Assembly: GCA_014874485.1 (NCBI GenBank)
Contig: JADBJK010000049.1
Location: forward strand, 1 to 50,378
Length of the DNA: 50,378 nt
Reading direction: 5' to 3'
From: Chloroflexota bacterium
Lineage (GTDB): Bacteria > Chloroflexota > Anaerolineae > DTLA01
Made by a program: the position numbers and the translations under genes. The notes under the pieces were generated by a model that had not been told where the DNA came from, made no database searches, and was given only the letters and a program-made list of their open reading frames with translations. Shown in pieces: positions 1 to 50,378 of this stretch. How positions within the stretch are numbered: the stretch's first letter is position 1; every line of letters starts with the position of its first letter.

Positions 1-90
1 AGCATCTCGGTTGACGAGATTCTTCGGCGCTTCGCGCCTCAGAATGACAGTCTGCTGGGATTGCTTCGTCGCTGCGCTCCTCGCAATGAC
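1..90. repeat. Partial dispersed palindromic repeat at the left contig end
   Basis: This stretch is nearly the reverse complement of 29688-29780. It ends in CTCGCAATGAC at 80-90, the same terminal motif that closes the element at 29827-29837. It contains two short hairpin modules with CTTCG/CGAAG-rich arms. It is cut off by the window edge, so only part of the element is visible. No coding sequence is credible here. Confidence 0.8.
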
Positions 91-152
91 GCACGACAGG
101 CGGCATGCGGCCTGCCAGCAGGAGACGAAACCGAAACAGTTATGCAAAGGGG

Positions 153-181
153 TTGACGGAAAATGAGACTAGGGTTATAAT
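153..181 (+). promoter_or_regulatory. Promoter of the PATAN/GTPase/hydrolase cluster
   Basis: TTGACG at 153-158 and TATAAT at 176-181 are separated by exactly 17 bp, a near-consensus sigma70-type promoter. The predicted start of transcription is near 188, about 50 nt before the first gene. It is the only strong promoter seen before 5676 and probably drives the first six genes. Confidence 0.8.
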
Positions 182-238
182 CAACATACAACGGGGGTAC
201 TTTGCGTCCATTTGCAAAAGCACACAAGGTGAGAGAAG

Positions 239-1051
239 ATGGCCCTTAAGGGAAATCTAAAGGACTTCGGCGTCGCCCAATTGCTGAACCTGATTCACAT
301 CGCCCGCAAGACAGGCGCCCTTTCCGTCCGAAGCAATGGACTCTCGGCCACGCTCTATTTCCGCGAGGGGAAACTGCTCGGCGCGTACCAGGACAGCAGA
401 GACGACAGCCTCCTGGCGCTGCTCCAGCGCGCGGGCAAGATCACCGCCCAGCAGGCGGAGAACGTCCTCTCCCGTGCCGAGACGCGCACCGACAAGGAAA
501 TCGGCCTGCTTCTCCTGCACAACAACTACGTAACCCAGAAGGACATCCTCCAGGTGGTGCGGGCGGCGTCGCTGGAGACCGTTTACGCCATCTTCGCCCT
601 CACCGACGGCGCGTTTCAGTTTGACCCCAACCGCATGCTCCCCCAGGAGAAGATCGGCGTCCCCATAGACCTGGACAACGTGATCATGGAGGGCACCCGC
701 CGCATGAAGGAGTGGGAGCAGTTGCAGGCGGAGTTGCCCGACCTGGACGTGGCCCTGAAGTTCACGGATCGGCCGGGCACGTCCCTCAAGAACATCAGCC
801 TGAGCGTGGAGGAGTGGCGGGTGATTTCCTTCATCAGCCCGCGCAACACGATTCGCCAGATCGCGCAGTACATCGGCCTGAGCGAGTTTCAGATTCGGAA
901 GATTGTGTACGGCCTGCTGACGGCGGGCCTGGTGGAACTGGTGCGGCCCGAAGGGACTGCGCCGCCCGGCCTGCCGGGTATCCCGCCATCGCCGGCGGTC
1001 AAGCGGGGGGTGATCTTGCGCTTGATTGACAAAATTCGCCGCCTGAGCTGA
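239..1051 (+). CDS. PATAN-domain (DUF4388) signalling protein
   Basis: The 270-residue product opens with the pattern of PATAN/DUF4388 domains (residues about 3-110): LKDFGVAQLLNLIHIARKTG followed by a short beta-rich segment (LYFREGKLLGAYQD). A second part, about residues 185-240, has the look of a winged-helix domain (EEWRVISFISPRNTIRQIA). PATAN domains occur in bacterial signalling proteins and often sit beside MglA/Ras-like GTPases, and the next gene, 17 bp downstream, is such a GTPase. Probably a cytoplasmic adaptor or effector. The start ATG follows a GAGAGAAG ribosome binding site. The domain call is good; the role in this pathway is inference. Confidence 0.8.
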   Translation: MALKGNLKDFGVAQLLNLIHIARKTGALSVRSNGLSATLYFREGKLLGAYQDSRDDSLLALLQRAGKITAQQAENVLSRAETRTDKEIGLLLLHNNYVTQKDILQVVRAASLETVYAIFALTDGAFQFDPNRMLPQEKIGVPIDLDNVIMEGTRRMKEWEQLQAELPDLDVALKFTDRPGTSLKNISLSVEEWRVISFISPRNTIRQIAQYIGLSEFQIRKIVYGLLTAGLVELVRPEGTAPPGLPGIPPSPAVKRGVILRLIDKIRRLS

Positions 1052-1068
1052 CTCGGAGGAACTGCGGA

Positions 1069-1605
1069 ATGCAAGCGGTCAAAATGGTTATCACGGGCCC
1101 ATTCAACGCGGGCAAGACGGAGTTCATCAAGACCATCAGCGAGATTGACGTTGTTTCCACCGAGCGGCGAATTTCGGACGAAACGCGCGCCACTAAGGAA
1201 GAGACCACCGTCGCCATGGACTTCGGCCGCATCACCATTGACGAGGATTTGGTCCTCTTCCTGTTCGGGACGCCCGGGCAGAAGCGGTTTGACTTCATGT
1301 GGGAGATTCTGTCCGAGGGGATGCTGGGGTTCATCGTGCTGGTGGATTCGGTGAGGCCCGAGACGTTCCGCGAGGCGCGCCGAATCTTGGACGTGTTCCG
1401 CACCTACGCGCCCGCGCCCTACGTGGTGGCGGCGAACAAGCAGGACCTGCCCGACGCCTGGAGCCCGCAGGACATCCGCATTGCCCTGCGCGTGGACCCC
1501 AACGTCAAGGTGGTGCCCTGCGTGTCCACCGACAAAGAGAGTGTGAAAAGCGTCCTGCTGGAACTCCTGTACACGATTCTGGAGAACTCCAAGGACGAAG
1601 AATAG
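1069..1605 (+). CDS. Small Ras-like/MglA-type GTPase
   Basis: A 178-residue P-loop GTPase with nothing but the G domain. Visible motifs are the P-loop GPFNAGKT (residues 10-17), the switch II region with GTPGQKRF, and the NKQD base-specificity motif (around residue 123). A Gln follows the GTPG motif. Proteins like this pair with PATAN and roadblock-type partners in bacterial polarity and signalling systems; the PATAN gene directly upstream fits that. A CGGAGGA ribosome binding site precedes the ATG. No membrane segment is seen, so it is cytosolic. The regulated process is unknown. Confidence 0.88.
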   Translation: MQAVKMVITGPFNAGKTEFIKTISEIDVVSTERRISDETRATKEETTVAMDFGRITIDEDLVLFLFGTPGQKRFDFMWEILSEGMLGFIVLVDSVRPETFREARRILDVFRTYAPAPYVVAANKQDLPDAWSPQDIRIALRVDPNVKVVPCVSTDKESVKSVLLELLYTILENSKDEE

Positions 1606-1619
1606 CGAGGGGCCAGCGA

Positions 1620-2408
1620 TTGGGTTCCATCGTAACACGCCAAGGGATCGTGCATTATGAGACCCAGGGGAGCGGCCCGCCGGTCATCCTGCTGCACGGG
1701 TGGCTCGGTTCCTGGGGCTATTGGCTCAACACGATGGAGGCCCTGTCCGATTCCTTTCGCACATACGCGCTGGACTTCTGGGGGTTCGGGGAATCCGGCA
1801 AGCCCCGCAGCGGCTACGAGGTGGACGACTTCGTGAGCCTGGTGGATCAGTTCATGGATCGGCTGGGGATTCCGGCGGCCCCCGTGGTCGGGCACTCCAT
1901 GGGGGGGACCGTGGCGCTGAAGTTGGCCATGGAGTACCCCCAGCGGGTTGCGAAGGTGGCAGTCGTCGGCTCGCCGATCAACGGCCGCTCGTTGAGCCTG
2001 CCGCTCCGGCTGGCGGGGCGCAAGCCGGTGGCGTATCTGGTCTGGCACATGCCGGCGCTGCTGCGCTGGGGGATACGCACCTTCTCGCCGCGGCTGGCTC
2101 ACGACTGGCGCAAATGGTACGACATGATCATGGGCGACCTGTCGCGCACGACGCTGGAGGCGTTCCTGTCCAGCATCCGCTCGCTGCGCCTGACAGACCT
2201 GACGCCCAGGTTGGGCGAGGTGCGGGTGCCGGTGCTGGGGTTCTACGGGCAGCGGGACCTTATCGTGGACCCGCGGCAGGGGGGCGTGCTGTTGCGCGGC
2301 GCTCCGAAGGCAGATCTGGTCCGGCTTGAGCATTGCGGGCATTTTCCGATGCTGGATGACCCGAACCTGTTCAACAGCCGGTTGAGGCAGTTTCTGGCAT
2401 CGCATTGA
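1620..2408 (+). CDS. Alpha/beta hydrolase (first of two paralogues)
   Basis: A 262-residue alpha/beta-hydrolase-fold enzyme. The best start is TTG at 1620, just after a GAGG ribosome binding site; the open frame extends further back but overlaps the GTPase gene. The oxyanion/HG motif LLHGWLGSWGYW is near residue 25, the nucleophile is in GHSMGG, the acid in GQRDLIVDP, and the histidine in EHCGHFPMLD, so the triad is complete. The substrate is unknown; esters or lipid-like molecules are typical for the fold. It is clearly related to the hydrolase at 15880-16659 (shared HGWLGSW and HFPMLD segments), and the two bracket the signalling cluster. Confidence 0.85.
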   Translation: MGSIVTRQGIVHYETQGSGPPVILLHGWLGSWGYWLNTMEALSDSFRTYALDFWGFGESGKPRSGYEVDDFVSLVDQFMDRLGIPAAPVVGHSMGGTVALKLAMEYPQRVAKVAVVGSPINGRSLSLPLRLAGRKPVAYLVWHMPALLRWGIRTFSPRLAHDWRKWYDMIMGDLSRTTLEAFLSSIRSLRLTDLTPRLGEVRVPVLGFYGQRDLIVDPRQGGVLLRGAPKADLVRLEHCGHFPMLDDPNLFNSRLRQFLASH

Positions 2409-2459
2409 GGGGCGAACACGGCTCCAACCAGGGTTTCATGAATTTTCATTGGAGGACTC

Positions 2460-3170
2460 ATGGACGAGGAAAAAGCCACCCACGAAGAGCAGCACGGTCA
2501 AGAGGAGCAGCACACGCACGAGCATGCGGAGCACGAGCACGGCGAGGGGGCCCAGCCTCGGTACTACTACGGCAACAAGATGGCCCGCATCTACCTGCAG
2601 GCGCTGGAGGACGTGCTCGGCAAGAACGGCGTGAACGCGCTGCTCAACTTGGCGAAACTGAAGCACCTCATCAATAACTACCCGCCCAACAACTTTGAGC
2701 GCGAGTTCCCGTTTGAGGACTTCGCGGCGCTCAACCAGGCGCTGGACGACGTGTACGGGCCGCGCGGCGGGAGGGGCCTGGGCATCCGCGGCGGCCGCGC
2801 CACGTTCAAGTACGTGCTCAAAGAGTACGGCGCGATGCTCGGCATCAGCGACCTGGCCATGCGCCTCATGCCGCTGGGTATGAAACTGCGGCTGGGTCTG
2901 GGCGTCATGGCCGAGACCTTCAACCGCTCCAGCGACCAGGTGGTGCGCCTGGAGGAGGACAACGAGCACTTCTACTATCATATCGTGCGCTGTCCGGTGT
3001 GTTGGGGCCGCAAGTCGCAGACGCCCATCTGCTACGTCGCCCTGGGCCTGTTGCAGGAAAGCCTGGCTTGGGTAACGGGCGGCAAGAACATGTCGGTCGT
3101 GGAGACGACCTGCATCGCCAAGGGCGATCCCACGTGCTGTTTCGTGATTGACAAGAAACCGTTGGACTAG
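2460..3170 (+). CDS. V4R (4-vinyl reductase-like) domain protein with His-rich N-terminus
   Basis: A 236-residue protein. Residues 1-35 are very rich in His and Glu (HEEQHGQEEQHTHEHAEHEH) and look able to bind metal. The C-terminal half is a V4R domain with conserved cysteines: CPVC, then PICYVALGLLQESLAWVTG, then VVETTCIAKGDPTCCFVI. V4R domains bind small hydrophobic ligands in regulators such as the XylR/DmpR group and occur in BchJ-like proteins. The cysteines and His tail suggest a metal site. A GGAGGA ribosome binding site fixes the start. It could be a ligand sensor or a carrier for a product of the neighbouring acyl reductase; that link is inference. Confidence 0.8.
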   Translation: MDEEKATHEEQHGQEEQHTHEHAEHEHGEGAQPRYYYGNKMARIYLQALEDVLGKNGVNALLNLAKLKHLINNYPPNNFEREFPFEDFAALNQALDDVYGPRGGRGLGIRGGRATFKYVLKEYGAMLGISDLAMRLMPLGMKLRLGLGVMAETFNRSSDQVVRLEEDNEHFYYHIVRCPVCWGRKSQTPICYVALGLLQESLAWVTGGKNMSVVETTCIAKGDPTCCFVIDKKPLD

Positions 3171-3262
3171 GCAGGGGGAGCACGGATAGACCCAGCAGTG
3201 CAAGCCGGGGCCGGTCGCCGGCGCGGCCGCTCCGGGCGCTTGTCTCAAGGATGAATCCCAGG

Positions 3263-3320
3263 CCGGGCGAGGTACCCCCCAGCCCGCCGGTTGGCCAAGG
3301 GCTTTCCGCGCCTCGCCCGG
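3263..3320. repeat. Inverted repeat in the gap before the beta-helix gene
   Basis: Perfect 10-bp arms CCGGGCGAGG (3263-3272) and CCTCGCCCGG (3311-3320) flank a 38-nt loop in the 205-bp gap between the V4R and beta-helix genes. There is no U-run after it, so it is not a standard terminator. It may reduce read-through or stabilise an mRNA end. Confidence 0.55.
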
Positions 3321-3375
3321 ACCCATGGGGAGGAGCGCGCAAGACGGTGGGCAATCTGGAGGGTGCCAGAGGGCC

Positions 3376-4626
3376 ATGATACGAATAGTCATTCGCGATC
3401 GGACGAAGATACCCCCCTTCAACGAGCCTGCGCGGGATTTGCGCGTGCTCAATAAGCCCCTGTGGTTGCACCAGCGCGACGTCCTCGCCCGCTACTGCCT
3501 CACCGAGGTGGAGGTGGAGAGCGGCGACCCGCTCCCGCCCATCCGCGAGGAATGCATCGTCTACCGCGATAACCTGTTCTTTGACGAAGACTTCGTCCAC
3601 GAGTTCCTACGCCTGGCGAAGGCCCGTCGGAAGCCCTGCCAGGTGGCCTTTTCGCCCGACGACAAGGCCATCGTCGTCCACGCTTTGCCTCTGCAGGACA
3701 ACATCCACCGCCAGGGCGACGTGTACGTGGCCGACCTGTGGTACTACCCCAACGGGCCGACCGACGAGACGCCGGAGCCGGTGGTCGTGGACACCATGGC
3801 GCGGGAAATCGGATACTATCACATCCCCACGTACATGGCCTCGGAGAAGGGGGAACTGGTCTTCTGGGTGCCGCTGCGGCCGTTCCTGTCCATAGAGAAC
3901 TGGGTGCACATCTTCATGGCCAATTCGCCCTTCGGCATCTTCAGCATGGGGGCGAAGATGGAGCACGAGGTAACGCGGTTCTCCAAAGCGGCGCGCGTGC
4001 TGTTGCGCTCGCTGCTGGAGCGGCGGCAGTTCCTGTCGTCATCCAGGATGATCCGCGTGGGGCGCAACGTGCAGATTGACCCCACGGCCATCGTCCAGGG
4101 GCCGGCCATCATCGGCGACAACAGCACCATCGGCCCGGGGGCGGTGGTAACCAACTCCATCATCGGCAGCAACGTCAACGTCATGCAAGGCTGCCAGGTG
4201 ATGCTCAGCGTCGTCAGCGACGGGTGCTACCTTCCCTTCCGCGCGGCGCTGTTCATGACCACGCTTATGGAGAACTCCATGGTGGCCCAGAACGCCACGC
4301 TCCAGTTGTGCGTGGTGGGGCGCCATTCGTTTGTGGGGGCGAACACGGTCTTCACCGATTTCAACCTGCTGGGGAAACCGCTGCGAACGATGCACAAGGG
4401 CCAGCCCCAACCTGTGGGCTTGCCCGTCCTCGGCGGGTGCGTGGGGCACAACTGTCGCATCGGCGCGGGGATGGTGATCTACCCGGCGCGCACCATTGAG
4501 TCCGACACCGTGCTCATTCGCGCAGAAGGCCGCGGCGTGATCTCGGACAACGTGCTGTTTGAGCAGAGCGACCACGTGCGGCTGGGGGAGGAGCACCTTC
4601 ACCCTCAGAAGTACACGAGGGATTGA
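3376..4626 (+). CDS. Left-handed beta-helix (hexapeptide-repeat) protein, nucleotidyltransferase/acyltransferase-like
   Basis: A 416-residue protein starting at the ATG at 3376, which has a GGAGGG site upstream; an earlier in-frame ATG at 3325 would add 17 unlikely residues. The N-terminal 220 residues contain PARDLRVLNKPLWLHQRDVL and resemble a GlmU-like sugar-nucleotidyltransferase fold only loosely. Residues about 225-390 are hexapeptide repeats (IDPTAIVQGPAIIGDNSTIG, then further turns ending GAGMVIYPARTI), the left-handed beta-helix of many acyl- and nucleotidyltransferases. The stop is one base before the start of the acyl-reductase homologue, so the two are probably co-translated. The substrate cannot be told from sequence. 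Confidence 0.7.
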   Translation: MIRIVIRDRTKIPPFNEPARDLRVLNKPLWLHQRDVLARYCLTEVEVESGDPLPPIREECIVYRDNLFFDEDFVHEFLRLAKARRKPCQVAFSPDDKAIVVHALPLQDNIHRQGDVYVADLWYYPNGPTDETPEPVVVDTMAREIGYYHIPTYMASEKGELVFWVPLRPFLSIENWVHIFMANSPFGIFSMGAKMEHEVTRFSKAARVLLRSLLERRQFLSSSRMIRVGRNVQIDPTAIVQGPAIIGDNSTIGPGAVVTNSIIGSNVNVMQGCQVMLSVVSDGCYLPFRAALFMTTLMENSMVAQNATLQLCVVGRHSFVGANTVFTDFNLLGKPLRTMHKGQPQPVGLPVLGGCVGHNCRIGAGMVIYPARTIESDTVLIRAEGRGVISDNVLFEQSDHVRLGEEHLHPQKYTRD

Positions 4627-4627
4627 G

Positions 4628-5680
4628 GTGGAACGTTTCGGATTCATCGTGCACCCTCTGGACGTTCGGAGGGACGTGGCTCGGCGGTTCCGCCTTTTGA
4701 GCCGCTTGCCATTGCGGTGGCTGGATTTCCTGTCGGGCTACTTTCCGCCCGTCTATCTTTGGCACGTTACTGGCATCCGTACTGCACAGTTGGTAGAGGC
4801 GGAAGGGTGGCTTGTGGCCTGTCCGCTCACGCCGAGGGCGATGACGCAGTTCCCGCTGCGGCGGGTGTACCGGCAGATCATCCGCGCGGGGCAACTGGCC
4901 GAGCGGCTGGGTGCGGGCATCGTGGGTCTGGGGGCGCTGACCTCGGCAGTGGGCGACGCGGGCGAGACGGTCGCGCGCGCACTGAACGTGCCCGTTACCA
5001 CGGGCAACAGTTACACGGTGGCCGTTACGTGCCTGTCGGTGCAGGCCATCGCCCAGTCCATGGGCAAGCCGCTGGGCGACCTGTGCGTGGCGGTGCTGGG
5101 CGGGACCGGGTCCATCGGCAGCGCGTGCGCCCGCCTGCTGTGCCGCAAGGTGGGGCACCTGCGCGTGGTGGGACGCGATGCCAATGCCGTGCAGCAGTTG
5201 GTGCACGCGCTGGGAGCGGTGGCCTCCGGCACGGTGTCGGGCGCGACGGACCTGACGGCGCTGCGGGATGCCGATATCGTCGTCAGCGCGACGAACTCGG
5301 CGGGGCCGCTGATTCGGCCGCAGCACCTGCGGCCGGGCGCTGCCGTGTACGACCTGGCGCTGCCGCCCGATGTCTCGGCGGCGGTGCGGGAGATGGGGCT
5401 GAATGTAGCGGTCTATTCGGGCGGCGATGTGATCGTGCCGGGGACCCCGGACTTCGGGATTAACTTCGGATTGCCGCCCGGCCACGCCTACGCGTGCATG
5501 GCCGAGACAATTGCACTGGCCCTGGAGGGCCGATACGAGAGTTACACGCTGGGGCGGACCATCGCCCCCGAGCGGGTGCTCACAATTTGCACCATCGCCG
5601 AGCGGCACGGCTTCCGCCCGGCGCCCCTTCGCGTGAGGGGTGAACTTGTGGAAGTGCCTTCTTGTGCAGGAGTGGTATAA
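4628..5680 (+). CDS. Homologue of cyanobacterial long-chain acyl-[ACP] reductase
   Basis: A 350-residue protein read from GTG at 4628. It follows the cyanobacterial acyl-ACP reductase (AAR) from end to end: FGFIVHPLDV at the start, GLGALTSAV, VTTGNSYTVAV, a Rossmann loop VLGGTGSIGSA (residues 156-166), DIVVSATNS, and HAYACMAETIALALEGRYES. The cysteine in that last motif (Cys290) aligns with the catalytic Cys of the Synechococcus enzyme, Cys294 from memory. AAR reduces fatty acyl-ACP or acyl-CoA to fatty aldehyde with NADPH. No aldehyde-deformylating oxygenase gene is in the window, so the aldehyde would have another fate. The gene follows the beta-helix gene with a one-base gap, and its stop codon overlaps the next promoter. 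Family call firm, exact substrate open. Confidence 0.78.
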   Translation: MERFGFIVHPLDVRRDVARRFRLLSRLPLRWLDFLSGYFPPVYLWHVTGIRTAQLVEAEGWLVACPLTPRAMTQFPLRRVYRQIIRAGQLAERLGAGIVGLGALTSAVGDAGETVARALNVPVTTGNSYTVAVTCLSVQAIAQSMGKPLGDLCVAVLGGTGSIGSACARLLCRKVGHLRVVGRDANAVQQLVHALGAVASGTVSGATDLTALRDADIVVSATNSAGPLIRPQHLRPGAAVYDLALPPDVSAAVREMGLNVAVYSGGDVIVPGTPDFGINFGLPPGHAYACMAETIALALEGRYESYTLGRTIAPERVLTICTIAERHGFRPAPLRVRGELVEVPSCAGVV

Positions 5681-5681
5681 T
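5676..5681 (+). promoter_or_regulatory. Extended -10 promoter before the response regulator
   Basis: TATAAT preceded by TGG (extended -10) lies across the stop codon of the acyl-reductase gene. No good -35 at 16-18 bp is visible. It would start transcription near 5688, about 40 nt before the response-regulator ATG, and could separate expression of the kinase genes from the upstream cluster. Confidence 0.5.
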
Positions 5682-5729
5682 AGGAACAGGCAGGTGCGCT
5701 TGTAGCCTAAGGTGTTAGGGAGGATAGAC

Positions 5730-6641
5730 ATGCCGAAGGACAGGATTCTGATTGTAGAGGACGACCGCGACATCTCAAGCCTGCTCGCCTTCTATTTTGA
5801 GTCCCAGGGATACGAGGTGCTGGCTACTACGCACGGCAGCGACGCCCTGGAGATTTCGCGGCGCAAATTGCCCAACCTGGTGATTCTGGACATCAAACTT
5901 CCGGACATTGACGGCTACGAGGTGTGCCGCCGCCTGCGCACCAACCTGCGCACGAGCCACATCCCCATCATCTTCCTCACCCAGAAGGACGAGCGGGCCG
6001 ACCGCATCGCCGGCCTTCAACTGGGCGCGGACGACTACATCACCAAGCCCTTTGACATGGAAGAACTGCACCTGCGGGTGAAGAATGCCTTGCGCCGGGC
6101 CAGTTACGAGAACCTGACGAACCCCGTTACCGGCCTGCCCAGCGGGCGGCTCATAGAAGAGCAGTTGAAGTCCCTGATCCAGCGCGACAACTGGACGGTG
6201 CTCTACATCGGCGTGTGCGGGTTGCGCGCCTTCAACGACCTGTACGGGTTCGTCGCGGCCGATGATGTCCTGCGCTTCGCGGCGATGGTGCTGGGGGAGG
6301 CCATTGATGCGCTGGAGGGCGGGCAAGACTTCGTGGGCCACATCGGCGGCGGCGACTTCATCATCATCACCACGCCCGACCGAGAAGCGACGTTGCGAGA
6401 ACGCATCACGACGCGCTTCAACGACGAGGTCAAGAGTTTCTACAATTTCAAGGACCGCGAGCGCGGCTACCTTCTGGTCAAGGACGAGACGGGACGAGAG
6501 AAGAAGGTCGCGCTCATGATGCTGGCCGTGGGAACCGTGCACGGCGGGGCGGGCCGCTTCAGCGACATCCGCGAGATCACCGAGGTGGCCTCGGATGCGC
6601 GCCGCGCCGCCGCCATCGCCCAATGCGGGGAGATCGGCTAG
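5730..6641 (+). CDS. Response regulator: REC plus degenerate GGDEF domain
   Basis: A 303-residue protein starting at the ATG at 5730, after an AGGGAGGA site. Residues 1-120 are a receiver domain with the acidic pocket EDD (10-12), phospho-acceptor Asp54 (VILDIKLPD) and the Lys motif DDYITKPFD. Residues about 130-290 are a GGDEF fold (NPVTGLPSGRLIEEQL), but the signature reads GGGDF instead of GGDEF, so cyclase activity is doubtful; such domains can bind nucleotide or act as protein contacts. It lies directly before the giant hybrid kinase, its likely partner. Confidence 0.88.
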   Translation: MPKDRILIVEDDRDISSLLAFYFESQGYEVLATTHGSDALEISRRKLPNLVILDIKLPDIDGYEVCRRLRTNLRTSHIPIIFLTQKDERADRIAGLQLGADDYITKPFDMEELHLRVKNALRRASYENLTNPVTGLPSGRLIEEQLKSLIQRDNWTVLYIGVCGLRAFNDLYGFVAADDVLRFAAMVLGEAIDALEGGQDFVGHIGGGDFIIITTPDREATLRERITTRFNDEVKSFYNFKDRERGYLLVKDETGREKKVALMMLAVGTVHGGAGRFSDIREITEVASDARRAAAIAQCGEIG

Positions 6642-6678
6642 CAGCATTCCCCCCAAAACTACGCAGACGGAGTTGCGG

Positions 6679-9600
6679 ATGAACATTTCCAGAGGGAGAT
6701 TGAGAGCGCAGCAGGTCGTTGTCTGGCTGTACTGGTTTGGCTGGCTGTACGCGCTGATTTCTTCCCTGGCCAATCAGGGCCGAGTGGGACTCTGGACTCT
6801 TGGGTTGCTTGTCGCACAGGTGCTCCTGCTCCGCATCCGCGCGGTTCGGGCCTTCCGCGAGCGCCATGCCTTCCTGGGGCTGCTTGCCGTTGAGGTGCCG
6901 TTTTCCGTCGCGGTCTTCTACCTGACGGGCGGGCGCACCAGCCCTGCGTCCATTCTGCCGTATTTCCTCGTGGGCCTGGGTGCAGCGCACCTACCGCTCG
7001 TGGCCCTGGCGGCATACGTCGCGGGCATCGCCATTGCGTTCCTGCTGCCGCTCGTTCCGCCCCTGTGGCCATCGGGCGAGCCAATTCGCTGGTCTTATCT
7101 GATCACGGGCCTGTTCAGTTACTACGCGCTGGCGTACATCGTCCGCTACCTGGTGCAGGCGGAACAGCGGGAGCGCGCCGAACACCTGGAAAGCCAGGAG
7201 GTGCTGGCCCAGTCTCGCAGGCGCGTCAACGAACTCACCGCCTTGCAGCGCATCAGCCGCCAACTGAGCAGCACGCTGGAACTGGACAAACTCCTGCCCA
7301 TGATCGTGGAGGAGACGGTGGCCGCGACGCCCGCTACCCATGGGGCCTTGCTCCTGGTGGATGAGAGCACGGGCAAACTGGCGCTGCGCGAAGCCTACGG
7401 CTACACCCCCGACCAGATCATGGCCTACAGGGGGTTGGACTTTGACTCCACCAAGACCGTCGTGGGGCGGGTGCGCGAGACCGGCCAGCCGGCCCTCATC
7501 CCCGACGTGTCGCAGGACCCGGACTACTTCGCGCTGGTGCCGGAGACGCGCTCCGAGGTGGCGGTCCCCATCCGCATCGGCAACGTGGTGGTGGGCGTGC
7601 TGAACCTGGAGGCGCGGACCCCGCAGGCGTTCACGGACGCCGACGTGCACTTCCTGGAAGCCATCGCAGACCAGGCGGCGCTGGCACTGGCCAACGCGCA
7701 ACTGTACACCGCCACCGACCGGACGCTGGCGCGGCGCGTGGAAGAACTGGGCGCCATGAGCGAGATCACGCGCGAGTTGGCCAGCACGCTGGATTTGCAC
7801 CGCGTGCTGGATTTGCTCATCGCCCGCGCCATCCAGGCCACCGGCGCGACCTCGGCGTTGGCGGGCCTGTACGACCCCGAGACCGATACGCTGGAACTCC
7901 TGGCGCAGCGCAACTATCCCACGCTCATCACGCCCGAAGGGGATATGCAGCGGCCCGCGCCAGGGGGCATCACCATGCGCGTGGTGCGCACCGGCAGGCC
8001 CGCGCTGGTCCCCGACGTAACCAAAGACCCGGACTACGTGCCGGCCCTGCCCGATACGCGCTCCCAGTTGACGGTCCCCATCCGTTACGAGAACCAGGTG
8101 CTGGGCGTGCTGAACCTGGAGAGCAACCGTCCTGGGGCCTTTACGACGGACAACCTGGCGTTTGTGGAGAACCTGGCGAACCAGGCGGCGGTGGCCGTCC
8201 GCAACGCGCGGCTCTACGACCAGGAACTCCGCCGCTTCCAGGAGATTTCGCTGCTGAACGAGGTGGGCCAGGCGATTGCGGGCAGCCTGGACTTGGAGTC
8301 CACGCTTCAGACCATCCTGGAGAGCGCGCGCCGCCTGCTGGACTACTACGTGGCGGAAGTGAACCTGTGGGACGAAGACCAGGGCGTGATGGTTACGTGC
8401 GCCGCGGCGGGCGAACCGGGCTATCTGACCCAGGTGGGCACCACCTACACGCCCGACCAGGGGTACACCGGCTGGATCACCCGCAACCAGAAGCCCCTGT
8501 TTATCCCCGACACGCGGGCGCGCACCGACGTGCGGCCCCGATTCAGCCTGGAGGAGGCCCCCTACCGCTCGTATATAGGCGTGCCGTTGATGAAGGGGCA
8601 GAAACTGGTCGGCACGCTGGAGATGGCGGCAGACCGCCCCAATGCGTTCTCGCAGCAGGACCTGCGCCTGCTCCAGGCCATTGCAGGCCAGGCCGCCGTG
8701 GCCATTGAGAACGCGCGCCTGTACGAGGAGACCCAGGCCCGCGTGGACGAGATGGCGGGCCTGTTCCAGATCGCGGGCATCGTTACCTCCACGCTGGACA
8801 TGGAGCAGATGCTGCAGGAGACGCTGCGCAAGGCGGCCGACCTGCTGAAGGCCGAGAAGATGGCGCTGCTGCTGTACAACGAGACGACGAACCGCCTGGA
8901 GGCGCGGGCCAGCGCAGTTGTCGGCTTGCCGCCCGACGAGGCCGAGGCCCTGTCCATTGACGCGCAGACGCCCGACTTCGCCTACGGCGTGTTCCGCACG
9001 GGCCGCCCGTTCCGCTCGTCGGACGCGCCGAACGACAAGCGTATCATCCCGGCCTACCGCCCGCTGATTCAGAAGTACGGGTTCCGCACGGTGCTTTCGG
9101 TGCCCCTGCGGACTCAGGACGTCGTCCTGGGCGAACTCCACGCGGGCAACAAGCGCGATGGCACGTTTTCCGCCGAAGACGAGCGGCTCCTGGCGACCAT
9201 CGCCGCGCAACTGGCGGCTGGCATCCAGAACCTGCGCCTGTACCAGCGCACCGACGAGCAACTGCGGCACCAGGTGGACCAGATGACGGCGCTCCAGCGC
9301 ATCACGCGCGAACTCAACGCCACGCTGGAACTGGAGCGCATCCTGGAGGTGGTGATCACCGAGGCCATCCGCGCCACCCGCGCATCTCACGGCAACATCG
9401 CCCTGCTGGACGTGGAGAGCGGCAAGTTCCACATCGCGGCGTACAAGGGCTACACCGAGGAGGAAGAGGCCATCCTCAAGAAGATGGTGCTGGGCGACGG
9501 GCCCAGCGTCGCCGAGGATGCCATCCGCTCGGCCAAGTCCGTCATTGTGGCCGACGCGCGCAAGGAGACGCGCCCGGTCTGCATCCGCAAGGGTACCCTG

Positions 9601-12600
9601 TCCGCCGTGGCTGTGCCCATTCTGTACGAGGGGGCCGTGGCGGGCGTCATCAGCCTGCGCTCCATGGAAGTCCAGGCCTTTGACGAGGACACGGTCAGGT
9701 TCCTGGAAGCGCTGGCCAACCAGGCGGGCGTGGCCATCGGCAACGCCTGGCGGTATCAGGAGCAGGTGCGCCTTGGGGCCAGCCTGAGCCGTCGCGCCGA
9801 GCAGTTGCGCAGCCTGCTGGAAATCGGCAACGCGCTCCGCATGAACCTGTCGCTGGAAGAGGTGCTGGATCAGATCGTCTACGCCATTCCCGACACGACG
9901 GGGTTCAACCTGGCGCTGTTGAGTGTGGTGGAGGGCGATCCGCCCTACCTGCGGCGCGTGGCGGCGGCGGGGCTGCCCATCGCCGTCTTTGAGGAGATGC
10001 GACGGGTGCGCCAGCCGCTGGAGCGGTTCACCCGCATCATGCGCGACGAGTACCGCATCAGCCAGTCCTACTTCTTCCCGCACCAGAAGGCGCACGAGTG
10101 GCAGGAGGGCCTCCACGTCTATACCCCGCCAGCGCCAGAGGAGGAGGAATGGGAGCAGGGCAAATGGCATCCCGAAGACATGCTCATCATTCCCCTGCAC
10201 TCGTCGTCGGGCGAGATTCTGGGCCTGCTGAGCGTGGACGAGCCGCGCGACGGGCGAGTGCCCACCCGCGCCGTGGTGGAGGCGCTGGAGATTTTCGCCA
10301 ACCAGGCGGCCATCGCCATTGAGAACGCGCAACTGTACGAGAAGCAGTTGGCGCAGAGCCAACTGATGGCCCGCCGCGCCGAGCAACTGAGCAACCTGCT
10401 CAACTTCGGCAACGCCCTGAAGGCCGAGATGAGCCTGGACCAGGTCTGCCGCGAAATCGCCGAGGCCGCGCACAAGCAGATGGGGTATCGCCTCGTGGCG
10501 CTGAACCTGATTGACGGCGAAGACCCCAGCCTGGTGCGGGTGGTGGCGACGGCGGGCCTGGGCGAGGATGCGGCGGTTTCGTCCGCGCCCTTCCCCCGCT
10601 CCGCGCTGGAAAGCCTGCTGGACGAGCGGTACCGCATCAGCCAGTCGTACCTCATCACGGGCGACGGCAAGGGCGCACTGGAAGGGAGCGGCGCGCCCGT
10701 GTACGTGCCCGATTTGGGCGAGCGCGAGCCAGGCGAGTGGCAGCCGACCGATGCCCTCATCGTCCCGCTGACCGGCAGCAAGGGACACATCGGCTACCTG
10801 TCGCTGGATGACCCCGTGAGCCGCCGCAGGCCCGAACCGGAAGACATCGCCGCGCTGGAGGTGTTCGCCAACCAGGCGGCCATCGGCATTGAGAACGCCA
10901 TGCTCTACGAGAACGTCATCTCGCGCATGCGCGAAATCTCGGCCATGTACGACGTGAGCCGTGGGTTGGTCTCCACGCTGGACCCGGAGGAGATGCTGGA
11001 GGACGTGCTGAGCGCGCTCCAGCAGTCGGCAGGGTACGACAACTGCGCATTCCTGCTGCTGGACCCGGTTACCGATGACCTGGTGGTGCGCGCCGCCGTG
11101 GGGTATATGGAGGACATCAAGGGCATGCGCATCCAGGTGGGGCGCGAGGGGATCACCGGCTGGGTGGCCGAGAACAAGCAGCCGCTGGTGGTGCCGGACG
11201 TTACCCAGGACGCGCGTTACATCCAGAAGGATTCCCAGACCCGCTCGGAAATCGCCGTGCCCATGATGGTGGGCAACCGCCTCATCGGCGTCCTGGACGC
11301 GCAGAGCAGCCAGTCGGATGCCTTCGGCGAGCGGGATTTGCGCATCCTGTCGGCGGTGGCCGCGCAGACGGCGGTGGCCATTGAGAACAGCCGCCTGTAC
11401 GAGGAGACGCGCCGACGCGCCACCCAGTTGGAGGCCACCAGCGAGGTCGGGCGGCGCATCGCGTCCATCCTGGGCCTGGACGAACTGCTGACCGAAGTGG
11501 TGGAACTGGTGCACGAGACGTTCAACTACGACCACGTGCACGTGTTCCTGATTGACCCCGACACGCAGGAGGCCGTGTACCGCGCGGGCAACGGCTCTGT
11601 GGGCCGCGCTATCCGCGAAGAAGGGCTGCGGCTCAAGGTGGGCCAGGAAGGGATGATCGGCCACGCCGCCAGCACCCGCCAGCCCCTCATCGCCAACGAC
11701 GTAACCAAGGACCCGTACTACGTGCCGCACCCGCTGCTGGCCGACACGCGCTCGGAGTGCACCGTCCCGCTGGTCATCGGCGACCGCGTCATCGGCGTGC
11801 TGGACGTGCAGAGCCACGAGTTGGACGCCTTCGGCGACGATGACCTGTTCCTCTTGCAGACGTTTGGCGACCAGTTGGCTGTGGCCATTGAGAACGCACG
11901 CCTGTTTGAGGAATCCGAGCGGCGCATTCGCTCGCTGGCCGTGCTGAACCGCATCGGCCAGACCATCAGTTCCACGCTGGACTTGCCGGCGATCTTGGAA
12001 GAAGCGTATCAGCAGATCGCCCAGTTGATTGATGCGTCCAACTTCTACATCGCCTTCTACGACGAGGAGAATGACGAGGTATCCTTCCCGCTGGCGATTG
12101 AGGAAGGCGAGCGCGTAACCTGGCAGAGCCGTCGCGGGACGCGCAGCCTGACCGAGCACATCATCCGCACGCGGCAGCCGCTGTTCCTGCCCGAGAACGT
12201 GGTGGAGGTCGCCACCGAGATTCTGGGCAATCCGCCGGTGGGCAGGCCCGCGCTGTCGTGGATGGGCGTGCCCATGATCGTGGGCGAGAAGGTCATCGGC
12301 GTGATCGCCGTGCAGAGTTACGCCAAGCCGCGCGCCTACTCCGAAGAAGACCTGAACGTGCTGCAGACCATCGCCGCGCAGGTGGCCACGGCAGTGCAGA
12401 ACGCCCGCCTGTTCCAGGAGACGCGCCAGAGCGCCGAGGAGATGCGCCTGCTGTACGACCTGGGCGTGGCCCTCAGCGAGACGCTGGAACTGGACCGGGT
12501 GCTCGCCCTCATCGCCCAGAGCGCCCTGCAACTCACCCACACGCAGATCGCCACGCTGTACGTCAAGGGAGCGGGCGAGGACGAACTGACCTTCAAGGTG

Positions 12601-15450
12601 GTGTCAGACCCGCCCGAATGGGCGCAGCAGGTTGAGGTCCACAAGCCGCGCGCCAAGGGGCTGACGGCGCAAATCCTGAAGTCGGGCAAGCCCCTCGTCC
12701 TGGACGACGTGGCGCAGGATGACCGCGTTAGCCCGGTGATCAAGCAGATGGGCATCCGGTCCATGCTGGGCGTGCCGGTGCAAGTGGAAGGCCAGACCAT
12801 CGGCGTGCTGTTCGCAGGTTCCACCGAACCCCACCACTTCGGCGACAGGGACGTGTCGCTGGTTAACTTCCTGGTGAACCAGGCTTCGCGCGCCATCCGC
12901 AACGCCCAGTTGTACGAGGAGATCACGCGCCTGAACTCGGAACTGGAGGCGCGTGTGGAGCAGCGCACGCGCGAACTGGCCAAGGCCAACGAGGAACTCA
13001 CCATTGAGCGCGACCGCACCGAGGCCCTGTACCGCATCGCCCGCGAGTTGAGCCAGACGCTGGACCTGAACCGCGTCATGAGCCGCGCCCTGCAACTGCT
13101 CAAGGAATCCATCGGCATGAAGCGGGGTTCCATTCTTCTGCTGGATCAGCAGACGGGCAAACTGGTGCACCGCGCATCGCTGACACGGGGCACGATGGAG
13201 CAGGGCGAGGCCTCGCGGACATTCAGTGTGGGCGTTGGACTGGCCGGGTGGGTGCTCCAACACCGCCAGGCCGTCATCGTCGCTGAGGTAACGAAGGACA
13301 AACGCTGGATCACAGCGGCCGGCGAGGAGACGGTCCGCTCGGCGCTGTCGGTGCCGCTCCAGGCCGGCGAGGACATCCTCGGCGTGCTGACGCTGGCCGA
13401 CCCGCGGCCCGATTACTTCAGCGAGGTGCACCTGAAGATGGTAACCGCCGCGGCGACGCAGATCGCCACGGCCATCGGCAACGCCGAACTGTACCGCCTC
13501 ATCCAGGAGCAGGCGGACCGGCTGGGCGACATGTTGCGCATGCAGCAGACCGAAGCATCCAAGACCCGCGCCATCCTGGAAGGCATCGCCGACGGAGTGG
13601 TGGTTACCGACACCGATGGGCGCATCATCCTGTTCAACGACGCCGCCGAGCGCATTCTGGGCGTGCCGCGCAGCGTGGTGATGAACGAGAACGTGCACGC
13701 GCTGCCGGCCACGCTGTCGGCGGGGGCCGAGATGGCGGCGCGCGGCCTGGCCGCTGTGAGCCGCTGGGTGGGCATCGCGTCGCGCCAGGGGCCGCAGATG
13801 GAGGAGCGCTTCGCCGTGGGCAACAAGGTGGCCAGCGTGCGCGTGGCTCCGGTGATGATGGGCGACGAGTTGCTGGGCACGGTGGCGCTGTTCCGCGACA
13901 TCTCCAAGGAGGTGGAGGCCGAGCGCGTCAAGAATGAGTTTATCTCCACCGTGTCCCACGAGTTGCGCACGCCCATGACCTCTATCAAGGGCTACACCGA
14001 CCTGCTGTTCATGCAGGCGGCCGGCCCCATCACCGACGCCCAGCGCAAGTTCCTGACCGTCATCAAGTCCAACGCCGACCGCCTGGCGACGCTGGTGAAC
14101 GACCTGCTGGATATCTCGCGGATTGAGACGGGCCGCATCCGCCTGGACCGCCAGCCCACCGATGCCGCCAAGGTCATCCAGGACGTGGTAACGGCGCTGC
14201 GCACCAAGTCGGAGGAGAAGCAACTGACGGTTACGGTCAAGGTCAAATCGCCGCTGCCGCCGGTGTACGCCGACCGCGACCGCCTGACCCAGATTCTCAC
14301 CAACCTGGTGGACAACGCCTGTCGGTACACGCCCGCGGGCGGGAAGATCACCGTGTCGGCGCGGCGCGTGTCCGACAAGGTGCAGATTGACGTGGCCGAC
14401 ACCGGCATCGGCATCTCGCCCGAGGACCAGAAGAAGGTCTTTGACCGCTTCTATCGGGCCGACCATCCGGTGGTGCAGGAGACGGGCGGAACCGGCCTGG
14501 GCCTGGCCATCGTGAAGTCGTTCGTGGAGATGCACGGCGGCACCATCTGGCTCAAGAGCGAGTTGGGCAAGGGGTCCACCTTCAGTTTCACCATGCCCAT
14601 CGCCGTATTTGACCAGCCGCTGCCGCCGCGAGAAGAGGTTACGGAAGAGGCCGAACCCATCGGCGCGGGCAAGCGCATCCTCGTGGTGGAGGACGAGCCG
14701 GACATCGCCAACCTGGTGGCGCACCACCTGACCGAAGAAGGGTACGAGGTGCTCACCTGCGGCCGGGGCGATGAGGTCATGGACATCGCCCTGCGCGAGA
14801 AGCCGCACCTCATCACGCTGGACATCCGACTGCCGGGCAAGGATGGGTTTGAGGTCCTCAGTGAGTTGAAGGCGAACCCGGAAACCACAGACATCCCCGT
14901 CGTCATCCTGTCCATCGTGCCCGACCCCGACCGGGCCTACCGTCTGGGCGCGGTGGACTACCTGGGCAAGCCGGTGGATGAGAAGCGGCTCGTCAACACG
15001 GTGCACTCCATCCTGTTCGCCCATGACCTCGTGCTCATCTGCGACGACAACGAGGACACGCAGAAACTGCTGCGCGAGGTGCTGGAGCGCAATGGGTTCG
15101 TGGCGCGGGCGGTGTCGGACGGCCGCCAGGTGTTGGCTGTGGCCGAGAGGGAGCGCCCCGGCCTCATCCTGCTGGACCTGAAGATGCCCGGACTGGACGG
15201 CTATTCCGTGCTGGAGCAACTGAAGCGGAACCCGAACACCGCCGACATACCGGTCATCGTGATGACGGCCAGCATCGCCGAGGACAAGGTCAAGCGCGAG
15301 CGGGCGCTGGCCCTGGGGGCCACCAAGTTCATGACCAAGCCCTTCTCCATCCCGGAATTGGTGGAGGAGGTGCGAAAGACGCTGGAGGCCAAGGCCAAGC
15401 CGAACGAAAAGGCGAAGCCGGACGAAGGCGCTGCCGCCAGCGCAGAATAG
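6679..15450 (+). CDS. Giant membrane hybrid histidine kinase with twelve GAF domains
   Basis: A 2923-residue sensor kinase read from the ATG at 6679. Residues 1-165 hold about six hydrophobic segments. Twelve GAF domains follow in tandem, at roughly 7230, 7740, 8240, 8745, 9270, 9790, 10370, 10930, 11420, 11935, 12440 and 13020, joined by coiled linkers ending in AIENARLYEE-like motifs. Then come a PAS domain (13560-13910), HisKA with the phospho-accepting His2427 in VSHELRTP, HATPase_c with N, G1 and G2 boxes (DNACRYTP, DTGIGIS, GTGLGLAIVKS), and two receiver domains with Asp2715 and Asp2833. GAF6 and GAF7 form a sub-pair with insertions and a shared YRISQSY motif, a sign of internal duplication. 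Ligands of the GAF domains are unknown; no chromophore-binding Cys motif was recognised. All kinase and receiver residues look intact. Confidence 0.95.
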   Translation: MNISRGRLRAQQVVVWLYWFGWLYALISSLANQGRVGLWTLGLLVAQVLLLRIRAVRAFRERHAFLGLLAVEVPFSVAVFYLTGGRTSPASILPYFLVGLGAAHLPLVALAAYVAGIAIAFLLPLVPPLWPSGEPIRWSYLITGLFSYYALAYIVRYLVQAEQRERAEHLESQEVLAQSRRRVNELTALQRISRQLSSTLELDKLLPMIVEETVAATPATHGALLLVDESTGKLALREAYGYTPDQIMAYRGLDFDSTKTVVGRVRETGQPALIPDVSQDPDYFALVPETRSEVAVPIRIGNVVVGVLNLEARTPQAFTDADVHFLEAIADQAALALANAQLYTATDRTLARRVEELGAMSEITRELASTLDLHRVLDLLIARAIQATGATSALAGLYDPETDTLELLAQRNYPTLITPEGDMQRPAPGGITMRVVRTGRPALVPDVTKDPDYVPALPDTRSQLTVPIRYENQVLGVLNLESNRPGAFTTDNLAFVENLANQAAVAVRNARLYDQELRRFQEISLLNEVGQAIAGSLDLESTLQTILESARRLLDYYVAEVNLWDEDQGVMVTCAAAGEPGYLTQVGTTYTPDQGYTGWITRNQKPLFIPDTRARTDVRPRFSLEEAPYRSYIGVPLMKGQKLVGTLEMAADRPNAFSQQDLRLLQAIAGQAAVAIENARLYEETQARVDEMAGLFQIAGIVTSTLDMEQMLQETLRKAADLLKAEKMALLLYNETTNRLEARASAVVGLPPDEAEALSIDAQTPDFAYGVFRTGRPFRSSDAPNDKRIIPAYRPLIQKYGFRTVLSVPLRTQDVVLGELHAGNKRDGTFSAEDERLLATIAAQLAAGIQNLRLYQRTDEQLRHQVDQMTALQRITRELNATLELERILEVVITEAIRATRASHGNIALLDVESGKFHIAAYKGYTEEEEAILKKMVLGDGPSVAEDAIRSAKSVIVADARKETRPVCIRKGTLSAVAVPILYEGAVAGVISLRSMEVQAFDEDTVRFLEALANQAGVAIGNAWRYQEQVRLGASLSRRAEQLRSLLEIGNALRMNLSLEEVLDQIVYAIPDTTGFNLALLSVVEGDPPYLRRVAAAGLPIAVFEEMRRVRQPLERFTRIMRDEYRISQSYFFPHQKAHEWQEGLHVYTPPAPEEEEWEQGKWHPEDMLIIPLHSSSGEILGLLSVDEPRDGRVPTRAVVEALEIFANQAAIAIENAQLYEKQLAQSQLMARRAEQLSNLLNFGNALKAEMSLDQVCREIAEAAHKQMGYRLVALNLIDGEDPSLVRVVATAGLGEDAAVSSAPFPRSALESLLDERYRISQSYLITGDGKGALEGSGAPVYVPDLGEREPGEWQPTDALIVPLTGSKGHIGYLSLDDPVSRRRPEPEDIAALEVFANQAAIGIENAMLYENVISRMREISAMYDVSRGLVSTLDPEEMLEDVLSALQQSAGYDNCAFLLLDPVTDDLVVRAAVGYMEDIKGMRIQVGREGITGWVAENKQPLVVPDVTQDARYIQKDSQTRSEIAVPMMVGNRLIGVLDAQSSQSDAFGERDLRILSAVAAQTAVAIENSRLYEETRRRATQLEATSEVGRRIASILGLDELLTEVVELVHETFNYDHVHVFLIDPDTQEAVYRAGNGSVGRAIREEGLRLKVGQEGMIGHAASTRQPLIANDVTKDPYYVPHPLLADTRSECTVPLVIGDRVIGVLDVQSHELDAFGDDDLFLLQTFGDQLAVAIENARLFEESERRIRSLAVLNRIGQTISSTLDLPAILEEAYQQIAQLIDASNFYIAFYDEENDEVSFPLAIEEGERVTWQSRRGTRSLTEHIIRTRQPLFLPENVVEVATEILGNPPVGRPALSWMGVPMIVGEKVIGVIAVQSYAKPRAYSEEDLNVLQTIAAQVATAVQNARLFQETRQSAEEMRLLYDLGVALSETLELDRVLALIAQSALQLTHTQIATLYVKGAGEDELTFKVVSDPPEWAQQVEVHKPRAKGLTAQILKSGKPLVLDDVAQDDRVSPVIKQMGIRSMLGVPVQVEGQTIGVLFAGSTEPHHFGDRDVSLVNFLVNQASRAIRNAQLYEEITRLNSELEARVEQRTRELAKANEELTIERDRTEALYRIARELSQTLDLNRVMSRALQLLKESIGMKRGSILLLDQQTGKLVHRASLTRGTMEQGEASRTFSVGVGLAGWVLQHRQAVIVAEVTKDKRWITAAGEETVRSALSVPLQAGEDILGVLTLADPRPDYFSEVHLKMVTAAATQIATAIGNAELYRLIQEQADRLGDMLRMQQTEASKTRAILEGIADGVVVTDTDGRIILFNDAAERILGVPRSVVMNENVHALPATLSAGAEMAARGLAAVSRWVGIASRQGPQMEERFAVGNKVASVRVAPVMMGDELLGTVALFRDISKEVEAERVKNEFISTVSHELRTPMTSIKGYTDLLFMQAAGPITDAQRKFLTVIKSNADRLATLVNDLLDISRIETGRIRLDRQPTDAAKVIQDVVTALRTKSEEKQLTVTVKVKSPLPPVYADRDRLTQILTNLVDNACRYTPAGGKITVSARRVSDKVQIDVADTGIGISPEDQKKVFDRFYRADHPVVQETGGTGLGLAIVKSFVEMHGGTIWLKSELGKGSTFSFTMPIAVFDQPLPPREEVTEEAEPIGAGKRILVVEDEPDIANLVAHHLTEEGYEVLTCGRGDEVMDIALREKPHLITLDIRLPGKDGFEVLSELKANPETTDIPVVILSIVPDPDRAYRLGAVDYLGKPVDEKRLVNTVHSILFAHDLVLICDDNEDTQKLLREVLERNGFVARAVSDGRQVLAVAERERPGLILLDLKMPGLDGYSVLEQLKRNPNTADIPVIVMTASIAEDKVKRERALALGATKFMTKPFSIPELVEEVRKTLEAKAKPNEKAKPDEGAAASAE

Positions 15451-15477
15451 ATTATCTCCTGGGGTTAGGTTGCTGGG

Positions 15478-15855
15478 ATGCCGAGAATCGTTGTGGCCGA
15501 AGACGAGCGGGACATTCTGGAGTTGATCCGCTTCGTGCTGGAATTCAACGGGTTTGAAGTGGTAACCGCGAGCAACGGAGAGGAGGCCGTGCAGCAGGCG
15601 CTGGCGGTGATGCCCGACCTGGTGCTCATGGACGTGCGGATGCCGCGCATGACAGGGCACCAGGCGTGCCAGGCGCTGAAGGCGAACCCGAAGACCAAGG
15701 ACATCCCCGTGGTGTTTCTCTCGGCTCGCGGGCAAGAGGCTGACATCAAACAGGGGCTTTCGCTGGGGGCGGCGGACTATATTCTCAAGCCGTTCTCGCC
15801 CGAGGAATTGCCCAACCGGTTGCGAAACGTGCTGGCGGCCGCCCAAGCCAAGTGA
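15478..15855 (+). CDS. Single-domain (CheY-like) response regulator
   Basis: A 125-residue receiver domain with no output domain. It has the acidic pair EDE (8-10), phospho-acceptor Asp52 (LVLMDVRMPR), a Ser in the switch position (VVFLSARG) and the DYILKPF lysine motif. It is 27 bp after the giant kinase and probably receives phosphate from it, giving three receivers (two fused, one free) for one kinase, as in a phosphorelay. Only a weak ribosome binding site is seen, so it may depend on translation of the kinase. Confidence 0.93.
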   Translation: MPRIVVAEDERDILELIRFVLEFNGFEVVTASNGEEAVQQALAVMPDLVLMDVRMPRMTGHQACQALKANPKTKDIPVVFLSARGQEADIKQGLSLGAADYILKPFSPEELPNRLRNVLAAAQAK

Positions 15856-15879
15856 GCCGCGGGTGGCCAGGGAGCGGCG

Positions 15880-16659
15880 ATGAGCGTCATCCTCATTGAG
15901 GAGCGAATCATCCACTACGAGACACTGGGGCGAGGCAAGCCGCTGATCTTTCTGCACGGCTGGCTCGGCTCGTGGCGCTACTGGATGCACGCCATGGAGG
16001 CGCTGTCCGAGAACTACCGCACGCACGCCTTTGACCTGTGGGGGTACGGCGACTCGGACAAGCAAGGCGGCCGCCACGACCTGGACTCGTACCTGCGCCT
16101 GCTGGAAGCCTTCATGGATCAGATGGGTATCCTCAAGGCCCCACTGGTGGCCCACAGCCTGGGCGGTATCCTGGCGACGCACTTCGCGGCAAGACACCCC
16201 GAGCGCGTGCCGCGGCTGGCCTTGGTGAGCACGCCGCTCAGCGAGGCGGGGCTGAACGCCGGCGCCATCCTCGGCAGGTCGCCCCTCGGCAAGTTCCAGC
16301 AGAAGCGGCAGATCACCCACGACATCGTGTGGCAGGACATCGCTCGCATCGCGCCGAACGCGCTGGACGAGAGCCTGGCGAGCCTCAAGGGGTTTGACAT
16401 CCGGCCGCTGCTCGGCCAGTTGCAGGTGCCCGCGCTCCTCGTGTACGGGCGCAAGGATGGGCTGGTGGACCCTGGCCAGGCGGCGGGATTGGAGGGCAAC
16501 AACCCGCGCGTGCGGGTCCTCGCCATGGACGACTCTCGCCACTTCCCCATGCTGGACGAGGTGGGCCGGTTCAACCGCCTGCTGGCCGACTTCCTGGAGA
16601 TCGGGGACGACCTGACCCAATTGGAACTGAAGACGGAATGGCGGCGGCGCACCCATTGA
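15880..16659 (+). CDS. Alpha/beta hydrolase (second paralogue)
   Basis: A 259-residue alpha/beta hydrolase with a complete triad: Ser in AHSLGG, Asp in GRKDGLVDP, His in DSRHFPMLDE. The segment FLHGWLGSWRYWMHAMEALS is almost the same as in the hydrolase at 1620-2408, so the two are paralogues at either side of the sensor cluster. It has an AGGGAG site before the ATG at 15880 and lies 24 bp after the response regulator. The substrate is unknown; a role in lipid or ester turnover linked to the acyl-reductase homologue is inference. Confidence 0.85.
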   Translation: MSVILIEERIIHYETLGRGKPLIFLHGWLGSWRYWMHAMEALSENYRTHAFDLWGYGDSDKQGGRHDLDSYLRLLEAFMDQMGILKAPLVAHSLGGILATHFAARHPERVPRLALVSTPLSEAGLNAGAILGRSPLGKFQQKRQITHDIVWQDIARIAPNALDESLASLKGFDIRPLLGQLQVPALLVYGRKDGLVDPGQAAGLEGNNPRVRVLAMDDSRHFPMLDEVGRFNRLLADFLEIGDDLTQLELKTEWRRRTH

Positions 16660-16681
16660 CGTCAAACACAATGGAGGCCCT

Positions 16682-17626
16682 ATGCGGGTTCTGATCACAG
16701 GCGGGGCAGGGTTCATCGGCGCGGCGTTGGCCAATCGCCTGGTGGCCGAGGGACACCACGTCCGCGTGCTGGACGATTTGAGCGCGGGCGACCCGGCGCG
16801 TCTGGACCGCCGCGTCGTCTTCACCCGAGGCGATGTGCGCGATGTCCCCAAACTCTGGACGCTCCTTCAGGGCATTTCCTGCGTGTACCACCTGGCGGCG
16901 CGCGTGTCGGTCCCCGAGTCGGTCCTCTACCCCCGCGAGTACAACGACGTGAACGTGGGCGGCACGGTGGCGGTGATGCAGGCGGCGCGCGACGCGGGCG
17001 TGGGGCGGGTCGTCTTCGCCTCGTCGGGCGCGGTGTACGGCGACCAGGAGACGCAGCCCGTCTCGGAGAGCGCCTGGCCGCACCCGCGCTCGCCCTACGC
17101 CGTGAGCAAACTGGCCTCGGAACTGTACGTGAACACCCTGGGCGCACTGTACGGCATTGAGACCGTGAGCCTTCGGATTTTCAACGCCTATGGCGCGGGG
17201 CAGTTTGTCCCGGCGGCCCACGCGCCCGTCATCCCGTTCTTCCTCAAGCAGGCGCTGTCGGGCGGCTCGGTCATCGTGTTCGGCACGGGCCAACAGACCC
17301 GCGACTTCGTGTACATAGACGACGTGGTGGACGCGCTGGTGGCGGCATCCGAGGCGACGGGGGTCAACCGCCAGGTCATCAACGTCGGTTCGGGCCAGGA
17401 GACCAGCGTCCGCGCCCTGGTGGACCTGATCGCCGAGGCCATCGGGCGCGAGGTGCACTCGCTGCACAGCCAGGCCGACACGGGCGGCGTCTCGCGCCTG
17501 GTGGCCGACCTGACGCGGGCGCGGGCGCTGCTGGGCTACGCGCCCAAGGTGGACGTGCGCGCCGGGCTGCGGCTCATGCTCCAGCACGACCCCTACCTCC
17601 GCGACCTCATGCGCCGCGACGCGTGA
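16682..17626 (+). CDS. NAD-dependent sugar-nucleotide epimerase/dehydratase
   Basis: A 314-residue short-chain dehydrogenase of the extended class, close to UDP-glucose 4-epimerase (GalE-like). The NAD-binding loop GGAGFIGAAL is at residues 7-16. Later motifs are FASSGAVYGD (Ser of the triad), YAVSKLASE (Tyr and Lys), and the substrate-binding IFNAYG and TRDFVYIDD segments. It converts nucleotide sugars for polysaccharide synthesis. The product may serve the glycosyltransferases at 20505-24650, which lie on the other strand. It is 22 bp after the hydrolase and may be the last gene of that transcript. Exact sugar not predictable. Confidence 0.88.
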   Translation: MRVLITGGAGFIGAALANRLVAEGHHVRVLDDLSAGDPARLDRRVVFTRGDVRDVPKLWTLLQGISCVYHLAARVSVPESVLYPREYNDVNVGGTVAVMQAARDAGVGRVVFASSGAVYGDQETQPVSESAWPHPRSPYAVSKLASELYVNTLGALYGIETVSLRIFNAYGAGQFVPAAHAPVIPFFLKQALSGGSVIVFGTGQQTRDFVYIDDVVDALVAASEATGVNRQVINVGSGQETSVRALVDLIAEAIGREVHSLHSQADTGGVSRLVADLTRARALLGYAPKVDVRAGLRLMLQHDPYLRDLMRRDA

Positions 17627-17759
17627 ATTCGGCCACGGGTTCACCGCAGAGACGCAGAGCGGGGTGGGGGCGGCCGTTCCGGGGATTCCTCGGCGTTTTC
17701 CGCGCTCTCGGTTGAGAGGCTCATCGCACGCTTGCGCGGCCTACCAGTGGGGAGTGATT

Positions 17760-20108
17760 ATGCGGCTTGTGTGGGTAGCGGCGGCCTGGATTGCGGGCAT
17801 CTGGCTGGCCCGACAGGCCCATGTTCCGAGTGTCGTCTGGCTCGCGGGCTTCGGCGCGGCGGTGGTAGGAGCCGTCCTCGCCCGGAAGACCCGCGCCAGC
17901 CTGCTGCTGCTGGCCGCTGTCTTTCTGCTGCTTGGGGGGTGGCGCTACGCGGCAAGCCTTCCCCGCATTGACGAGACGCATGTCGCCTGGTACAACGAGC
18001 GCGGCGACGTAACGCTGGTCGGCGTCGTGTACGACGAGCCCGAACCGCGTGGAACCCGCTGGCGCGCCCGCATCTCCGCCCGCGAAATCACCCACGCCTA
18101 CGGCTATGCACCCGTGCGCGGGCTGGTGCTCGCCACGCTCCCGGCGTACCCCACCGTCCACCAGGGCGATGTAGTCAGGCTGCGCGGCAAATTGGCCGCC
18201 CCGCCCGTCTGGGAGGACTTCTCGTACCGCGATTACCTGGCGCGCGAAGGCGTGTTCTCGCTGATGACGATGCCCTCGGTGGAGGTGGTGCAGCAGGCCG
18301 AGCGGCGCGGGCTGCGGCAGGCCCTCAGCGCGCTGCGAATGCGGGGCGAGGCGGTCATCGCGGCGCTGATTCCCAACCCCGAAGCGGGGCTGCTGACCGG
18401 CATCCTGCTGGGACGCGAGGGCGGGATTTCGGCGGACGTGATGGACGCCTTCCGCACGACCGGCACCGCGCACATCATCGCCATCTCCGGGTTCAACATC
18501 ACCGTCATCGCAGGCGCGCTGCTGAAGATGCTCACGCGCACCATCGGGCGCAGGTGGGCCGTGGCGACGACGATTCCCGCGGTCGCCCTGTACGCCGTGC
18601 TGGTGGGTGCCGACCCGCCGGTGGTGCGCGCGGCCATCATGGGGTGCATCGCGCTGGTGGCGCTGCTGCTGGGCCGCCGAAGCGACGCGCTGAACGCGCT
18701 GGCAGCCTCGGCGCTGCTCATGACGGCCATCCGCCCGCAGGCGATCTGGGACGTGGGGTTCCAGTTGAGTTTCGCCGCCACGCTCGGCATGATTCTGTAC
18801 GCCGAGCCGCTCCATCGGCGCGTGGGCGCGTTCCTATCGGCGCATGTCCCGGCGGCGTGGGGCAAGGTGGCCGTGGGCTGGTTCGGGGATGCGCTGGCGA
18901 CCACCCTGGCGGCGCAGGTGCTCACCCTGCCCCTGACCGTGGCCTATTTCCACAACCTGTCGCCCATCAGCCTGATTGCCAATCTCCTCATCGTCCCCGC
19001 GCAGCCGCAGGTGATGACGTGGGGCGGCGTGGGGTTGCTGCTGGGCCTGATATGGGTTCCGCTGGGGATGCCGCTGGCGTGGGCAGCGTGGCTGTTCCTG
19101 GCCTACACGATTCGCGTGGCGGAGGCGCTGGCGGCAGTGCCCGGCGCAAGCCTGGAGGTGGCGCGTGTGCCCTGGCCTGCGGTCGTCGGGTACTACGCGG
19201 TCGCGGCGGGGCTGACCTTCGGCTCCCGTCGCGTGCGGCGGTGGCTTGGCCCGGCGGCGCGGCGCTGGGCGAAGGCCGTGCGCCGCTGGCGGTGGCAGGG
19301 CGCGCTGGCCATCGTCGCGGCGCTGGTGTGGATTGCGGGGTTGCAGATGCCCGACGGGCGGCTCCACGTGCATTTCGTCAACGTGGGCGAAGGCGACGCG
19401 GTGCTGATCCGCACGCCCAGGGGGAGCGCGGTGCTCATTGACGGCGGCAGCGACCCCGCGCGCCTGTTGAGCGAGGTGGGGCGGCGGCTCCCGTTCTGGC
19501 AGCGCAGCCTGGCGCTGGTCTTCCTCACCCACCCCCACGCCGACCACGCGGGCGGGCTTGTCGGCGTGCTGGAGCGGTACAACGTCGGCGCGTTCGTGGA
19601 CGCGAGGCCGGGCAAGACGCCGGAGTACAAGGCATGCATCGCGGCTGCCCAGGCGCGGGATATCCCCCACATCCAGGCCGTGCCCGGCCAGCGGTTCGTG
19701 GTGGATGGCGACGTGGTGCTGGAAGTGCTGTACCCCTCGCCCAGCACCCCTTGCCGCTCCGAGAACGAGTGCTCCCTGGTGATCCGCCTCACCATGGGGC
19801 GTGCCTCGTTCCTGTTCCCGGGCGACCTGGAGGACGAGGGGCAAGTGCTCCTGATGAACGAGCGGGATGTGCCCCAGGCGCTGGTGCTGAAAGTGCCGCA
19901 CCACGGGGGCGAGAAGGCGCTGTACCCGTCGTTCCTGGCGGCTGTCGCGCCGCGGGTGGCCGTCATTGAGGGAGGCCCGCGCGCTGCCGCCGACCCTCAC
20001 CCGGCCACGTTGCAGAGGCTCCAGGCCGCGGGCGTAACCGTGTGGCAGACCCGCCGCAAGGGGTCGCTGGAAATCGCTACCGACGGCCAGCGGTATTGGG
20101 TGCGCTAA
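17760..20108 (+). CDS. comEC: ComEC/Rec2 DNA-uptake channel
   Basis: A 782-residue membrane protein starting at the ATG at 17760 behind a GGGGAG site; the 96 bases of open frame upstream are not needed. It has the full ComEC layout: N-terminal membrane segments and a DUF4131-type domain (about 1-200), the Competence domain with many helices (TGTAHIIAISGFNITVIAGA marks its start), and a C-terminal metallo-beta-lactamase domain with the metal motif LTHPHADHAGG and later KVPHHGG. ComEC carries single-stranded DNA across the membrane during natural transformation. No comEA or pilus genes are nearby, so the rest of the machinery would lie elsewhere. Confidence 0.93.
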   Translation: MRLVWVAAAWIAGIWLARQAHVPSVVWLAGFGAAVVGAVLARKTRASLLLLAAVFLLLGGWRYAASLPRIDETHVAWYNERGDVTLVGVVYDEPEPRGTRWRARISAREITHAYGYAPVRGLVLATLPAYPTVHQGDVVRLRGKLAAPPVWEDFSYRDYLAREGVFSLMTMPSVEVVQQAERRGLRQALSALRMRGEAVIAALIPNPEAGLLTGILLGREGGISADVMDAFRTTGTAHIIAISGFNITVIAGALLKMLTRTIGRRWAVATTIPAVALYAVLVGADPPVVRAAIMGCIALVALLLGRRSDALNALAASALLMTAIRPQAIWDVGFQLSFAATLGMILYAEPLHRRVGAFLSAHVPAAWGKVAVGWFGDALATTLAAQVLTLPLTVAYFHNLSPISLIANLLIVPAQPQVMTWGGVGLLLGLIWVPLGMPLAWAAWLFLAYTIRVAEALAAVPGASLEVARVPWPAVVGYYAVAAGLTFGSRRVRRWLGPAARRWAKAVRRWRWQGALAIVAALVWIAGLQMPDGRLHVHFVNVGEGDAVLIRTPRGSAVLIDGGSDPARLLSEVGRRLPFWQRSLALVFLTHPHADHAGGLVGVLERYNVGAFVDARPGKTPEYKACIAAAQARDIPHIQAVPGQRFVVDGDVVLEVLYPSPSTPCRSENECSLVIRLTMGRASFLFPGDLEDEGQVLLMNERDVPQALVLKVPHHGGEKALYPSFLAAVAPRVAVIEGGPRAAADPHPATLQRLQAAGVTVWQTRRKGSLEIATDGQRYWVR

Positions 20109-20113
20109 CGAGC

Positions 20114-20485
20114 CTATCGGATGGTCGCGCCGAAGGGCACCAGCGCCAGCCGCAGCAACTTCATGTGCTGCTTGGCGAAGGGCAGGCCGATGATGGTGAT
20201 GGCGCACAGCACGGCGAAGACCAGGTGCACCACGGCCACTTCCAGCCCGCCGCACACCAGCCACAGGATGTTCATCACGATGGCGAGCAACCCCCTGGCC
20301 GAGCCGCTGGAATCCACTTCCTTGCCGAAAGGCACCAGCGCCAGCCACGCCAGTTTGAAGCACTGGACGCCGAACGGGATGCCCACGATGGTGGCACACA
20401 GCACGATGCCGCCGACGAGGTAGCACAGCGACACGAGGATGCCGCCGCCCAGGAAAATCCACAGCAGGTTGCCGATGAGGCTCAT
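20114..20485 (-). CDS. YccF-family inner membrane protein
   Basis: A 123-residue membrane protein of the YccF (DUF307) family. The start at 20485 has an excellent AAAGGAG site. Two copies of the family repeat are visible, each a hydrophobic helix then GIPF or GLPF and LALVPFG (residues about 30-58 and 88-118). Function of the family is unknown. It converges on comEC with only 5 bp between the stops and no clear terminator, so the two transcripts may overlap at their ends. Confidence 0.85.
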   Translation of the reverse strand: MSLIGNLLWIFLGGGILVSLCYLVGGIVLCATIVGIPFGVQCFKLAWLALVPFGKEVDSSGSARGLLAIVMNILWLVCGGLEVAVVHLVFAVLCAITIIGLPFAKQHMKLLRLALVPFGATIR

Positions 20486-20504
20486 GGTTCGCTCCTTTCG
20501 CAGT

Positions 20505-21647
20505 TCAAGGCGATGTCCGCATCGCCCCCACCGTATGGTACACATCTACCAACTGGCGCGCCGCTCTGTCCCACGTGAACAGCCGCGCCCGCTCCGGCCC
20601 GCGCGCCCCCAGTTCCTGTGCGAATACCGCATCTTCCAGCAAACGGTTCATCGCGGCGGCCAGGGCGGCGGTGTCGGTGGGCGACACCTGAAGCGCCGCA
20701 TCCCCCACGACTTCGGGCAGCGACGACGTGTCCGATACCACCGTCGGAACCCCGCACGCCATGGCTTCCAGCGGGGGTATCCCGAACCCCTCGTAGAGTG
20801 ACGGGAACACGAATACCGACGCGCCCGAATACACGGCGGGCAAATCCTCGTCGGCGATGTACCCGGGCAGGATGACCTCGTCCTGGAGCCCCAGCGCGGC
20901 GATTCGGTCAAAGAAGGGCTGGTACAGCCACCCCTTGGCCCCCACGACGACCAGTTTGTGCGCGTGGCCCTGTTGCCGCAGGGCGTGGTAGGCGTCCAGC
21001 AGGCGCACCAGGTTCTTGCGCGGCTCAATCGTGCCCACGTACAGGATATAGGCTTCGGGCAGGCCGTAGGTTGCGCGGACTCGGCGCAGGGTCTCCGCGT
21101 CGCGCACCGGTTGGAACCGCGCGTCCACGCCGTTGTAGATGACGGTGATCTTGTCTTCGGGCGTGCCGTAGATGCGCAAGGCGTCCCGCTTGGTGCACTC
21201 CGACACGGCGACGATGGCATCCGCGCGGCGCAGGAACCGCGGGAACATCAGGGTCAGGAACCAGCGGTTCAGCGGCAGGTGGAACTCCGGAAACAGCAGC
21301 GGGATGAGGTCGTGCAGCGTGAAGACCGTGTGCACCCGCCGGAAGTAGGGCAGGAGGTGGTCGGTGCCGTGGAACACGTCCACGCCGGGCACGAGGCCGT
21401 CCTGCGGCACGTGGGCATAGTGCGCCAGCAGCACGCTCATGCGCCAGGGCTTGGCGGGCCACGGGACCGAGTAGGTCGGCAGGTGGGCCAGGCTGGCAGG
21501 CACCTGCCCCCGCGACGGCTGGTACGTGAACAGGCTGTACTCGTCGGCGGCGTCCAGCCGATGGGCGCGCTCGGCCAGTTCGCGGGCGTGGCGGCCCAGC
21601 CCTGCTTTGCGGTGCGCCGCCGGTGAGATGTCTATGCAAATCCGCAT
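20505..21647 (-). CDS. GT4-type glycosyltransferase (group 1)
   Basis: A 380-residue GT-B fold glycosyltransferase starting at 21647 with an AGGAG site; an upstream in-frame ATG is less likely. N-terminal acceptor domain has DVFHGTDHLLPYF and LHDLIPLLFPEF; the C-terminal donor domain has ILYVGTIEPRKNL and the E-x7-E-type motif SLYEGFGIPPLEAMACG. It transfers a sugar from a nucleotide donor to a lipid-linked or polysaccharide acceptor at the inner face of the membrane. Together with the flippase and second glycosyltransferase it suggests surface polysaccharide assembly. Sugar specificity is not predictable. Confidence 0.9.
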   Translation of the reverse strand: MRICIDISPAAHRKAGLGRHARELAERAHRLDAADEYSLFTYQPSRGQVPASLAHLPTYSVPWPAKPWRMSVLLAHYAHVPQDGLVPGVDVFHGTDHLLPYFRRVHTVFTLHDLIPLLFPEFHLPLNRWFLTLMFPRFLRRADAIVAVSECTKRDALRIYGTPEDKITVIYNGVDARFQPVRDAETLRRVRATYGLPEAYILYVGTIEPRKNLVRLLDAYHALRQQGHAHKLVVVGAKGWLYQPFFDRIAALGLQDEVILPGYIADEDLPAVYSGASVFVFPSLYEGFGIPPLEAMACGVPTVVSDTSSLPEVVGDAALQVSPTDTAALAAAMNRLLEDAVFAQELGARGPERARLFTWDRAARQLVDVYHTVGAMRTSP

Positions 21648-21951
21648 TCGTGCGTCTCCTATGCCGACATCGGGCGTCGGCACGAGTTTACTACAGCCGC
21701 GCACGGGCGCAAATCGGCCTCGTGCCCCGGCGGCGCTGCTTGCGGCTCAAGGTGCGACGCACTTGTTGTCTCGGATGGCGCGGAACCGCGCGTTCACGCG
21801 AATGGGCGCGGGGGTTCATCCACGAATGACACGAATCCGCGCGAAGAGGCACAGGCCGCGGTTGCCGCCCGGGGTGCTTCGCTTGGCATGGGGTGGCCAA
21901 TGGCCGCTGCCGCCATTCTGGGCCGCCTCGCGGTGCAGAATCTCGGCCCGC
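21648..21951. other. 304-bp intergenic stretch between the glycosyltransferase and flippase genes
   Basis: No gene is seen. A small hairpin, TGCCGAC and GTCGGCA with a 7-nt loop (21662-21682), lies just upstream of the glycosyltransferase ribosome binding site. The part 21810-21840 reads TTCATCCACGAATGACACG, a motif that is often a dispersed repeat in related genomes. No convincing -35/-10 pair was found on the minus strand, so the promoter of the glycosyltransferase is uncertain. Confidence 0.5.
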
Positions 21952-23439
21952 TTAGCGGCCAACAAGCCGCGCTGCCCAGCGCCCCAGCCTCGGCGAGAGC
22001 CGCGCCGCCAGCGCCATGTCCTCGCCGTCCAGCGGCTTGAGCAGGACGAAGCACGCGGCGAACACTGCAAGGAACCCGACGGCCCCCCGCGCCAGCCCCC
22101 ACAGGCCGCTGCCCGTGATGAAGTGCGACGCCAGCCCCGCTGCAGCCGTGCACACGCCCACGGCGACGGCGAACCGCAGCGGGTAGGCAGCGCGCGCCAC
22201 CCGCATGACCAGCGCCATCTCGGCGGCGGTGGTGAGAATCCCGCAGAAGCCGGTGGCGGCCACTGCGCCCACCGCCCCCCACCGGGGAATCAGCGCCACG
22301 GCCAGGGCGACGTTCAAGATGCCCGTGGCGACGCGGATGCCAAGCGCCCAGCCTTCCCGCTGCATGGCGTACAGCGTGCCGGTGCTGGTTCCCCCGCCCA
22401 GGAACCGGTTGGCCGCCGTGAACAGGGCATAGACCTGAAGGAGCAGGGCGGCTTCCCGATAGGTCTCGCCGTACAGCGCCACGAGTTTCGCGGCGTGGAG
22501 CGCGCAGAAAATCAGCACGGGAACCGACAGGAGCATGGTGATCTTCATGAAGGAACGCCACGCGGTCGCCAGGTCGCGCAGGCTCTTGGCGGCCACTTCC
22601 GCCAGCGCCGACAGGCTCACGCCTTCCAGGCCCATCAGGAGCGCGGTGCCCGCGATGGTGCTGAGCATGGCAGCCAGGTTGTAGAAGCCGATTTGGACGC
22701 TGTCGCGCAGGAGGAGGCCGATGAGCGCCACGTCGGACTGCTGGCCGAGCACGTAGTTCAGCCCGTTGATGATGCCGATGTTCACGGCGAAGCGGTGGAC
22801 GCGGCCCATGGGCAGCGGGGCGGCAGGCCCGCGCAGGAACCGCGCCGTGTATGCCAGATACGCGAGGGAAGCAAGCGCCGCAGTTGCGCCCAGAAGCAGG
22901 AGCATCGCCTGCGCGCCGTAGCCGCGCTGCAGCAGCACCCACGCGGCGGCGTAGTTGGCCGCCTGCACGCCGATGCGCACCATCGCCACCAGGTGCACTT
23001 CCAGCCGCCCCACCCAGAAGTAGGCCAAGAGGTTGGCGACGTTGAACCAGAACAGATAGGGAAGCACCCACACGACGGCGGAGGCGACAGGCCCCACCCA
23101 CTGCGATAGCACAGGCGCGATGAGTGCCCCCAGCACCACCAGGCACGCCATGAGCAGGGCGCGCAGGGCCAGCGTCCGTCGCAGGAGGAAGCGCTGTTTG
23201 GGCAAATCGCTCGCCAGCGGGGGCACGAAGTTGTTCAGTGCCTGCTCGTAGCCCAGCGCGCCCAGCAGCGTCCCAGCGACGAAGACGCTGTAGGCGAAGG
23301 AGTACACGCCGAACTCACTTGGGCCGAGGCGCTTGGCGATGAGGCTCGTGAACAGGAAGCGGATGCCGTACTCGCCGATGCGCCCCGCGTAGTTCCAGAA
23401 CAGTCCTTTGCCGAAGCGCGCGGGGAGGTCGCCGTTCAC
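21952..23439 (-). CDS. Oligosaccharide flippase (Wzx/MATE-like)
   Basis: A 495-residue protein with about 14 hydrophobic helices, of the polysaccharide-transporter branch of the MOP superfamily. The N-terminus FGKGLFWNYAGRIGEYGIRFLF and the GPSEFGVYSFA segment are typical. It moves lipid-linked sugar units across the membrane. Its ATG overlaps the stop of the upstream glycosyltransferase by 4 bp (ATGA), so the two are translationally coupled. No polymerase or ligase gene is seen nearby. Confidence 0.9.
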   Translation of the reverse strand: MNGDLPARFGKGLFWNYAGRIGEYGIRFLFTSLIAKRLGPSEFGVYSFAYSVFVAGTLLGALGYEQALNNFVPPLASDLPKQRFLLRRTLALRALLMACLVVLGALIAPVLSQWVGPVASAVVWVLPYLFWFNVANLLAYFWVGRLEVHLVAMVRIGVQAANYAAAWVLLQRGYGAQAMLLLLGATAALASLAYLAYTARFLRGPAAPLPMGRVHRFAVNIGIINGLNYVLGQQSDVALIGLLLRDSVQIGFYNLAAMLSTIAGTALLMGLEGVSLSALAEVAAKSLRDLATAWRSFMKITMLLSVPVLIFCALHAAKLVALYGETYREAALLLQVYALFTAANRFLGGGTSTGTLYAMQREGWALGIRVATGILNVALAVALIPRWGAVGAVAATGFCGILTTAAEMALVMRVARAAYPLRFAVAVGVCTAAAGLASHFITGSGLWGLARGAVGFLAVFAACFVLLKPLDGEDMALAARLSPRLGRWAARLVGR

Positions 23440-24650
23440 GCCTGTGCCCCCCGTCCTGCCGCGAGGCGCAGGAACACCGCTTCGGTGTCGGCCACCATGC
23501 GCTCCAGCGTAAACCGCTCCAGCACCGTCTGCCGCGCGGCCTGGCCCATGGCGGCTCGGCGCTCGCTGTCGCGGGCCAGGGCCAGCACGCGCTCGGCGGC
23601 CGCGTTGGCGTCCCCTGTGGCGACCAGGAACCCATCCCGCTCGTCCGCGATGGCCGCGGGGATGCCGCCAACCCGACTCGCCACCACGGGCCGCCCGCAG
23701 GCCATGGCCTCAACCACGGCGTAGGGGAACGCCTCGGTGCGAAGCGAGAGCATCAGCGCGACGTCGGCCGCGTCGTAGGCGGCGGGCATCTCCTCGCGGG
23801 GGACGTGGCCCAGCCAGTGGACGAAGTCCGAAAGGCCGAGCGACACGGCCTCCTCGCGCAGCCAGGCTTCGTCGGGGCCGCTGCCCGCGACGAGGAGATG
23901 TGGGGCGAACCCCTGCGCTCGGAGTGCCGCCACGACGCGGAGGGCCAGATGGTGGCCTTTGGCGCGCTCCAGCCGCCCCGCTGTGAGGAGGACAAAGGCA
24001 TCCCTGGGAATGCCCAGGCGCGCGCGGAGGTTCTGGCGGGCTGCCTCGTCGGGCGCGAACAGAGCCGCGTCCACGCCGTTGAGAATCACGTGCACGATGG
24101 CAGGTTGAAGGCCGAACTCACGCCTGGCGTCATCGGCCAGTTGGGGGCTGACGGCGATCACGGCGTCGGATCGGCGGCAGGTCGTGCGGGTCCTGCGGTG
24201 GAACAGCAGCGTGCGCAGCGCGAAGCGGGCCTTTCGCGGGAGGCTGGCGGGCGTGAGTTCCCATTCGCGCCGCTTGCCGCGCCAGTCCCCCAGCGGCGTG
24301 CCGTGCAGAATCGTTACGCAGGGCACTGGATAGCGCGTGCGCACTATCCCATACGCGCCGTCTTCCTGGCTCCAGATGAGGTCCATGGGGTCGGTGGCGT
24401 GCAGGCGGGCGAAGGCGCGGGCGCTTTCCCCCCACCAGCGGACGGCATACGCGCGGTCGGCGGAGTGGGGCAGGAACAGCGTGCGGATGCCAGGCTCGGC
24501 GATTTCGGCCTGCCCTTCGGGGTGGCGCGTGGTGATGACCGTGATGCGGTGCCCCCGCGCCACCAGGCCCCGGCACAGGACATCCGCGTGGTGCTCCATC
24601 CCGCCCTTGATGTGTGCCAGCGTGGTGCGGGTCATCAGGCAGATGTGCAC
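23436..24650 (-). CDS. GT4-type glycosyltransferase (group 1)
   Basis: A 404-residue GT-B glycosyltransferase. The N-terminus (MHICLMTRTT, then KGGMEHHADVLCRGLVARGH) is the acceptor-domain glycine loop. The donor domain has LLTAGRLERAKGHHLALRVV and the pyrophosphate motif RTEAFPYAVVEAMACGRPVV. It overlaps the flippase gene by 4 bp and lies 9 bp before... downstream of the uridine kinase stop region, so kinase, transferase and flippase share a strand and perhaps a transcript. Donor and acceptor are unknown. Confidence 0.9.
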   Translation of the reverse strand: MHICLMTRTTLAHIKGGMEHHADVLCRGLVARGHRITVITTRHPEGQAEIAEPGIRTLFLPHSADRAYAVRWWGESARAFARLHATDPMDLIWSQEDGAYGIVRTRYPVPCVTILHGTPLGDWRGKRREWELTPASLPRKARFALRTLLFHRRTRTTCRRSDAVIAVSPQLADDARREFGLQPAIVHVILNGVDAALFAPDEAARQNLRARLGIPRDAFVLLTAGRLERAKGHHLALRVVAALRAQGFAPHLLVAGSGPDEAWLREEAVSLGLSDFVHWLGHVPREEMPAAYDAADVALMLSLRTEAFPYAVVEAMACGRPVVASRVGGIPAAIADERDGFLVATGDANAAAERVLALARDSERRAAMGQAARQTVLERFTLERMVADTEAVFLRLAAGRGAQA

Positions 24651-24659
24651 GGCGGCCTC

Positions 24660-25298
24660 CTAGCGGGCAGGGCCGCAATCGGACCCGCTCAGCATGCTTT
24701 CTACCCTGGCCACCACCATGTCAATGGCGATAGTGTTGAACCCGCCTTCGGGGATGATGATGTCGGCGTAGCGCTTGCTGGGCTCCACGAACTCCAGGTG
24801 CATGGGGCGCACCGTGTCCAGGTACTGCTGGCACACCGACTCCATGGTGCGGCCCCGCTCCGAGATGTCGCGCTTCAGGCGGCGGATGAAGCGGATGTCG
24901 GGGTCGGTGTCCACGAATATCTTGATGTCCATCAAGTCGCGCAGCGCCTTGTCGGCGAAGATGAGGATGCCTTCCACCAGGACGACTGGACGCGGCTCTA
25001 CGGTGCGGGTCTCGCGCAGGCGCGTGTGGGTCGTGAAGTCGTAGATGGGAATCTGCACCGCCCGCCCCTCGCGCAGGGTCAGGATGTGCTGGATGAGCAG
25101 TTCGTTCTCCAGCGAGTCGGGGTGGTCGTAGTTGAGACGGGTTCGCTCCTCAAAGGGCAGGTCGCTGCGATCGCGGTAGTACGAATCGTGCTGGATGTAG
25201 GCGATGCGCTCACGCCCGACGCGCTCCAGAATGGCCTGGGATACGGTTGTCTTGCCCGAACCGCTTCCTCCCGCCACGCCGATGACCACCACTCCCAT
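24660..25298 (-). CDS. udk: Uridine kinase
   Basis: A 212-residue P-loop kinase. The start at 25298 has a GAGGAGGG site. Motifs are the P-loop GVAGGSGSGKTT (near residue 10), the substrate segment QHDSYYRDRSDLP, NYDHPDSLE, RPVVLVEGILIF, and the lid RRLKRDISERGR. It phosphorylates uridine and cytidine to their monophosphates with ATP or GTP in the salvage pathway. Length fits the family (about 205-215). It may be transcribed together with the downstream glycosyltransferase, 9 bp away, though the functions are not obviously linked. Confidence 0.92.
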   Translation of the reverse strand: MGVVVIGVAGGSGSGKTTVSQAILERVGRERIAYIQHDSYYRDRSDLPFEERTRLNYDHPDSLENELLIQHILTLREGRAVQIPIYDFTTHTRLRETRTVEPRPVVLVEGILIFADKALRDLMDIKIFVDTDPDIRFIRRLKRDISERGRTMESVCQQYLDTVRPMHLEFVEPSKRYADIIIPEGGFNTIAIDMVVARVESMLSGSDCGPAR

Positions 25299-25317
25299 AG
25301 CATCCCTCCTCGTTCTC

Positions 25318-26079
25318 TCACCACGCCACGAACGCCAGGCCAGGCCAGCCCGCAGCGATGAGGTCGGCGGCGAAGACGCCAACCAGCATCACCGCGACGC
25401 CCAGCCACTGTGCCGCGAGTCCCCATCGTGCCCCATCGCGGCGCAACACGTGCCCTGCCACGACGCAGAGCCACCCCGCTGCCAGCAGGTTGAGGCGCGG
25501 GTCGTTGCGCCACGCGACGCCCCAGTTGAGCCACGCCCACGCCGACGAAAGGGCGAACCCCGCGCCCATGGCCGCGATGCCGACCCCATCGGCCAGATGG
25601 CGTCCCTCTCGCACGGGGAATTCGCCCAGGCTGCCCACCAGCGCCGCGATGCACGCACCCACCCCCAGGGCGTGCAGGGCGGCTTGCAGGGCATAGAGGA
25701 GCGTCTGCTGGGCCAGAGCGGCGGGCGGACTTGCGGGCCGAGCCGTCAGGACATGGGTGAGCGCGGCCAGTGCCAGCACCAGCGGGCCTACCAGCGATGC
25801 CTTGCCGCGCCCCGCGAACGGCGTGACCACCAGCATCCCCACCGCGCCCGCCGCCAGGAAGTCGGCGACGCCCACGAAAAGCGGCCTGCGCTGGAACACC
25901 GCCTCGGCGAGCAGGTAGGCCGTGATGAGGGCGGCCGCCACCCACGCCAGCGCGCGCACAACCGCCTGCGCCCGGACCGTTGGCCGCGCGTACTCGGCAA
26001 GCCACAGGCCGCCCCCCGCTAACAGGGCAGCGTAGGCGATGCCCAGAATCACCGTGCCTGCGTTAGCCATCAGTCCCAT
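25318..26079 (-). CDS. CcsA/CcmC-like cytochrome c assembly protein
   Basis: A 253-residue, strongly hydrophobic protein with about eight helices. The start is the ATG at 26079 (or 26070). Near the C-terminus SAWAWLNWGVAWRNDPRLNL matches the place and spacing of the Trp-rich haem-handling (WWD) motif of CcsA, but reads WGVAWRNDPR where CcsA has WGSYWSWDPKE, so it is somewhat divergent. In System II cytochrome c maturation CcsA works with CcsB/ResB to move haem and attach it to apocytochromes. The ResB gene directly upstream supports this. Confidence 0.75.
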   Translation of the reverse strand: MGLMANAGTVILGIAYAALLAGGGLWLAEYARPTVRAQAVVRALAWVAAALITAYLLAEAVFQRRPLFVGVADFLAAGAVGMLVVTPFAGRGKASLVGPLVLALAALTHVLTARPASPPAALAQQTLLYALQAALHALGVGACIAALVGSLGEFPVREGRHLADGVGIAAMGAGFALSSAWAWLNWGVAWRNDPRLNLLAAGWLCVVAGHVLRRDGARWGLAAQWLGVAVMLVGVFAADLIAAGWPGLAFVAW

Positions 26080-26089
26080 TCCCGATTCC

Positions 26090-27454
26090 CTATCCGAGCG
26101 CCTTGCGAATCGCGGCCTCGGTCTCCGCGTCGGTGGCGAGATATTGCACGGCAACGCGGTTGTCCACCTGGGCCGCCTGCACCAGCGCGGCGCGGGCAGA
26201 AACCCACGCCGACGCCACGATGCACACCATGGCGATCGCGGTGCCCGCCCAGAGAGGATAGCGCGAGATGTCCGTCGCGGCAACTAGCACAGGGTACTGC
26301 CCCGCCGCGAAGCGGTAGGTGATGCCGTTTGATGTAGTTGTGGTTTCGTCGGCGAAGGTACCCTCGTGGGCGGGCTGGATGTCCATGCCGTGGAACACCT
26401 GGAACGCGAAGGCAGGCGTCCCGTTCTCCGCCGTCGGGTTCAGGGCGAGGCGGATGGTGTCGCCCACATCGGGAGCGGCGAAGTACTGTTCGGGCTGGTC
26501 CTCGTCAAACCGCAGGAACAGCATCCCTGCGGCAGAAGACTCGCCCGCCGCCTGGAGCGACACGGGTTTCCCCTGCCCGTCGGTCGCACTGACGACGACG
26601 CCCAGGGACGAGCGCGCCATGTGCAGGGTCAGGCTGGCTGTCCACAGCGGGCGCTGCGGGCCGACGAATCCCTGCGAAAGCGGCTCGCCCTCGGGCCCCA
26701 GCACGGCCACGGGCCACAGGCTGCCCTCCGCGCCATCCCCCAGCGCCACCGACCACCCCGCCCGCACCGTCAGGGCTACCGTTTCCCCCGGCCCCAGGGC
26801 GACCTCCTCCGAGCGCGAGGACAGCCCCGACAGCAGGAGCGCCACGGCTGCGAGGAGCAGGCCTACGGCCGCGCCCAAGCGGAGCCACGCTGCCCAGCCC
26901 GTCCGCACGGCGTGAAGGTGCAACCTGTCGCCGCTCCGCTCGGTGCGCGTGCAGTAGCCAGCCTGCGACAGCGCGCCGTCCAGCGCGCCGAGAACCCGCG
27001 CCGCGTCGCCATCGGCGAGCCATTGCCCCCGCGCCCGCGGCGGCAGGGCGGTGGCGTCGGCCTTCGCGTAACGGAGCGCGCGCCGCAGTTCCTGCGCGGC
27101 GTGCAGGAGCAGGACGAATACCCACAGCCCCAGCACCCCCCGCCAGAGGGGCGATGCCGCAATTTGGAACAGCCCCAGGCCCCGCAGGGCCGGCCCCAGC
27201 GCGCCCCAGCGGGCAGCAGCCTCGGCCAGCCAGCGGAGTTGCGCGGTGGAGTCGGCACCCGCCGCAGGAGCCTGGGGGAAAATGCCGGCGATGAAGAACG
27301 CCAATGCGGTGAGCAAGGTGAGGATGGCGGCACAGCGGGCAGAGGTCAGGAAATCCCAGACACGCTCCCAGCCCCCGCCGGCGCGGTCATCGGTGGGCAT
27401 GGGGGCAGCGGGCTGTTCGGACTGAGCGGCCACCGAATCCTCCTGCTGGCGCAT
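26090..27454 (-). CDS. ResB/CcsB-like cytochrome c biogenesis protein
   Basis: A 454-residue protein of the ResB type: a first helix after RVWDFLTSARCAAILTLLTA, two more before residue 200 (GVLGLWVFVLLLHAAQ and LRLGAAVGLLLAAVALLLSG), a large extracytoplasmic domain (about 205-405) and a last helix near 410-430. This is the layout of CcsB/ResB, which forms the haem-delivery and ligation complex with CcsA, encoded 10 bp downstream. No strong ribosome binding site is seen before the ATG at 27454; the ATG at 27400 is an alternative. Thioredoxin-like partners are not nearby. Confidence 0.8.
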   Translation of the reverse strand: MRQQEDSVAAQSEQPAAPMPTDDRAGGGWERVWDFLTSARCAAILTLLTALAFFIAGIFPQAPAAGADSTAQLRWLAEAAARWGALGPALRGLGLFQIAASPLWRGVLGLWVFVLLLHAAQELRRALRYAKADATALPPRARGQWLADGDAARVLGALDGALSQAGYCTRTERSGDRLHLHAVRTGWAAWLRLGAAVGLLLAAVALLLSGLSSRSEEVALGPGETVALTVRAGWSVALGDGAEGSLWPVAVLGPEGEPLSQGFVGPQRPLWTASLTLHMARSSLGVVVSATDGQGKPVSLQAAGESSAAGMLFLRFDEDQPEQYFAAPDVGDTIRLALNPTAENGTPAFAFQVFHGMDIQPAHEGTFADETTTTSNGITYRFAAGQYPVLVAATDISRYPLWAGTAIAMVCIVASAWVSARAALVQAAQVDNRVAVQYLATDAETEAAIRKALG

Positions 27455-27508
27455 GCGGTATAGACGAAGCCCTGACCGGGCGTGCGGTCAGGGCTTGCGC
27501 AAGGAATG

Positions 27509-27584
27509 TGGAGCCACCCATCGGAATTGAACCGATAACCGGGCGCTTACGAAGCGCCTGCTCTGCCGATTGAGCTAGGGTGGC
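27509..27584 (-). tRNA. tRNA-Thr (anticodon CGT)
   Basis: The minus strand folds as a 76-nt cloverleaf including an encoded CCA end. The acceptor arms are GCCACCC and GGGTGGC, the T arm contains GGTTCAATTCC, and the anticodon stem GGCGC/GCGCC closes the 7-nt loop TTCGTAA, giving anticodon CGT, which reads ACG (Thr). Confidence 0.95.
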
Positions 27585-27663
27585 CCAGTGAGTTCGGCAC
27601 AACGACGGATGTCCTTTGCCAGTCCGCACCTTGCCGCGGTGCTTGAACGGTCGTCGCGGGGAC

Positions 27664-27692
27664 ATTATAGCAGGATTGCCCTGCGCTGACAA
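27664..27692 (-). promoter_or_regulatory. Promoter of the tRNA-Thr gene
   Basis: On the minus strand TTGTCA (27692-27687) and TATAAT (27669-27664) are 17 bp apart, with TGC before the -10 (extended). The start of transcription would be near 27657, about 73 nt before the mature tRNA end. Confidence 0.8.
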
Positions 27693-27809
27693 ATTCCGCT
27701 CCGATGCGGGTGCATTTCGGTTTGGGGGCAAGGCTGCTACAATGGGCAGCCTCTTTCGCCGCCTGGCGTAGGGCGGTGGGTCTGCTTGACCTCACCTAAC
27801 CCCTCCCAC

Positions 27810-27853
27810 ACCCTCCCCTTTCCTCTCCGCGGGCGGAGAGGAAAGGGGAGGGT
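27810..27853. repeat. Perfect 21-bp palindrome
   Basis: Arms at 27810-27830 and 27833-27853 are exact reverse complements (core CCTCCCCTTTCCTCTCCGC) with only GG between them. One arm is pyrimidine-only for most of its length. It looks like a dispersed REP-like element rather than a terminator, since no U-run follows on either strand. Confidence 0.75.
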
Positions 27854-27945
27854 CGGGGCGGGGATAGGCGAGGTAGTTTCCGCATGGAACGCCCCCCGTG
27901 GCGGTCTCCAACGGACTCCGGAAACGATACGGCGGCATGTTTGAC

Positions 27946-27974
27946 TTGCGCATTCCCCAAGGGCGTGCTATAAT
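27946..27974 (+). promoter_or_regulatory. Promoter of the nusA operon
   Basis: An extended -10, TGCTATAAT, has its TATAAT at 27969-27974. A weak -35 (TTGCGC, 27946-27951) is 17 bp upstream; the better TTGACT (27941) is too far away. The start would be near 27981, giving a leader of about 100 nt. Confidence 0.65.
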
Positions 27975-28000
27975 TGCGGGTGTTATTACGATCGCGTTGG

Positions 28001-28027
28001 AGAAAAGTGGGCGCCCCCCACTTTTCT
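28001..28027 (+). promoter_or_regulatory. Leader hairpin upstream of nusA
   Basis: AGAAAAGTGGG (28001-28011) and CCCACTTTTCT (28017-28027) form a perfect 11-bp stem with loop CGCCC, about 20 nt into the predicted transcript. Similar hairpins are known upstream of rimP-nusA operons and are thought to allow autoregulation by transcription termination. The short T-run inside the right arm is weak for a terminator. Confidence 0.6.
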
Positions 28028-28083
28028 TGTTGTGAGGCATTTGCGGCCGCGGGGCGGTCGCAGGAGGCAAAAGGGACGTATCT

Positions 28084-29658
28084 ATGAAGAGCGAGTTCAT
28101 TCAAGCCATCAATCAGGTATGCGCCGAGCGGAACCTGCCCAAGGACGTCGTCATTGAGGCCGTGGAGGACGCTCTGGTTTCCGCCTACAAGCGGAACTTC
28201 CGCGACTGCGGCAACGTGGTGGCCAAAATAGACAACCAGTCGGGCGAGGTCAAACTGTTCGCGGTCAGGGAAGTCGTGGACAGCGTTACCGATCCCGACA
28301 CCCAGATCGCTCTCAAGGACGCGCGACGCATCAATCCGGACGCCGCTGTGGGTACGACGGTGATGGTGGAGTGCAGCACGCCCAAGGACTTCGGCCGCAT
28401 TGCCGCACAGGCTGCCAAGCAGGTGATTCTCCAGCGCATCCGCGAGGCGGAACGCGACACGCTGTACCAGTCCTACGCCGACCGCGTGGGCGAGATGATC
28501 AATGCGGCGGTGCAGACGGCCGAGCCGGGGCTGGTAACCGTGAACCTGGGCAAGACCGAGGGGGTCATGCCGAGGAGCGAGATGATCCCCGGCGAGCGCT
28601 ACAGGCCGACCCAGCGCCTGCGGGTCGTCATCGTGGACGTGCAGCGGGGCACCCGCGGCCCGGAAATCATCGTGAGCCGTGCGCACCGCGACCTGCTCCG
28701 CCGCCTGCTGGAGATGGAGGTCCCGGAGATTCTCAACGGCGCGGTGGAGGTCAAGGCCATCGCGCGAGAGGCTGGGTCGCGCTCCAAGGTGGCCGTGGCG
28801 TCCAAGCAGCCACGCCTGGACCCCGTGGGGGCGTGCGTGGGCCAGCGCGGATACCGCATCCAGAACATCGTCAACGAACTGAACGGCGAGAAGATTGACG
28901 TGGTGGCGTGGAGCGCGGACGTGGCAACGTTCATCGCCAACGCGCTGAGCCCGGCCAAGCCCACCCAGGTCCTGCTGGACGAGGCCGCCGAGGGAGGCAA
29001 GACGGCCACCGTCATCGTGCCCGACAAGCAACTGTCGCTGGCCATCGGCAAGGAAGGGCAGAACGTGCGCCTGGCGGCCAAACTCACCGGCTGGCGCATT
29101 GACATCAAGAGCGAATCGGAGTGGGAGGAGGAGCAGCGCCACCCGAAGGAGAAGGCGTCCCCCATCTCCGAGGAGGACTTGCTCGCGAAGGCCGAGGCGA
29201 TTCTCCTGGGCAAGGCGGAACCGGCGGTTGCCGCGGCAGCCGAGGCGGTGGAAGCCGTCGCGGAGGAGCCCCAGGCCGCCGTGGAGCCTGAACCTGTGGC
29301 CGAGGCCGCGCCCGTGGCAGAAGCGCCTGCGGCCGAGCAGCCCGCCGTCGTGGAGGCCGCACCTGAGGTCGCAGCCGCGCCTGAGGCCGAGGCCGAAGCG
29401 CCCGAGGCCGCGGCGCAGCCCGAACCGGTCGCGGAAGCCCCGGCGGTAACGGGCTTGCCCATCCAGATTGAGGTGGACGAACTGGCCTTTGACGAGGAAG
29501 AGGGCGAGGCCGAAGAGGAGACCGGCAAGAAGGCGAAGAAGAAATTCAAGAAGGGACGCCAGGCCGTGCCCCCGGCGGGCGAAATCGGCCCGCGGCGCAA
29601 GCCCAAACCGGCCGGGCGGCGCCGGGATTGGGGCGAGGACTGGGAAGAGGAGTTCTAG
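28084..29658 (+). CDS. nusA: Transcription termination/antitermination factor NusA
   Basis: A 524-residue protein. Residues 1-130 are the NusA N-terminal RNA-polymerase-binding domain, about 135-200 the S1 domain ([19 protein letters not shown]), and 205-350 the two KH domains ([20 protein letters not shown] and [20 protein letters not shown]). The core ends near residue 360. The remaining 160 residues are low-complexity Ala/Glu/Pro/Val and end in a basic tail ([11 protein letters not shown], then GRRRDW). This tail is not part of normal NusA and is probably disordered. NusA controls pausing and termination and works with ribosomal antitermination. First gene of the operon. Confidence 0.97.
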
Positions 29659-29687
29659 CGCCCTGCCACAGGGATTCTTGACGGTGT

Positions 29688-29862
29688 GTCATTGCGAGGG
29701 CGCGCAGCGCCCGAAGCAATCCCAGCAGACTGTCATTCTGAGGCGCGAAGCGCCGAAGAATCTCGTCGACCGAGATGCTTCGCTTCGCTCAGCATGACAG
29801 ATGGAGTGTGAGATTGCTTCGCTTCGCTCGCAATGACAACAGGGAAGTTTCGCTGTGGTCAA
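29688..29862. repeat. MITE-like palindromic repeat inside the nusA-ylxR gap
   Basis: The core, 29688-29837, is bounded by perfect 11-bp inverted ends GTCATTGCGAG and CTCGCAATGAC and is built of several hairpin modules (GCGCGAAGCGC, CTTCGCTTCGCTC). Beyond it, 29846-29861 (TTTCGCTGTGGTCAAGT) is the reverse complement of the flank at 50108-50123, so the full unit extends to about 29862. No clear target duplication is seen. It splits the otherwise compact nusA and ylxR genes without breaking either. Confidence 0.8.
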
Positions 29863-29888
29863 GTGCTAGTGCCCGACGCGGATGGACT

Positions 29889-30197
29889 ATGCGACGCAAA
29901 CATGTTCCGCAGCGCACCTGTGTTGGGTGCGGGGAAACGCGAAGCAAACGGGAACTGACGCGCATCGTGCGAATGCCCGACGGCACCGTGGACATAGACC
30001 CCACGGGCAAGAAGCCCGGGCGTGGGGCCTATCTCTGCAAGCGGGTGCGGTGCTGGCAGCAGGCCCTGGCCAAAGGGGCCATCAACCGCGCGCTGGGCGT
30101 CGCCATCAGCGACGACGTGAAGGCAAGGCTGCAGGATCAGTTGCATCTCCTACAATTGGAGGAGAGCCTTTCCGGTGATGAGGAGCCGGAGCCATGA
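29889..30197 (+). CDS. ylxR: YlxR family RNA-binding protein
   Basis: A 102-residue protein starting at the ATG at 29889; the upstream open frame is repeat sequence and is not used. It has the YlxR fold pattern: RTCVGCGETRSKRELTRIVR (CxxC-like start), then GTVDIDPTGKKPGRGAYLC, and a C-terminal helix. YlxR (DUF448) is a small protein, probably RNA- or nucleoid-binding, encoded between nusA and infB in many bacteria. Only a weak ribosome binding site is visible, perhaps because the repeat element took over the upstream sequence. Confidence 0.9.
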   Translation: MRRKHVPQRTCVGCGETRSKRELTRIVRMPDGTVDIDPTGKKPGRGAYLCKRVRCWQQALAKGAINRALGVAISDDVKARLQDQLHLLQLEESLSGDEEPEP

Positions 30198-30219
30198 CGG
30201 GAATCCGCTGTGATTCCCG
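30198..30219 (+). other. Hairpin directly after ylxR
   Basis: CGGGAATC (30198-30205) and GATTCCCG (30212-30219) form a perfect 8-bp stem with a 6-nt loop right after the ylxR stop. There is no U-run, so it is more likely an mRNA end-stabilising or leader structure than a full terminator. Confidence 0.5.
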
Positions 30220-30324
30220 CAAGTGGGAAGCGGATATTCGCGATTCTGGGAGCAGGTACCGTTGAGGGGTGTCATGAACCACTGATGTAACCTGTGTGCA
30301 TCGGCGCACCCTATAAGTGGAATC

Positions 30325-30406
30325 AACCCTGCTCCTTTCGCCGCCGCGTGCTGCGCAGGCGGTGGACACATTTGTGGTCATTGGGCGAAGCGAGCAGGGT
30401 TTTTCT
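30325..30406 (+). promoter_or_regulatory. Attenuator-like structure in the infB leader
   Basis: AACCCTGCTC (30325-30334) pairs perfectly with GAGCAGGGTT (30392-30401), and inside it TTCGCC (30337-30342) pairs with GGCGAA (30384-30389). The right arm runs into TTTCT, like an intrinsic terminator. A competing inner stem CCGCC (30341-30345) with GGCGG (30358-30362) shares two bases with the long stem. The structure ends about 65 nt before the infB start, which suggests a decision between termination and read-through into infB. Confidence 0.55.
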
Positions 30407-30472
30407 ATGTCTCGGCCCGCCGGGTTTCTCGGCGATGCGCGGCAGGGCGGGCCGAATGAGGAGGGGATGGAT

Positions 30473-32407
30473 ATGGCAAAGGACAGGAGCAAGAACGCAA
30501 CTCGGAAGGGCGGCAACGGGCCGACACCGGCTACCAAGCCGCAGGGCGCGCAAGCCCGAAGGGCATCTGGCCCTGCGGGCGGGGGCGGCTCCGCGCCAGG
30601 CGCTGGGGCGAATGGGCAGTCGGCGGCTCCCGCTGCGCCCTCCGTGATTGAATTGCCCAGCAGCCTGACGGTGCGCGACTTGGGCCACGCGCTGGGCGTT
30701 AGCCCGATTGATGTCATGAAAAAACTCATCGGGTTCGGCATCATGGCGAACATCAACGAACTGATTGACTACGACACGGCGGCCATCGTTGCGGCCGAAA
30801 TGGGCTTTGAGACCCGCGAGCAGAAGGCCGAGGAGGAAGAGGCCCCGAAGGTCGCGCCCACTCAGTTGCCCAGTTGGCGGGACGTGCAGGACGAGCGGCC
30901 CGAGAACCTGCGGCCGCGTCCGCCGGTCGTTACCGTCATGGGCCACGTGGACCACGGCAAGACCTCGCTGCTGGATGCCATCCGCAACACCAACGTGGTG
31001 GAGGGCGAGGCGGGCGGCATCACCCAGCACATCGGCGCGTACCAGGTGGAACTCCAGGGGAAGAAGATCACCTTCCTGGACACGCCGGGCCACGAGGCGT
31101 TCACGGCCATGCGCGCCCGCGGTGCCCAGGCCACCGACATCGTCGTGCTGGTGGTGGCGGCGGATGATGGCGTGCAGCCCCAGACCAAGGAGGCCATCGC
31201 CCACGCCAGGGCCGCGCAGGTTCCCATCATCGTCGCGCTCAACAAGATTGACAAGCCCGAGGCGAATCCGGAGGTGGTCAAGCGGCAACTGGCCGACCTG
31301 GGCCTGCTGGTGGAGGAATGGGGTGGCAATGTCATCTGCGTCCCCGTGTCGGCCAAGAAGCGGCTCAACATAGAGGAACTCCTGGAGAACATCCTGCTGG
31401 TGGCCGAGGTGGCCGAGTTGAAGGCGAACCCGTTCCGTCCGGCGACGGGCGTCGTGGTGGAGAGCCGCCTGGACAAGACGCGGGGGCCGGTGGCGACGCT
31501 CCTGGTGCAGCGCGGCACGCTCCACGTGGGCGACAACCTGGTCATCGGCGAGATCGCCGGGCGGGTCCGCGCCATGTTTGACGACAAGGGGCGGCCCGTG
31601 TCCGAGGCCACGCCGTCCACGCCCGTCATGATCCTCGGCCTGAGCGACGTTCCGAAGGCAGGCGACCTGTTTGAGGTCGTGGAGGACGAGCGCACGGCGA
31701 AGGCCATCGCCGCCGAGCGTGCCCAGCAGCGCCAGCAGGCGGCTGCCGTTCGCCCCGCCCGCGTAACGCTGGAGGAGGTCTTCGCCCGCATGCAGGAGGG
31801 CAAAGCCAAGGAACTCAACATCATCCTCAAGGCCGACGTGCAGGGGTCGCTGGAACCGATAGAGTCCTCGCTCCAGAAACTGGGCACCGAGGACCTGAAA
31901 GTGAAGATTCTCCACAGCGCCATCGGGAACATCGGCGAATCGGACGTGATGCTGGCGTCGGCGTCGTCGGCCATCGTCATCGGGTTCAACGTGTCGGTGG
32001 ACGCGGCGGCCCGCGCCCTGGCCGAGCAGGAAGGCGTGGACATCCGCCTGTACAACGTCATCTACCAACTGGTGGAGGACGTGGAGAAGGCGCTGTCGGG
32101 CATGCTGGAGCCCACGTACAAGGAAGTGGTTACCGGGCACGCCGAGGTGCGCGCCGTGTTCTCCATCTCCAAGCGGGGCAAGGTGGCGGGTTGCTACATG
32201 ACCGACGGCCAGGTTACGCGGGCGTCGTCGGTGCGGGTGATTCGCGGCGGTCAGGTGCTGTTTGACGGCAAGATCGCCTCGCTCAAGCGGTTCACCGAGG
32301 ACGTGAAGGAAGTCAACGCCGGGTTTGAGTTCGGCATCGGCCTGGAGAAGTACGACGACTTCCAGGTGGGCGACACCCTGGAGTTCTACAAGCAGGAGCG
32401 GGTGTAG
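30473..32407 (+). CDS. infB: Translation initiation factor IF-2
   Basis: A 644-residue protein. The start is the ATG at 30473, placed 8 nt after AGGAGG; the open frame extends upstream through the leader but is not used. After a short linker rich in Lys, Gly and Ala come IF2-N ([20 protein letters not shown]), then the GTPase domain with [22 protein letters not shown] and NKID, then domains II-IV. IF-2 places initiator tRNA on the 30S subunit and promotes subunit joining with GTP. The length is that of a short IF-2 form. Confidence 0.97.
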
Positions 32408-32435
32408 GCGTTCGTCCGCCCAAGAGAGGTGAAAC

Positions 32436-32804
32436 ATGACATCGTCCAGACGACAGCGGCGTGTTGCCGAGTTGATCAAAGAGGAAATGGGCGATCTGCT
32501 GGGCCGCCGCGCCCACGACCCGCGCCTGCACTGGGTTACCGTTACCGACGTGCAGGTTACGCCAGACCTGGCCATCGCGCGCGTGTACTACGCCGTGATC
32601 GGCGAGGAGGCGGAGCGCGAACAAGCCCGCGAAGGGCTGGAACACGCGCGGGGCTACCTGCGGCGCGAACTGGCGGCGCGACTCCAGTTGCGCATCGTGC
32701 CCCAGTTGGAGTTCTTCTGGGATGAGGCGCTGGAATACGGCCGCCACATAGACGCGCTCATAGACCGCATTCACGAGGAAGACGACGAAGATGCCGACGC
32801 CTGA
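32436..32804 (+). CDS. rbfA: 30S ribosome-binding factor A
   Basis: A 122-residue protein with the RbfA KH-like fold: RRQRRVAELIKEEMGDLL, DPRLHWVTVTDVQVTPDL, ARVYYAVIG, and RIVPQLEFFWDEALEYGRHID near the end. RbfA helps mature the 5' end region of 16S rRNA in the small subunit. It follows infB as usual and overlaps the next gene by 14 bp. Confidence 0.95.
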   Translation: MTSSRRQRRVAELIKEEMGDLLGRRAHDPRLHWVTVTDVQVTPDLAIARVYYAVIGEEAEREQAREGLEHARGYLRRELAARLQLRIVPQLEFFWDEALEYGRHIDALIDRIHEEDDEDADA

Positions 32805-33756
32805 GCAAATGGTCCTAGGGGCCAACCGCATTCTCGTGCTGTGCCACACGTCGCCCGACGGCGATGGCATCGGCGCGCTGGCGGCGATGGGGCACATCCT
32901 GCGGGCGCTGGGTAAGCAGGCCACGCTGGCATGCGCCGACCCCGTGCCCAGGGAGTACCGCTTCATGCCGGGCACCGACGCCATCGTGCAGCGCCCCGAA
33001 GGCGAGTTTGACCTGGTCATCAGCCTGGACTCCAGCGACTTGCCGCGCCTGGGCGAAGCCTACGACGCCGCCAAACTCGCCCATGTGCCCCTTCTGAACA
33101 TAGACCACCACATCACCAACCTGAACTTCGGCACGGTGAACTGGGTGGAGCCGAACTCGGCGTCCACCTGCCAACTGGTGCTGCGCCTGGCCGATGGGCT
33201 GGGCGTGGAGATTACGCCCGAAATCGCCACATGCTTGCTCAGCGGCATCGTGATGGACACGCGGGGGTTCACCACGCCGAACACGGACCTGGCGGCGCTC
33301 CGCGCGGCCGAGCGTCTCGTGGCCGCGGGCGCCAACATCTCGGACATCGCCCGCAAACTCCTGGTGCAGCGGCCGTTTTCCATGACAAAACTGTGGGGCG
33401 ACGTGCTGGCGCAGGCGCACCTGGAAGACGGCGTCGTGTGGGCGTCCCTGCCTGCGTCCCTGATGGCTCAGTCCGATGCGTCGGCCAACGGGTTGAGCGG
33501 GCTGGTGGCCTTCCTCGCGGGCGTTGAGGAGGCGCGGGTCGCCGTCCTGTTCCGCGAGCGCAACGACGGGCGCGTGGAGGTCAGCCTGCGCTCGGTTCCG
33601 GGCGTGGATGTGTCGGGCGTCGCGCTGGCGATGGGCGGCGGCGGGCACCCCCAGGCGGCGGGGTTCACGCTGGCCGAGCCGCTGGCCGACGTGGAGGCCA
33701 AGACGCTGGCCGCCGTCCGCGCGCTGCTGAAGGGGAGCGGGCAAGCCGATGGATAG
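32791..33756 (+). CDS. nrnA: DHH-family phosphoesterase (NrnA-like nanoRNase/pAp phosphatase)
   Basis: A 321-residue DHH/DHHA1 protein. Metal motifs are CHTSPDGDGIGA, SLDSSD and NIDHHITN; the C-terminal DHHA1 motif is MGGGGHPQAAGF. NrnA degrades 2-5-nt RNAs and removes the 3' phosphate from pAp. The gene often lies between rbfA and truB. It overlaps rbfA by 14 bp and truB by 8 bp, so translation is probably coupled. Confidence 0.92.
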   Translation: MPTPEQMVLGANRILVLCHTSPDGDGIGALAAMGHILRALGKQATLACADPVPREYRFMPGTDAIVQRPEGEFDLVISLDSSDLPRLGEAYDAAKLAHVPLLNIDHHITNLNFGTVNWVEPNSASTCQLVLRLADGLGVEITPEIATCLLSGIVMDTRGFTTPNTDLAALRAAERLVAAGANISDIARKLLVQRPFSMTKLWGDVLAQAHLEDGVVWASLPASLMAQSDASANGLSGLVAFLAGVEEARVAVLFRERNDGRVEVSLRSVPGVDVSGVALAMGGGGHPQAAGFTLAEPLADVEAKTLAAVRALLKGSGQADG

Positions 33757-34696
33757 GGCGGCCGGGTGCGGTGCTTGCGGCGGGGCGTCGTGCGGAGCGT
33801 CCGACGGGCCGCCGTCGGGCATCCTGAACGTGGACAAGCCTGCCGGGATGACCTCGCATGACGTGGTGAACGCCGTGCGGAAGATCGCCGGGACGCGGCG
33901 AGTCGGGCATGCGGGGACGCTGGACCCCATGGCCACGGGCGTCCTGCTCATCTGCGTGGGGCAGGCGACGCGAATTGCCGAGTACGTGATGCAATCGGCC
34001 AAGACCTACATCGCGGAGGTGCGGTTCGGCCAAGCCACAACCACCTACGACGCCGAGGGCGACGTGGTGGGCGAATACCCCACCGCGCACCTGACCGCCG
34101 AGGGGCTGAAGGCGGCCCTGGCAGGGTTCGTGGGGCCTATCCGCCAGCGCGCGCCCGCGTTCTCGGCGGTCAAGCAGGGCGGGGAGCCGCTGTACCGCCG
34201 CGCGCGTCGGGGCGAGTCGGTGGAGCCGCCCGTGCGCGAGGTGCACATCTACCGCGCCGAGATGGTGCGGTGGGAGCCACCCGTCGCCACCGTGGAGGTG
34301 GAATGCAGCCCGGGCACCTACATCCGCTCGCTGGCCCACGACTGGGGGCAACTCGTCGGCAGCGGCGCGCACCTGACATCGCTCCGACGGGTGAGGTCGG
34401 GGCGGTTCTCGGTGGAGGACGCCGTCCCGCTGGCCCGCTTGCAGGAGGCAGCGGCAGACGGCGACTGGGAGCGGTTCCTGATTCCCATGGACGAGGCGCT
34501 TTTGGACATGCCGGCGCTCATCCTGACCGCAGAACAGGCCCAGGCGCTGGAGCACGGCCAGCCTGTGGAAGCCGCTCCGGGCGCGGGCGGCCAACTGGCG
34601 CGGGCCTACACGTTGGCAGGTGATTTTGTGGCCCTTGTCTGCTATAATGAAGCCCAGGGGCGGTGGCTTCCTGCGAAGGTCTTCCGCACGCGGTAG
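33749..34696 (+). CDS. truB: tRNA pseudouridine(55) synthase
   Basis: A 315-residue protein. The catalytic Asp is in HAGTLDPMATG; other motifs are GILNVDKPAGMTSHDVV, RQRAPAFSAVKQGGEPLY and SPGTYIRSLAHD, followed by a C-terminal PUA-like region. TruB makes pseudouridine 55 in the T arm of tRNAs. The first 23 residues are an unusual Cys/Gly-rich stretch (CGACGGASCG) ahead of the normal TruB start; an alternative downstream start would remove it. Confidence 0.95.
   Translation: MDRAAGCGACGGASCGASDGPPSGILNVDKPAGMTSHDVVNAVRKIAGTRRVGHAGTLDPMATGVLLICVGQATRIAEYVMQSAKTYIAEVRFGQATTTYDAEGDVVGEYPTAHLTAEGLKAALAGFVGPIRQRAPAFSAVKQGGEPLYRRARRGESVEPPVREVHIYRAEMVRWEPPVATVEVECSPGTYIRSLAHDWGQLVGSGAHLTSLRRVRSGRFSVEDAVPLARLQEAAADGDWERFLIPMDEALLDMPALILTAEQAQALEHGQPVEAAPGAGGQLARAYTLAGDFVALVCYNEAQGRWLPAKVFRTR
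34643..34648 (+). promoter_or_regulatory. Extended -10 promoter inside the end of truB
   Basis: TGCTATAAT near the 3' end of truB could start a transcript near 34655 for ribF and the genes after it. No clear -35 at the right distance is seen, but the same TGC-TATAAT form recurs before nusA, tRNA-Thr, ftsK and the lipoprotein gene. Confidence 0.45.
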
Positions 34697-34744
34697 CCGC
34701 CCAAGACTCTCGCATCTCAATCCCGAGGCAAGGTTCGCAGGACA

Positions 34745-35689
34745 ATGCTGCTGATTGACAACTGGGAACAGGCGAATCTGGACAGGGATACCGTCGCCAC
34801 CATCGGCGCGTTTGACGGGGTACATCGCGGGCACCAGCACTTGATTCGCGGCCTCATCGCCAGGGCCAGGGAGACCGAGCGGCTGTCCATGGTGATCACG
34901 TTCCACCCGCACCCTGTGGCCGTCCTTCGCCCGGACCTGGAGATACGCTACCTGACGACGCCGGGCGAGAAGGCGGTGCTGATGGAGCAGTTGTCGCTGG
35001 ACATTCTGGCGATTCTGCCGTTTGACGCGCAGATGGCGCAGATGCCGGCGGCGGATTTCACCCGCGCGCTGGTGCAGCACCTGCACATGCGCGAGTTGTG
35101 GGTGGGGCCGGACTTCGCGCTGGGGCGCAACCGCGAGGGGGATTTCGCCGCCCTAACGGCACTGGGCGCGGAACTGGGCTTTGCCGTGCGGAAAGTGGAG
35201 CCGTTTGTCCTGGACGGGGAGGTGGTGAGCAGCACGCGGATTCGGACGCTGCTGGCCCAGGGCGACGTGCGCACGGCCACGCGCCTGCTGGGGCGATACC
35301 CCACGGTGGCGGGCGAGGTGGTGCACGGGGCGCGCCGCGGGCACGCGCTGGGCTACCCGACCGCCAACCTGGAGGTCCGCCAGGAGCGGGCCGTCCCCGC
35401 CGATGGCGTGTACGCCGTGTTCGCCGTGCTCGGCCCCGAACGGTATTTCGGCGTCGCCAACATCGGCGTGCGGCCCAGTTTTGACAACGGCGCGCGCACG
35501 GTGGAAACTTTCATCTTGGACTTTGACCAGGACATCTACGGGTGCGACCTGGTGGTGGAATTCGTGGAGCGCCTGCGACCCGAACAGCGCTTCGCCAGCA
35601 TCACCGACTTGGTGAGGCAAATCGGCCGCGACGTGGAGGCGGCCCGCCGCATCCTGGAAGACGAGGCGAGGAATCGGCAAAACCCATGA
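34745..35689 (+). CDS. ribF: Bifunctional riboflavin kinase/FAD synthetase
   Basis: A 314-residue protein with an N-terminal FMN adenylyltransferase domain (TIGAFDGVHRGHQHLI, FHPHP, ELWVGPDFALGRNREG, STRIRTLL) and a C-terminal riboflavin kinase domain (GYPTANLEV, GVYAVFAV, NIGVRPSFDNG, VETFILDFDQDIYG). It converts riboflavin to FMN and then FAD. The truB-ribF order is common in bacteria. Its stop overlaps the archease ATG by 4 bp. Confidence 0.96.
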   Translation: MLLIDNWEQANLDRDTVATIGAFDGVHRGHQHLIRGLIARARETERLSMVITFHPHPVAVLRPDLEIRYLTTPGEKAVLMEQLSLDILAILPFDAQMAQMPAADFTRALVQHLHMRELWVGPDFALGRNREGDFAALTALGAELGFAVRKVEPFVLDGEVVSSTRIRTLLAQGDVRTATRLLGRYPTVAGEVVHGARRGHALGYPTANLEVRQERAVPADGVYAVFAVLGPERYFGVANIGVRPSFDNGARTVETFILDFDQDIYGCDLVVEFVERLRPEQRFASITDLVRQIGRDVEAARRILEDEARNRQNP

Positions 35690-36102
35690 GCGCGATGTCC
35701 TGCTTCTTCCGCGAATTGGAGCACACGGCAGACTTGGCCATTGAGGTGTGGGGCGAGGACTTCGCGAGCCTGCTGGCCCACGCCGCCGAGGCGGTGTTCG
35801 TCCTGGAGGGCCTGCCCGAAGCGGGCGGCGAGCGGGTCGTGCACGAAGTTACGGTTCATGCGCCCGACCGCGAGACGCTGCTGGTGGACTGGCTCAACGA
35901 GTTGCTGTTCCTGTCCGAGACGCTGGGCGAGATGTACACCGCGTTCACCGTGCGGCTCACGGGAGACTCGGCGCTGGCCGCGACGGTGGAAGGGCACAGG
36001 GGGCATCCCACCAAACGGCGCATCAAGGCGGCCACGTTCTACGACCTGCGCGTCGCCTGCGACGAGGGTCGCTGCGTGGCCCGCGTCGTGTTTGACGTGT
36101 GA
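35686..36102 (+). CDS. Archease family protein
   Basis: A 138-residue archease starting at the ATG at 35686, which overlaps the ribF stop (ATGA). Typical motifs are FFRELEHTADLAIEVWGEDFASLLAHAA, DRETLLVDWLNELLFLSE, and HPTKRRIKAATFYDLRV. Archease activates the RtcB RNA ligase in tRNA splicing and RNA repair. No rtcB gene is in the window, so the partner, if any, is elsewhere. Placement inside the ribosome/tRNA operon is in line with an RNA role. Confidence 0.9.
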   Translation: MSAMSCFFRELEHTADLAIEVWGEDFASLLAHAAEAVFVLEGLPEAGGERVVHEVTVHAPDRETLLVDWLNELLFLSETLGEMYTAFTVRLTGDSALAATVEGHRGHPTKRRIKAATFYDLRVACDEGRCVARVVFDV

Positions 36103-36169
36103 GGTCTGGTTGGAACGCAGTATCCAGCGTTCGCACGCGACGAGGGCGTGCGAGAAAAGGAGGGGCGAA

Positions 36170-37879
36170 ATGAAAGTCGGCGCATTTACCTTTGTCCTGC
36201 ACACGCATCTTCCCTATGTTCGGAAGGCGGGGCGTTGGCCCCACGGCGAGGAGATGGTGCACGAAGCCATCGCCGAGACCTACGTGCCGCTGCTCAACGC
36301 GCTGTATGACCTGAAGGCGGCGGGGTACGAGCCGAAACTCACCATCGGCATCACGCCGATTCTCATGGAGCAACTGGCCGACCCCGACGTGCTGGCCCAC
36401 TTTGAGATGTACGTGGAAGAGCGCATCGCGCTGATAGAGTCGGACCGCCGACTTTGGGATGGCAAAGATGCACGCCGCGTGGCCCTCGCCGACTTCTACC
36501 TGGCGTTCTATCAGGGCATCCTGGATTCCTTCCGCTCCCGCTACCACCGCGACCTGCTGGGCGCGTTCCGCCGATTGCAGGACGCGGGCAACCTGGACGT
36601 GCTGACCAGCGCGGCCACCCACGGCTATCTGCCCCTCATGGAGCGCGACTCCACCCTGTACGGCCAAATCAAGACGGGCGTGGACACCTACATCCGCCAC
36701 ATGGGCAGGCGGCCCCAGGGGATATGGCTGCCCGAGTGCGGCTACCGACCGGGGTACATGAAAGAAGGCGCGCCCTCGTACTACAAGCCCGGAGAAGAGG
36801 AGTTCCTGGCGGCCTTCGGCCTGAAGTACTTCTTCACCGACACCCACGTCATTGAGGGCGGGCAACTGGTGGGCAAGGTGGCGGGCGATGCGGTAGGGCC
36901 TTACGGGGCTATCCCGCTGCGCAAGGTGGTGGTCAAGCCCGACACCCGCCCCGGAGCCACTCAGCGCACCACGTTCCGCCCCTACTACGTGCAGGCGGCC
37001 GAGGTGGCCGTCTTCGGGCGCGACGAGCGCACGGGCATGCAGGTCTGGTCGGCGGCGCACGGCTACCCAGGCGACTTCGTGTACCGCGAGTTCCACCGCA
37101 AGGATCCCAACTCGGGCGCGCAGTACTGGCGCATCACGGGCGCGGGCGTTGACCTGGGCGACAAGGACCTGTACGACCCCGAGGCCGCCCGACGGCAGGT
37201 GCAGGTCCATGCCGACCACTTCGTGAGCATCGTGGTGGAGCGGCTGCGCGAGTGGAGCAAGGGCCACGACGAGATGGGCATCATCGTGTCGGCCTACGAC
37301 ACCGAACTGTTCGGCCACTGGTGGTTTGAGGGCGTGGACTGGCTCAAGGAAGTGATGCGGCAGTTGAGCGTCAACCCCGATGTGGAACTGACGACGGCCC
37401 GCGATTACCTGAACGACCACCCACCCACGGAAGTGGTAGCCATCCCCGAAAGTTCCTGGGGGGCGGGCGGCGGCCACTGGACCTGGAAGAACCCGGAGAC
37501 TGAATGGATGTGGCCGCTGATTCACGCCGCCGAGCGGCGCATGGAGCGACTGGCCGCCCGATGGCCGTCGGCGGAGGGCGAACAGGCGGCGCTGCTGGCC
37601 CAGGTCGCGCGTGAACTCGTGCTGCTGGAGTCCAGCGACTGGCCGTTCCTCATCAGCACGGGCCAGGCGAAGGAGTACGCCACGGGGCGGTTCCAGCAGC
37701 ATCTGGCGCGGTTCAACCACCTGGCCGCAGTGGCCGAGCGAGGCGCGCCCCTGTCGGAGGTTGACCGCCGATTCCTGGAGCAGGTGGCCGAATTGGACAA
37801 CCCGTTCCCGCAGATTCAGTACCGCGACTTTGCAGCGAGGGAGAACACCCCGCTGAAACCGTTGACCGAACAGGGATAA
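36170..37879 (+). CDS. GH57 1,4-alpha-glucan branching enzyme
   Basis: A 569-residue GH57 enzyme starting at the ATG at 36170 behind AAAGGAGGGG. It has VLHTHLPYVRKAGRWPHGEE, IWLPECGYRPGYM with nucleophile Glu189, and VSAYDTELFGHWWFEG with acid/base Asp377, then the C-terminal DUF1957-type helical domain. The positions agree with known GH57 branching enzymes (TK1436 and Thermus types). It makes alpha-1,6 branches in glycogen. No other glycogen gene is near; it is 3 bp before the ArsA-like gene. Confidence 0.9.
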   Translation: MKVGAFTFVLHTHLPYVRKAGRWPHGEEMVHEAIAETYVPLLNALYDLKAAGYEPKLTIGITPILMEQLADPDVLAHFEMYVEERIALIESDRRLWDGKDARRVALADFYLAFYQGILDSFRSRYHRDLLGAFRRLQDAGNLDVLTSAATHGYLPLMERDSTLYGQIKTGVDTYIRHMGRRPQGIWLPECGYRPGYMKEGAPSYYKPGEEEFLAAFGLKYFFTDTHVIEGGQLVGKVAGDAVGPYGAIPLRKVVVKPDTRPGATQRTTFRPYYVQAAEVAVFGRDERTGMQVWSAAHGYPGDFVYREFHRKDPNSGAQYWRITGAGVDLGDKDLYDPEAARRQVQVHADHFVSIVVERLREWSKGHDEMGIIVSAYDTELFGHWWFEGVDWLKEVMRQLSVNPDVELTTARDYLNDHPPTEVVAIPESSWGAGGGHWTWKNPETEWMWPLIHAAERRMERLAARWPSAEGEQAALLAQVARELVLLESSDWPFLISTGQAKEYATGRFQQHLARFNHLAAVAERGAPLSEVDRRFLEQVAELDNPFPQIQYRDFAARENTPLKPLTEQG

Positions 37880-37882
37880 GAC

Positions 37883-39058
37883 ATGACGCGAATCCTACTT
37901 TTCACAGGCAAGGGCGGCGTGGGAAAGACCACCATCGCCGCCGCCACGGCGCTGCGCTGCGCCGAGCAGGGCCTTCGCACCATCGTGGTGAGCACCGACG
38001 CCGCCCACTCGCTGGCGGACAGTTTGGACTTTCCCCTCGGCCCCGAGCCGACGGAGGTGGCCCCGAACCTCTGGGGGCAGGAGATTGACCTGCTGTACCA
38101 GATGGAGAAGTACTGGGGCACGGTGCAGGAGTACCTGGCCGCGCTCCTGGCCTGGCGCGGGATGGACGACCTCATCGCCGAAGAGGTGAGCGTGCTGCCA
38201 GGCATGGAGGAATTGGCCTCGCTCCTGCAAATCGTCAAGTTGCACGACGACGGGCTGTACGATGTCGTGATCATTGACGCCGCGCCGACGGGCGAAACGC
38301 TGAAACTGCTGTCCTTCCCCGAGATGGCCCGTTGGTATCTGGAGAAGATATTTCCCATTGAGAAGAAGGCCATGCAACTGTCGCGGCCGCTGCTCCGCTC
38401 GCTGACCGACCTGCCCCTGCCCGAGGACGAACTGTTTGACGTGATAGAGGGCCTCATCCGCGACCTGGACAGGATGCACGCCCTGCTGACGGACCCAGAG
38501 AAATCCACCGTGCGCCTGGTGCTGAACCCGGAGAAGATGGTCATCAAGGAAGCGCAGCGCACGTACACGTACCTGAGCCTGTACGGCTACCCGGTGGATG
38601 CCGTCATCTCCAACCGCATCATCCCGACGGCGGTGCGCGATGCCTACTTTGACAACTGGAAAGCGATCCAGGAGAAGTACAGCCGCGCGGTGGAGGAAGC
38701 CTTCGCGCCGCTGCCCATCCTGCAGGTCCCGCTGATGGACAGCGAGGTTGTGGGGTTGGAGCGGCTGCGGCAGTTGGGGCAGTTGGTGTACGGCGACCGG
38801 GACCCGGCGGCGGTGTTCTACAAGGGCGCGCGGCACATGGTGCGCAAGGAGGATGGGCGCTACATCCTCATCCTGAAACTGCCCTTCGTGAGCAAGGAGG
38901 CGCTGAAACTGACCCGCACGGGCGACGAACTGGTGGTGCACATCGGGAACCAGAAGCGGAACATCGTGTTGCCGCGCGTGGTGGCGACGCTGGACGTGGA
39001 GAGCGCCAAGGCGGAGGACGGCGAGGTGCACGTGGTCTTCGGGCCGCGGGAGGAGTAG
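37883..39058 (+). CDS. ArsA/Get3-like ATPase with C-terminal HSP20-like domain
   Basis: A 391-residue ATPase. The deviant P-loop GKGGVGKTT is at residues 9-17, VVSTDAAHSLAD is switch I-like, and IIDAAPTGETLKLLSFPE is the A-loop region. The last 80 residues are a beta-rich domain (KLPFVSKEALKLTRTGDEL, IVLPRVV) matching the HSP20-like domain fused to many bacterial ArsA homologues. There is no Cys cluster for arsenite, so a membrane-protein targeting or chaperone role is as likely as arsenite export. It is 3 bp after the branching enzyme and ends the operon; the island begins 2 bp after its stop. Confidence 0.88.
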   Translation: MTRILLFTGKGGVGKTTIAAATALRCAEQGLRTIVVSTDAAHSLADSLDFPLGPEPTEVAPNLWGQEIDLLYQMEKYWGTVQEYLAALLAWRGMDDLIAEEVSVLPGMEELASLLQIVKLHDDGLYDVVIIDAAPTGETLKLLSFPEMARWYLEKIFPIEKKAMQLSRPLLRSLTDLPLPEDELFDVIEGLIRDLDRMHALLTDPEKSTVRLVLNPEKMVIKEAQRTYTYLSLYGYPVDAVISNRIIPTAVRDAYFDNWKAIQEKYSRAVEEAFAPLPILQVPLMDSEVVGLERLRQLGQLVYGDRDPAAVFYKGARHMVRKEDGRYILILKLPFVSKEALKLTRTGDELVVHIGNQKRNIVLPRVVATLDVESAKAEDGEVHVVFGPREE

Positions 39059-39060
39059 TT

Positions 39061-39071
39061 CCCCACACCGC
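39061..39071. repeat. Left copy of the 11-bp direct repeat at the island edge
   Basis: CCCCACACCGC here is repeated in the same orientation at 44869-44879. The two copies bracket the low-GC four-gene island, the left one only 9 bp beyond the methyltransferase stop. Confidence 0.5.
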
Positions 39072-39080
39072 TGCGCGGCG

Positions 39081-40193
39081 TCAGGCGGATGGGGCGGGTT
39101 TGGCCGAGAGATTTCTTTGACCATCCCACAATTCATAGAAATAATGCGCAAATACCTTTGCCAGTGCAACCGGCACGGCATTACCTATCTGGGTGGAGAT
39201 TTGCTCGTAGCTGCCGTAAAACCGGTAGGGATCTGGAAATGTTTGCAAACGGGCTGCCTCTCTCGGCGTTATTGCACGGTCTGATATGGGGTGAGCAAAT
39301 CTCCCTTTTGTAAAATTGGTGCAGCCAGTGGTCAGGGTGTTGGAAGGTCTGTCAAAAGCCAGCCTGCCGTAGACGTCGTGATACCCGACGTTTCTGCCAT
39401 TTCTGTGGCAATCTAGTTGCAACTCTATCGGCAGGCTCTCTCTACTGCCTCCGTTGTGTGGTATATGCCTCAAGCGCTCTAGGCTCAAAGGGGTGTGCTT
39501 CCGTGCCTTGTGTAGGGGATCAGACTTGCTCTCCTCTCCCGGGCCCAAGTCTTGTAGGCCAGCAAAAGCATCCCTTACCGTAAGCCACTCCCTTTTTCCC
39601 AACCGAGTAGCCTCTTTAGGCGAAGCGTGCGTGGGATCCGGTATCCTAACTTGTATACCGAGTCTGGTGCCCAACAATATGAAGCGTTTACGGAATTGCG
39701 GCACACCGTAATCTACAGCATCTACGATGGCGGGATCGGACACCCTGTAGCCGAATTTCTCCAAATCGTCGACCAATTTGTCTAGAATGCCCGGATTTTG
39801 CTTTAGCCCCGGCACATTTTCTACAAACAGGAAGACAGGAAGTAATACCTCAACAAAACGAATGGCTTCCAGTACCAGCGAAGCCCTCTCGTCAGCATTT
39901 CTGTTTCTATAACGATTTTGCCTACTAAAAGGCTGACAGGGGGCACACACACTCAAGACCGTAAGTTGGCCACTCCCAAGTTTGCACCGTTCCATCATCT
40001 CTTCGGGCCGTATATCCCGGATGTCTTCCACATAAAGGATGACGTCCGGGTGATTTAGGCGGTACGTCTGGGCAGTAACAGGATCGAATTCTACTGCCGC
40101 CAATACTTTGAACCCTTCGGCTCTAAATCCGGTCGTCACCCCTCCACACCCGGAAAACAAATCTATCATTGTCGGCATAGAATCCGGCTTCAT
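39081..40193 (-). CDS. C5-cytosine DNA methyltransferase
   Basis: A 370-residue m5C methyltransferase starting at 40193, where its ATG overlaps the glycosylase stop by 4 bp. Motif I is MIDLFSGCGGVTTGF, motif IV has Cys86 in SVCAPCQPFSRQ, motif VI is FLFVENVPG, motif VIII YGVPQFRKRFILLG, and motif X ISTQIGNAVPVALA; the target-recognition region lies between VIII and IX (about residues 225-310). It transfers methyl groups from SAM to cytosine in a short DNA site that cannot be predicted here. The last codons (SAKPAPSA) are GC-rich like the host, unlike the rest of the gene. Probably protects self DNA in the operon with HerA, NurA and glycosylase. Confidence 0.95.
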   Translation of the reverse strand: MKPDSMPTMIDLFSGCGGVTTGFRAEGFKVLAAVEFDPVTAQTYRLNHPDVILYVEDIRDIRPEEMMERCKLGSGQLTVLSVCAPCQPFSRQNRYRNRNADERASLVLEAIRFVEVLLPVFLFVENVPGLKQNPGILDKLVDDLEKFGYRVSDPAIVDAVDYGVPQFRKRFILLGTRLGIQVRIPDPTHASPKEATRLGKREWLTVRDAFAGLQDLGPGEESKSDPLHKARKHTPLSLERLRHIPHNGGSRESLPIELQLDCHRNGRNVGYHDVYGRLAFDRPSNTLTTGCTNFTKGRFAHPISDRAITPREAARLQTFPDPYRFYGSYEQISTQIGNAVPVALAKVFAHYFYELWDGQRNLSAKPAPSA

Positions 40194-40861
40194 ATGGTTC
40201 CCTGCCCCGAAAGCAAATTTTTGAAATACGAGCACTGATCAGACAAGGGACATGCATTGCATTTGGGCTTACGAGCTCTACAAATCAACCTTGTGAAATC
40301 CAAAAGGTTTTCGGCGGACAAGCCGACGTTTGCCTCTGACAGAAGCGGTAAGAGGTTCCATAGTTCTCGAGAACCTTTGGTCATATGTCCCATTTCCAGA
40401 CCTGTAAACCGAGAAACAAAACGTAGAACGTTTACATCGGCCGGAACCAATTTCTGACCGTAAGCAAATATCAGGATGGCAGTAGCAGTGTATTTTCCTA
40501 TTCCCGGGACTTTAAGCAAGCTCTCAAAGTCGGCCGGTATCTCCCCATTGTGATTATCACAAACATAACGTGCGGCTTTTATCAGATAAGGAACCCGCTT
40601 GGATAACCCCAGGGGGCGCAACACTTCTCTCAATTCATTTTCGTCTGCAAGAGCGAGTGCCTCAATTGTCGGGTACTTTGAGGCAATCTTTTCAAAGTGA
40701 TCGGCCACAATATCGGTGCGGGTACGGACGAGTAACATTTCGGCCAGAAATATCCGGTAGGGCGTTCGATATTTCCGCCACGGCAGCTCCGTTTCCGCAA
40801 TTCTATGCTTTGATAACTCGGCACCGGCCTTCAAGAGGTACGGGAAATTTTCTGCGCTCAT
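40190..40861 (-). CDS. MIG-type HhH-GPD DNA mismatch (T/G) glycosylase
   Basis: A 223-residue HhH-GPD protein. It starts like MutY and MIG enzymes (TELPWRKYRTPYRIFLAEML), has the helix-hairpin-helix KVPGIGKYTATA with Tyr124, catalytic Asp142 in VPADVNVLRFV, and a 4Fe-4S cluster motif with Cys194, 201, 204 and 210. Endonuclease III has Lys and MutY Ser at the Tyr124 place; Tyr is the mark of the archaeal MIG thymine glycosylase (Tyr126/Asp144), which is encoded beside an m5C methyltransferase. It probably removes T from G/T pairs made by deamination of 5-methylcytosine. It overlaps both neighbours by 4 bp (ATGA), so all are coupled. Confidence 0.85.
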   Translation of the reverse strand: MSAENFPYLLKAGAELSKHRIAETELPWRKYRTPYRIFLAEMLLVRTRTDIVADHFEKIASKYPTIEALALADENELREVLRPLGLSKRVPYLIKAARYVCDNHNGEIPADFESLLKVPGIGKYTATAILIFAYGQKLVPADVNVLRFVSRFTGLEMGHMTKGSRELWNLLPLLSEANVGLSAENLLDFTRLICRARKPKCNACPLSDQCSYFKNLLSGQGTI

Positions 40862-43038
40862 GGATTTACAGAACCCAATCGTCCGGCACGAATATCGGTA
40901 ACCAGCCTTTGGAGATCGTCTTGTACATCCATCGCATGTCGTTCGCGGCCGTATCCAACTGCTCGGTGGGCTTCCATCACAACGTTGGGAATAAAAAGCG
41001 GAAGGCCTTCGGCCACTTCTTCAAATCCTCCCACGGCATGAGACTCATCGGCTACCAGTCCGTCTTGCTCAACCAGCCACGCCATAAGCCCTTCAAGACG
41101 GCGTTTGATCTCCTCGCCTATATCCTCATTCGTTAGATCAACTGCTATTTCCCAGCGTGGTGTAAAGAAGTGCGCCCGATCGCTCAACGTAGCCCTATAC
41201 ATTCTGGCAGGAGCGGCATAAAACATCGCGACCCCGGCGCGATGGCAGAGGTCAAGGAAAGGCTTATATTCATCAATCGTGGTCAACGCAGGAATGCCCC
41301 GTTTATGCTGGTCATATCTCTGATTCGCTTCGCTGATGTGTTGTTGAATGTAAGCAAGCCAATCGTCTATATTGTCTTCTTGAACCGTTCGGACAACCCT
41401 GCCCGAATTGTCGGTGAGCGGCCTGGGATGAGGGAAAAAAGCTATATCGGAAAATCGTCTGAGAGCCCGAAACGTTACAAACGAGTTCCGTGGGTCGCCG
41501 AAAATTTGCCCCGGTTTCGACTCGGCCAGTCCCCAGAACAAAAGATGTGTGACGGCTTGGTCGTTCAACGGCGGGCGGTAGAAAGCATCAACTAAGTCTT
41601 GATGCCCACCCTTAACATGCAAGTACCAGAAAGTAATCATTGCCAGCCAAGAATATTCAGGTGACTTTACTGCACCCCCATAAATCGCGCCTAAACGCCC
41701 GTTGCCTGCCGTGTTGTGAAAAACCCTTTGGAAAGTGCTGATTTCCCGCCGAACGACCTCGCCGTATAGGATGTCATCGGGAGCGCTGGCCCCGTCATAG
41801 TCGTCTAGACGATGCACCAATGGAAAAATGCGGCCATCGCGGATCAGTAATGTGATTGCCGGCGGATGTTGTATTTCGGGTACTCCACTGATAGGATGCC
41901 ATTTAGATTGTTGTTGGACGATCCGTAATTCCTCGGCGTATTGACGCAATTCCATGGCAGCGGAACGCAAATGGCGAAAGTCTGTGATGACTTCCCGACG
42001 CAAGTGTGGCGAGATCAAAAGCCCCTCTACGGCTGCATCCAAATCTCTGTATCGCCGGAGTTCGCGCGGATCTAGGTCGTAGTCCCAGTAGCTAAAAGAA
42101 TTCGCCCGATCAAGCACTCTCATTGCCCCGGCGGAGACAAACAGGGTAGCCGGAGTTGGCGGGATAAAACTCCCACGTGCATGTTCTACCATCACGTCCC
42201 CTACCGAAGCATCCGTCCCGACTGCTGCTTTGTGAGAGTTTTCAGGTGCCGTTATGATTTCTATGACCTTGTTTCCGACAATTCTCTCTTGGAGACGGCG
42301 TTTAGCCGCCTCTTTATCAAGTCTGATCTCGCTACCTCTAAGCATTTGTGGCACGATTGGAATATCAAGAATTCCCTTTGCACTTCCTATCGAGCGGTCC
42401 AATCTCCAAAGCCTCTGGAAAAAGCTTTCTGCTTTTGACCGCCTAAACCCGAGTTCCCTGGTTAACCGTTGGATTTCGCTCTGCGCACCCGAACCCGCCG
42501 CTCTTATCTTTTTCGCCAAACCGTTCAAGTCATCGATCACCCAATCGGCGATCTCCAGAATAAGGTCAACCGGGCTTTCATCGGCAAGGGCGGGAGCAAT
42601 ATCATGCACCAACTTGGCATAGTTTTCCTCAAGAGCATGGCTGCGGGCTATTCCTTCCATGACTGAAGCGGTCGCACGTTCACGTTCGGCTTCATCCCTT
42701 TGCCAGAGGTCGAGACCGTTTCGTTCCTCTCGCTCGATCTCGTCACGACTGATCTGCAGATCAAACAGGGACATTTGGGAGACACCCTGATTGGGTAGAT
42801 TGAAACAGACGTTTGCTCTGTGCTCCGACCGAAGTCGCCTTTCTATCTTGCCTTCGTCCAGCAATTGGTTCAAGGCACCTCGCAGCCGATACTCCGTAAC
42901 GACCATATCCCGGGCGCGCAGTTGGAGTTGTAGATCGCGAACAGACAAGCCTATTACATCGCCACCTACCTTCTGCAACACATCCAGAATGGCCTCGGCT
43001 ACTTGTTGTTCCGGTTTTCCGGGAGTTCTTTGCGCCAT
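40858..43038 (-). CDS. NurA-like nuclease with N-terminal winged helix
   Basis: A 726-residue protein. Residues about 15-85 look like a winged helix (SVRDLQLQLRARDMVV, then LNQLLDEGKIERRL). A helical middle part follows. From residue 265 it has a NurA-like pattern: AAVGTDASVGDVM (first metal Asp), LLIRDGRIFPLVHRLDDY, GAIYGGAVKSPEYSWLAM, YAAPARMYRATLSDRAHFF, and LFIPNVVMEAHRAVGYGRER near the end. NurA nucleases work with HerA ATPases to degrade DNA, and the HerA gene is directly upstream, overlapping by 40 bp. It is far longer than the usual NurA (about 350-400 residues). The family call rests partly on context. The start at 43038 has a GGAAGG site. Confidence 0.68.
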   Translation of the reverse strand: MAQRTPGKPEQQVAEAILDVLQKVGGDVIGLSVRDLQLQLRARDMVVTEYRLRGALNQLLDEGKIERRLRSEHRANVCFNLPNQGVSQMSLFDLQISRDEIEREERNGLDLWQRDEAERERATASVMEGIARSHALEENYAKLVHDIAPALADESPVDLILEIADWVIDDLNGLAKKIRAAGSGAQSEIQRLTRELGFRRSKAESFFQRLWRLDRSIGSAKGILDIPIVPQMLRGSEIRLDKEAAKRRLQERIVGNKVIEIITAPENSHKAAVGTDASVGDVMVEHARGSFIPPTPATLFVSAGAMRVLDRANSFSYWDYDLDPRELRRYRDLDAAVEGLLISPHLRREVITDFRHLRSAAMELRQYAEELRIVQQQSKWHPISGVPEIQHPPAITLLIRDGRIFPLVHRLDDYDGASAPDDILYGEVVRREISTFQRVFHNTAGNGRLGAIYGGAVKSPEYSWLAMITFWYLHVKGGHQDLVDAFYRPPLNDQAVTHLLFWGLAESKPGQIFGDPRNSFVTFRALRRFSDIAFFPHPRPLTDNSGRVVRTVQEDNIDDWLAYIQQHISEANQRYDQHKRGIPALTTIDEYKPFLDLCHRAGVAMFYAAPARMYRATLSDRAHFFTPRWEIAVDLTNEDIGEEIKRRLEGLMAWLVEQDGLVADESHAVGGFEEVAEGLPLFIPNVVMEAHRAVGYGRERHAMDVQDDLQRLVTDIRAGRLGSVNP

Positions 43039-44621
43039 TTTTCAACAGCCTTCCGTAAATCGGGGGTTTCGGCAACGTGGGTGGTACGGGTTCTCTCGCG
43101 TATCTTGACGATGACGGCATGGCGCATGATGTCCATGCCGGATGTGAATACCGCCGTGCCGCGGGGCATTCTCGGGATACGCTTTATCGTCTCCTCCGGC
43201 AGATCGCCGATTTGCCCTGCGACTACCCTCAAATCTTCGGGGTCCAAAGCAAAGAGCATGCGTGTATTGCAGGTGAGCAGAATCTGGCGATCCATTGATG
43301 AAGGACTTTGACTCAGCAATACAACCCCTACCGAGTCATGCCGCGCCGTGCGGATCATCTCGCGGAGAACCAATGTCGAAGGCGGGAGGTCACTTCCGCC
43401 GGGCAAGAACAGATGCGCCTCATCAATGATCAAAACAAACGGTGGTATATGATTGCGGCGCCGTAATCGCTGGAGAATACGGGCTGCTGCGCCTACAACG
43501 AGATTGCGCTGCCATTGCCCTAGGTGCCCGACGTAAATGTTAGTGAGCGGCGAAGTGGCCAAACTCTCTGTCCAGGTAACCGGTTCGTCTGTTAGTAGAG
43601 AACTACGGTCGACGGCTGCTTCGACCCGTTTGACTGCATTAGGAGTTGCTTTGGAATTGATGTTTTGGCCGATGTTTTTAACGAGGGACGTAAGACGCTC
43701 GAAGGGAATATTCAATGCCTCCCCTTTCTCAAGTTTGTCGAGAGCCTCGTCAAAGACATCACCATAAGCTGACGCTATCAATTCTCGCTGATCGCTTGTG
43801 AGGTTAGGGATAAAAGCCAGAAATTCCTCGAGTCCTACGATGGAGTAAGGAATTTTGAAGTCGCTGGTCCCGGCAATAATGTGTTTTCCCTTGAGTTCGT
43901 TTGCAGTTTGTTCGGTGTCTCCCAAAACGTCAAATGAAAGCATCGGGATTTTTTTCTCATAAAGCTCTTCCATTAGCACACCGACGGCATAACTTTTTCC
44001 AACGCCGGTTTTTCCCAGTACGGCAATATGACGGGCAATCGCACTGTTCGGTAAAAAGAACGGTATGCTGTGCCCGCCTGATTCGATTCTTCCTAGATAA
44101 AGTCCTGAAGCGCTGGTCGGTTTATCTTGTACCTTCTCATCTTCTACCTTCTCAGCTTCGGGAATGTTGAGAAGTTTCGGGATAATTGTAGCGGGCAATT
44201 CATACACAGGTTGCCCGGTATGAGGAAGATGGGTCGGTTCGGTGATTTCCAAAGAGCCGTTACCCAATACGCTAATTTCTCCAAGAAGCTCAATCTCCAT
44301 TACTCTCACGAGGTCGGGTGACAGCTCTGATGAACGAATGTCGGTACGTCGCATGCCATAGGCATCGTCCTTTTGCATTCCTCCGGGTCTGGCCCGCAGG
44401 TTCAGCTCACTGCCGGCGATTATCCTGCCATAATGGGCCCTATTCTCATCATCTTGACGTAGGGCTATCACGAAAGTATTGAGATTGGGACGTTTACCTG
44501 CTCTGACACGAAATGGAATTCGGTCAAAGGTGGGAGTACCCCCTTCGGCTGAATACTCTGACGAGGAAGTTTCTCCAATCTCGGCTGCATCTGTCAAAGA
44601 TAGAATTTCTCTAATGGACAT
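42999..44621 (-). CDS. HerA-type hexameric DNA translocase/ATPase
   Basis: A 540-residue protein. An N-terminal beta-barrel region (about residues 30-150, HAS-barrel-like) precedes a FtsK/HerA ATPase with Walker A GKTGVGKSYAV (near residue 202), Walker B FVLIIDEAHLF (near 395), and the sensor LLSQSPSSMD followed by an arginine-rich end. HerA moves along double-stranded DNA and loads or drives NurA. In bacteria, HerA homologues are also cores of defence modules with Sir2 or DUF4297 effectors. It is the first gene of the operon, with a GTGGAGGT ribosome binding site and the promoter at 44806-44834. Confidence 0.92.
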   Translation of the reverse strand: MSIREILSLTDAAEIGETSSSEYSAEGGTPTFDRIPFRVRAGKRPNLNTFVIALRQDDENRAHYGRIIAGSELNLRARPGGMQKDDAYGMRRTDIRSSELSPDLVRVMEIELLGEISVLGNGSLEITEPTHLPHTGQPVYELPATIIPKLLNIPEAEKVEDEKVQDKPTSASGLYLGRIESGGHSIPFFLPNSAIARHIAVLGKTGVGKSYAVGVLMEELYEKKIPMLSFDVLGDTEQTANELKGKHIIAGTSDFKIPYSIVGLEEFLAFIPNLTSDQRELIASAYGDVFDEALDKLEKGEALNIPFERLTSLVKNIGQNINSKATPNAVKRVEAAVDRSSLLTDEPVTWTESLATSPLTNIYVGHLGQWQRNLVVGAAARILQRLRRRNHIPPFVLIIDEAHLFLPGGSDLPPSTLVLREMIRTARHDSVGVVLLSQSPSSMDRQILLTCNTRMLFALDPEDLRVVAGQIGDLPEETIKRIPRMPRGTAVFTSGMDIMRHAVIVKIRERTRTTHVAETPDLRKAVEKWRKELPENRNNK

Positions 44622-44805
44622 GAGGCTACCTCCACTTTACGTCATAGCGACGTGATGTGGGGCGGGCTTGCTATGTACCATATTCTCCAGTCTGCTGCGC
44701 GGAGGTTTTTCCGCATGAACCCGCCCACCGGATGCTGTGCGGTGAACACACTCCGTTTGGTGGGCGGTAAGCCGCACGATGCATCCCGGTCTCTTTTCCG
44801 GCTCA
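44622..44805 (-). promoter_or_regulatory. Structured 5' leader of the herA operon
   Basis: From the predicted start near 44799 the transcript has about 178 untranslated bases. On the minus strand a stem is formed by CCGCCCACC (44767-44759) and GGTGGGCGG (44729-44721), next GCGGA/TCCGC (44714-44699) with an AAAACC loop, and last ACGTC/GACGT (44653-44639) near the ribosome binding site. A 63-codon open frame on the plus strand here is not credible. The leader may control the operon, but no known riboswitch is recognised. Confidence 0.5.
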
Positions 44806-44834
44806 TATATACCATGATTCCCTCAGGAAGTCAA
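44806..44834 (-). promoter_or_regulatory. Promoter of the herA-nurA-glycosylase-methyltransferase operon
   Basis: On the minus strand TTGACT (44834-44829) and TATATA (44811-44806) are 17 bp apart, a strong sigma70-like promoter pointing into herA. It lies inside the island boundaries, so the island carries its own promoter. Confidence 0.72.
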
Positions 44835-44868
44835 GGGCTTTGACCCCCAACTTCATCAAGTGCCATCC

Positions 44869-44879
44869 CCCCACACCGC
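44869..44879. repeat. Right copy of the 11-bp direct repeat at the island edge
   Basis: CCCCACACCGC, identical and in the same orientation as 39061-39071. It lies beyond the herA promoter and before the uracil-DNA glycosylase gene, at the return to high GC. Confidence 0.5.
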
Positions 44880-44963
44880 GGGCTTGACCGCGTGGGACGG
44901 ATGGATATACTACGGTTGTGCCTTTGGGAAATCCGTCCGTTCCGATGCATGGGGAGGCGAGCC

Positions 44964-45575
44964 GTGTCCGACTTGACCCGCTTGTACGACGAGATCAACC
45001 AGTGTCAGCGCTGCCCGCTGGGGCGAACCCGCACCCGTGCCGTCCCCGGCGAAGGCCCCGAAGACGCGCAAATCATGTTCATCGGCGAAGCGCCCGGGTT
45101 CCACGAAGACCAGCAGGGGCGACCCTTCGTGGGCGCGGCGGGGCACTTCCTGGAGCAACTCCTGGCGAGCATCGGCCTGAAGCGCCGCGACGTGTACATC
45201 TGCAACGTCATCAAGTGCCGCCCGCCCGGAAATCGCGACCCGCTGCCCAACGAAATCCAGGCGTGCGCCGAGTTCCTGGACCGCCAGATCGCGCTCATCA
45301 AGCCGCGGGTCATCGTAACGCTGGGGCGCTACTCCATGGCGAAATACCTGCCCCAGGCCTCCATCAGCCGCGTCCACGGGCATCCCCAGCGAGTGGGCAA
45401 CGTCATCGTCCTGCCGTTGTACCATCCGGCGGCGGCGTTGCACCAGCCTCGCTACAAGGCCGACATAGAGGAAGATTTCAAGAAGATCCCGCTGTTGTTG
45501 CAGGAATCCGTCGCCCTGGACGAGCCGCCGCCTCCCGCTGGCCCCGTGGAGGCCGAGCAGTTGCGCCTGTTTTAG
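44964..45575 (+). CDS. Family 4 (Fe-S) uracil-DNA glycosylase
   Basis: A 203-residue protein best started at GTG 44964, 6 nt after GGGGAGG; an ATG at 44949 is possible. It has CQRCPLGRTRTR with two cluster Cys, the catalytic motif IGEAPGFHEDQQGRPFVGAA, further cluster Cys in IKCRPPGNRDP and EIQACAEF, and the HPAA motif (PLYHPAAAL). Family 4 enzymes remove uracil from DNA and are typical of thermophiles and many other bacteria. It is in host-like GC sequence just outside the island and is probably chromosomal. Confidence 0.93.
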   Translation: MSDLTRLYDEINQCQRCPLGRTRTRAVPGEGPEDAQIMFIGEAPGFHEDQQGRPFVGAAGHFLEQLLASIGLKRRDVYICNVIKCRPPGNRDPLPNEIQACAEFLDRQIALIKPRVIVTLGRYSMAKYLPQASISRVHGHPQRVGNVIVLPLYHPAAALHQPRYKADIEEDFKKIPLLLQESVALDEPPPPAGPVEAEQLRLF

Positions 45576-45593
45576 CGTTTCGCACATTTGTGC

Positions 45594-45599
45594 TATAAT
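45594..45599 (+). promoter_or_regulatory. Extended -10 promoter of ftsK, leaderless start
   Basis: TGC-TATAAT lies so that transcription should begin at about 45606-45607, on the ATG at 45607 itself. No ribosome binding site is possible between them. A poor -35 (TTTAGC) is 17 bp upstream. This indicates a leaderless mRNA for ftsK. Confidence 0.6.
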
Positions 45600-45606
45600 C
45601 GTGGCG

Positions 45607-47835
45607 ATGGCGAAGACAGGCAAGAGCAAGAAACGAAAACCCTCCGCATCCCTGCGCTTCCGCGGCGAGGTCGCCGGGCTGCTGCTCATCGCGCTCGCCC
45701 TGGTAACCCTGTTCAGCATCCTGTCGGTGAGCCAGGGAGCCATCACCGAGACTTGGCTCAACCTGCTGTTCCTCGCCTTCGGGTACGGGGCCTACGTAAC
45801 GCCGTTCGGGTTCGGGGCGCTGGGCCTGTGGCTCATCCTGAAGAGCATCGGCCGCGAGCCGGAGATTGAGCCGGAGAAGCCCGTGGGCGTCGCCGTGCTG
45901 TTCCTGCTGGGCCTCGCCGTGCTCCACATGCTCCCCTCGCCCGTGCCCCCGCGCCAACTGGCCGCCAGCGGGAACGGAGGCGGCTACCTCGGCTGGCTGT
46001 TGAGCCAGGCGCTCGTCCGGGGACTGGGGGGCGTGGGCGCGTGGATCGTGGCCATCGCGGGGCTGCTGGTGGGCGTGCTGATGACGGCGGGCGTCTCGCT
46101 GGCAGAGATGGCCGCCTTTGTTCGCGGGGTGTGGGCGCGCCTTCGGAGAGGCAAGGCCCCGCCCTATGTCGTCAACGATGGGCGGGCAGTGGCCGGGCCG
46201 CCTGCGGAGCCGGTGAGCGAGCCGGCTGCGCCCCCGGCGCGGGCCGCCGAACCTGCGCCCAAGCCGGTCATCATCGGCGGCGAGCCACAGCAAGCGGCAC
46301 GACCCACAGGGCCTCTGTTCCCGCGCATCATCGGCGGGGCGCAGAAGTGGGAACTGCCCAAGATTGCCGACATCCTGGAGCAGAACGTTGAGATTGAAAT
46401 CAGCCAGTCGGAGATTCGCGAGCGCGTCCGCATCATTGAGGAGACGCTGGCGAGTTTCGGTGTCCCGGCCCGCGTGATTGAGGTGAACCAGGGGCCCACG
46501 GTTACGCAGTTCGGCGTGGAGCCGGGCTACGTGGAGCGGAAGGACGAGCGGGGGCAGGTCCGCAAGTCCAAGATCAAGGTCAGCAAGATCAGCGCGCTGG
46601 CCAACGACCTGGCGCTCGCCCTGGCCGCCAGCCCAATCCGCATTGAAGCGCCGGTGCCCGGCCGCTCCATCGTCGGGATTGAGGTCCCCAACGGCCAGAC
46701 CTCGCTGGTGGGGCTGCGGGGCGTGATGGAGTCCGAGGCGTTCCGCAGCATGACGTCCAAACTGCGCATCGCGCTGGGGCAGGACGTGTCAGGCCAGCCG
46801 GTGGTCGCCGACCTGGCCGCCATGCCCCACCTGCTCATCGCCGGGGCGACGGGTTCGGGCAAGTCGGTGTGCATCAACTCCATCATCGCGTGCCTGCTGC
46901 TGAACAACACCCCCGACGACCTGCGCCTCATCATGGTGGACCCCAAGATGGTGGAACTGGTGCCGTTCAACGGCGTGCCGCACCTGCTGTCGCCGGTGGT
47001 GGTGGACCTGGAGCGAGTGGTGGGCGTGCTGAAGTGGACGACGCGCGAGATGGATCGGCGCTACCGACTGTTCTCCAAGGCGGGCGCGCGCCACCTGGAG
47101 GCGTACAACCAGATGGCCGCCGCGCGCGGCGAGAAGCCGTTGCCCTACATCGTCGTCATCATTGACGAACTGGCCGACCTGATGATGGTATCGCCGGAGG
47201 AGGTGGAGCGGTCCATCTGCCGCATCGCGCAGATGGCGCGGGCCACCGGCATCCACCTGGTCATCGCCACGCAGCGGCCGTCGGTGGACGTGGTAACGGG
47301 CCTCATCAAGGCCAACTTCCCCGCACGCATCTCGTTCGCGGTAACGTCGCAGGTGGACTCGCGGGTCATACTGGATACGCCCGGCGCCGAGAAACTGCTG
47401 GGGCGCGGTGATATGCTGTTCATGTCGCCCGATTCCAGCAAGTTGCAGCGGCTGCAGGGGTGCTTCGTGTCGGACGCGGAACTGACCCGCCTGGTGAACC
47501 ACTGGAAGGGGATGCACGCCGTGAGCGAGCCGCAGCCCACCGAGGTGGTACAGCCCTCGCTGTGGGGCGACATGGAGCCGGTGCAGGTCGGGCAGGGCGA
47601 GGACACGGGCGAAGATCCCCTGCTGGAGCGGGCCATCCAGGAGGTGCGAGCAGCCAATCGGGCGTCCATCTCCCTGCTCCAGCGGCGGCTGCGGATCGGC
47701 TATTCGCGCGCCGCCAGGCTGATTGACATTTTGGAAGAAAAGGGTATCATAGGCCCGGAAGAGGGGCCGGCCCGCACCCGCCGAGTCCTGACGGGCGACG
47801 ACGGGAGCGCCATCCCGCCGCTTGACAGCGAATAG
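45607..47835 (+). CDS. ftsK: DNA translocase FtsK/SpoIIIE
   Basis: A 742-residue protein if read from the ATG at 45607 (744 from GTG at 45601). Residues 1-180 hold four membrane segments, then a short Pro/Ala linker, the alpha/beta FtsK domains (about 230-400), Walker A LLIAGATGSGKSVCI (near 413), Walker B YIVVIIDELADLMM, and a C-terminal winged-helix gamma domain (LLQRRLRIGYSRAARLIDIL). FtsK pumps chromosomal DNA through the division septum toward the terminus and helps dimer resolution. The short linker is typical of SpoIIIE-like forms. Confidence 0.96.
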   Translation: MAKTGKSKKRKPSASLRFRGEVAGLLLIALALVTLFSILSVSQGAITETWLNLLFLAFGYGAYVTPFGFGALGLWLILKSIGREPEIEPEKPVGVAVLFLLGLAVLHMLPSPVPPRQLAASGNGGGYLGWLLSQALVRGLGGVGAWIVAIAGLLVGVLMTAGVSLAEMAAFVRGVWARLRRGKAPPYVVNDGRAVAGPPAEPVSEPAAPPARAAEPAPKPVIIGGEPQQAARPTGPLFPRIIGGAQKWELPKIADILEQNVEIEISQSEIRERVRIIEETLASFGVPARVIEVNQGPTVTQFGVEPGYVERKDERGQVRKSKIKVSKISALANDLALALAASPIRIEAPVPGRSIVGIEVPNGQTSLVGLRGVMESEAFRSMTSKLRIALGQDVSGQPVVADLAAMPHLLIAGATGSGKSVCINSIIACLLLNNTPDDLRLIMVDPKMVELVPFNGVPHLLSPVVVDLERVVGVLKWTTREMDRRYRLFSKAGARHLEAYNQMAAARGEKPLPYIVVIIDELADLMMVSPEEVERSICRIAQMARATGIHLVIATQRPSVDVVTGLIKANFPARISFAVTSQVDSRVILDTPGAEKLLGRGDMLFMSPDSSKLQRLQGCFVSDAELTRLVNHWKGMHAVSEPQPTEVVQPSLWGDMEPVQVGQGEDTGEDPLLERAIQEVRAANRASISLLQRRLRIGYSRAARLIDILEEKGIIGPEEGPARTRRVLTGDDGSAIPPLDSE

Positions 47836-47850
47836 GGCCGCTGCTATAAT
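47822..47850 (+). promoter_or_regulatory. Consensus promoter of the fused lipoprotein gene
   Basis: TTGACA (47822-47827) and TATAAT (47845-47850) are exactly 17 bp apart, with TGC before the -10: a full-consensus promoter, the strongest in the window. Its -35 lies in the last codons of ftsK. The start is expected near 47857. Confidence 0.88.
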
Positions 47851-47856
47851 CGCGCT

Positions 47857-48077
47857 GCACACTTGCAGACGAGGGCAATCCGACGGTGGGGGTATTCCAA
47901 TCGCGATGCCGTGGTTGTCTCGTTTCCGGTTTCCGACAAACGTTCCTCGTACACCCCGCCTTGTGCACATGGGCGACACTTGGAAAGGAGGTGAAGACCA
48001 GAGAAGAGGTTTTTGCCGAAACGGCCGTGAGCACAGAAATCCCCAGGAAAAAGTCTTTACTTTAGGAGGAGAACGAC
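47857..48077 (+). promoter_or_regulatory. Long 5' leader of the lipoprotein gene
   Basis: About 220 untranslated bases separate the promoter from the ATG. It contains a second perfect ribosome binding site, AAAGGAGGTGA (47986-47996 region), well before the real one (AGGAGGAGAACGAC). A short frame from the GTG within it would run about 24 codons and stop at TAG just at the real ribosome binding site, which could be a leader peptide. No known riboswitch class is recognised. Confidence 0.45.
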
Positions 48078-50045
48078 ATGCGTAACCGTGCGTTTGCTGC
48101 ACTGAGCATCCTGCTCATCCTGTCCATGGTGCTGGTGGCGTGCGGCGCGAAGCCGACCCCCACCGCGCCCGCTCCGTATCAGGCGAAGCCGACCCCCACA
48201 CCGGAGCCGACGACTCCGCCCCCGCCGCCCGCCATCGGGACCGAGGCGCAGCCGCTGACGATGGTCTTCGTCCCGTCGGGCGACACGCAGCGGATTCTGG
48301 CCGGCGCCGAGAAACTGGACAAACTCATCAAGGACAAGACCGGCCTGGTTACCAAGTCCAGCGTGGCGACCTCGTATGCGGCGGTGATTGAGGGCATGGG
48401 CGCCGAGAAGATTGACATCGGCTGGCTGGCCCCGCTGTCCTACGTCCTGGCCAAGGACAAGTACGACGTGCAGTTGCTGCTCATCACCATGCGCTACGGC
48501 TCGGCCACCTACAAGGGCCAGATCAACGTCCGCGCCGATTCCGGCATCAAGACCCTGCAGGACCTGAAGGGCAAGAAGTTCGCCTTCACCGACCCGGTCT
48601 CCACGTCGGGCTACCTGTACCCGTATGCCCTGTTCAAGAAGAACGGCATTGACCCGACCAAGGACTTCGCCGAGACCGTCTTCACCGGTGGGCACACAGC
48701 GGCCGTGCTGGCCGTGTACAACGGGCAGGTGGATGCGTCCGCGTCCTATGACGATGCCCGCGGCACCCTGGCGAGCACCTATCCCGACATCAAGGACAAG
48801 GTAACGGTCCTGGCCTACACCGACGAAATCCCCAACGACACCGTGTCCGTGCGCAAGGGCCTGCCGGAGGATGTCGTCGCCAAGTTGAAGCAGGGCCTGC
48901 TGGACATCGCCCAGACCGACGAGGGCAAGGCCGTCCTGCAGGAAATCTACGAAATCGGCGGCCTGACCGAGGGGACCGATGCCATGTTTGACCCCATCCG
49001 CCAGACGGCGACGGCCCTGGGCATTGAACTGAAGAACTGGAAGGGCGTGTCGGTTCCGTACAAGGTGGGCCAGGTTACCGACACGGGCGGCATTGACGAC
49101 AAGTCCTTCAACGCCACGGCCTGGAAGGGCGTTGAGGACGCCATGAAGAAACTGTTCGTGGAAGGCAAGTACCTGGAATCCCAGCAGCAGTCGGACTATG
49201 CCAAGAACATCACCGAGTTCATCCAGCAGAAGTACGACCTGATCATCACGGTAGGCTTCTTGCTGGGCGTGGACACGGCGAAGTTCGCGAAGGAAAACCC
49301 GAACGTCAAGTTCGCCATCGTGGACTACGCGTATCCGGACTGCTGGCCGGGCGCGGTCGTGGGCAAGGACTGCGGCTCGGACACGCCGATTCCGAACGTG
49401 CGCGGCCTGACCTTCAAGACGGATGAGGCGGCGTTCCTGGCGGGCTACGTGGCGGCAGCCATGACCAAAACCGGCAAGGTGGGCACCTTCGGCGGCATGA
49501 AGATCCCGACCGTTACCATCTTCATGGATGGGTTTGAGTACGGCGTGAAGTACTACAACGAGAAGCACGGCACCAAGGTGCAGGTGCTCGGTTGGGACTC
49601 GGCCAAGCAGGAAGGCACGTTCACCAACGACTTCGTGGATATCCAGAAGGGTCGCCAGACCGCCGAGTCGCTGTTTGACGAGGGCTGCGACATCGTCATG
49701 CCGGTGGCCGGGCCTGTGGGCCTGGGCGCGGCGGCGGTGGCGAAGGAGCGCGGCCTGATGATCATCGGCGTGGACACCGACTGGTACATCAGCGCGCCCG
49801 AGTACAAGGAGACCTACCTGACCAGCGTGCTCAAGAACATGGACGTGGCGGTGTACGACACCATCAACTCCGTGGTCAAGGGCACGTTCAAGGGCGGCGA
49901 GAACTATGTCGGCACGCTCAAGAACAAGGGCGTGGGCATCGCTCCGTTCCACGACTACGAGAGCAAGATTCCGGCGGGTCTGACCGACGAACTGAAGCAG
50001 ATCACCGACGACATCATCGCCGGCAAGATCAAGACCAGCCCGTAA
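48078..50045 (+). CDS. Lipoprotein with fused PhnD-type and BMP/PnrA-type substrate-binding domains
   Basis: A 655-residue lipoprotein. The signal peptide ends at the lipobox LVAC with Cys22, followed by a Thr/Pro-rich tether to about residue 55. Residues about 58-325 are a PhnD-like (phosphonate/phosphite ABC transporter) binding domain: MVFVPSGDTQRILAGAEKL, IDIGWLAPLSYVLA, KKFAFTDPVSTSGYLYP. Residues about 335-650 are a BMP/PnrA-type domain: VGQVTDTGGIDDKSFNATAW, ITVGFLLGVDTAKFA, GLTFKTDEAAFLAGYVAA, VGTFGGMKIPTV and IIGVDTDWY. Either half is normally a full protein. No permease or ATPase gene follows before the window ends. The fusion is complete, without a frameshift. Ligands are unknown; nucleosides are typical of BMP proteins. 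Confidence 0.9.
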   Translation: MRNRAFAALSILLILSMVLVACGAKPTPTAPAPYQAKPTPTPEPTTPPPPPAIGTEAQPLTMVFVPSGDTQRILAGAEKLDKLIKDKTGLVTKSSVATSYAAVIEGMGAEKIDIGWLAPLSYVLAKDKYDVQLLLITMRYGSATYKGQINVRADSGIKTLQDLKGKKFAFTDPVSTSGYLYPYALFKKNGIDPTKDFAETVFTGGHTAAVLAVYNGQVDASASYDDARGTLASTYPDIKDKVTVLAYTDEIPNDTVSVRKGLPEDVVAKLKQGLLDIAQTDEGKAVLQEIYEIGGLTEGTDAMFDPIRQTATALGIELKNWKGVSVPYKVGQVTDTGGIDDKSFNATAWKGVEDAMKKLFVEGKYLESQQQSDYAKNITEFIQQKYDLIITVGFLLGVDTAKFAKENPNVKFAIVDYAYPDCWPGAVVGKDCGSDTPIPNVRGLTFKTDEAAFLAGYVAAAMTKTGKVGTFGGMKIPTVTIFMDGFEYGVKYYNEKHGTKVQVLGWDSAKQEGTFTNDFVDIQKGRQTAESLFDEGCDIVMPVAGPVGLGAAAVAKERGLMIIGVDTDWYISAPEYKETYLTSVLKNMDVAVYDTINSVVKGTFKGGENYVGTLKNKGVGIAPFHDYESKIPAGLTDELKQITDDIIAGKIKTSP

Positions 50046-50065
50046 GAACAGGCGCATGCAACCAA

Positions 50066-50100
50066 GAGGTTGGGCGGCGCGGCCTGCGTCGCCCAACCTC
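50066..50100 (+). terminator. Terminator-like hairpin after the lipoprotein gene
   Basis: GAGGTTGGGCG (50066-50076) and CGCCCAACCTC (50090-50100) form a perfect 11-bp stem with a 13-nt loop, 20 bp after the stop codon. There is no U-run after it, so it is an unusual terminator or an mRNA end-stabiliser. Confidence 0.65.
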
Positions 50101-50107
50101 ATCCCAG

Positions 50108-50378
50108 TACTTGACCACAGCGAAGATTGTCCGTTGCCATTGCGAGCGGAGCATCTCGGTTGGCGAGATTCTTCGCGGCTTCGCCGCTCAGAATGACAGC
50201 ATTTGTCATGCTGAGCGAAGCGAAGCATCTCGGTTGGCGAGATTCTTCGCGGCTCCGCCGCTCAGAATGACAGCATTTGTCATGCTGAGCGAAGCGAAGC
50301 ACTCGGTTGGCGAGATTCTTCGCGGCTTCGCCGCTCAGAATGACAGCATTTGTCATGCTGAGCGAAGCGAAGCATCTC
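50108..50378. repeat. Tandem array of the dispersed repeat at the right contig end
   Basis: After an introduction shared with 29846-29862 (ACTTGACCACAGCGAA), a 74-bp unit starting GCATCTCGGTTGGCGAGATT repeats at 50151, 50225, 50299 and, cut off, 50372. The third copy lacks one base (GCACTCGG). Each unit has two hairpin modules with CTTCG/CGAAG arms. The array runs off the window. Reading frames through it are repeat artefacts. With the short gap after the lipoprotein gene this accounts for the whole right-hand stretch; no gene is seen. Confidence 0.88.

Follow-up and report, generated by a model that had tools for sequence, protein, structure and literature searches.

A standalone acyl-thioester reductase homologue of Chloroflexota and its association with a putative degenerate paralogue

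Introduction

Reductases of the acyl-ACP reductase (AAR) type have been studied for the synthesis of biofuels and amines, and the characterized members pass their insoluble aldehyde product to an oxygenase or to an aminotransferase. The window analyzed here, a stretch of 50,378 nucleotides from an Anaerolineae genome (assembly GCA_014874485.1, contig JADBJK010000049.1), encodes a homologue of these enzymes, hereafter F. This locus raises the question of which family F belongs to, with which protein it works and where an aldehyde made by it would go. A sequence-only reading of the window had described F as an AAR homologue outside cyanobacteria that produces fatty aldehyde for a pathway other than alkane synthesis. 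Among the best matches listed in the open-licence literature, no relevant description of an AAR-type reductase in Chloroflexota was found.

We propose, with a probability of about 0.6, that F is a thioester reductase working with a degenerate paralogue, hereafter Q, that the aldehyde is used for an envelope lipid or glycolipid, and that F is an optional cassette of the operon in which it lies. The genes of this operon in the window are as follows:

A, 239..1051, + strand: DUF4388 protein that opens the conserved operon (Pfam DUF4388)
B, 1069..1605, + strand: small GTPase (Pfam ATP_bind_1, Arf, Ras), which we take to be MglA-like
C, 1629..2408, + strand: alpha/beta hydrolase (Pfam Abhydrolase_1), with a chosen start that is consistent with the alignment of its relatives
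D, 2460..3170, + strand: V4R-domain protein whose presence in the operon varies (Pfam V4R)
E, 3325..4626, + strand: protein with an N-terminal half without assignment and a C-terminal left-handed beta-helix (Pfam Hexapep)
F, 4628..5680, + strand: standalone acyl-thioester reductase homologue of the AAR/PigE/TamH family, GTG start, 350 codons (350 aa)
G, 5712..6641, + strand: response regulator with GGDEF, 3' of F where kept (Pfam Response_reg, GGDEF)

Active site and family membership of F

The open reading frame of F is intact and starts 1 base past the stop codon of the co-directional gene E. The enzyme pattern reported by the sequence-only reading was confirmed: the motif ACMAETIALALEG contains Cys290, which HMMER aligned to the catalytic Cys294 of Synechococcus AAR (PDB 6jzq; the entry 6jzz is the C294S mutant), and the nucleotide motif GxxGxxG is found as GGTGSIG at residues 158-164. 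Cys290 is conserved in every one of the 68 homologous rows of an alignment that was restricted to matches spanning at least 230 residues (leaving out L001, L012, L062, L083 and L084) and that counts some genomes twice through overlapping loci. In the same rows Glu293 is invariant, and two further positions are nearly so, Arg257 (67/68) and Asp259 (65/68), which are Gly and Asn in F; cyanobacterial AAR likewise lacks the equivalents of both. One of the omitted loci, L012, is a weak F-like sequence with 25% identity.

Over its whole length, F is 31% identical to AAR and 33% identical to PigE, and whole-length alignments were obtained in the PDB with PigE (4ppm, E 3e-34) and AAR (6jzq, E 7e-22). 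The fold was found on a homologue rather than on F itself: the F-half of a modeled Chloroflexia Q–F fusion superposes on AAR with Z 35.3 and 2.5 Å over 326 residues, and on the TAD domain of carmabin synthetase with Z 34.6. Thus the features of the AAR/PigE/TamH superfamily are found as the GxxGxxG motif and the catalytic cysteine in F and as the fold in the homologous fusion. Taken as a whole, the identities, the PDB matches, the conservation of Cys290 and the dN/dS ratio given below show that the family resemblance of F exceeds chance.

Considerable differences were observed between F and cyanobacterial AAR (TIGR04058; PDB 6jzq, 6jzu, 6jzy, 6jzz), despite the shared fold, nucleotide motif and active-site cysteine. 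On the AAR equivalog TIGR04058, F scores about 82 bits (82.3) against a curated cut-off of 449.7, whereas its score on the PigE reductase half (NF053554, profile positions 1-346 of 837) is 183 bits, which is in turn below the 850 bits required for the full two-domain PigE. Of the four basic residues that dock aldehyde-deformylating oxygenase (ADO) on AAR, R79 and R118 are kept in F, and R73 and K80 are replaced by Pro and Gln, respectively. In a maximum-likelihood tree of 45 of 71 rows, from which 26 near-duplicate or redundant rows had been dropped, cyanobacterial AAR groups with two Chloroflexota sequences and apart from F; much of the backbone near F is weakly supported, and PigE lies on a long branch whose exact place is unsure. 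Because of the TIGR04058 score and the placing of AAR in the tree, F is ruled out as an AAR orthologue and, as judged from its sequence, falls within the broader AAR/PigE/TamH family of thioester reductases. The description as a thioester-reductase homologue outside cyanobacteria therefore stands, and the narrow AAR label does not. Closer kinship elsewhere, an issue that the sequence-only reading had itself raised, was found insofar as the reductase half of PigE is nearer than AAR, and this still places F within the same AAR/PigE/TamH family. The two Chloroflexota reductases that join cyanobacterial AAR in the tree (L061 7331-8404 and L077 3003-4151) form a line separate from that of F.

By analogy with the characterized relatives PigE and TamH, from which its thioester reduction is inferred, F very probably makes aldehydes from fatty acids bound to a carrier, and the aldehyde-forming chemistry of the earlier proposal is likely. 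According to excerpts of the respective reports, PigE uses a thioester intermediate, as shown by chemical complementation (PMC8341465), TamH and TamA act as partners to make amines from fatty acids, with a mapped cysteine in the TamH reductase domain (PMC9594044), and the catalytic cysteine of transaminase–reductase fusions has been mapped to C294 of AAR (PMC9594044, PMC10829540). The N-terminal reductase half of PigE, from the prodigiosin pathway (NF053554, PDB 4ppm), is the best family match of F, over its full length and with the catalytic cysteine; however, PigE continues into a C-terminal class III aminotransferase, whereas F stands alone. TamH, KecF and the thermophilic transaminase–reductase fusions contain the same reductase domain, but carry the aminotransferase fused in front, and no Q-like domain is described for them in the excerpts of PMC9594044 and PMC10829540. 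The carmabin TAD domain (PDB 9e4s, 9e56), which has the fold of the F-half and is the second-best structural match of Q, differs in that it is part of an amino-acid adenylation-type protein. Among the best matches listed in the open-licence literature none dealt with TAD, and those found for COG5322 concern aminotransferase fusions.

Association of F with the putative paralogue Q

Q is a protein of 300 residues, and 62 of the 69 genomes with F also carry it among 400 Chloroflexota genomes (Q in 66), at E-value limits of 1e-20 for F, 1e-30 for E and 1e-15 for Q; the three sets were taken as the same draw because their genome handles, given mainly for genomes with a match, agree. In 36 of the 400 genomes, picked from the lengths and positions of open frames, Q and F are fused: the F proteins of Chloroflexia are about 680-780 residues long, and their N-terminal half is Q. 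With these fusion genomes excluded, both proteins were found in 26 genomes, F only in 7, Q only in 4 and neither in 327, shared ancestry being ignored; counted per genus, and again uncorrected for ancestry, the numbers are 22, 6, 4 and 193. The two genes are also adjacent outside the phylum, in Sporomusa acidovorans, where Q (L011 7084-7986) is followed after 8 bases by a relative of F (L011 7995-9095). The genome of the window itself carries a standalone Q on another contig (G000:C56:117100-117996, to 117993 without the stop codon). A second, weak match to Q (E 0.012) lies on contig C112 of this genome. In plasmids, no match to Q was found.

Comparison of predicted structures provides a view of what Q may be. 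The model of Q (pLDDT 92.5, pTM 0.89) has as its best structural neighbors four AAR entries (Z 14.4-14.7, 243-248 residues aligned), which are followed by five carmabin TAD entries (Z 12.5-13.4) and then by a drop to 9.9 at the first unrelated row. The many periplasmic-binding and malic-enzyme rows that come after, with Z values of 9-10, were read as matches of common two-lobe folds. A direct hhalign comparison of Q with F is weak (probability 1.3%, E 0.039) and is collinear over 185 columns, pairing Asn261 of Q with Cys290 and Glu264 of Q with Glu293. Because this sequence-level comparison is weak, the homology of Q and F is drawn from fold, register and genomic linkage, and on the structural models Q appears to belong to the AAR fold superfamily. 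Among 36 aligned Q rows, the position of the cysteine is occupied by Asn (26), Asp (5) or Ala (5), a GxxGxxG-like string was found as a text pattern in a single row, and Glu264 is invariant (36/36). Q is thus probably a degenerate paralogue of AAR in which thioester reduction has been lost. The fusion of Q and F was modeled with pTM 0.62, a model that does not fix how its halves are arranged relative to each other. None of the 36 members scanned reached the cut-off of any Pfam or NCBIfam family, so the label of quinate dehydrogenase was rejected for Q; a literature search for quinate 5-dehydrogenase and Chloroflexi gave nothing relevant among the best matches listed under open licence. Similarly, no AAR-related pseudoenzyme was found in the open-licence literature.

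What appears to be new is the conserved association of F with a catalytically dead-looking paralogue, its inferred partner, whether fused, adjacent or apart, and the co-travel of the two across the phylum points to an undescribed two-protein pathway. The most serious alternative, which we nevertheless hold to be unlikely, is that F is an ordinary fatty-aldehyde-forming reductase needing no partner, that Q is an independent enzyme sharing the same lineages, and that the fusion arose by chance from a neighboring pair. Seven of the 69 F genomes, including the single-contig Thermoflexus-type genome G208, have no Q at E 1e-15, and a profile search at E 0.01, which contained no positive control, still found none in them; conversely, Q is present without F in 4 of its 66 genomes. 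In addition, cyanobacterial AAR, a monomer according to an excerpt of PMC9743570, works without any paralogue, and standalone Q has stable neighbors of its own, as set out below. Such independence is at odds with three concordant observations, namely that the genes are fused in one class, adjacent in another phylum and co-occurring where unlinked, and with the AAR fold that both proteins appear to have.

We return to the reading of F as a reductase partnered by Q, for which the following mechanism may be proposed. By comparison with its relatives, Cys290 of F would take the acyl group from a carrier protein or from CoA, and NAD(P)H bound at GGTGSIG would reduce the acyl-enzyme so that the aldehyde is released. 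Having neither a cofactor motif nor a catalytic cysteine any longer, Q probably does not act as a reductase; its more likely role would be to bind F, or to retain the acyl carrier or the aldehyde, which is insoluble, in the way that ADO serves cyanobacterial AAR. The aldehyde may then be destined for an envelope lipid or a glycolipid, and not for an alkane; this is the weakest step of the scheme. If this reading is correct, a degenerate companion of the same fold would represent a new way of handling an insoluble aldehyde.

Possible fate of the aldehyde

An alkane product was rejected for the genome of the window, since no ADO was found above the PF11266 cut-off: the best genome-wide score is 11.5 bits against a cut-off of 28, in a genome that is 95.7% complete, and the control search found Synechococcus. 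In this respect the absence of ADO noted in the sequence-only reading holds for the whole genome at this cut-off.

The surroundings of standalone Q suggest another direction. Among 30 standalone Q loci, comprising those returned by the search and that of the genome of the window, a MobA-like nucleotidyltransferase adjoins Q in 25 (the exceptions being L086, L094, L097, L100 and L105) and a PAP2 phosphatase follows Q in 24. In the genome of the window, the genes of Q and of the MobA-like nucleotidyltransferase overlap by 4 bases, and the PAP2 phosphatase gene is next. Envelope-lipid use is proposed because Q adjoins these nucleotidyltransferase and PAP2 phosphatase genes; as domain assignments, these neighbors hint at head-group or envelope-lipid chemistry, and both domains also serve non-lipid pathways. 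A more far-reaching version can be put forward tentatively, with confidence well short of even: F and Q may form a two-component acyl-thioester reductase, with one subunit a dead paralogue, for an undescribed aldehyde-derived envelope-lipid pathway in Anaerolineae, Chloroflexia and at least one genus of Bacillota, and the fused form may be the acyl reductase behind the wax esters or related alkyl lipids of Chloroflexus and Roseiflexus. If so, it would offer an entry point into the poorly known envelope lipids of Chloroflexota.

Three of the genomes searched, G238, G166 and G110, are presumably those of Chloroflexus aggregans, Roseiflexus RS-1 and Herpetosiphon aurantiacus. Fused copies occur in complete genomes that are presumably those of cultivable Chloroflexia, which would make the pathway testable. 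An alpha/beta hydrolase lies directly 3' of the Q–F fusion in Chloroflexus-type genomes (L052 8925-9722, with a 4-base overlap, and L081 6803-7585, 2 bases downstream), and the operon of the window likewise has an alpha/beta hydrolase.

An outright wax-ester function, in which F supplies fatty alcohol and the Q–F fusions are the acyl reductases of the wax-ester-making genera, seems improbable. The genomes taken to be those of Chloroflexus and Roseiflexus do carry Q–F fusions, which are candidates for the acyl reductase in these genomes, and both genera make wax esters according to an excerpt of PMC4400912. However, the WS/DGAT family PF03007 was detected in only 2 of 12 genomes searched, with 0 of 14 controls positive, and had no match in the genome of the window or in the Chloroflexus-type genomes searched, so that the suggestion of wax among possible products fails for the window as far as the known WS/DGAT synthase is concerned. 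The canonical fatty acyl-CoA reductase PF07993 does not discriminate, as it matches all 12 genomes and all 14 controls.

It is quite improbable that the aldehyde is transaminated to a fatty amine, as with PigE and TamH, by an aminotransferase encoded elsewhere. This would fit the best score of F, which is on PigE, and the plasmid-borne relatives of F, 13 of 16 of which match inside an annotated class III aminotransferase (the other 3 have no annotation there). It would also fit L060 6018-8567 of the Chloroflexota genome G145, in which a class III aminotransferase is fused before the reductase in the order of TamH and which scores 575 bits on PigE, below its cut-off. Yet no aminotransferase gene was recognized beside F in the operon examined, and the fused partner in Chloroflexia is Q.

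Operon context and proposed exchange of F

F follows E, with the GTPase and the hydrolase before it, in all nine Chloroflexota loci L002-L010, and all eight untruncated regions with standalone F (L042-L049) share the order A-B-C-(D)-E-F. G lies 3' of F in four of these nine loci and in five of the eight regions. In 400 Chloroflexota genomes, E and F were both found in 64, F only in 5, E only in 6 and neither in 325, counts that include Chloroflexia, in which E and F are far apart. Since the operon also occurs without F (L068, L070 and L073, and Chloroflexia that keep D-E-G or E-G), F is regarded as an optional member; conversely, F occurs without the operon in Sporomusa and as Q–F fusions. No acyl carrier or aldehyde-using enzyme was recognized beside F. 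These same occurrences of operon and F apart from each other make it very improbable that F belongs to a signaling operon (DUF4388, GTPase, V4R, response regulator) and serves to produce a signal derived from its aldehyde, for all that it lies co-directionally 1 base from E in an order conserved in every one of those regions.

Comparison with the nearest relative, L002, reveals the dynamics of this locus. Identity is 97.5-100% for A-E and 98% for G, and falls to 79% for F; dS is 0.11-0.16 for A-E, 0.32 for G and 0.70 for F; and the drop in DNA identity starts and ends approximately at the borders of the F gene (window 4610-5710). The simplest reading of this pattern would be a recombination event that replaced the F allele in either the lineage of the window or that of L002. 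Because dN/dS is about 0.2 against the L002 copy, F is under purifying selection. F may thus be an optional, exchangeable cassette inside an older signaling-type operon.

Other features of the window

Two further features were observed in the window. A single open reading frame of 2951 residues (6595-15450), whose start lies inside the preceding response-regulator gene, contains, by eye, GAF-like repeats and ends in histidine kinase and receiver-like sequence. In addition, the region 40001-45000 has a low G+C content (0.51-0.52, against 0.60-0.71 elsewhere) and contains genes for a HerA-type ATPase, for a 726-residue protein to which no Pfam family was matched, and for an HhH-GPD protein with a match to a PADLOC nicking-endonuclease model; it is possibly a defence or DNA-repair island.

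What the first reader, a model, noticed from the sequence alone, without database searches (positions are those of the whole stretch)
48078..50045. One lipoprotein combining PhnD-type and BMP/PnrA-type binding domains
The two domains belong to different substrate-binding protein clusters that usually serve different transporters. One polypeptide with both, on one lipid anchor, could feed two substrates to one permease or sense a paired signal. I know of no described example.
Basis: partly seen in the sequence, partly recalled or inferred. Interest (0 to 1): 0.66.

Follow-up and report, generated by a model that had tools for sequence, protein, structure and literature searches.

The report
Two-headed receptor for two importers
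A bacterial surface lipoprotein joins two different nutrient-catching domains in one chain, and comparison of genomes suggests that it serves two separate membrane importers, one for nucleosides beside its gene and one for a phosphorus compound elsewhere in the genome.

Summary
The 655-aa ORF at 48078-50045 has one lipobox, a Phosphonate-bd domain (PF12974, 8.6e-67) and a Bmp/PnrA domain (PF02608, 9.5e-63), with both ligand pockets intact. It is not an artefact: the same fusion (48-97% identity) occurs in 10 of 396 class genomes, in six families, with a conserved short junction; the Phn domains form one clade.

The contig continues past the window. The fusion is followed by an RbsA-like ATPase and two BPD_transp_2 permeases, a BMP-type importer, as in nine of ten genomes (the tenth is cut by a contig end). 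In all ten genomes a phnC-phnE pair sits at another locus without phnD, and the fusion carries the only Phn domain of that type. In 80 other class genomes 50 of 55 PhnE clusters have a PF12974 gene within 6 kb, and no genome has PhnE without PF12974. Two relatives encode a BMP-BMP-Phn lipoprotein followed by both importers.

Best explanation: phnD left phnDCE and fused to the nucleoside receptor, giving one lipoprotein that loads two ABC importers. Inferred, not shown biochemically. I found no published example.

The parts
48064..48069 (+). AGGAGG ribosome-binding site, 8 nt before the ATG
   Evidence: sequence
48078..50045 (+). gene for the two-headed lipoprotein (655 aa)
   Evidence: open frame and translation; the same gene in nine other genomes
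48078..48143 (+). lipoprotein signal peptide, lipobox LVAC with Cys22
   Evidence: sequence; A21 and C22 invariant in the ten fusions
48144..48248 (+). Pro/Thr-rich tether, residues 23-57
   Evidence: sequence; variable in length in the alignment
48264..48986 (+). Phosphonate-bd (PhnD/PtxB-type) head, residues 63-303; pocket residues S175 T176 S177, H206, Y100, Y122, acidic cap D226/D254
   Evidence: PF12974 8.6e-67; pocket residues shared with solo PhnD of phnDCE operons; residue roles from PMC5700983
49029..49058 (+). short junction, residues 318-327; N320 W321 K322 G323 invariant in fusions and absent from the solo Phn proteins compared
49068..50015 (+). Bmp/PnrA-type head, residues 331-646; F344, N345, F519, D566, K586 invariant
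   Evidence: PF02608 9.5e-63; alignment to PnrA 2fqw and to Lbp 7x0r (Lbp reported with guanosine); invariance

Best explanation
The gene makes one lipid-anchored receptor with two heads, each serving a different ABC importer. The C-terminal Bmp head catches a nucleoside-like ligand and docks on the BMP-type importer encoded directly downstream (RbsA-like ATPase, two BPD_transp_2 permeases). The N-terminal Phn head catches a small phosphorus anion (phosphate, phosphite, a phosphonate or a phosphate ester) and docks on the PhnC-PhnE importer encoded at another locus, which has lost its own phnD. The fusion arose once, when phnD was joined to the nucleoside receptor gene. A plausible benefit is joint capture of both products of extracellular nucleotide breakdown, nucleoside and phosphate. 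Shown: fusion, conservation, intact pockets, adjacent importer, phnCE without phnD, absence of another Phn receptor of this type. Inferred: docking on PhnE, the ligands, the benefit.
For: Two intact domains behind one lipobox. Ten fusions in six families of the class, scoring at least 1006 bits against at most 529 for anything else; Phn domains one clade at 97/95; fusion-specific NWKG junction. BMP-type importer genes follow the fusion in nine of ten; the tenth is cut by a contig end. Each of the ten genomes has one PhnE, in a phnC-phnE pair with no PF12974 gene beside it. In seven of ten the fusion is the only PF12974 protein found in the genome; the extras in the other three are a distant lone type, 51-97 bits against 298-565 for the fused heads. 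Controls: 50 of 55 PhnE clusters in 80 other genomes have PF12974 within 6 kb; no genome has PhnE without PF12974. G081, G105 and G017 lack both. The fused Phn pocket matches solo PhnDs that sit in phnDCE operons. The unlinked PhnE of fusion genomes group together (76/53; seven of them 89/80) with inner branching like that of the Phn tree. G018 and G277: BMP-BMP-Phn, phnC, phnE, then BMP-type importer genes in one run, with a nucleoside hydrolase in G277. G144: Phn-Phn-SBP_bac_8 beside malFG-like permeases, with phnCE elsewhere, followed by a 5'-nucleotidase.
Against: No biochemistry. All ten are draft genomes (completeness 83-99%), so a missed phnD is possible in any one, though hardly in all ten; some phnCE contigs are short (L082, L084, L085). 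The fusion is one evolutionary event, so the ten genomes are not independent and the Fisher value of 1.7e-8 overstates the case. Matching trees may reflect shared descent rather than contact. AlphaFold did not model the Phn half, so no docking geometry is offered. The acidic cap (D226/D254) resembles that of E. coli PhnD, which binds 2-aminoethylphosphonate, so inorganic phosphate as the ligand is uncertain.
Confidence: 0.72

Rival explanations
1. GlnPQ-like: both heads deliver their ligands to the one adjacent BMP-type permease, which accepts both.
For: The fusion is followed directly by that importer; tandem SBDs with different specificity feeding one permease are known in GlnPQ (PMC8025302).
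Against: Leaves ten PhnCE pairs without a receptor. GlnPQ's two domains belong to one sub-cluster (F-IV), whereas these are different families that normally pair with different permease families (BPD_transp_1 and BPD_transp_2). In G018 and G277 both importers follow the fused gene.
Confidence: 0.13
2. The Phn head is no longer a transport receptor. It acts as a sensor or an allosteric part that gates nucleoside uptake by phosphorus status.
For: Phn-family proteins also act as periplasmic sensors (ArrX and AioX are among the PDB matches; their sensor role from general knowledge); the short conserved junction could pass on conformational change.
Against: Pocket residues match those of transport PhnDs. 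The PhnCE pairs without phnD would remain unexplained.
Confidence: 0.08
3. The fusion is an assembly error, a frameshift, or a one-off gene fusion without function.
For: The genome is a draft of 122 contigs.
Against: Same gene structure in ten genomes of six families, down to 48% identity, with conserved junction and pockets.
Confidence: 0.01

Closest known systems
PhnD/PtxB/HtxB family (PF12974, TIGR01098), receptors of PhnCE-type importers
   Same: First half: family by profile; pocket motif D-P-x-S-T-S-G, His, IPND
   Different: Fused to another receptor, and its gene is away from phnCE; below the TIGR03431 PhnD equivalog cut-off (180.7 against 261.1 bits)
PnrA/BMP nucleoside receptors with an RbsA-like ATPase and two BPD_transp_2 permeases
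   Same: Second half and the downstream genes; nearest solved relative by sequence is Lbp 7x0r, reported with guanosine in its density (PMC9601137)
   Different: Carries a Phn head on its N-terminus; no member of this make-up found in the literature searched
GlnPQ tandem substrate-binding domains (Lactococcus)
   Same: Two receptor domains joined by a short linker, with different ligands
   Different: GlnPQ domains are of one cluster, fused to their own permease, and serve that one permease
OpuA (two substrate-binding domains per transporter)
   Same: More than one receptor domain per importer
   Different: Same ligand, same importer

Membership tests
PF12974 / TIGR01098 phosphate-phosphite-phosphonate SBP family | score over the curated cut-off along the whole profile | tested here: met
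   PF12974 225.5 bits against 27; TIGR01098 223.5 against 112
PF12974 / TIGR01098 phosphate-phosphite-phosphonate SBP family | residues that hold the ligand oxygens (Ser-Thr-Ser loop, His, Tyr) | tested here: met
   S175 T176 S177, H206, Y122 invariant in the ten fusions
PhnD equivalog (TIGR03431) | score over the equivalog cut-off | tested here: not met
   180.7 against 261.1 bits
PtxB phosphite receptors | capping tyrosine (Y208 in Te_PtxB) | tested here: not met
   position holds D254, as D205 does in E. coli PhnD (alignment; residues from PMC5700983)
Phosphonate uptake for C-P lyase | phnJ in the genome | tested here: not met
   no PF06007 in 13 genomes; E. coli control positive
PnrA/BMP receptors (PF02608) | score over cut-off, and the stacking Phe, Asp and Lys positions | tested here: met
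   212.4 bits against 24.1; F344, F519, D566, K586 invariant
NCBIfam putative B6 BMP transporter (NF047927-NF047930) | score over equivalog cut-offs | tested here: not met
   43.6 against 400 bits for the receptor; ATPase and permeases also below cut-off
BMP-type ABC importer operon | receptor followed by RbsA-like double ATPase and two BPD_transp_2 permeases | tested here: met
GlnPQ-like tandem SBD importer | both domains serve one permease | tested here: inconclusive
   phnCE without phnD in 10 of 10 fusion genomes argues against it; transport not testable here
Receptor serving two importers | physical docking of each head on its own permease | not testable with these tools
   needs reconstitution or genetics

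The most novel reading that the evidence does not exclude
In this class of bacteria receptors of unrelated ABC importers are repeatedly fused (Phn-Bmp, Bmp-Bmp-Phn, SBP_bac_8-Bmp, Phn-Phn-SBP_bac_8), so that one lipoprotein loads two importers and may hold them together at the membrane, coupling uptake of the two parts of a broken-down nucleotide.
Probability: 0.3. Interest if true: 0.75.

Novelty: new variant of a known kind. Interest (0 to 1): 0.62.

Why it matters
ABC importers are usually described as one receptor, or several, per permease. A receptor that joins two unrelated binding domains and serves two unrelated permeases reverses that ratio, and makes a clean test of how receptors choose permeases and whether importers can be physically coupled. 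It would also explain the phnCE pairs without phnD in these genomes, and warns that annotation by operon would miss the receptor. If the ligands are nucleoside and phosphate, it would be a simple device for scavenging extracellular nucleotides or DNA.

Tried and rejected
A structure model: AlphaFold with 14 rows gave a confident Bmp half but left the Phn half unmodelled, because only four rows carried a Phn domain. An apparent X-Phn fusion (L076, 771-aa frame) was dropped: I judged its N-terminal 500 residues a non-coding open frame (no Pfam match; strongly hydrophilic), and that Phn gene sits in an ordinary phnDCE operon. The fusion was looked for outside the class and not found in a 400-genome sample of the phylum. 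The C-P lyase reading of the ligand was rejected for lack of phnJ. Promoter and terminator scans gave nothing above chance. Literature searches for this domain pair found only a general SBP survey.

Full report
What is there. The ORF at 48078-50045 on the + strand is a real gene: AGGAGG 8 nt before an ATG, 655 codons, a lipobox ending in Cys22, then a Pro/Thr-rich tether. Residues 63-303 match Phosphonate-bd (PF12974) over the whole profile and residues 331-646 match Bmp (PF02608) nearly whole. The nearest solved relatives by sequence are PtxB and E. coli PhnD for the first half and Lbp, BmpA and PnrA for the second. The heads are joined by about ten residues (NWKGVSVPYK) with no second signal sequence.

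It is not an artefact. Among 396 genomes of the class, ten hold the full-length fusion (bit scores of 1006 or more; the next match scores 529 and is Bmp only), in six families (first seen). Identity to the window protein is 48-97%. The alignment keeps the lipobox Cys, the ligand residues of both heads and the junction NWKG, which the solo Phn proteins compared lack. The ten Phn domains form one clade (97/95), so one fusion event is enough. An eleventh probable case, G065, is cut by its contig end; its PhnE also lies on another contig. None was seen outside the class in a 400-genome sample of the phylum.

The neighbours. The window is only the first 50,378 bases of an 84,021-base contig. Just beyond the window lie an RbsA-like double ATPase and two BPD_transp_2 permeases, then a ubiE-type methyltransferase gene. 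The same three importer genes follow the fusion in nine of ten genomes; the tenth is cut by the contig end. So the Bmp head has its importer beside it. In G277 a related run of genes includes an inosine-uridine nucleoside hydrolase, and the nearest solved relative, Lbp, was reported with guanosine in its density (PMC9601137); a nucleoside is the likely ligand.

The missing receptor. The Phn head has no PhnC or PhnE beside it. Each of the ten fusion genomes has one PhnE, always in a phnC-phnE pair on another contig, with no PF12974 gene beside it. In seven of the ten the fusion is the only PF12974 protein found in the genome. The extra ones in the other three are a distant lone type, 51-97 bits to the query Phn domain against 298-565 for the fused heads. 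In 80 other well-covered genomes of the class, 50 of 55 PhnE clusters have a PF12974 gene within 6 kb, and no genome has PhnE without PF12974. G081, G105 and G017, in which no PF12974 protein was found, have no PhnE either. The simplest reading is that phnD left the phnDCE operon, became a head of the nucleoside receptor, and still loads PhnCE in trans.

Support from trees and other fusions. The unlinked PhnE proteins of the fusion genomes group together (76/53 for ten, 89/80 for seven) with inner branching like that of the fused Phn heads, while genomes of the same families with ordinary phnDCE (G050, G078 and G198 of f14; G016 of f16) branch elsewhere in both trees. Shared descent alone could give this, so it is supportive only. 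In G018 and G277 another layout, Bmp-Bmp-Phn, is followed in one run by phnC, phnE and BMP-type importer genes: one lipoprotein, two importers. G081 and G105 have SBP_bac_8-Bmp lying between two malFG-like permease genes and the BMP-type genes. G144 has Phn-Phn-SBP_bac_8 beside malFG-like permeases, with its phnCE elsewhere and followed by a 5'-nucleotidase. The own genome also has a triple-Bmp lipoprotein.

Ligand of the Phn head. The Ser-Thr-Ser loop, His206 and the tyrosines are as in the family; the cap is D254 with D226, the positions of D205 and E177 of E. coli PhnD, and not the phosphite-type tyrosine (roles from PMC5700983). No C-P lyase (phnJ) was found in 13 genomes tested. PhnD1 of picocyanobacteria is thought to be a phosphate receptor in strains that lack C-P lyase (PMC10284923), so phosphate or a small phosphate ester is possible; an amino-phosphonate cannot be excluded.

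What is shown and what is inferred. Shown: the fusion, its conservation, the intact pockets, the adjacent importer, the phnCE pairs without phnD and the absence of another Phn receptor of that type. Inferred: that the Phn head docks on PhnE, the two ligands, and the benefit. The fusion is one event, so counts over ten genomes are not independent evidence, and all are draft assemblies. Literature searches found no description of this pair or of a receptor shared in this way; the library holds open-access papers only.

Noticed in passing
window 50145-50378, on into L057 2246-2730: A 74-bp tandem repeat of about three copies follows the fusion gene, with a second related array just beyond the window; it lies between the receptor gene and the ATPase gene in this genome.
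   Followed up: partly
L073 9045-12263 (own genome, contig C68): A 1072-aa lipoprotein with three Bmp domains, followed by its own BMP-type ATPase and permeases.
   Followed up: partly
L067 5679-14616 and L133 3542-12722: SBP_bac_8-Bmp lipoprotein lying between two malFG-like permease genes and a BMP-type importer: it looks as if the receptors of two neighbouring importers were fused.
   Followed up: partly
L069 8609-10915 (G017): SBP_bac_8-Bmp lipoprotein gene with no importer genes recognised in the surrounding 19 kb; both partner importers would be unlinked.
   Followed up: partly
L075 6692-9751 and L087 3699-9162 (G144): Phn-Phn-SBP_bac_8 lipoprotein beside malFG-like permeases; phnCE without phnD at another locus, followed by a 1029-aa 5'-nucleotidase.
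   Followed up: partly
L090 4446-5495 (G149): A second Phn gene in tandem whose ligand motif is changed (SPA for STS, Asn for His), perhaps a dead or re-purposed copy.
   Followed up: no
L077 2952-4679 (own genome, contig C88): The PhnE of this genome carries an N-terminal RDD-family domain (575 aa in all; PF06271 8e-9).
   Followed up: no
window 49338-49373 (residues 421-432 of the protein): The Bmp head of this genus has an insertion with two cysteines (DCWPGAVVGKDC) not seen in the other seven fusions, possibly a disulphide loop.
   Followed up: no
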